Part shown: piece by piece, positions 1 through 23,227 of the stretch
Position numbering within the stretch: position 1 is the stretch's first letter
Layout of the letters: each line of letters begins with the position of its first letter
From: a virus
IMG/VR virus record: IMGVR_UViG_3300044961_000539
Coordinates: 1 to 23,227 of that record
Direction: 5' to 3' (one strand)
Length of the DNA: 23,227 nucleotides
Made by a program: the position numbers and the translations under genes
Notes under the pieces: generated by a model
What the model was told of the DNA's origin: nothing
Database searches by the model: none
Seen by the model: only the letters and a program-made list of their open reading frames with translations

Positions 1-762
1 ACATTCTGGCGTCAGTTTGATGGTGGTTCCGGTGGGTATCGCGATCAGCCCGTGCGCGAGGTGAACGACTGGATTGTGCGATGCCGTGATTCGGGCATGT
101 ACGTTGCTGGTCATCCTGTCGTCTACAATCTCGCCGCTGCCCAGGGCCCTGACTATGATGCAGCGCAGATGATGCGGCATGTGGAGTGGTACGCTGGAAC
201 GTTCAGCGGTCTGAGCGTGGTGGATGTCGTGAACGAGCACCATCACTATCCGGTTTCGGGATTCGATCAGATGATTGCGCGATGGCGTTCATTGCGTCCT
301 GACTGCCGCGTGCGATTGAACGAGTATGGATTGAGCATGAACCAGATCGCATTTTCGCGCATCGTGCGCGACGCCTACAGGCCGTGGCTTCACCTTGCCG
401 ACGTAATCGGCATCCAGTGCCATTGGCTGGATCCGCTTGTTGGCGGGAAATTGCCGTCCATCACGACTGTTCAGAGGAATCTTGATGCGCTGGTTGTTCT
501 GGGCAAGCCGATTCATGTGACCGAGATTTCCATTCCATCGAACCGTGACGGATGGACCGAGTCGAAGCAGGCGGAATGGCTGGATCGCCTGTTGAATCTG
601 TTTCACCGCACGCCTGCCGTCGAGGGATGCTGGTACTGGGACCTGAGCGATGCCAACGCATGGAACAGGACATCTGGCCTGTGGCGTGCCGATGGCACGC
701 CCAAGCCGGCATGGAATGTTCTTGCATCGTGGCGAACTGCTAATCTTCGCGTGAACGTGTAG
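1..762 (+). CDS. GH10 (endo-1,4-beta-xylanase-type) glycoside hydrolase, 5' truncated by window edge
   Basis: The frame is open from base 1, so the gene begins outside the window; 253 residues are visible. An internal GTG at 52 is not needed as a start. Motifs run in the order expected for a glycoside hydrolase family 10 barrel. They are GHPVVYN (equivalent of the family's GHxLVW), DVVNE with the likely acid/base Glu at visible residue 79, IQCHWL (equivalent of the family's GMQGH), VTEIS with the likely nucleophile Glu at visible residue 175, and a C-terminal block with YWDLSDANAWN and GTPKPAW that matches the family's last strand. Family members cleave beta-1,4-xylan or related polysaccharide by a retaining mechanism. 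Both catalytic glutamates are kept, so an active enzyme is plausible. A signal peptide cannot be judged because the N-terminus is missing. It lies 33 bases upstream of a small unknown gene and SSB, an unusual place for a phage carbohydrase. Family call is firm; substrate is inferred. Confidence 0.82.
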   Translation, partial: TFWRQFDGGSGGYRDQPVREVNDWIVRCRDSGMYVAGHPVVYNLAAAQGPDYDAAQMMRHVEWYAGTFSGLSVVDVVNEHHHYPVSGFDQMIARWRSLRPDCRVRLNEYGLSMNQIAFSRIVRDAYRPWLHLADVIGIQCHWLDPLVGGKLPSITTVQRNLDALVVLGKPIHVTEISIPSNRDGWTESKQAEWLDRLLNLFHRTPAVEGCWYWDLSDANAWNRTSGLWRADGTPKPAWNVLASWRTANLRVNV

Positions 763-795
763 CGCGAGATTCGCATCAACAACAAGGAGATGATC

Positions 796-1092
796 ATGAG
801 GAAACGGAATGTCGAAGAGATGCCGGATGCCGACATCGCGGCATTGGAGTGCGCGGAATCGGTCTCGCCGCAATTGACCGGGTACATTGATCGGACTGTC
901 GTGTTTCCGCCGTACAGCCCGGGTGTTGACGGTGATACCGGCAGCGATCCGATCATTCTGAAGATCGCGGTGCCCAATACGATGTCGGCGCGTCGGATGC
1001 TTGCGGACATGCATGGCAGCCGCGTGGTGATTCATCTGCGCGGATTCGATCAGAGCGAGATGCTGCTAGACGATTCCGATGGTGCGCCATGA
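796..1092 (+). CDS. Hypothetical protein, 98 aa
   Basis: An AAGGAG at 784-789 lies six bases before the ATG at 796. The in-frame ATG at 790 touches this site directly and is the less likely start. The protein is acidic overall (many Asp and Glu in the first 25 residues and an acidic C-terminus) and has no membrane segment or motif I recognise. Its stop overlaps the SSB start in an ATGA at 1089-1092, so the two are probably translationally coupled. That coupling hints at a DNA-metabolism role, but nothing in the sequence itself shows one. Confidence 0.7.
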   Translation: MRKRNVEEMPDADIAALECAESVSPQLTGYIDRTVVFPPYSPGVDGDTGSDPIILKIAVPNTMSARRMLADMHGSRVVIHLRGFDQSEMLLDDSDGAP

Positions 1093-1499
1093 GCGGCGTG
1101 CGCGTGCCAGGGTTGAATCACGTCGTGCTCGCCGGTCGTCTCGGTCGCGACGCCGTGCTGCGCAGGACCGCATCGGGAGAATCCTGCTGCTCGTTTTCCA
1201 TGTGCAATTCGCGACGGTGGCGTGATGGCGATGCGTGGCGCGAGAAGGCCACGTGGATTGACGTGACACTGTGGCGCGATCATGCCGAGCGGATTGCGCC
1301 GCGCCTGAAAAAGGGTGTTGCGGTCGTGGTCACCGGACGGCTGGAGGAAAACGCATGGACCGGTCGCGACGGGGAGCAGCGGCGCCGCATCGTGCTGGTT
1401 GCGTCCGCCGTTGATCTGCTGGAGCGTGATTCTGATGGTGTTGCGCCTTCGGACTCGCCACCGGTCGCCGGTGTCGAAGACGATGATATTCCATTCTGA
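1089..1499 (+). CDS. ssb: Single-stranded DNA-binding protein (SSB)
   Basis: The 136-residue protein has the OB-fold pattern of bacterial and phage SSB. It opens with NHVVLAGRLGRDAVLR near residue 10, then SFSMCNSR, then TWIDVTLWRDHAERIAPRLKKG and VVVTGRLEENAW, and ends in a short acidic tail finishing DDDIPF. In the family this tail tip recruits replication and repair partners. Length is typical of a compact phage SSB, with a shortened linker between OB fold and tail. It covers single-stranded DNA during phage replication or recombination in the cytoplasm. Its start overlaps the previous stop (ATGA). It sits just upstream of the terminase and packaging genes rather than in a visible replication module. 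Confidence 0.95.
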   Translation: MSGVRVPGLNHVVLAGRLGRDAVLRRTASGESCCSFSMCNSRRWRDGDAWREKATWIDVTLWRDHAERIAPRLKKGVAVVVTGRLEENAWTGRDGEQRRRIVLVASAVDLLERDSDGVAPSDSPPVAGVEDDDIPF

Positions 1500-1514
1500 T
1501 TTTTGCCGTGCACG

Positions 1515-1552
1515 CGGATCGCGGTGCAGTCCTGACCCTGCGCCGCGATCCG
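1515..1552 (+). other. Strong RNA hairpin between ssb and terL
   Basis: Arms at 1515-1529 and 1538-1552 pair over 15 bp (14 Watson-Crick pairs and one possible G-U) around an eight-base loop. No T run follows on either strand, so it is not a standard intrinsic terminator. It fills most of the 78-base gap between ssb and terL and could be an mRNA processing or stabilising structure, or a protein-binding site. The role is inferred; the inverted repeat is read directly. Confidence 0.7.
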
Positions 1553-1577
1553 TTGCGCGGCAGTCGGGCATCCTGCT

Positions 1578-3668
1578 ATGGCGCGGATGATGCATGCGGT
1601 TGGCGGAGCGCGTGCCGGATATGCGCGGCGACGCGATGCGCATGCGGTGATGTCGCCCGCGCTCCAGATATTTCTGGAGCGCGGCCATTTCTATTGGTTT
1701 CTCGCGGGCGCGGATGAGCTTGGGCTTCGTCTTGGCCTGAGCGAATCCGATGCCGAGCTGCTTCATCTGCACGCCATTTCCGTGTCACCGTTCACGACGG
1801 AGAGCGTGCCTCGTGTCCGAGCGAGCGGCACGGATCGATGCGGTCAGGAAATTGACATTGACTGGCTTGCGCGGCAGTGGCGGCTGCATCGCGATGTCGT
1901 GATTGAGCGTGCTCGCGAACGGTTCGGCGCGGATCGCAGCGTATGGGGTCTGTGCGCGTTCGAGAATGATGCCGCGTGGGATGGTCCTGGCGACTGGCTG
2001 ATCGGCGAGCGTGATGGCTGTGAGCAGGTTCGCGGGCATGATACGTTTTCACGCGCAACATGCGGAGCTGGCGCATTGCGATGTCCCGCCGGTCCTGTGC
2101 CTGATGGTGCGTGGTTCGACGGCATGCTCGCGGATCGTGCCACGTTTTTCATGGAGCGATTCTGTCGACAGAGCAAGGGCGCGTGGGCTGGGCGGCCGGT
2201 CGATCTGATGCCGTGGCAGCGCGATGATCTGCTGCATCCGGTGTTTGGTTGGCGCCGTGCCGATGGTACGCGCCTGATCCGTCAGGCCTACTGCGAGATA
2301 CCGAAGAAGAACGGCAAGAGCACGGTGATCAGTTCATTGATGCCCTACATGCTGATGGCGGATGGCGAGGGTGGTCCAGAGGTGTACACGGCCGGTGTGG
2401 ATCGTCAGCAGGCGAGCATCGTATTCAACGAGTCGGCGCGCATGGTTCGCGCGTCATCCGTGCTTTCGCCGCATGTCGAGATCATTCCGAGCGTGAAGAC
2501 GATCAAGTGCCGTGCGAACGACGGTGTCATGCGCGCATTGAGCGCGGACAACGAGACGGCGGAGGGATTGAACATCAGCGCGCTTGCGGTGGATGAGGTG
2601 CATGCGCATCGCAGGCCCGATCTGATTGATGCGTTGCGTTACGGTGGCGCGGCGCGCACGCAGTCGCTCGCGTTTTTCATTACTACGGCGGGGCTTTATG
2701 ACCCGAATTCGATCGGCTGGATCATGCACGAGCAGGCGGCGAAGCTGATCAGTGGCGCGGCGGAGCTGTCCAGTTTCTGGCCCGTGATTTACGCGGCGCA
2801 TCCGGATGATGACTGGCGCGATCCGGCGACGTGGCGCAAGGCCAACCCTGCGCTCGGCACGATCATCAGCGAGGATTCGATGCGATCCGATTGCGCCGAG
2901 TGCGTTGCGAGCGGGCGCCACAACATTTTCCGCCGGTACAGGCTAAACATCTGGACGCAGGACGTTCAGGCCTGGGTTGATGCGGATGTGTGGCGCAGTC
3001 TCGCGCGCGACTATTCGGCCGATTCGCTGATTGGCGATCCATGCGTAGGCGGTCTCGATCTGGCGCACAGCAACGATCTGGCGGCGTTCGTGCTGGTATT
3101 TCCGCCGCATGGCGAGCGCGAGACGTGGCGCATGCTGTCGTGGCATTTCATGGCGCGCGACGTGATGCAGCGCAGATCGCGTGAGCATGGTGTTGATTAT
3201 GCGCAATGGGAGCGTGACGGCTGGATTCGCGCAGTTCCGGGCGAGATGATCGATTTATCCGGCGATGGCGCGCTCGCCGGTGAAATCGCTTCCATTGCGG
3301 AGCGATATTCCGTGTCGGAGATAGCCTACGATCCGTATCTCGCGGCATACATATCTGCGGCGTTGCAGGAGCGGCACGGTCTTCGCATGACGCAGCACCG
3401 ATTCGGCGAGGTGAGCATGAACGCGCCGATGCAGGAGACGGAGCGCATGATTCGCGATGGCCTGCTGGAGCACGATGGCAACCCGCTGATGGCGTGGGAG
3501 ATTTCCAATGTGATTGCGCGTGTCGGCAGCGGCGGTCTCATGAAGCCGGACAAGAGCCTGTCACGCCGCAAGATCGACGGTCCTGTGGCCCTGATCATGG
3601 CGGTCGGCACCGCGGCAAAATCCGATATTGTGCGTGGTGGAACGAATTACGGCTTTATTGTACTATAA
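1578..3668 (+). CDS. terL: Phage terminase large subunit (Terminase_1 / HK97-like TerL)
   Basis: This is the ATP-driven packaging motor and headful or cos nuclease. Walker A is PKKNGKST at residues 242-249, in the family context CEIPKKNGKS. Walker B is ALAVDEVHAH with Asp339/Glu340, followed by FFITTAG as coupling motif. The RNase H-like nuclease half shows GGLDLAHSNDLAAF (Asp494), AYDPY (Asp585) and KIDGPVAL (Asp667) as likely metal-binding aspartates. At 696 residues it is longer than usual for the family: Walker A lies roughly 130-150 residues later than expected. The extra N-terminal part contains a helix-turn-helix-like stretch (about residues 94-117). No clear Shine-Dalgarno marks the ATG at 1578; in-frame ATGs at 1587, 1590 and 1650 are alternatives. 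The portal gene follows 23 bases downstream. Family call is certain; exact start is not. Confidence 0.96.
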   Translation: MARMMHAVGGARAGYARRRDAHAVMSPALQIFLERGHFYWFLAGADELGLRLGLSESDAELLHLHAISVSPFTTESVPRVRASGTDRCGQEIDIDWLARQWRLHRDVVIERARERFGADRSVWGLCAFENDAAWDGPGDWLIGERDGCEQVRGHDTFSRATCGAGALRCPAGPVPDGAWFDGMLADRATFFMERFCRQSKGAWAGRPVDLMPWQRDDLLHPVFGWRRADGTRLIRQAYCEIPKKNGKSTVISSLMPYMLMADGEGGPEVYTAGVDRQQASIVFNESARMVRASSVLSPHVEIIPSVKTIKCRANDGVMRALSADNETAEGLNISALAVDEVHAHRRPDLIDALRYGGAARTQSLAFFITTAGLYDPNSIGWIMHEQAAKLISGAAELSSFWPVIYAAHPDDDWRDPATWRKANPALGTIISEDSMRSDCAECVASGRHNIFRRYRLNIWTQDVQAWVDADVWRSLARDYSADSLIGDPCVGGLDLAHSNDLAAFVLVFPPHGERETWRMLSWHFMARDVMQRRSREHGVDYAQWERDGWIRAVPGEMIDLSGDGALAGEIASIAERYSVSEIAYDPYLAAYISAALQERHGLRMTQHRFGEVSMNAPMQETERMIRDGLLEHDGNPLMAWEISNVIARVGSGGLMKPDKSLSRRKIDGPVALIMAVGTAAKSDIVRGGTNYGFIVL

Positions 3669-3691
3669 CGCTGTGCATGGAGGTGGATGGC

Positions 3692-5302
3692 ATGGCAACG
3701 AAACGGGCGGGGAATGCCAGAAATGCGCCGAAAAAGCGGCGTGATCCGCGGCATCCGGTGTACATTGTCGAGGGTTCGCGCCACACGCGCAGCGGTGAAC
3801 TGATCAACGAGGAAACGGCGATGCAGTACACGCCGTTTCTGCGGGCCTGCGCGGTCATTGCGCAGACGGTTGCGGTTCTTCCGAAGCGCGTGCGTCGTGC
3901 CGTGGATGCGCGCCGTTACGAGGACATTGCGGGGCATCGCGTGGTGTCGCTGCTGAACCGCAGGCCGAATTCGGAGATGACGGCATATCAGTTCTGGGTC
4001 GCGGTGATGCTGTGGGTGCTGCGCTGGGGCAACGCCTATGTCGAGATAGTGCGGAACGTCGGCGGTGAGATAATCGAGCTGTGGCCGATCGAATCGTGGC
4101 GCGTGATGCCGCGTCGCGATCCCGTTGACGGCGATCTCTATTACGAGGTGTGGAACGGTGATGGTGGCGGGAATGCGATGCTGTCGCGCCGCGATGTTCT
4201 TCATGTTGCGCAGTTGCCGCTCGGTGACGGGATCATCGGCACCGGATTTGTCGGTCTCGGTCGCGAGGCGCTCGCGTATGGTGTTGCGACGGAGCGCATG
4301 GGTCAGGAGTTTTTTGGAAACGGCGGTGCGCCGGGCAGCATCATTTCATATCCGACCGCGATGCCGAAATCCGAGGCGCAGATCGCTGAGATGCGCGCAA
4401 AGTTCATGGAGGCGCATGGCAAGGGCCGCCGCGGCGGCGTGATGTTCCTGTTTGACGGTGCGACCTATTCGGCGTTGAGCGTGCCGAACAATCAGGCGCA
4501 GTATCAGGAGACACGCGAGTTTCAGGTGCTTGAGGTTTCGCGGTTGACAGGTGTGCCGCCGTACCTGCTGAGCGATTACAAGAACGCGCCGTACAGCACG
4601 CCGGAGCATCAGCGGATTCAATTCCATGATTCGTGTCTGTTGCCGTGGTGCCGCGCCATCGAGAACGAGATCGACATCAAGCTTCTGGATGATGCGGGAC
4701 CGCTCTACTGTCAGTTCGATCTGGGCGAACTCATGAAGGGCGACATTCGCAGTCAGGGCGAGTATTATCGCAATCTTGTCATGAGCGGCATTCTCGAACC
4801 GAACGAGGTTCGCATTCGCCTTGGTGAGAATCCGAGCGAGAACGCGGCGGCGGATCGGCTGTATGCGCCGGTGAATCTTGCGCCGCTGGAGAGCCTTGGC
4901 GAGTTGAGCGCGGAACGCCGCGCAATTCGCGGCGGCATCAGCGATGGCGGTGATCCGTCAACGACGCGCACGCCTGCGGCGCATCTGCTTCCCGCACTGG
5001 TTGCGTCGATCGAGACGATTGCGCGGCGCGAGCGGCGCAGGCTGGACACGCTTGAGCGCAACGGATGCGCGGAGCAGTTCCGTTCATGGCTGGAATCGCA
5101 GTCCGGATACATGCATGACATTCTTGATCCGGTGCTGCACAGCGCGTACATGGCCTGCGGAATGCGCGGCGACATTGCGGCGTTGAAGGCGCACGAGCAT
5201 GCCGAGCGCATGATCGCGATGCGGTTGCACAGGAGCGGCGACAGGATTCAAGACGTGATTGATGCGATGCGCACGCTGGAGGAAATAACGAATGAGGCAT
5301 GA
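3692..5302 (+). CDS. HK97-family phage portal protein
   Basis: The dodecameric portal is the DNA channel at the capsid vertex and docks the terminase. GGAGGT at 3679-3684 stands seven bases before the ATG at 3692, which gives 536 residues; the earlier in-frame ATG at 3677 precedes this site. Family landmarks are TPFLRACAVIAQTVAVLP near residue 47, LNRRPNSEMTAYQFW, WGNAYVEIVRN, the ELWPI block, DVLHV, FFGNGGAPG, and the C-terminal FQVLEVSRLTGVPPYLL followed by the NAPYSTPEHQ block. These match the Phage_portal (HK97) type. The C-terminal 130 residues are Arg/Glu-rich and helical. The stop overlaps the protease start by 11 bases. Order terL-portal-protease-capsid is the standard HK97 arrangement. 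Confidence 0.97.
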   Translation: MATKRAGNARNAPKKRRDPRHPVYIVEGSRHTRSGELINEETAMQYTPFLRACAVIAQTVAVLPKRVRRAVDARRYEDIAGHRVVSLLNRRPNSEMTAYQFWVAVMLWVLRWGNAYVEIVRNVGGEIIELWPIESWRVMPRRDPVDGDLYYEVWNGDGGGNAMLSRRDVLHVAQLPLGDGIIGTGFVGLGREALAYGVATERMGQEFFGNGGAPGSIISYPTAMPKSEAQIAEMRAKFMEAHGKGRRGGVMFLFDGATYSALSVPNNQAQYQETREFQVLEVSRLTGVPPYLLSDYKNAPYSTPEHQRIQFHDSCLLPWCRAIENEIDIKLLDDAGPLYCQFDLGELMKGDIRSQGEYYRNLVMSGILEPNEVRIRLGENPSENAAADRLYAPVNLAPLESLGELSAERRAIRGGISDGGDPSTTRTPAAHLLPALVASIETIARRERRRLDTLERNGCAEQFRSWLESQSGYMHDILDPVLHSAYMACGMRGDIAALKAHEHAERMIAMRLHRSGDRIQDVIDAMRTLEEITNEA

Positions 5303-6122
5303 ACTGTGGGCGATTCGCGACGGCTGTGACTGGGTTTTCGACGATCGCGAGATCGCGAAACATTTCGCGGGCGTATCCCGCGCCGCCGCCGATCAGAATT
5401 CGGAGCGATTGGTGTCTGGCGGCGTGGCCGTGATAGATGTTTTCGGCCCGATAGTGCAGTCCGGCGGAATCGGCGAGCGTTATTTCGGCATGGCAAGTTC
5501 ACGCGCCATTGCGGCGCGCGTGCGCGAGGCGATGGCGATGCGTGAAGTTGGCGCAATTCTTTTGCGCGTGGATACGCCTGGCGGCATCGTGAATGGATGC
5601 GGCGAGGCGAGTGATGCGATTTATGAGGCGCGCCGATCCGGCATGCCTGTGGTTGCGCACGTCATGGCGCAGGCGTGCAGCCTCGGCTACTGGCTGGCGT
5701 CGCAGGCGTCCGAGGTCTACGCCGAGCGCACGACCATTGTCGGATGCCTCGGCACGATCATGGTTCTGTATGACACGTCGAAGTATTTCGAGAATCAGGG
5801 CATCGTGCCTCGCGTCATTACGCGGGCGCGGTTCAAGGCCGCCGGCGTCGATGGCGTGCCGCTGGATGATGAGATGCTCGAATATCTGCGTCGCCGCATC
5901 GATGAGGGCGATGCGATGTTTCGCGCCGATGTGCAGCGTGGTCGTGCTGGAATTTCGTGGGACGCCGTCGGTAACGGGCAATACTGGTCGGCCAACGACG
6001 CGCAGATTCTCGGGCTGGTGGACGTCGTGCAGGGCCACGATGCGAGCATGGCCCGCGCGATGTCCCTGGCCTCCATGACATTTTCGCGGCGTAACGCGGC
6101 CTTGCGCGCCCGCATGCTTTGA
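5292..6122 (+). CDS. S49 (SppA/protein C-like) prohead protease
   Basis: The 276-residue protein is a serine peptidase of the ClpP/crotonase fold. It shows ILLRVDTPGG (oxyanion strand), the nucleophile elbow QACSLGYWLAS with Ser130 where the family usually has AAS(A/G), and the GCLGTIMVLYDTSKYFE block that corresponds to the family's GSIGV segment. In HK97-like phages this enzyme removes the capsid delta domain during prohead maturation. The capsid gene next door has a matching N-terminal coiled coil. A GGAGGA sits eight bases before the ATG at 5292, inside the end of the portal gene, which suggests translational coupling. No signal peptide is visible, as expected for the phage form. Confidence 0.92.
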   Translation: MRHELWAIRDGCDWVFDDREIAKHFAGVSRAAADQNSERLVSGGVAVIDVFGPIVQSGGIGERYFGMASSRAIAARVREAMAMREVGAILLRVDTPGGIVNGCGEASDAIYEARRSGMPVVAHVMAQACSLGYWLASQASEVYAERTTIVGCLGTIMVLYDTSKYFENQGIVPRVITRARFKAAGVDGVPLDDEMLEYLRRRIDEGDAMFRADVQRGRAGISWDAVGNGQYWSANDAQILGLVDVVQGHDASMARAMSLASMTFSRRNAALRARML

Positions 6123-6155
6123 TGCGTACTACATCAATGGTGTTTTATTTTCCTG

Positions 6156-6184
6156 TTGACAATGGGATTCGGATGTGTTTTAAT
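6156..6184 (+). promoter_or_regulatory. Sigma-70-type promoter upstream of the capsid gene
   Basis: A perfect -35 TTGACA at 6156-6161 is followed after a 17-base spacer by TTTAAT at 6179-6184 (five of six matches to TATAAT). It lies in the only sizeable non-coding gap of the late region (6123-6315). The local sequence is AT-rich against GC-rich surroundings. Predicted start of transcription is near 6191. It would give the capsid gene extra transcription, or drive a short leader RNA, given the terminator downstream. Confidence 0.7.
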
Positions 6185-6190
6185 TTGACT

Positions 6191-6296
6191 TGGATTTGAA
6201 TCGCTCTGCGCGCAGAAGGCGCGCCGGGCAGCGCAACCCAGAGTCGGGCGCATGTGCGTGGCAATCCTGTTTGCATCGCATGCGCCCGTTTTTTTT
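6191..6296 (+). ncRNA. Putative short leader or small RNA between promoter and terminator
   Basis: The span from the predicted start of transcription to the T run is about 106 nt, has no credible ORF with a ribosome-binding site, and is rich in pairing. GCGCGC repeats separated by AGAAG can form one hairpin near its 5' end, and the terminator stem forms the 3' end. It could be a free small RNA or just the attenuated capsid leader. Only the boundaries are supported by motifs; existence of the RNA is inferred. Confidence 0.4.
6245..6296 (+). terminator. Intrinsic terminator or attenuator directly before the capsid gene
   Basis: Arms at 6245-6254 and 6279-6288 form a perfect 10-bp GC-rich stem (loop 24 bases, with two further pairs possible by bulging). 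The stem is followed immediately by eight Ts at 6289-6296. The capsid Shine-Dalgarno begins six bases later. Transcripts from the promoter at 6156 would stop after about 105 nt unless they read through. This suggests attenuation, antitermination or a stable small RNA. Confidence 0.75.
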
Positions 6297-6315
6297 AACC
6301 CAGGAGAGAACATCA

Positions 6316-7695
6316 ATGACACTTGAAGAACTGACTGCACGGCTGACCGCGATTTCGGAGCGCGGCCGCCAGATTCTCGCGGAGGCAGGAGATGCGCCGT
6401 TGAGCGAGGAAGCGACGGCGGAGATTGATGCGCTGGATGCCGAGAAGTCCGAGATCGAGAGGCAGATTCGCGATCACAATGCGCGCCTTCGTGCGCAGCG
6501 TCTTCAGGATTCCTGCATTCGCGGCGAGGTTGCGGAGAGCGGTGTGCGCCGCATGTCTCCGGTGGCATCGAACCGTCCGCGCATCGAGGTTGGTCGCGAA
6601 GGTTTCGAGCGTGATCCGATGTGCGGCTATCGTTCGCCTGCGGAATTTCTCCGCGAGGTGCGTGCCGTGGCGACGGGTCAGACGACAATCGAGCGTTCGC
6701 GTCGTCTGCTGCCGCTGTTTGGCGGCATCGAGCATGCGGAGAACAGGCTGGAGCTGTACGGGATTTCGAGCAGTGAATTCGCTCGGGAGTCTGTCGGCGG
6801 CGAGGGCGGTTTTCTCGTGCCGCCGCAGATGCGCGAGGAAATTTTCTCCGCGATCAACGGCACGACTTCGCTTTTCAATGTTCTGTACAAGGAGCCGATC
6901 AGCACGAACGCCGTGGAATGGGACGGCGACGAGACCACGCCGTGGGGCGCGTCCGGCATTCGCCCCTACTGGCTTGGCGAGGGCGGTTCGCTCACGGCGA
7001 CAAAGCCGAACGTCGAGAAGCGGATCAATCGCCTGCACAAGGTCGGCGCGCTCGTGAACGTGACCGAGGAATTGAACAGCGACGCGACGCGCCTCAACAA
7101 CGTGATCACGCGACAGGCAGGCGCCGCGCTCGACTACGTCATTTCCGAAGGGTTCTATTCCGGTGACGGCATTGCGAAGCCTGTGGGTTTTTTCGGTCAC
7201 AGTTCGCAGGTGACGGTTGCGAAGGAGACCGGTCAGGCCGCTGGCACGATCAACGCAGCCAACGTCACGAAGATGCTTGCGCGGCGTCGCACGTCGAACG
7301 ATGCGCAGTGGGTGTGGCTGATGAGCGCGAGCGCGTACTCGCAGATCATCACGCTGACCATCGGGTCGTCTCCGGCGTGGACATCGCCCGCGAGCGGATT
7401 GAAGGATGCGCCCGGCGGCATGCTGCTCGGCATTCCGATTGTGATTTCCGAGCATTGCAGCACGCTTGGGACCGAGGGCGACATCGTGCTTGTGAACGCA
7501 CGCGGATACTACGGCATCTATCACAGCACGAGCCTGCGGTTCGATTCAAGCATTCACGTGCATTTCGCGCAGGACATCAGCGCGTTCCGCTGGATCATGC
7601 GCGTTGGCGGAATGCCGTTCCTCCAGAATCCTGTTTCGCCGAAAAACGGATCGCTGACGTACAGCGATTTCATTGCATTGCAGACCCGGTCCTAA
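6316..7695 (+). CDS. HK97-family major capsid protein
   Basis: AGGAGAG at 6302-6308 lies seven bases before the ATG at 6316, giving 459 residues. Residues 1 to about 65 are a charged heptad-like coiled coil, the delta domain normally clipped off by the prohead protease. The mature-type core follows from the family hallmark GGEGGFLVPP at residues 161-170. It continues with AVEWDGDETTPWG, the E-loop-like region, KVGALVNVTEEL, and the C-terminal GGMLLGIPIVISEH and FRWIMRVGGMPF blocks. This is the main shell subunit, assembled with the portal and cut by the S49 protease encoded just upstream. Its own promoter/terminator leader fits a need for separate control of the most abundant virion protein. 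Confidence 0.96.
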   Translation: MTLEELTARLTAISERGRQILAEAGDAPLSEEATAEIDALDAEKSEIERQIRDHNARLRAQRLQDSCIRGEVAESGVRRMSPVASNRPRIEVGREGFERDPMCGYRSPAEFLREVRAVATGQTTIERSRRLLPLFGGIEHAENRLELYGISSSEFARESVGGEGGFLVPPQMREEIFSAINGTTSLFNVLYKEPISTNAVEWDGDETTPWGASGIRPYWLGEGGSLTATKPNVEKRINRLHKVGALVNVTEELNSDATRLNNVITRQAGAALDYVISEGFYSGDGIAKPVGFFGHSSQVTVAKETGQAAGTINAANVTKMLARRRTSNDAQWVWLMSASAYSQIITLTIGSSPAWTSPASGLKDAPGGMLLGIPIVISEHCSTLGTEGDIVLVNARGYYGIYHSTSLRFDSSIHVHFAQDISAFRWIMRVGGMPFLQNPVSPKNGSLTYSDFIALQTRS

Positions 7696-7714
7696 CCGAT
7701 AGGAGTTAATCGAG

Positions 7715-8173
7715 ATGAATCTGACAAGCGCATTGGCGCATGAGGTCGTGGTCCCTGTTGGCGATGTCAATCCGGCGTCGTACAGTGCGGGCACGCAGAC
7801 GACTGGCTGGATTGCCGCGAAAAATTTCACGAAGTTTCTGGCGGTGATCCAGGCCGGTGCACTCGGCACGAACGCCACGCTCAACGCGAAGTTGCAGCAG
7901 GCGAGCGATGGCAGCGGGACCGGCGCGAAAGACATTACGGGCAAGGCGATCACGCAATTCACGCAGGCCGGTACCGATTACAGCGGGAAGACCGCCGTGA
8001 TTTCGCTTGATCCGTCCGAGCTTGATGCCACGAACGGCTTCACGCATTTCAGACTGTCATTTACTGTTGCGACGGCGGCGTCGCTGGTATCCGCGAGTGT
8101 GTACGGCATTGGTGCGCTGTACACGCCTGCGGAGGACTATGGCGCGTCGGATGTTGTGCAGTATGTGAGCTGA
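7715..8173 (+). CDS. Conserved small capsid-adjacent protein, possible decoration protein
   Basis: AGGAG at 7701-7705 precedes the ATG at 7715. The 152-residue protein contains TGWIAAKNFTKFLAVIQAG, then LGTNATLNAKLQQASDGSG, then AKDITGKAITQFTQAG, and later FRLSFTVATAAS. I know this pattern from proteins of unknown function encoded right after the capsid gene in many siphophages. It is beta-rich, with no signal peptide or membrane segment. Position and size fit a capsid-stabilising or decoration role, which is inference. The gene is followed by an 86-base gap holding a large hairpin. Confidence 0.7.
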   Translation: MNLTSALAHEVVVPVGDVNPASYSAGTQTTGWIAAKNFTKFLAVIQAGALGTNATLNAKLQQASDGSGTGAKDITGKAITQFTQAGTDYSGKTAVISLDPSELDATNGFTHFRLSFTVATAASLVSASVYGIGALYTPAEDYGASDVVQYVS

Positions 8174-8201
8174 TCCTCCTGTCGTTCCGTCTCCTCCGAA
8201 A

Positions 8202-8238
8202 GATGCGGCGGCATAACCCGTAGTTATGCCGCCGCATC
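8202..8238 (+). other. Perfect 16-bp stem hairpin between the capsid module and the connector genes
   Basis: Arms at 8202-8217 and 8223-8238 are exact reverse complements with a five-base loop. It is not followed by a T run on the + strand and only by TTT on the minus strand, so intrinsic termination is weakly supported. Upstream at 8174-8199 are two CTCCTC/CCTCCT pyrimidine tracts resembling anti-Shine-Dalgarno sequence. The hairpin separates highly expressed capsid genes from the low-copy connector genes and could protect the 3' end of the capsid mRNA or be a processing site. Confidence 0.75.
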
Positions 8239-8259
8239 GAAAACAGCGGGCGAATAGAG

Positions 8260-8844
8260 ATGACAACAGAATTGATCGAGCCGCCGGTGGTCGAGCCTGT
8301 CAGTGTCGCGGAGGTTCGTTCTCATCTGCGTGTCGATCATACTGATGATGACGCATGGATTTCGTTTGCCATTGGCGCGGCCCGTCAATACATCGAGCGC
8401 ATACAGAACCGCGCCATGATGCGGCAGCGTTGGCGCATGACCGCGCCGTCGTTTGAAAAGATGTTCTGGGCTGGCGTTGCCGCGCTGAGCGTGAATCCTG
8501 TCGCGTCTATTGATGATGTCGCTGTCGCGTACTACGATTCAGAGAACAGCATTCAATCGTTATCGAGTGATGCGCTCGTGTTTATCGGCGGCAGAATAGC
8601 CCGCGTTGCGCTGTCCGGCGATGCGGTGCTGCCTTTGACATATGATCGACCTGATGCGGTTTCTCTGTCATGGTACGCTGGCTATTCGGATTCTAGTGAA
8701 GTTCCATTCGATACGCGCATGGCGATTCTGGAGCATGTGGCGCAGATGTATCACTATCGTGACGGGAATGCACGCGGCAGCGTGAACGCGCTGCGGCACG
8801 GATTGACGGCGATGATCCATTCAGACGCCGATTGGGCAATGTAG
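8260..8844 (+). CDS. Head-tail connector protein (gp6 / phiE125 gp8-like)
   Basis: The 194-residue protein opens with the family-like block VEPVSVAEVRSHLRVDHTDDDAWISFAIGAA followed by a helix ending in IQNRAMMRQRW, and has the late MAILEHVAQMYHYRDGNARG helix. This pattern matches the adaptor proteins that form the first ring below the portal in HK97-like phages. It comes second after the capsid gene, as expected. The Shine-Dalgarno is weak (GAATAGAG just before the ATG). The downstream gene starts two bases after its stop. Confidence 0.85.
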   Translation: MTTELIEPPVVEPVSVAEVRSHLRVDHTDDDAWISFAIGAARQYIERIQNRAMMRQRWRMTAPSFEKMFWAGVAALSVNPVASIDDVAVAYYDSENSIQSLSSDALVFIGGRIARVALSGDAVLPLTYDRPDAVSLSWYAGYSDSSEVPFDTRMAILEHVAQMYHYRDGNARGSVNALRHGLTAMIHSDADWAM

Positions 8845-8845
8845 C

Positions 8846-9415
8846 ATGGTGCGCGCTGATTTGTTGCGGCAGAGCAGCGGCGCATATCGCACGCGATGTG
8901 CCATCCTGCGCCCGTCCTACTCGACGGCAAACGACGGCACTAGCGTCGTTGCATGGACGCTCCACGGATGGCGACACATGGCCATTGAGCCTGTCGCGTC
9001 GAGCGAGATGCGGATTGGTCCGCGCGTGCTGGATGAGAGCGAATGCGTTGCGCGCATGCCGTACGAGCGCGGCATCAAGTCAGACATGCGCGTGTTGTTT
9101 CCTCTGCCGTGCGGCTATCTGACCGCTGGCGCATCGAACGTCGACACCGTCGTCATGGTGACCGGCGGCGATTCGCATCCCGAGTTGCGATCCGGTCCGT
9201 TCCATGCGCGATGCGAGAGCGAGATTCTCCGTGTTACCGGCGGGCACGGCACCGCCACGCTCCATGTGCAGCGAGGCAGATTTGGTACGTCTGCCGCCTC
9301 GCACGCGGCTGGAGTGATGTTTGTGCCGCTGCGCGAATACAACATTAGCGGCGTTATCGATGTCGATGATGCACATGCCGAGCTGCTGCTCGGACTGAAC
9401 GGAGCGCAGAAATGA
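8846..9415 (+). CDS. Probable head-closure (Phage_H_T_join-like) protein with a C-terminal extension
   Basis: Residues 1 to about 95 follow the head-closure pattern: YRTRCAILRPSYSTANDGTS, a WRHMAIEPVASSEM block, then beta strands ending in MRVLFPLP. The gene lies between the connector and the gp10-like tail-completion gene, as in HK97 and SPP1 relatives. Family members are normally about 100-120 residues; this one has 189. The extra 90 residues carry VTGGHGTATLHVQRGRFGTSAASHAAG, which recalls the RGxxGTxAxxHxxG motif I associate with tail and baseplate proteins. The stop overlaps the next start (ATGA at 9412-9415). The assignment rests on weak motif similarity plus position. Confidence 0.6.
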   Translation: MVRADLLRQSSGAYRTRCAILRPSYSTANDGTSVVAWTLHGWRHMAIEPVASSEMRIGPRVLDESECVARMPYERGIKSDMRVLFPLPCGYLTAGASNVDTVVMVTGGDSHPELRSGPFHARCESEILRVTGGHGTATLHVQRGRFGTSAASHAAGVMFVPLREYNISGVIDVDDAHAELLLGLNGAQK

Positions 9416-9975
9416 TCAGCATGCGCGTTGACGGTGCGTTGATGGCGGATGTGCTGCGCCGCTTCAATGAATTGAACGGCGCGGATGCGCGCCGCGCATT
9501 TCACGTTGCTGGTGTTCGGGCGAGCGCGCCGATGGTTGCGGCGTTGCGCGCGGCGGTGCCAGTGCGCACGGGCGCGCTGAAAAAGAACATAGGAATCAGG
9601 CGGGCGCGGCGCGGCGTGCCGCGTGACACGCACAGGCTCGTTATCGCGAGCCGCGACGTGAGCTATGCGCTGGTTCCCGTTTCCGACATTCCGGACGGTG
9701 CGCGATCCGAGTTCATTCGAGCGCTGCGTCGCAGTGGCGCGGCGGGCCGTCGCCGCGTAAATCCATCCAAATACTGGCACCTGGTCTTCGGCGGGACGCG
9801 CCCGCACGCGATCAGGATGAAGCGGAGCGGGATCATTCTTCAGCATCCAGGCGCGCGCGCCAACGATGCGATGCGAAATGTTTTTGCGGCGCAATCCGCC
9901 GGTGTGATCGCTGCGTTCTCCGGCGAATTGCGGCGCGCGATTGAGCGAGTATTTGCGAAAGTGGGGCGCAGATGA
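9412..9975 (+). CDS. HK97 gp10-like tail-completion protein
   Basis: The 187-residue protein has the two landmarks of the family: VPVRTGALKKNIGIRR near residue 46 and a YWHLVFGGTRPH block near residue 121 (YAHxxExGT in relatives). The rest is Arg-rich, and the C-terminus ends in an amphipathic helix. It joins the finished head to the tail. ATGA overlaps link it to both the gene before and the gene after, so its expression is translationally coupled within the head-tail joining cluster. Confidence 0.85.
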   Translation: MISMRVDGALMADVLRRFNELNGADARRAFHVAGVRASAPMVAALRAAVPVRTGALKKNIGIRRARRGVPRDTHRLVIASRDVSYALVPVSDIPDGARSEFIRALRRSGAAGRRRVNPSKYWHLVFGGTRPHAIRMKRSGIILQHPGARANDAMRNVFAAQSAGVIAAFSGELRRAIERVFAKVGRR

Positions 9976-10397
9976 TTACGGCGGATGATGTTTTTCGCGC
10001 CGCTATTCTCGGAGTGCCGGGCGTCAGCGACGTGATTGGAACGGGGCTGAGCGCGTTCAACGGATTTGCGCCGTCGAGTGCGTATCCATGCGCACAGTAC
10101 ATGCGCACGTCGAGCGCAAATCCGCATGCGATGGATGCGCCGGATTCCGTGATTGATGCGCGCTACGATCTGCTTTTCTACGCGACCGTGCGCGCCGATG
10201 CGTGGCGCGCTGCGGATGCGGCATCGAGCGCGTTGAACGGATGGCACGGCGTGGTGACGGTTGGCGATGACTCCGCCGATGTGTACGGCATGTTCATGCG
10301 TGACGCGGCGGAGATTCCAGTTGTTACCGAGGACGGGCAGGAGGTTGGCGATTTTGCGGTGCGCCAGCAGTGGCGCATGTGGGTGAAACTGAACTGA
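9972..10397 (+). CDS. Tail terminator / DUF3168-like protein
   Basis: The 141-residue protein has the fold pattern of tail-terminator proteins: an N-terminal helix, a YPCAQYMRTSS strand, a D-rich turn, and a DARYDLLFYATVRADAWRAADAASSAL block (a strand followed by a helix) that is typical of DUF3168 members. It ends with a beta strand before the stop at 10397. It caps the growing tail tube and fixes its length. Its position, right before the tube gene, agrees. Confidence 0.75.
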   Translation: MITADDVFRAAILGVPGVSDVIGTGLSAFNGFAPSSAYPCAQYMRTSSANPHAMDAPDSVIDARYDLLFYATVRADAWRAADAASSALNGWHGVVTVGDDSADVYGMFMRDAAEIPVVTEDGQEVGDFAVRQQWRMWVKLN

Positions 10398-10410
10398 AGA
10401 GGATTTGATC

Positions 10411-10809
10411 ATGGCATCTACTGCGACTATAGGAAATGGCACCACGATTACATTCGGCACGAGCGCGTTCGCTCCGTCGATCACGGAAATTGCGCAAAGT
10501 GGTGGGCAGACGCGCGCGGCGATCAACACGTCTCACCTTGCCACGAGCGGGTCGCACACGTTTTCGCCGGGCGGCCTGCTCGACAATGGCGCGTTTCGCA
10601 TCACTGGTTTTTTCGATGGTTCGCAGAATCCGCCGGTGAGCGCTGCAGCTGAGACGATCACGATCGCGTGGGCTGGGGGTGGGACTTCGTATGCGTTCAG
10701 CGGGTTCATGACATCGTTCAACATCGAGCCGGTGAAGGTGGATGAACTCATGATGTTCAGCAGCGAAATCAAGATCGCCGGTGCGATTACGAAGGATGTG
10801 ACGCCGTGA
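10411..10809 (+). CDS. Major tail tube protein
   Basis: AAGAGGA at 10397-10403 lies seven bases before the ATG at 10411; the TTG at 10405 in the same frame is less likely. The 132-residue product is Thr/Ser/Gly-rich and strand-rich, with NGTTITFGTSAFAPSITEI at the start and a central motif INTSHLATSGSHTFSPGGLLDNG. This resembles small tube proteins of siphophages that stack as hexamers. Location between the tail terminator and the tail-assembly chaperone supports the call. Its stop overlaps a GTG start. Confidence 0.8.
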   Translation: MASTATIGNGTTITFGTSAFAPSITEIAQSGGQTRAAINTSHLATSGSHTFSPGGLLDNGAFRITGFFDGSQNPPVSAAAETITIAWAGGGTSYAFSGFMTSFNIEPVKVDELMMFSSEIKIAGAITKDVTP

Positions 10810-11162
10810 GTGAATCATTCGTTCGCGTTCGCATATCGAAGCCGGTCGCGCCGCCGCTCGATGCGCTTGCTCCGGACTATCTTGCGAATCATTGCAATCG
10901 TTTCAATGTGCCCGTGTGCGAGGATTTGGAAGTGCTGCAATCGAGGCTTTCGATGTGCAGGGCGATTCCGATATTGCGCGTCGGTCAGGAGGTGGAGCTG
11001 CGTGTTGATGTTGCCGCAGCATATGAGCGCAGCGGCATCGCGGTGGATGCGCGTCTGCCTGTAGAGATCGAGCGGCAGCGCGAGGCGAAGGCGAGGGCAA
11101 TCATAGACGATGCGCGCCGTCGTGTTGCGACCGCGGAGGAGGATGGCAATGAACGCGAGTGA
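10806..11162 (+). CDS. Hypothetical protein, 118 aa, between tube and chaperone genes
   Basis: It begins with GTG at 10806 (GTGA overlap with the previous stop), with AAGGA nine bases upstream. The N-terminal half has Pro-rich and Cys-containing strands; the last 35 residues are a highly charged helix (REAKARAIIDDARRRVATAEE). I do not recognise a family. Its place between tail tube and chaperone suggests a tail-assembly role. The stop lies inside the start of the chaperone gene, a 14-base overlap. Confidence 0.7.
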   Translation: MSESFVRVRISKPVAPPLDALAPDYLANHCNRFNVPVCEDLEVLQSRLSMCRAIPILRVGQEVELRVDVAAAYERSGIAVDARLPVEIERQREAKARAIIDDARRRVATAEEDGNERE

Positions 11163-11499
11163 GCTGCGCCTGAAAATCCTCGCGAGCGATGACATGCGCC
11201 CTGTTGCGGTGTCGGTGCCGGAGTGGGGCGTTGACGTGCACGTGAAGCCGATGAGTACGCGGGCACGCGAGGAATTTGATTTCTGGATCAGCCGCAGCAG
11301 GGCGCAGAACGGGGCGGCGATTCGCGAGCACGTGGTGATGTGGTGCGCGTGTGATTCCGATGGCAACGCGATATTCACGCAGGATGATCTGCCTGCGCTG
11401 AGCGAAAAGTCCTCGGCCGCGATCGATCGAATTTACACGGCAGCATTGGCAATCAATGGTATTGGCGGTGCGGCGGCGGATGAACTGGAAAAAAACTGA
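11149..11499 (+). CDS. Tail assembly chaperone, short (gpG-like) product
   Basis: AGGAGG at 11137-11142 lies six bases before the ATG at 11149, giving 116 residues; the earlier in-frame ATG at 11143 is too close to this site. The protein shows a VPEWGVDVHVKPMSTRAREEF start, DSDGNAIFTQDD, and ALSEKSSAAIDRIYTAALAINGIG. This is the pattern of siphophage tail-assembly chaperones that coat the tape measure. It ends at TGA 11497-11499, just after a slippery heptamer, so a fraction of ribosomes should make the longer GT-like protein. It is followed by the frameshift extension and then the tape measure, the classic order. Confidence 0.88.
   Translation: MNASELRLKILASDDMRPVAVSVPEWGVDVHVKPMSTRAREEFDFWISRSRAQNGAAIREHVVMWCACDSDGNAIFTQDDLPALSEKSSAAIDRIYTAALAINGIGGAAADELEKN
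11490..11496 (+). promoter_or_regulatory. Programmed -1 ribosomal frameshift site (A AAA AAC)
   Basis: In the chaperone frame the codons read GAA AAA AAC TGA, so the heptamer A AAA AAC sits directly before the stop. A run of seven As precedes the C. Slipping back one base enters an ORF that stays open to 11813. The -1 frame continues with a CTG at 11496 and has no ribosome-binding site of its own. Location in a tail chaperone pair before the tape measure is where such sites are conserved. Confidence 0.88.
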
Positions 11500-11813
11500 T
11501 CGAACGCCCGGGCCTGATGTTCCGGTGCGATCTCGCGATCGCGCTGGGCAGGACCCTGGCGGAGATAGGCTGCATGACATCTGGCGAGATTTCGATCTGG
11601 CGCGCATATGACGCGGCGGTTGGCCTGCCGCAGCGGCGCGCCGAGTGGCAGATTGCGAAGGCGATGGCGGGCATGGCGGTGATGCATGGTGGCGCGAAAA
11701 AATTCGATCCGATCCCGTGGTTGCCGCGCAATCCCGTTGATGGCGATGTGATGCATCAGACTGCGGAGGAATCGATGCGCGTGTTTGAATCCATCATAGG
11801 TGTCGATTCATGA
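11496..11813 (+). CDS. Tail assembly chaperone -1 frameshift extension (gpT-like part)
   Basis: This is the -1 frame entered at the slippery site. It encodes 105 residues and, fused to the 116-residue short form, makes a chaperone of about 221 residues. It includes LAEIGCMTSGEISIWRAYDAAVG, then QIAKAMAGMAVMHGGAKKF and DPIPWLP. A stand-alone start at ATG 11517 lacks a Shine-Dalgarno and would lie only 18 bases past the stop of the short form. In lambda-like tails the long form binds the tape measure while the short form recruits tube subunits. Its stop overlaps the tape-measure start (ATGA at 11810-11813). Confidence 0.85.
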   Translation: MIERPGLMFRCDLAIALGRTLAEIGCMTSGEISIWRAYDAAVGLPQRRAEWQIAKAMAGMAVMHGGAKKFDPIPWLPRNPVDGDVMHQTAEESMRVFESIIGVDS

Positions 11814-13696
11814 GTGTCGCTGTTCTCGCAGTGCGGATCGAGGCGGAGTCTGCACGATTCCGCAGGCAGATGCTCGATGCGTCGAACAGCGTGCGATCGT
11901 TCGGCACGTCTGTCGATCGCATATATGGCGGCGTGCGCAATCTCGCGGCATTGCTCGGCGCCGGCTTCGGCGCATACAAGGCTGTTGATGCGTTCAGGCG
12001 CACCGCGCACGAGATGGAGCAGATACTCGATGTCGCGGAAACATTCGGCCTTGCGACGGAATCCGTTGCGCGACTGAAATATGCCGCCGACAAAAACTAT
12101 GCGTCGTTCGAGGCGCTGACAAAGGCGATCGCATTCCAGCAGCGCAGCCTGCGCGCGGCCCGTGATGGCGCGGCGGAGGCGGGTCGCACGTATCAGCGAC
12201 TAGGCATCGACATCGATCGCCTTGCGTCGATGCGCCCGGAGGATGCGTTTCTCGAAGTCGCCGAGGCCCTGAAAAACACCATCGACCCTGCGACCAGGAC
12301 GCAGTCGATGTTCCGCCTGTTCGGGCGGAACGCGATCGAGATTGCGGATACGGTGCTGCTCGGCGCGGATGGATTGCGTCAGATGTTCGCGGAGGCGGAT
12401 CGTCTCGGGCTGACATTCGACGCCGGGATAGGTCATTCCGTGAACGCAATGAACGAGTCGCTTCGTTCCATGCAGGGCGCATTCAGCGGCATGGCGCGCA
12501 CGGTCGTATCCGAGCTTGCGCCGGTCGTGACCGGCGCGGCCGATGCGTTTGTCGAGTTCATGACCGGAGGCGAGGGCATGGCGGAGCGCATGCGCGGATG
12601 GATCGACGCCGTGATCGACAGAACAATTGTGCTTGAAAAGTCACTGCGATCGATCATGTCGGCAGTGGATGGAATCAACAGCGCATTCGCAACGGTGTCA
12701 CGCGCTGCCGATGTGATTGGCGCGGTGAAGGACGTCGGGATCGGATCGCTGTTCGGGCTAGGCAGCGGCATTGTCGGAGCTGCCGGTTCTGTCACGTCGT
12801 GGTTCGGCAATCTGATCGGATCGGATGCGTTGCGCGCAGCCGGTGCGCAGCTGGATGACGACATGAAAACTTTCATGTACACGACCCAGGCCGCGATGGA
12901 AAACGCGAATCGGCGCATGAGAAAGATTACCGGTTCCGGAAACGGTGGCGGCACCGACATCAGGCCCGTGTCTGCGGATGAGCTGCTCAATGGCGTGAAG
13001 TCATCCATTGCGGCATGGCGCGAGGCTGGCGAGCGTCGCATTGCGGAGGCCAATACTGACGCCGCGATCATGGATGTGGCGCGTCAATCCACCATGCTGA
13101 TGCAGGAGGAATTCGACGCGGCGGAGCGGCGCATGAACGAATTGCGGATGAACGCGGAGCGGTTGACGCGCGAAACGCGCACGCCTGCGGAGGTATTCGC
13201 GGACACGCAGCGCGATCTGAACGAAATGCTGGATGAGGGACTTATTTCGTGGGAGACCTATGCGCGTGCCATGGAGCGTGCGGCGCGCGAGATGGAGGGT
13301 GTCGCCGATGCGACTGACGCAACGCGCCGATCGATCAGTGCAATGGCCGGCAGCGGCGACCTTGACAAGGTCGCGTTTGCGTTTGGCGGCGTTGATCGCG
13401 GCGGTGCGACGGCACAGGATGCGCGATGGATTCGTGATCCGCTCGAAACTCCGATAGGCGGATGGAATCCGATCGCGCTTGCGGATGCCGTGCGTGGCAA
13501 GGCCGCGCATGATTATGCGTTTGCCCGCGCATCGCATTTCATACCCGGCGCGCAATCTGAAATGGCGCTTGCCGGAGCGCGATTGATGTCATCCACGACA
13601 GGCATGCGCATCGAGCAGCTCGACACGACAAACGAATATCTGCGCATGATCGCGAATGCGATTTCAACGCGCACAATGATGGCGGTTGCGGTCTGA
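11810..13696 (+). CDS. Tape measure protein
   Basis: The 628-residue protein is Ala-rich and mostly helical. It has a typical N-terminal opening (VAVLAVRIEAESARFRRQM followed by a coiled region) and repeated heptad-like helices. A central hydrophobic glycine-rich segment contains GIGSLFGLGSGIVGAAG near residue 306. A second coiled coil lies around residues 395-505. It is the longest gene directly after the chaperone pair, as expected. At the usual 0.15 nm per residue it predicts a tail of about 94 nm. No peptidase or lysozyme insertion is visible. Confidence 0.92.
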   Translation: MSVAVLAVRIEAESARFRRQMLDASNSVRSFGTSVDRIYGGVRNLAALLGAGFGAYKAVDAFRRTAHEMEQILDVAETFGLATESVARLKYAADKNYASFEALTKAIAFQQRSLRAARDGAAEAGRTYQRLGIDIDRLASMRPEDAFLEVAEALKNTIDPATRTQSMFRLFGRNAIEIADTVLLGADGLRQMFAEADRLGLTFDAGIGHSVNAMNESLRSMQGAFSGMARTVVSELAPVVTGAADAFVEFMTGGEGMAERMRGWIDAVIDRTIVLEKSLRSIMSAVDGINSAFATVSRAADVIGAVKDVGIGSLFGLGSGIVGAAGSVTSWFGNLIGSDALRAAGAQLDDDMKTFMYTTQAAMENANRRMRKITGSGNGGGTDIRPVSADELLNGVKSSIAAWREAGERRIAEANTDAAIMDVARQSTMLMQEEFDAAERRMNELRMNAERLTRETRTPAEVFADTQRDLNEMLDEGLISWETYARAMERAAREMEGVADATDATRRSISAMAGSGDLDKVAFAFGGVDRGGATAQDARWIRDPLETPIGGWNPIALADAVRGKAAHDYAFARASHFIPGAQSEMALAGARLMSSTTGMRIEQLDTTNEYLRMIANAISTRTMMAVAV

Positions 13697-14496
13697 TGGC
13701 TACGGTAATCATGGATCGACTTGAGGATGGCGGGGTCCGGCTGACGGAGCAGGATGGCGCGCTGCAATCGCTGGAGCGTCCGTTTTTGATCACGGGATTG
13801 TCCAGCGGCAGCGCGCAGATTGCGCACGAGGCGCTTGCCGCGCTGGATGGCGCCGGATACACGATTGGCAGCGCGCCATCGTGGGCGCCGTCGCTGTATC
13901 TGCAATCGCGAGAAATCACGGGACTGGTGCAGGCGTCGCCGCAGACGGCGCGATCCGTCAGTGGCTGGTTACGTTACATTCCGATCGGGCAGGAAGAGAA
14001 TACGTTTCGTTTTCACGTGTACAGCGGGCTTCAGCAGGCGCAGACGCAGAACAACAGATGGGGCGCGCCTCTGCTGGTCGAACATACGTTTTCCGAGGAC
14101 GATCCGGAATTCCCTCTTGAGACGCAGCAGCAGATTGCCACAGTGAATTTTTTCGAGCCGCAACTGCGGCTTGGCGCGATCGGTATTCTTTCGCGATGGA
14201 TTCCGATCGCGGAGTCGGCGCGGTGGATCGGCGCGGTGAACTCGACCTATTGGGTGGGCGGTGCGCCTGGCACATGGTTGTGCACGAAAGCCGATGCGTC
14301 GCCGGTGTCACTCGACATTGCGGAGCGCAAATGGAGATTCCATTTTGAATTCCAATACAAGCCCGGCGGATGGAACCCGGGCGTGTGGTTCGAGGACCCG
14401 CGCACCGGCAGGCCCGCCGTGAATCTCGTGCCGGGTGTTGGCGTATATCAGGCTGATCTGTATCGCGGGGTCGATTTCAGGATGCTGTTCCCATGA
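13696..14496 (+). CDS. Unrecognised tail-tip protein, 266 aa (distal-tail position)
   Basis: It starts in a TGATG overlap with the tape-measure stop. The product is strand-rich, with many aromatic residues (SGWLRYIPIGQEENTFRF, YWVGGAPGTWL, WRFHFEFQYKPGGWNPG) and no signal or membrane segment. The gene right after the tape measure in siphophages usually encodes the distal tail protein that closes the tube, and the beta-rich character fits. I see no motif that proves it. The stop overlaps the next start in ATGA at 14493-14496. Confidence 0.6.
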   Translation: MATVIMDRLEDGGVRLTEQDGALQSLERPFLITGLSSGSAQIAHEALAALDGAGYTIGSAPSWAPSLYLQSREITGLVQASPQTARSVSGWLRYIPIGQEENTFRFHVYSGLQQAQTQNNRWGAPLLVEHTFSEDDPEFPLETQQQIATVNFFEPQLRLGAIGILSRWIPIAESARWIGAVNSTYWVGGAPGTWLCTKADASPVSLDIAERKWRFHFEFQYKPGGWNPGVWFEDPRTGRPAVNLVPGVGVYQADLYRGVDFRMLFP

Positions 14497-14864
14497 GATT
14501 GAACATCGAGCGCGGACCGTTTGGAAACTACCGGCGCGGCACGATATTGGATGCGCGCAGGCTCAATCGCGTGCAGGTGGGCGCGCGAGATGCTCCGCAG
14601 GCCGGCCCGGGCGTCGAACGCATACAGATTGGCGACAGCGTGATTTTCGCCGCTGCACAGTCTGGCAACGTGCGACAGCGCAGTCGCGGCACCATGATCG
14701 AGCGCGTCAAATCGCGACCGCCGCTGCCGACCAGTGGAACACGCATCATTTTCTGGCTCGGCCCGGAGCATGGCGGCAACGGCGACAATCAGCACTGGAT
14801 CGGCGCGGCGGAGGGGACACGCTGGCATCCGTTGGACAAGCCCACTCTGAAATATGGAGTATGA
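14493..14864 (+). CDS. Hypothetical tail-module protein, 123 aa
   Basis: It overlaps the previous stop (ATGA) and the following start (ATGA at 14861-14864), so it sits in a translationally coupled chain. The N-terminal half is basic (GPFGNYRRGTILDARRLNRV) and the C-terminal half carries FWLGPEHGGNGDNQHWIG. Strands predominate. I do not recognise a family. Its role is inferred only from position in the tail-tip cluster. Confidence 0.65.
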   Translation: MRLNIERGPFGNYRRGTILDARRLNRVQVGARDAPQAGPGVERIQIGDSVIFAAAQSGNVRQRSRGTMIERVKSRPPLPTSGTRIIFWLGPEHGGNGDNQHWIGAAEGTRWHPLDKPTLKYGV

Positions 14865-16273
14865 CCGCGATGGAATGCGGTGGATACGAGACGCGCACAA
14901 TGCCGGATGTCGAGTGGCCCGAGTTCGACACGTGGCTGCAGGATCAGCAGTGGATGCAATGGCTGCGCTGCTTCAACGAGAAAGAGGCGCAGATCGGATT
15001 GACGCCGACATCATGGAGCCTTGTCGGCGCGAATCCGGACAATGGCGACTGGGCCGCGTACAATTACGGATCGAATCCGGACAAAAACGTGTGGAGCACG
15101 ATCAAGGCGTGGCTTGGTCAGGCGCGCAATTCCGTGTCGCGACATGGATCCGCGTGGTTCGATCTTGACTGCAAACGATGGCAATGGCGCGACCGCGCAT
15201 CAATCTCGCCTGCGCTGACCGCGCTTGGCGCAGTTCCGGACAACAAGGATGAGTGGCTGACATTCATGAATGGACTCATGAATATCGTGGATGAATATCT
15301 GCGCGTGCAGGAATATGCCGGACATACACATCGCGATTACCAGTTGCGGATCAAGCGCAAAAAAACCGTGTGGCGCGGCAGGTATGGAATATTGCCGGAT
15401 GGCGTGCATCGCGACATAGACAGGCTTTACAGCTCGGCATCATCCTCTTGCGGCTACTACACGGATCGCGAGGGTTATCGGTATGTCGTTTCATGCGTTG
15501 ATACTTATGGCAAGAACGCATTCCCAGGCGTGGCTACATCTCATGGAACCGAATTTGAATTCGTTAACACCTTTCCATTTGCCGGCTATGATCTTGACGT
15601 ATTGATTACGTTTATTGGTGCGTTCGTGTATCCGAACGATCTTCCTGCGGGGCAGGTGCGTTTTTACGAATCATATGATCGCGAGCATGGCGGAATGATC
15701 TCATTTCTGATTGACACATCCGATCCAATAGCCCATGAAGATTCATACCTGATTGGCAATGCTGAAACATGCGGGATTCAGCACTGGCATGACATGCCGC
15801 TCAGTGGCACGCAGGCACGTTATGCCGGATGGCTGATAGTGGATGAATGCGTAATTACCTACGAAGTCGGCGCGACTACACCAATATCGTATTTTGAACC
15901 GCTGCCGGAATTCGCGCCTGGTGCGACGCTGACGATCCCGCTTCAGAAAAATTATGTCAATGATGGCGTAAATTGCTCCGATGATGCGCCAAGCGAAATT
16001 GTTCTCGACTCCAATGCTGGAAATTATTTTGAGTTTGATGTGACAATTACGCTGAATGCGTATCAGTCGTGCGACGGCGCATATCCGTGCACGGAGATCG
16101 AACCTGCTTCAGAAACTTATTTGGGCTCTGGAATATATTCAGGCACGGCATTGAATTTTGGGAAGAGATCTGCGTTGCTTGACATGCGATTTGAGAATGG
16201 GATGTATACGATTGACATTGACGCATGCGTCGACAACTGTCAACGTGTGCACACCGCGGAAATAGATGAATGA
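14861..16273 (+). CDS. Unrecognised large tail-tip or host-contact protein, 470 aa
   Basis: The ATG at 14861 overlaps the previous stop; an ATG at 14870 is an alternative with GGAG ten bases upstream. The first 200 residues are rich in Trp and Asn (for example EFDTWLQDQQWMQWL), and the rest is strand-rich. The last 110 residues hold several Cys, including SCDGAYPC and DACVDNC, which could form disulfides or bind a metal. From about 15400 onward base composition becomes clearly more AT-rich than in the head genes, as often seen in receptor-binding regions acquired by exchange. No family is recognised. Confidence 0.7.
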   Translation: MTAMECGGYETRTMPDVEWPEFDTWLQDQQWMQWLRCFNEKEAQIGLTPTSWSLVGANPDNGDWAAYNYGSNPDKNVWSTIKAWLGQARNSVSRHGSAWFDLDCKRWQWRDRASISPALTALGAVPDNKDEWLTFMNGLMNIVDEYLRVQEYAGHTHRDYQLRIKRKKTVWRGRYGILPDGVHRDIDRLYSSASSSCGYYTDREGYRYVVSCVDTYGKNAFPGVATSHGTEFEFVNTFPFAGYDLDVLITFIGAFVYPNDLPAGQVRFYESYDREHGGMISFLIDTSDPIAHEDSYLIGNAETCGIQHWHDMPLSGTQARYAGWLIVDECVITYEVGATTPISYFEPLPEFAPGATLTIPLQKNYVNDGVNCSDDAPSEIVLDSNAGNYFEFDVTITLNAYQSCDGAYPCTEIEPASETYLGSGIYSGTALNFGKRSALLDMRFENGMYTIDIDACVDNCQRVHTAEIDE

Positions 16274-16845
16274 GTGCGCGGATCACATCGTTTGAAATCG
16301 TCGGCAACAGCGCCGGGCGATGGCGATGGACGGGAACACCGCCATTCTATGTTTTTGGCGCCAACGGCGATGCGCTGCTCAACGGAACGAACGAAACGGA
16401 AATCATGATTGATGCTACGGACTACATGTGGAGCCCAACCATAGAAGTGCTTGATAGCACGCAAATATCGACAAAGGCACCGGCATCCATAGAGAATCCC
16501 GCGTGCGTCGTGCTTCAATGGTTTGGAATCAACGATGCGAGCTATTACAGGATTGACATATGGAACGGCACGGAATGGGAACCTGCGTCGCCGCGATTCG
16601 ATCAATATCCACGCCACGTAGGTCAGCGTTATTATCAATGGCGCAGCACGGTGCTCAACGACGGCACGCACGCACGCTATCGCGTGGTGCCGGTGCGCGA
16701 ATTCAGCGGCACCATTGTCGACGGTGACCCTATTGAATTTGATGCAGTCATACACCGCAACCCCGAACTCGAAATATACGGCGCGCAGTGGACATATGAC
16801 TGGAACGAAACCACGCACGAGTTGATCATCGGAGTGAATCCATGA
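16270..16845 (+). CDS. Hypothetical tail protein with Ig/FN3-like beta character, 191 aa
   Basis: It starts in ATGA overlap with the previous stop and ends in ATGA overlap with the next gene. The central part ACVVLQWFGINDASYYRIDIW, followed by an RYYQWRSTVL strand and ARYRVVPVREFSG, is the strand pattern of a fibronectin-III-like sandwich, common in phage tail-tip proteins as a carbohydrate-contact or structural domain. The first 70 residues form another strand-rich section. Function is inferred from fold-like character and position. Confidence 0.65.
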   Translation: MSARITSFEIVGNSAGRWRWTGTPPFYVFGANGDALLNGTNETEIMIDATDYMWSPTIEVLDSTQISTKAPASIENPACVVLQWFGINDASYYRIDIWNGTEWEPASPRFDQYPRHVGQRYYQWRSTVLNDGTHARYRVVPVREFSGTIVDGDPIEFDAVIHRNPELEIYGAQWTYDWNETTHELIIGVNP

Positions 16846-18983
16846 CGGCGGCCCGCACAAAAAACGATGCGATTGGAATCTATCGCACAGGCAATGGCGG
16901 CACCGATGGCAGGCGCATCGCCGTGCAGCAGCCTCGCATCAGCGGCATTTATACGGGAAACCTGAGCGGCGTGCTGATCGAATGTGTTTCCGGGAATTGT
17001 GGCGAAGGCCTTGGCGCGATTACTGCCGTGTCGCAGAACTCGCTCGCGTTCGCAGCGCCTGATGAAAATTTTGGTGACGCCGTAACGATCGAGAGCGGCG
17101 AATCGCGCATTCTGCACAGCGAATCGGCTTCAAAATGGATTCGCGTTCTGCGCGTTTCAAGCAATCCTCTCGGTGAAATGCTCATGCTCGAATTCAATGC
17201 GGTCGCGCTGCGCGACTGCGATGATTCATTTCGCGAATCCGGCGGCATGCTGCACCATCAATTCTTTTTGAAAAATCATTCATCTGCCGATGTTTCAGAA
17301 ATAAAAATCCATTTGAATCCGATCGCCGCGGCGGTCGCAACGTCTGTCGCTCAATTGCCAGCGACAGGCGCCGGTGAAATAGAAACATCGGCGTCGCTTG
17401 GTTCGTGGCCATCGCGCGGTGTGGCGCGCATAGTCGATTCCGGCGGTGCGCTGCGCGAAATCATCTACTACGAGCGCGACGGCAATGTGTTGTCGGTCGC
17501 CGAGGCACATCGCGCGCTCGCCGGTACGGCGGAATCGGCTGGCGATTCAACCGACACGGTGCAGCCGATTCCGCCATGCGTGATCGGCATCGAACCGATC
17601 GACGCAAACGGCTTCATTCAGCCCAATGCCGTGCCGGAGAACGCACCGGCAGGCGTTGAGTTTGTTTCGCCGACAACGATTGCAACTGCTCTTGACGCTG
17701 GAGAATTGCGCTCCGGCGAGAGCATTGGGCTGTGGGTTGCGCTGATCGTGCCGCCGGACATGGTCGGCGGAAAACATCTCGCCTATGATTTCAATGTCGC
17801 ATTCAATCATGATGGCGATTCATTCGCAGAGCGCATGCGTGCGATATGGCATGTTCTCGACAGGCGCCTGCAAAAAATAAACGTATATGTGGGGCGAAAT
17901 GCGTTTCCAGACTATACCGCCGCGCCATTCGCCGTGCTGACTGGAACGCCGCCGTTCAGTATTCCGATCGATCCACCGACGATCGGCGTCGACAGGATCG
18001 CCGTGATGCTGCGCCCGGTAAACGATGTCGGGCTTGAATCGCTTTCGACATTGACGTTATTCATTGACATCAACAGCGATGGCGAGGAGGTGCGCCCGCA
18101 GATCACTGCGCCGTTCAATATCATTGTCGAGGAGATTGGCGGCGGGCGCATCAACATCAGAGCACTCTATGACATCTCGAATGATTCGCCAATAGCGGAT
18201 CGTTTCAGAATATACATTCGAGACGATGGCACTGCACCGGACCCTGGCACTGATACGCCGATCGATCTGCCAATGCCGACTATCAGCGGGATCAGCATGT
18301 ATGCGCAGATGTCCTACTCGCCTGACGTGAACTACGAGTTCGCGAGCACTGTATCCGTGCTGGTGCGAACGTATTCGAGCGCAATCGATACGGAATCTGA
18401 AAATACGGAGGCCGTCGTCGTTGTCATCTCGCAGGCGGCGCCAACGCATGTGCCGCATGCGTCAACGCATCTCGGCACGGTCGCCGTCATGCCGGAAATG
18501 GAATCGGGGTCGTTCGAGCGTGTCGATATGATAGATGAAACGCACGATGTGCGCATCGTGCAGACGCCAGGGGCGACTGAATTCCTGCGCGGCAGCACCG
18601 CGATCTGGCGTGTCATCTGGGATTCCAATGATGATCCGGCGATATACATCTCGCCGTCGTGGACCCTTGTAAACGACACGGTCGGCGGCGCGGGATCGTC
18701 GAGCGGCATCGAGGTTGTTGACGCTGACACGATCTATCTGTGCAGCGGCGGAACTCGTGTCGTTAAAATCGATCTTGCGTCGCAGACAATCACTGCGCCG
18801 CAATTCATGTTCAGCGTGCCAGCGATGCTCGATGCCATGCAGATTTCCGGCACGGTCATTGCCCTGCCGACAGGCACGCTGTTTCAGACGTGGGACCGAC
18901 TGAATGCGCGATGGCGCCCCGCCATCGTGATACTGGATGATCTGATGGCGACATCCATCGCCGTAAAACAGACTGGAGGCTGA
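16842..18983 (+). CDS. Large tail-tip or fibre-like protein, 713 aa
   Basis: The largest gene of the tail tip; its ATG overlaps the previous stop. It is strand-rich throughout. Residues around 195-235 contain EIIYYERDGNVLSVAEAHRA followed by LAGTAESAGD, a variant of the strand-turn unit with RGxxGT that recurs in tail proteins. Around residues 365-505 lie two FN3-like segments. The last 160 residues have short WxV/W repeats that could be part of a propeller. No catalytic motif is seen. Likely roles are baseplate hub or fibre, by inference. The next gene starts two bases after its stop with its own Shine-Dalgarno. Confidence 0.7.
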   Translation: MTAARTKNDAIGIYRTGNGGTDGRRIAVQQPRISGIYTGNLSGVLIECVSGNCGEGLGAITAVSQNSLAFAAPDENFGDAVTIESGESRILHSESASKWIRVLRVSSNPLGEMLMLEFNAVALRDCDDSFRESGGMLHHQFFLKNHSSADVSEIKIHLNPIAAAVATSVAQLPATGAGEIETSASLGSWPSRGVARIVDSGGALREIIYYERDGNVLSVAEAHRALAGTAESAGDSTDTVQPIPPCVIGIEPIDANGFIQPNAVPENAPAGVEFVSPTTIATALDAGELRSGESIGLWVALIVPPDMVGGKHLAYDFNVAFNHDGDSFAERMRAIWHVLDRRLQKINVYVGRNAFPDYTAAPFAVLTGTPPFSIPIDPPTIGVDRIAVMLRPVNDVGLESLSTLTLFIDINSDGEEVRPQITAPFNIIVEEIGGGRINIRALYDISNDSPIADRFRIYIRDDGTAPDPGTDTPIDLPMPTISGISMYAQMSYSPDVNYEFASTVSVLVRTYSSAIDTESENTEAVVVVISQAAPTHVPHASTHLGTVAVMPEMESGSFERVDMIDETHDVRIVQTPGATEFLRGSTAIWRVIWDSNDDPAIYISPSWTLVNDTVGGAGSSSGIEVVDADTIYLCSGGTRVVKIDLASQTITAPQFMFSVPAMLDAMQISGTVIALPTGTLFQTWDRLNARWRPAIVILDDLMATSIAVKQTGG

Positions 18984-18984
18984 C

Positions 18985-19398
18985 ATGGCAAACATTTTCA
19001 CCGACACGGAAATCGACGGCGTGCTGTCGGTCTCGGAGCAGAATAGCACGACATTCACGATCGCCACGTCTTCAAATGTCGCATCAAGCACAAATGGAAA
19101 GATCAAATACGTGCGCATCGGTGGAATCGTACTGTTTGCGTTTGCAATCGATGTAACGCCGAGCGCGGCAAACACCAATACGCATTTCAGATTCAACCCG
19201 CCTGTGTCGAGCGCATTCACGGATTCGCGTCACGCATTCGGCACGGTCACCGCGGAGGATGCGACCGCAAGTCCTCGCGCGTATCTCGCCGGCGGATGCA
19301 TCGGATTCGCGAGCGGCGACCAGATCGAAATCCGATTCACGCCCGACTCTGTAAACACATGGATCGTGCGAGGCAGCGGGATGTATACTGTGCTGTGA
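18985..19398 (+). CDS. Small beta-rich tail fibre or tip protein, 137 aa
   Basis: GGAGG just upstream supports the ATG at 18985. The product is Thr/Ser-rich with repeated amphipathic strands (STTFTIATSSNVASSTNG, a GKIKYVRIGGIVLFAFAIDV segment, and a C-terminal TWIVRGSGMYTVL). This is the look of small trimeric fibre-tip or head-fibre domains that end late operons. No enzyme motif is present. Its stop shares a base with the HNH start (TGATG). Confidence 0.65.
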   Translation: MANIFTDTEIDGVLSVSEQNSTTFTIATSSNVASSTNGKIKYVRIGGIVLFAFAIDVTPSAANTNTHFRFNPPVSSAFTDSRHAFGTVTAEDATASPRAYLAGGCIGFASGDQIEIRFTPDSVNTWIVRGSGMYTVL

Positions 19399-19688
19399 TG
19401 GCAAGGCGAATATATTCCACTGCAGCATGGCAGCGCGTGCGCGCAGCCGTGCTCCGCAGGCGATGGCGATGCGTTTCGTGCGGCGGAATCGCCGAGCACG
19501 TGGACCACATCACGCCGCTCGCCGATGGCGGAGCACCATTTGATCATGAAAATCTGCAACCGCTGTGCGCGTCCTGTCACAACAGGAAATCGGCGATGGA
19601 ACTGGCGCAAAAAAAACGAACGCCGCCGCGTGACACGCATGCGAGCGGCGCAGGATTTTTATACTATAAAGATGCAGATAAACAGTGA
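19398..19688 (+). CDS. HNH endonuclease
   Basis: The 96-residue protein starts at ATG 19398 in a TGATG overlap. It has Cys25/Cys28 and Cys57/Cys60 as the zinc pairs, the VDHITPL motif with His37 as likely catalytic base, Asn52 and His61 (ASCHNRKS). This is the compact phage HNH form that nicks DNA and is often encoded next to the small terminase subunit, where it assists terminase cleavage and packaging. Here the neighbour is indeed a TerS-like gene, overlapping by 17 bases. An upstream extension of the frame into the fibre gene is not used. Confidence 0.92.
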   Translation: MARRIYSTAAWQRVRAAVLRRRWRCVSCGGIAEHVDHITPLADGGAPFDHENLQPLCASCHNRKSAMELAQKKRTPPRDTHASGAGFLYYKDADKQ

Positions 19689-20031
19689 GCTAAAGCAGAT
19701 ACTCATTGACGGCGTCGAGATGACGCTGCCAGCCGCACCGACCGATCTGTCGGCGCATGCGCGAGAATGGTGGTACAGAATCCTGGCACAGCATGAACTC
19801 GACAGCGCAGGCATGCTGCTGCTGCATCAGGCGATGCAGTGGCTCGACGTCTACACGCGGCTCAGCAGCATGATCAGACAGCGCGCGGGCACCATGGACC
19901 CGCGCGCCATGCGCGCCGCGCTCGCAAACATGGACAGCGCAGGCCGTCACCTGCGTAACAGCCTGCGCTGTCTGAATCTCGACGTCAATCTCGTGCGGGA
20001 TCGGCCTGGCCGGCCGCCATCTCCTCTATGA
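19672..20031 (+). CDS. terS: Probable phage terminase small subunit (P27-like)
   Basis: I place the start at ATG 19672, inside the end of the HNH gene. It gives 119 residues with no strong Shine-Dalgarno. The stretch PTDLSAHAREWWYRILAQHEL followed by the helix containing LLLHQAMQWLDVYTRL matches the P27-family pattern LxxxAxxxWxxxxxxL. The C-terminal helix ends in a basic Pro-rich tail. TerS selects phage DNA and hands it to TerL. The HNH-TerS pairing supports the call, but TerL lies about 16 kb upstream, at the other end of the late cluster, instead of next door. Its last 47 bases overlap the convergent minus-strand gene. Confidence 0.7.
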   Translation: MQINSELKQILIDGVEMTLPAAPTDLSAHAREWWYRILAQHELDSAGMLLLHQAMQWLDVYTRLSSMIRQRAGTMDPRAMRAALANMDSAGRHLRNSLRCLNLDVNLVRDRPGRPPSPL

Positions 20032-20197
20032 CGATCCGGAGCGCGCGCCGCACACCGTCGGTAATCGTGCCGTTCCTGCTGATCATTGCGGCACGCGCAC
20101 GGTCGCACGGCGTCATGTAGATCGTCACCGGCCCGCCGCGACCGCCTGATTCACCATCAATTCGCTTTCGCCCGGCGCGTGATCTATTCGTATTCAT
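19985..20197 (-). CDS. Small ribbon-helix-helix-like DNA-binding protein, 70 aa
   Basis: GGGAGAG lies four bases before the ATG at 20197. After a basic Ser/Gly-rich N-terminal arm of about 20 residues comes GGPVTIYMTP (a candidate beta strand, residues 23-29). Next is a helix CDRARAAMIS, a turn RNGTITD, and a second helix GVRRALRIVIEEM. This order is that of Arc/MetJ-type repressors, which bind operators as dimers through the paired strands. It is the last gene of the minus-strand operon, and its 3' end runs antisense to the end of terS. Its first eight codons and ribosome-binding site are duplicated at 21088-21124. DNA binding is inferred. Confidence 0.65.
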   Translation of the reverse strand: MNTNRSRAGRKRIDGESGGRGGPVTIYMTPCDRARAAMISRNGTITDGVRRALRIVIEEMAAGQADPARD

Positions 20198-20209
20198 GGC
20201 GCTCTCCCG
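20173..20209 (-). repeat. 37-bp direct repeat, copy 1 (translation-initiation region)
   Basis: Exact 37-bp match to 21088-21124. Read on the minus strand it comprises the GGGAGAG ribosome-binding site, the ATG and the codons for MNTNRSRA of the RHH-like gene. Identity stops abruptly on both sides, which suggests segmental duplication of a gene start. Confidence 0.9.
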
Positions 20210-20237
20210 TTGCGATCGTCAGTGTCACAGTCTCCAT
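20184..20237 (-). CDS. Possible 17-aa mini-ORF or leader peptide before the RHH-like gene
   Basis: GGGAG lies six bases before ATG 20237 (another ATG at 20240 directly precedes it). The frame METVTLTIATGERHEYE ends at a TAG 13 bases inside the RHH-like gene. It begins just after the ankyrin gene stop and would bring ribosomes across the RHH start, so it could serve as a coupling leader. With only 17 codons the coding call is uncertain. Confidence 0.35.
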   Translation of the reverse strand: METVTLTIATGERHEYE

Positions 20238-20248
20238 CATGATCTCCC

Positions 20249-20878
20249 TCATGCCGCCGCCAGCAGCAGCCGCAAAATCTCGACCCTGCCGTATGATCGT
20301 GCCAGGTCGATGATCGCGCCGTCCTGCGCGTGCGCATTCGCACCAGCCGCGAGCAGGATGCGCACGTTTTTGGTGCGCTCCGTGAACACGGCGTTCCAGA
20401 GCGGCGCATCATCCCGCGCGTGGACGTCCGCGCCAGCCGCGAGCAGGATGCGCACGACGTCCGCGCACATGCGCATCGCGGCGCTGCGCAGCGGCGCATC
20501 ATCCTGCGCGTGGACGTCCGCGCCCGCGGCGAGCAACAGGCGCACGATGTCCGTGCGGCGAAAAATCGCTGACCACCGCAATGCAGCGTCATCATCCGCA
20601 TGCACGTCTAAACCAGCGCCGATCAGCATCCGCAGCGCACCAGCGTCTGAGTGCTCGATCTGCCGCAGCAGTTCCGGCGTCAGCACAGTCACGTCCGCGC
20701 CCGCGTCGAGCAGTGCGCGGCACCAGACCTGGCGGCGCGCCATTGCCCACGCGGCCCACTCCGGCGAATGGCGCAGCAACTCCCGCCACGTGCGGCGGCT
20801 CGCGCTCACCCAGTCCAGTGCCTCGGTGCACGCGCACATCTGTCGCGCAGTGATAATGTCTGACGTTTTGATTCGCAT
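20249..20878 (-). CDS. Ankyrin-repeat protein, 209 aa
   Basis: The start at 20878 is chosen because GAGGAA sits eight bases upstream, just after hammerhead ribozyme A; the frame stays open upstream but only through the ribozyme and an out-of-frame remnant. Residues 1-85 form a helical N-terminal domain with Trp-rich DWVSASRRTWRELL. Four consecutive units of exactly 30 residues follow at 89-118, 119-148, 149-178 and 179-208, with consensus GADVHAxDDAPL...DVVRILLAA. This is the ankyrin helix-turn-helix, three residues shorter than the usual 33. Ankyrin repeats bind proteins, and phage-encoded ones may target host factors; the target is unknown. The protein ends right after the last repeat. No signal peptide or enzyme domain is seen. 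Confidence 0.85.
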   Translation of the reverse strand: MRIKTSDIITARQMCACTEALDWVSASRRTWRELLRHSPEWAAWAMARRQVWCRALLDAGADVTVLTPELLRQIEHSDAGALRMLIGAGLDVHADDDAALRWSAIFRRTDIVRLLLAAGADVHAQDDAPLRSAAMRMCADVVRILLAAGADVHARDDAPLWNAVFTERTKNVRILLAAGANAHAQDGAIIDLARSYGRVEILRLLLAAA

Positions 20879-20894
20879 TTCGATGTTTCCTCGG

Positions 20895-20981
20895 TTTGCG
20901 CCTCGCGGCGCGGCCTCGTCAGTGGCGGCACTCACCGCCAGACTGTGCCAGTACACTGGCACAGTTTCGGCCTGTCGCGGC
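20895..20981 (-). repeat. 87-bp direct repeat, copy A (ribozyme plus downstream hairpin)
   Basis: Matches 22034-22120 over 87 bases with a single mismatch, located in the loop of the small downstream hairpin. The repeat covers the entire ribozyme, the hairpin and the start of the A-rich leader, but not the flanking coding sequence. This indicates recent duplication or gene conversion of the ribozyme cassette. Confidence 0.9.
20912..20972 (-). ncRNA. Type II hammerhead ribozyme A, upstream of the ankyrin gene
   Basis: Read on the minus strand from 20972: GGCC (stem II 5' strand), GAAA, stem III of ten perfect pairs with a two-base loop, GTC, stem I of six pairs (TGGCGG/CCGCCA) with a six-base loop, CTGACGA, GGCC (stem II 3' strand). 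All invariant core positions of the hammerhead are present, and self-cleavage is predicted after the C of GTC, between 20941 and 20940. Open stem II defines type II. A GCGCC-GCGA-GGCGC hairpin with a GNRA loop follows at 20898-20911, then the ankyrin Shine-Dalgarno. The core's TGA also ends the upstream ankyrin remnant frame. Confidence 0.92.
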
Positions 20982-21086
20982 GGGCGCGCCGTAGTCCATG
21001 AGCATCTCCACGATGTCGGTGCGATCGCACTCGCGGGCCCTGTGCAGTGATCCTCGTGTCGGTCTCGTCCCCATGGCGAGCAGCAT
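20919..21086 (-). pseudogene. Ankyrin-repeat remnant
   Basis: A minus-strand frame of 55 codons begins MLLAMGTRPTRGSLHRAREC and continues with DRTDIVEMLMDYGAPA. That is one recognisable ankyrin unit (the LHxA and DIVxxLxxxGA pattern). It then runs into ribozyme A and stops inside its core. It has no Shine-Dalgarno of its own. It directly follows the second copy of the 37-bp gene-start repeat, which is in another frame. It looks like the tail of a deleted ankyrin gene joined by recombination to a duplicated gene start. Confidence 0.6.
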
Positions 21087-21087
21087 T

Positions 21088-21124
21088 CGGCGCGTGATCT
21101 ATTCGTATTCATGGCGCTCTCCCG
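21088..21124 (-). repeat. 37-bp direct repeat, copy 2 (orphan translation-initiation region)
   Basis: Identical to 20173-20209. It supplies GGGAGAG and an ATG at 21112 encoding MNTNRSRA, overlapping the stop of the 69-aa gene (ATGA). After eight codons the resemblance to the RHH-like gene ends and the sequence becomes ankyrin-like in a different frame. It is best read as a truncated duplicate start rather than a working gene. Confidence 0.85.
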
Positions 21125-21318
21125 GTCGCGTGCGCGAGATGCTCGCGCATCACGTCGACAGCGGCGCGGTGAAGAACCGCGAGATGCCCATCCATCGGTT
21201 TAAGTTCGGCCAGCTGCGCTGTCGCGATGCGGATCATGTCTGGGCTGGTCCTGTCGCTGGCGATGATCGCACGGAGCATCACCATGTCGCGCATTCTCAT
21301 GCAATCATGATCTGTCAT
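21109..21318 (-). CDS. Hypothetical protein, 69 aa
   Basis: The ATG at 21318 lies within the last codons of the 236-aa gene (14-base overlap), so translation is probably coupled; no strong Shine-Dalgarno is seen. A start at ATG 21300 is possible. The protein is Met-rich and predicted helical (MRMRDMVMLRAIIASD, then a helix ending in DVMREHLAHA). I recognise no family. Its stop overlaps the ATG of the duplicated gene start at 21112. Function unknown. Confidence 0.55.
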   Translation of the reverse strand: MTDHDCMRMRDMVMLRAIIASDRTSPDMIRIATAQLAELKPMDGHLAVLHRAAVDVMREHLAHATGRAP

Positions 21319-22015
21319 TGCACCATTCTTTCGACGCGATCGCGTCGCGGATTATGTCTCGAATATCATCGCGCGACATGCACGACGATATCGTGATGCT
21401 GACGCAGTTCAGTCCTGCGCCGCCATGCAGGCGCGTGCACAGGAAAAGCTCGTTCGATGCCGGATGCCAGCAGATGCGCGCATCCACGGCATCGGCGCAT
21501 TCGCGTATCAACTCGTCGCGCATGCGAACTGCATCGCGAATCAGCGAATCGATCTGCGCATGCCGATCTAGCTCACTAGCGCACTCCTCCACCTCCGCTG
21601 CCAGGAGTTTTTCTCCGCGCTCGCGCAGGCGCGCCGCATGTTCGAACGCTTCGTCGGCTGTGGTCAGAACATAAGCCGTGTCACCATCGTGGCGGAGCCA
21701 CTCGATTGAGGCAGATAGCCAGATGTCGTCGGGGTCCGCATCCGGCGGGAGCGGCACGTACTCGTCCCGCTCCGTTATTCCGTAGGCAGTATAGACTGTA
21801 GTTCCGTCGCCGTACCGAGCCGCCAGGGCATCAGCGAGGTCCTCCCATCCGTTTTCTCGGAGTTGTTCTGGTGTAGTCAGGTAGAAGATCGTGTCATTTG
21901 TCGAAGCTGATGCGTTCTCCGCCATCTCGATGATGGTGTCAGTCGCGAGCACATCAGCGTGCGTCGCACGGTGTCGCGTGCCATGCACCAGAATCAGATA
22001 GTTGTTTAGCGTCAT
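21305..22015 (-). CDS. Hypothetical protein, 236 aa
   Basis: GGAGG followed by an A-rich spacer precedes the ATG at 22015, just after ribozyme B; the frame extends a few codons upstream into the leader, but that GTG lies within the ribozyme's downstream hairpin. The first 75 residues look like an alpha/beta domain (NNYLILVHGTRHRATHADVL, later DTIFYLTTPEQL). The middle is acidic (PLPPDADPDDIW), followed by a long charged helix rich in Glu and Arg (FEHAARLRERGEKLLAAEVEE). A strand-rich C-terminus contains three Cys. No family, signal peptide or membrane segment is recognised. It sits in the ribozyme-punctuated accessory operon between ribozymes B and A. Confidence 0.75.
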   Translation of the reverse strand: MTLNNYLILVHGTRHRATHADVLATDTIIEMAENASASTNDTIFYLTTPEQLRENGWEDLADALAARYGDGTTVYTAYGITERDEYVPLPPDADPDDIWLSASIEWLRHDGDTAYVLTTADEAFEHAARLRERGEKLLAAEVEECASELDRHAQIDSLIRDAVRMRDELIRECADAVDARICWHPASNELFLCTRLHGGAGLNCVSITISSCMSRDDIRDIIRDAIASKEWCNDRS

Positions 22016-22033
22016 GTTATTTTCCTCCGTTTT

Positions 22034-22120
22034 TTTGCGCCTCACGGCGCGGCCTCGTCAGTGGCGGCACTCACCGCCAGACTGTGCCAGTACACTGGCA
22101 CAGTTTCGGCCTGTCGCGGC
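22034..22120 (-). repeat. 87-bp direct repeat, copy B (ribozyme plus downstream hairpin)
   Basis: Partner of 20895-20981 with one mismatch. Its 5' end coincides with the G of the pentapeptide gene's TAG stop, so the cassette begins exactly at the end of the coding sequence. Confidence 0.9.
22051..22111 (-). ncRNA. Type II hammerhead ribozyme B, between the pentapeptide and 236-aa genes
   Basis: Minus-strand order: GGCC, GAAA, stem III (CTGTGCCAGT paired with ACTGGCACAG), GTC, stem I (TGGCGG/CCGCCA), CTGACGA, GGCC. The predicted cleavage lies between 22080 and 22079. It starts eight bases after the TAG of the pentapeptide gene. It is followed at 22037-22050 by a GCGCC-GTGA-GGCGC hairpin (GNRA loop), an A run and the GGAGG of the 236-aa gene. 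The core is identical to copy A. Confidence 0.93.
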
Positions 22121-23001
22121 TAGTCCTCCAGCCCGATGGCGTCGGTCAGATCGGCGCCGTCGAGCACGGCGCCGTCGAGGTCGGCGCCGGTGAGGTCGGC
22201 GCCGTCGAGGTCGGCGCCGTCGAGGTCGGCGCCGGAGAGCACGGCGCCGCGGAGGCGCGCGCCGCTGAGGCGTGCGCCAATGATGTACGCGCCGGAGAGG
22301 TTCGCGCCGTCGAGCACGGCGCCGGTGAGGTCGGCGCCGTCGAGTTCGGCGCCGTCGAGGTCGGCGCCGGAGAGCACGGCGCCGCGGAGGCTCGCGCGGC
22401 TGAGGTCGGCGCGCTTGATCAACGCGCCGGAGAGGTTCGCGCCGTCGAGGTCGGCGCCGCTGAGGCGCGCATCAGTGAGGGTGGCGCCGCGCATGTCGGC
22501 GTTGCGCATGTCGGCGCGCTTGATCAACGCGCCGCTCAGCACGGCGCCGTCGAGCACGGCGCCGTCGAGGTCGGCGCCGTCGAGTTCGGCGCCGCGCATG
22601 TCCGCGCGGCGCAGGCACGCGCCGCTGAGGTCGGCGTTGCGCAGCACGGCGCGCTCGAGGTCGGCCCCGGTGAGTTTCGCGCCTTCGAGGTCGGCGCCGT
22701 CGAGGTCGGCGCCGCGCATGTCCGCGCCGTCGAGGTCGGCGCCGTCGAGGTCGGCGCCGGTGAGGTCGGCGCCGTCGAGCACGGCGCCGCGCATGTTGGC
22801 GCCGGAGAGCACGGCGTCGCGGAGGGTGGCGCAGGTCAAGTCCGCGGCGACGAGGTCGGCGCCGCGGAGGTCCGCGCGGCGCAGTTCCACGCCCTCACGC
22901 ACCGCAGCCTCCACAGCGCGGGCGATGGTGTCGGCGGCGCCGCTCCACAGCGGTGCGCCAAACATATCGTGGATCGTCATCGTGTTCGTTGTCATTTCCA
23001 T
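22120..23001 (-). CDS. Pentapeptide-repeat protein with 50 uninterrupted units, 293 aa
   Basis: AGGAGA lies about seven bases before the ATG at 23001, downstream of ribozyme C. Residues 1-40 are a helical cap (IHDMFGAPLWSG then ADTIARAVEAAVREGVEL). Residues 41-290 are 50 consecutive pentapeptides of the form (D/S/T/R)GA(D/V/N)L without a single break, and the protein ends LED. Such arrays fold as a right-handed quadrilateral beta-helix, here about twelve coils. Some family members (Qnr, MfpA, McbG) mimic DNA and bind gyrase; others have unrelated or unknown roles. Many Asp at the second-last position give an acidic surface, compatible with DNA mimicry, but this is inference. The Qnr-type loops are absent. 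Confidence 0.92.
   Translation of the reverse strand: MEMTTNTMTIHDMFGAPLWSGAADTIARAVEAAVREGVELRRADLRGADLVAADLTCATLRDAVLSGANMRGAVLDGADLTGADLDGADLDGADMRGADLDGADLEGAKLTGADLERAVLRNADLSGACLRRADMRGAELDGADLDGAVLDGAVLSGALIKRADMRNADMRGATLTDARLSGADLDGANLSGALIKRADLSRASLRGAVLSGADLDGAELDGADLTGAVLDGANLSGAYIIGARLSGARLRGAVLSGADLDGADLDGADLTGADLDGAVLDGADLTDAIGLED
22132..22881 (-). repeat. 15-bp tandem coding repeats of the pentapeptide array
   Basis: The DNA consists of 50 near-identical 15-base units, many reading GTCGAGGTCGGCGCC on the + strand. Several neighbouring units are identical at the DNA level, which points to recent expansion by slippage or unequal recombination. The array also keeps a long antisense frame open on the + strand, which is a by-product. 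Confidence 0.9.
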
Positions 23002-23034
23002 GTCCGTTCTCCTGTTGTTGCGCCCCAGGGGCGC

Positions 23035-23096
23035 GGCCTCATCAGTGGCGGCACTACCGCCAGACCGCGCAGCACAAGGGCTGCGCGGTTTCGGCC
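23035..23096 (-). ncRNA. Type II hammerhead ribozyme C, upstream of the pentapeptide gene
   Basis: Minus-strand order: GGCC, GAAA, stem III CCGCGCAGC paired with GCTGCGCGG around CCTTGT, then GTC, stem I TGGCGG/CCGCCA with a five-base loop, CTGATGA, GGCC. Stem III differs completely from copies A and B yet is fully paired, and the only core change is at the freely variable position 7 (T for C). Predicted cleavage lies between 23063 and 23062. It begins five bases after the stop of the preceding gene. It is followed directly by a GC hairpin at 23020-23034 and the AGGAGA of the pentapeptide gene. Confidence 0.93.
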
Positions 23097-23101
23097 TGCT
23101 G

Positions 23102-23227
23102 TCAGGCGTACCGCGAGGCGTCGCCAAACACGTTGTCGTCGTCGACCCACGGCGTGACGCCGCCGCCGTCAACGTCGGCGATAATCTCGCTAACCTTTGC
23201 GATCAAAATCCAGCCCGGCGCCATCCC
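23102..23227 (-). CDS. C-terminal part of an unknown protein, cut by the window edge
   Basis: The minus-strand frame is open from 23227 to a TGA at 23102-23104. It shows 41 residues including GWILIAKVSEIIADVDGG and a tail VTPWVDDDNVFGDASRYA. A Met at the second visible codon could be a start, but the gene may equally continue beyond the window. No family is recognised. It is the first visible cistron of the minus operon, and its stop lies five bases before ribozyme C. Confidence 0.55.
   Translation of the reverse strand, partial: GMAPGWILIAKVSEIIADVDGGGVTPWVDDDNVFGDASRYA

What the first reader, a model, noticed from the sequence alone, without database searches (positions are those of the whole stretch)
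20912..23096. Three type II hammerhead ribozymes punctuate a phage accessory operon
Three minus-strand elements each contain the complete hammerhead core (GAAA, GUC, CUGANGA), paired stems I, II and III, and stem II as the open helix. All three lie between cistrons in the same orientation as transcription, and each is followed by a small hairpin, a Shine-Dalgarno sequence and a start codon. Hammerheads, including type II, are known from bacteria and phages, but I know of no description of a serial use as intercistronic cutters of a phage repeat-protein operon. Self-processing of the polycistronic RNA would let each cistron have its own 5' leader and stability.
Basis: partly seen in the sequence, partly recalled or inferred. 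Interest (0 to 1): 0.95.

Follow-up and report, generated by a model that had tools for sequence, protein, structure and literature searches.

The report
Three phage self-cutting RNA elements
A phage operon carries three genuine self-cutting "hammerhead" RNA elements placed just in front of successive genes; this is a well-supported example of an arrangement described in 2011 and common in phages, so it is sound but not new.

Summary
Three minus-strand type II hammerheads lie at 23096-23035, 22111-22051 and 20972-20912. A covariance model built from 25 other phages' hammerheads, none from this window, finds exactly these three in the 23 kb (63.4, 53.9 and 53.9 bits; E 1.9e-14 or better). Rfam's own type II model finds only the first, below its cut-off.

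Each element is followed directly by a hairpin, a Shine-Dalgarno sequence and an ATG. A related phage contig keeps the middle element, although the gene behind it has diverged to about 34% amino-acid identity.

The novelty claim fails. Perreault et al. 2011 described clustered hammerheads (types I, II and III) flanking single genes in prophages, proposed processing of phage polycistronic RNA, and showed cleavage by tandem sets in vitro and by one triple set in E. coli. My scans found many more clusters, up to 11 in one phage.

Best explanation: intercistronic self-processing of an accessory-gene transcript. In these elements cleavage is inferred, not shown.

A side finding may be worth more. 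In about a quarter of sampled relatives, the sequence after stem II is complementary to the catalytic core CUGAN and covaries with its free base N. The window's elements carry a plain hairpin there instead.

The parts
23035..23096 (-). E1, type II hammerhead: stem II GGCC/GGCC, GAAA, stem III, GUC, stem I with UAGUG loop, CUGAUGA; predicted cut 3' of 23063
   Evidence: R1 63.4 bits, E 2.4e-17; RF02276 31.7 bits; hammerhead is the minimum-energy fold
23020..23034 (-). Tail hairpin GCGCCC-CUG-GGGCGC abutting stem II of E1
   Evidence: Fold; tail-hairpin scan
23009..23013 (-). Shine-Dalgarno AGGAG, 7 nt before ATG 23001
   Evidence: Sequence
22120..23001 (-). Gene 1, pentapeptide-repeat protein, 293 aa
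   Evidence: PF00805 E 1.7e-82
22051..22111 (-). E2, type II hammerhead; predicted cut 3' of 22080
   Evidence: R1 53.9 bits, E 1.9e-14; fold z -4.3; same ribozyme at the same junction in L122
22037..22050 (-). Tail hairpin GCGCC-GUGA-GGCGC (GNRA loop) abutting stem II of E2
   Evidence: Fold
22024..22028 (-). Shine-Dalgarno GGAGG, 8 nt before ATG 22015
   Evidence: Sequence
21305..22015 (-). Gene 2, 236 aa, no known family; a homologue follows the same ribozyme in L122
   Evidence: No Pfam, PHROG or phage-record match; BLASTP 34% over 172 positions, E 2e-19, to the L122 gene
21109..21318 (-). Gene 3, 69 aa, no known family
20912..20972 (-). E3, type II hammerhead, near-identical copy of E2; predicted cut 3' of 20941
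   Evidence: R1 53.9 bits, E 1.9e-14; repeat D3, 99% over 87 nt
20898..20911 (-). Tail hairpin GCGCC-GCGA-GGCGC (GNRA loop) abutting stem II of E3
   Evidence: Fold
20889..20892 (-). Weak Shine-Dalgarno GAGG, 10 nt before ATG 20878
   Evidence: Sequence
20249..20878 (-). Gene 4, ankyrin-repeat protein, 209 aa
   Evidence: PF00023 E 9.6e-15
23102..23227 (-). 3' end of the cistron upstream of E1, open at the contig end

Best explanation
Three authentic type II hammerhead ribozymes, most likely active, punctuate a minus-strand accessory operon of a tailed phage. As the polycistronic RNA is made, each cuts itself after GUC (23063, 22080, 20941). The upstream cistron then ends in a 2',3'-cyclic phosphate behind stem III, and the downstream cistron begins with a 5'-hydroxyl, the stem I hairpin and the tail hairpin, followed by its Shine-Dalgarno sequence and AUG. 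I infer that this gives each accessory gene its own leader and decay rate. Shown here: the ribozyme architecture, its covariation in relatives, its position before a start codon, and its persistence in a related phage. Inferred: that these copies cleave, and the benefit for expression or stability.
For: Independent model hits for all three, with zero hits of the structural descriptor on reversed control sequence. In 25 relatives 98.9% of pair cells are standard pairs, against 69.4% shuffled, with 121 double-sided changes against 35.5. In a non-circular test on pattern-only hits, stem I is 5/5 Watson-Crick in 105 of 124 against 2.9 when arms are reassorted, and stem III beyond C-G is 4/4 in 72 of 124 against 3.8. 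Context in relatives: a Shine-Dalgarno plus start codon within 60 nt downstream in 109 of 142 distinct elements, against 17% at random same-strand positions and 5 of 142 on the opposite strand; an upstream frame ends nearby in 131 of 142, median offset -1. No record has ribozymes on both strands. L122 keeps the E2 ribozyme at the homologous junction. Comparable tandem sets cleave in vitro, and one triple set in E. coli (PMC3088659).
Against: No RNA data exist for this phage. Stem I loop to tail pairing is at most 3 Watson-Crick pairs in all three, so the usual stabilising pseudoknot is not evident and cleavage in low magnesium may be slow; 4 of 18 consensus hammerheads tested in 2011 showed no activity. 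E3 lies in a degenerate context and is a recent copy of E2, so it may be a passenger. No sigma-70-like promoter was seen in the last 3.4 kb; the operon's start is off the contig. Relatives were selected with a GGCC stem II, so they say little about stem II itself.
Confidence: 0.7

Rival explanations
1. The ribozymes are chiefly homology joints of exchangeable accessory-gene cassettes: a ribozyme plus the gene behind it moves as a unit, and persistence reflects recombination rather than selection for cutting.
For: E2 and E3 share 87 nt at 99%. L122 joins an E2-type ribozyme to an E1-type tail and leader, and similarity to the window ends just behind the ribozyme. The E3-ankyrin stretch is bounded by perfect 37-nt direct repeats 915 nt apart, and L122 has no ankyrin gene or second ribozyme there.
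Against: Stems vary with compensatory changes while the core stays fixed across relatives; a mere homology joint would not keep catalytic residues. Strand and position relative to start codons are constrained.
Confidence: 0.12
2. Paired cuts release gene-bearing RNA segments (E1-E2, E2-E3) that are circularised by ligation of their 5'-OH and 2',3'-cyclic phosphate ends.
For: Successive hammerheads in one orientation generate exactly such ends; RNA circles with hammerheads are known elsewhere (PMC7761336, listed).
Against: Perreault et al. looked for spliced or circular products of bacterial tandem sets and detected none. Each element is tied to a downstream start codon, which circles do not explain.
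Confidence: 0.06
3. Regulated rather than constitutive cutting: the tail hairpin or a ligand shifts the ribozyme between active and inactive folds.
For: In many relatives the tail is complementary to the core CUGAN and covaries with it, so an alternative fold seems to be kept by selection in the class.
Against: The window's own tails do not pair with the core; their hairpin coexists with the hammerhead in the minimum-energy folds of E1 and E2.
Confidence: 0.08
4. Inactive hairpins that merely protect mRNA ends or terminate transcription.
For: Very stable stems.
Against: Invariant catalytic residues and GUC in all three and in 135 of 137 sampled hits; no terminator-like site at these places on this strand.
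Confidence: 0.03

Closest known systems
Clustered hammerheads of prophages (Perreault et al. 2011, PMC3088659), including the triple set around ardA in Agrobacterium tumefaciens
   Same: Several hammerheads flanking single genes or short gene blocks of a phage region; proposed cutting of polycistronic RNA into operon- or gene-length mRNAs
   Different: Different neighbouring genes; the 2011 sets were shown to cleave, these were not tested
Rfam RF02276 Hammerhead_II
   Same: Architecture, core and element order; E1 matches end to end at 31.7 bits
   Different: Below the gathering score of 37; E2 and E3 not reported. 4-bp GGCC stem II, 7-pair stem I ending in U-G, no clear loop I-tail pseudoknot
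Phage type II hammerheads with GGCC stem II (IMG/VR scan here, e.g. L007 with 11 in its record, L142 with 6)
   Same: Same stem I form, same core, same place between stop codon and Shine-Dalgarno
   Different: Most lack the abutting GC-rich tail hairpin; many have a core-complementary RUCAG tail instead

Membership tests
Hammerhead ribozyme | Conserved core CUGANGA, GAAA and NUH (GUC) cleavage triplet | tested here: met
   All three exact
Hammerhead ribozyme | Three helices closing the core, supported by covariation | tested here: met
   Folds; covariation in relatives; compensatory stem III differences between E1 and E2
Hammerhead ribozyme | Self-cleavage at the predicted site | not testable with these tools
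   Needs transcription in vitro
Type II hammerhead | Stems I and III closed by loops, stem II open | tested here: met
   Order GGCC-GAAA-III-GUC-I-CUGANGA-GGCC
Rfam RF02276 Hammerhead_II | Score at or above the gathering threshold of 37 bits | tested here: not met
   E1 31.7 bits, E2 and E3 not reported. R1, built from other phage type II hammerheads, scores all three far above chance
Type II hammerhead (common, not defining) | Pseudoknot of 4 or more pairs between loop I and the 3' tail | tested here: not met
   At most 3 Watson-Crick pairs (4 if G-U is counted) in each window element; in the sampled GGCC class such pairing is no more frequent than with reassorted tails, 20 against 20.6 of 169
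Clustered prophage hammerheads of Perreault et al. | Two or more hammerheads flanking single genes or short gene blocks in a phage | tested here: met
   Three in 2.2 kb on one strand; phage terminase, portal and head genes in the window

The most novel reading that the evidence does not exclude
Phage type II hammerheads carry a built-in second state: after or in competition with cleavage, the sequence behind stem II folds into a hairpin next to stem I, sequestering the core (CUGAN with NUCAG) in many relatives or standing alone (GCGCC-GNRA-GGCGC) in this window. This would make cleavage timed or irreversible and leave each mRNA a two-hairpin 5'-OH leader.
Probability: 0.3. Interest if true: 0.6.

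Novelty: new member of a known kind. Interest (0 to 1): 0.33.

Why it matters
It adds a well-conserved case to the unexplained association of self-cleaving ribozymes with phage accessory genes. The comparison shows that serial use is widespread: up to 11 type II hammerheads in one phage, and 7 in 5 kb of a Singulisphaera chromosome. It also exposes a covariation between the core's free base and the sequence behind stem II that makes a function beyond cutting testable.

Tried and rejected
Rfam at gathering threshold: no match, so an independent model was built. Loop I-tail pseudoknot as the missing tertiary contact: not above chance in the GGCC class. Link to repeat proteins as a rule: rejected, because genes behind such ribozymes are varied. 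Near relatives among annotated phages: none by DNA; for the terminase protein only identities below 60%, the listed best at about 39%; none for gene 2. Gene 2 family in sequenced bacterial and archaeal genomes: none, so no host assigned. L123, identical to the window over 13,665 bases, does not reach the ribozyme region and its 26 kb record has no hammerhead. Two apparent exceptions to the core-tail covariation (L124, L125) were read and judged not to be hammerheads, because the stems are missing. Promoter and terminator scans were uninformative.

Full report
WHAT IS THERE. The window is a whole virus record of 23,227 bases. Its plus strand encodes a tailed phage's packaging, head and tail genes: terminase, portal, S49-type head protease, major head protein, connector and neck proteins, tail assembly chaperone, tape measure. 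The last 3 kb carry a minus-strand operon that enters from beyond the right end. Its order is: end of an unknown cistron (stop 23102), E1, pentapeptide-repeat gene, E2, gene 2, gene 3, ankyrin-like fragment, E3, ankyrin-repeat gene, a small gene.

CHECK OF THE OBSERVATION. The core pattern occurs three times in the window, all on the minus strand, against 0.10 expected. Rfam's type II model sees E1 only, below its cut-off. I therefore built a covariance model, R1, from 25 type II hammerheads of other phages chosen for equal length, excluding the window and its relative L122. R1 finds exactly E1, E2 and E3 in the window, at E 2.4e-17, 1.9e-14 and 1.9e-14, and nothing else up to E 10. The minimum-energy folds of E1 and E2 are textbook hammerheads; E3 keeps stems I and III but puts stem II in another register. 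Between E1 and E2 stem III changes with pairing kept.

IS THE CLASS REAL? In 124 distinct matches stem I pairs 5/5 in 105 (2.9 with reassorted arms) and stem III pairs 4/4 beyond C-G in 72 (3.8 reassorted). A full structural descriptor finds 137 elements and none in the same sequences reversed; 135 have GUC. In the model alignment 13 of 18 pairs show changes on both sides and 98.9% of cells pair.

CONTEXT. Of 142 distinct elements, 131 have a Shine-Dalgarno and start codon within 200 nt downstream (median 30 nt) and 109 within 60 nt; random positions on the same strand give 45% and 17%, and the opposite strand 29 and 5 of 142. An upstream frame ends at a median of 1 nt before the element in 131. 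No record has elements on both strands. The genes behind 124 such elements are short and mostly of no known family; the few matches are methyltransferases, DUF932, HTH, ParB-like and similar accessory genes. With R1, whole records hold 11 (L007's), 7 (L039's), 6 (L142's) or 2-4 hammerheads. The Singulisphaera sp. GP187 genome yields 7, all within about 5 kb; only 150 candidates of the first look were scored there.

CONSERVATION OF THIS LOCUS. L122, a related phage contig, carries pentapeptide gene, hammerhead and a gene 2 homologue in the same order. Its ribozyme matches E2 throughout, while the gene 2 proteins are 34% identical over 172 positions. The L122 tail, Shine-Dalgarno and spacer match E1 instead of E2, so it is a mosaic. 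In the window, E2 and E3 share 87 nt at 99%, and the E3-ankyrin block lies between perfect 37-nt direct repeats 915 nt apart. L122 shows neither an ankyrin gene nor a second hammerhead behind gene 2. I infer that ribozyme-plus-gene blocks are gained and exchanged as cassettes. This does not conflict with an RNA function.

MECHANISM. Best supported is co-transcriptional self-cleavage between cistrons, leaving each downstream mRNA with a 5'-OH, two hairpins (stem I and tail hairpin), the Shine-Dalgarno sequence and AUG. Architecture and context are shown; cleavage and the effect on expression are inferred. A 5'-OH with a terminal hairpin is expected, from general knowledge of bacterial RNA decay, to resist 5'-end-dependent decay; I did not test this.

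COMPARISON WITH THE LITERATURE. Perreault et al. [quoted passage not shown] tumefaciens set cleaves in E. coli. Natural type II hammerheads were first described there. A 2023 paper repeats that bacterial self-cleaving ribozymes are enriched near Mu-like phage genes and near each other for unknown reasons (PMC10085705).

SIDE FINDING. In many relatives stem II is followed by RUCAG, complementary to the core's CUGAY. The core's N, free in the ribozyme, follows the tail base: 22 C with GTCAG, 20 T with ATCAG, 3 C with GTTAG and one exception in the first sample; 47 of 47 in the enlarged sample with a stricter tail window, permutation mean 26.6, maximum 37. Across all IMG/VR, exact-pattern scans find 45 stretches with C-G and 19 with T-A. 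Mismatched combinations give 0 and 1; a scan with A or G at N and any tail base gives 1. The two single hits, L124 and L125, lack the hammerhead stems on reading. The result is a hairpin CUGAYG-AGGC-CRUCAG next to stem I that cannot coexist with the active core. It could refold the 3' product or switch the ribozyme off. The window's elements lack it and have a GC-rich hairpin at the same place; only a few relatives do. I did not find this pairing in the text passages of the 2011 paper that I read, but I cannot see its figures and have not searched the whole literature.

LIMITS. Related sequences inflate counts. No host could be assigned. Orthology of genes across phages rests on order and pairwise similarity.

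Noticed in passing
IMG/VR relatives, e.g. L026, L036, L059, L077, L108: The tail RUCAG after stem II is complementary to the hammerhead core CUGAN, and the free base N covaries with it (47 of 47; 64 matched stretches and no genuine mismatched hammerhead in whole-collection scans). It suggests a conserved alternative hairpin exclusive with the active ribozyme.
   Followed up: partly
L007 (its record: 11 elements), L142 (6), L039 (its record: 7), L200 (Singulisphaera sp. GP187, 7 in 5 kb): Much longer same-strand series of type II hammerheads than in the window.
   Followed up: partly
window 20173-20209 and 21088-21124: Perfect 37-nt direct repeats, 915 nt apart, bound the ankyrin fragment, E3 and the ankyrin gene; L122 shows no ankyrin gene or second ribozyme behind gene 2. 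Looks like a gained or duplicated cassette.
   Followed up: partly
window 20249-21112 (minus): A 287-codon frame runs open through E3 into the ankyrin gene, so an uncut RNA could encode a longer fusion; probably a by-product of high G+C, since E1 is also open into its downstream gene.
   Followed up: no
window 1-13665 and L123: An IMG/VR contig identical over 13,665 bases extends about 8.3 kb further upstream, so the same or a near-identical phage was assembled in another record.
   Followed up: no
window 21305-22015 (minus): Gene 2 (236 aa) is an orphan with one detected homologue, in L122, and no match in Pfam, PHROGs, annotated phages or sequenced genomes.
   Followed up: partly
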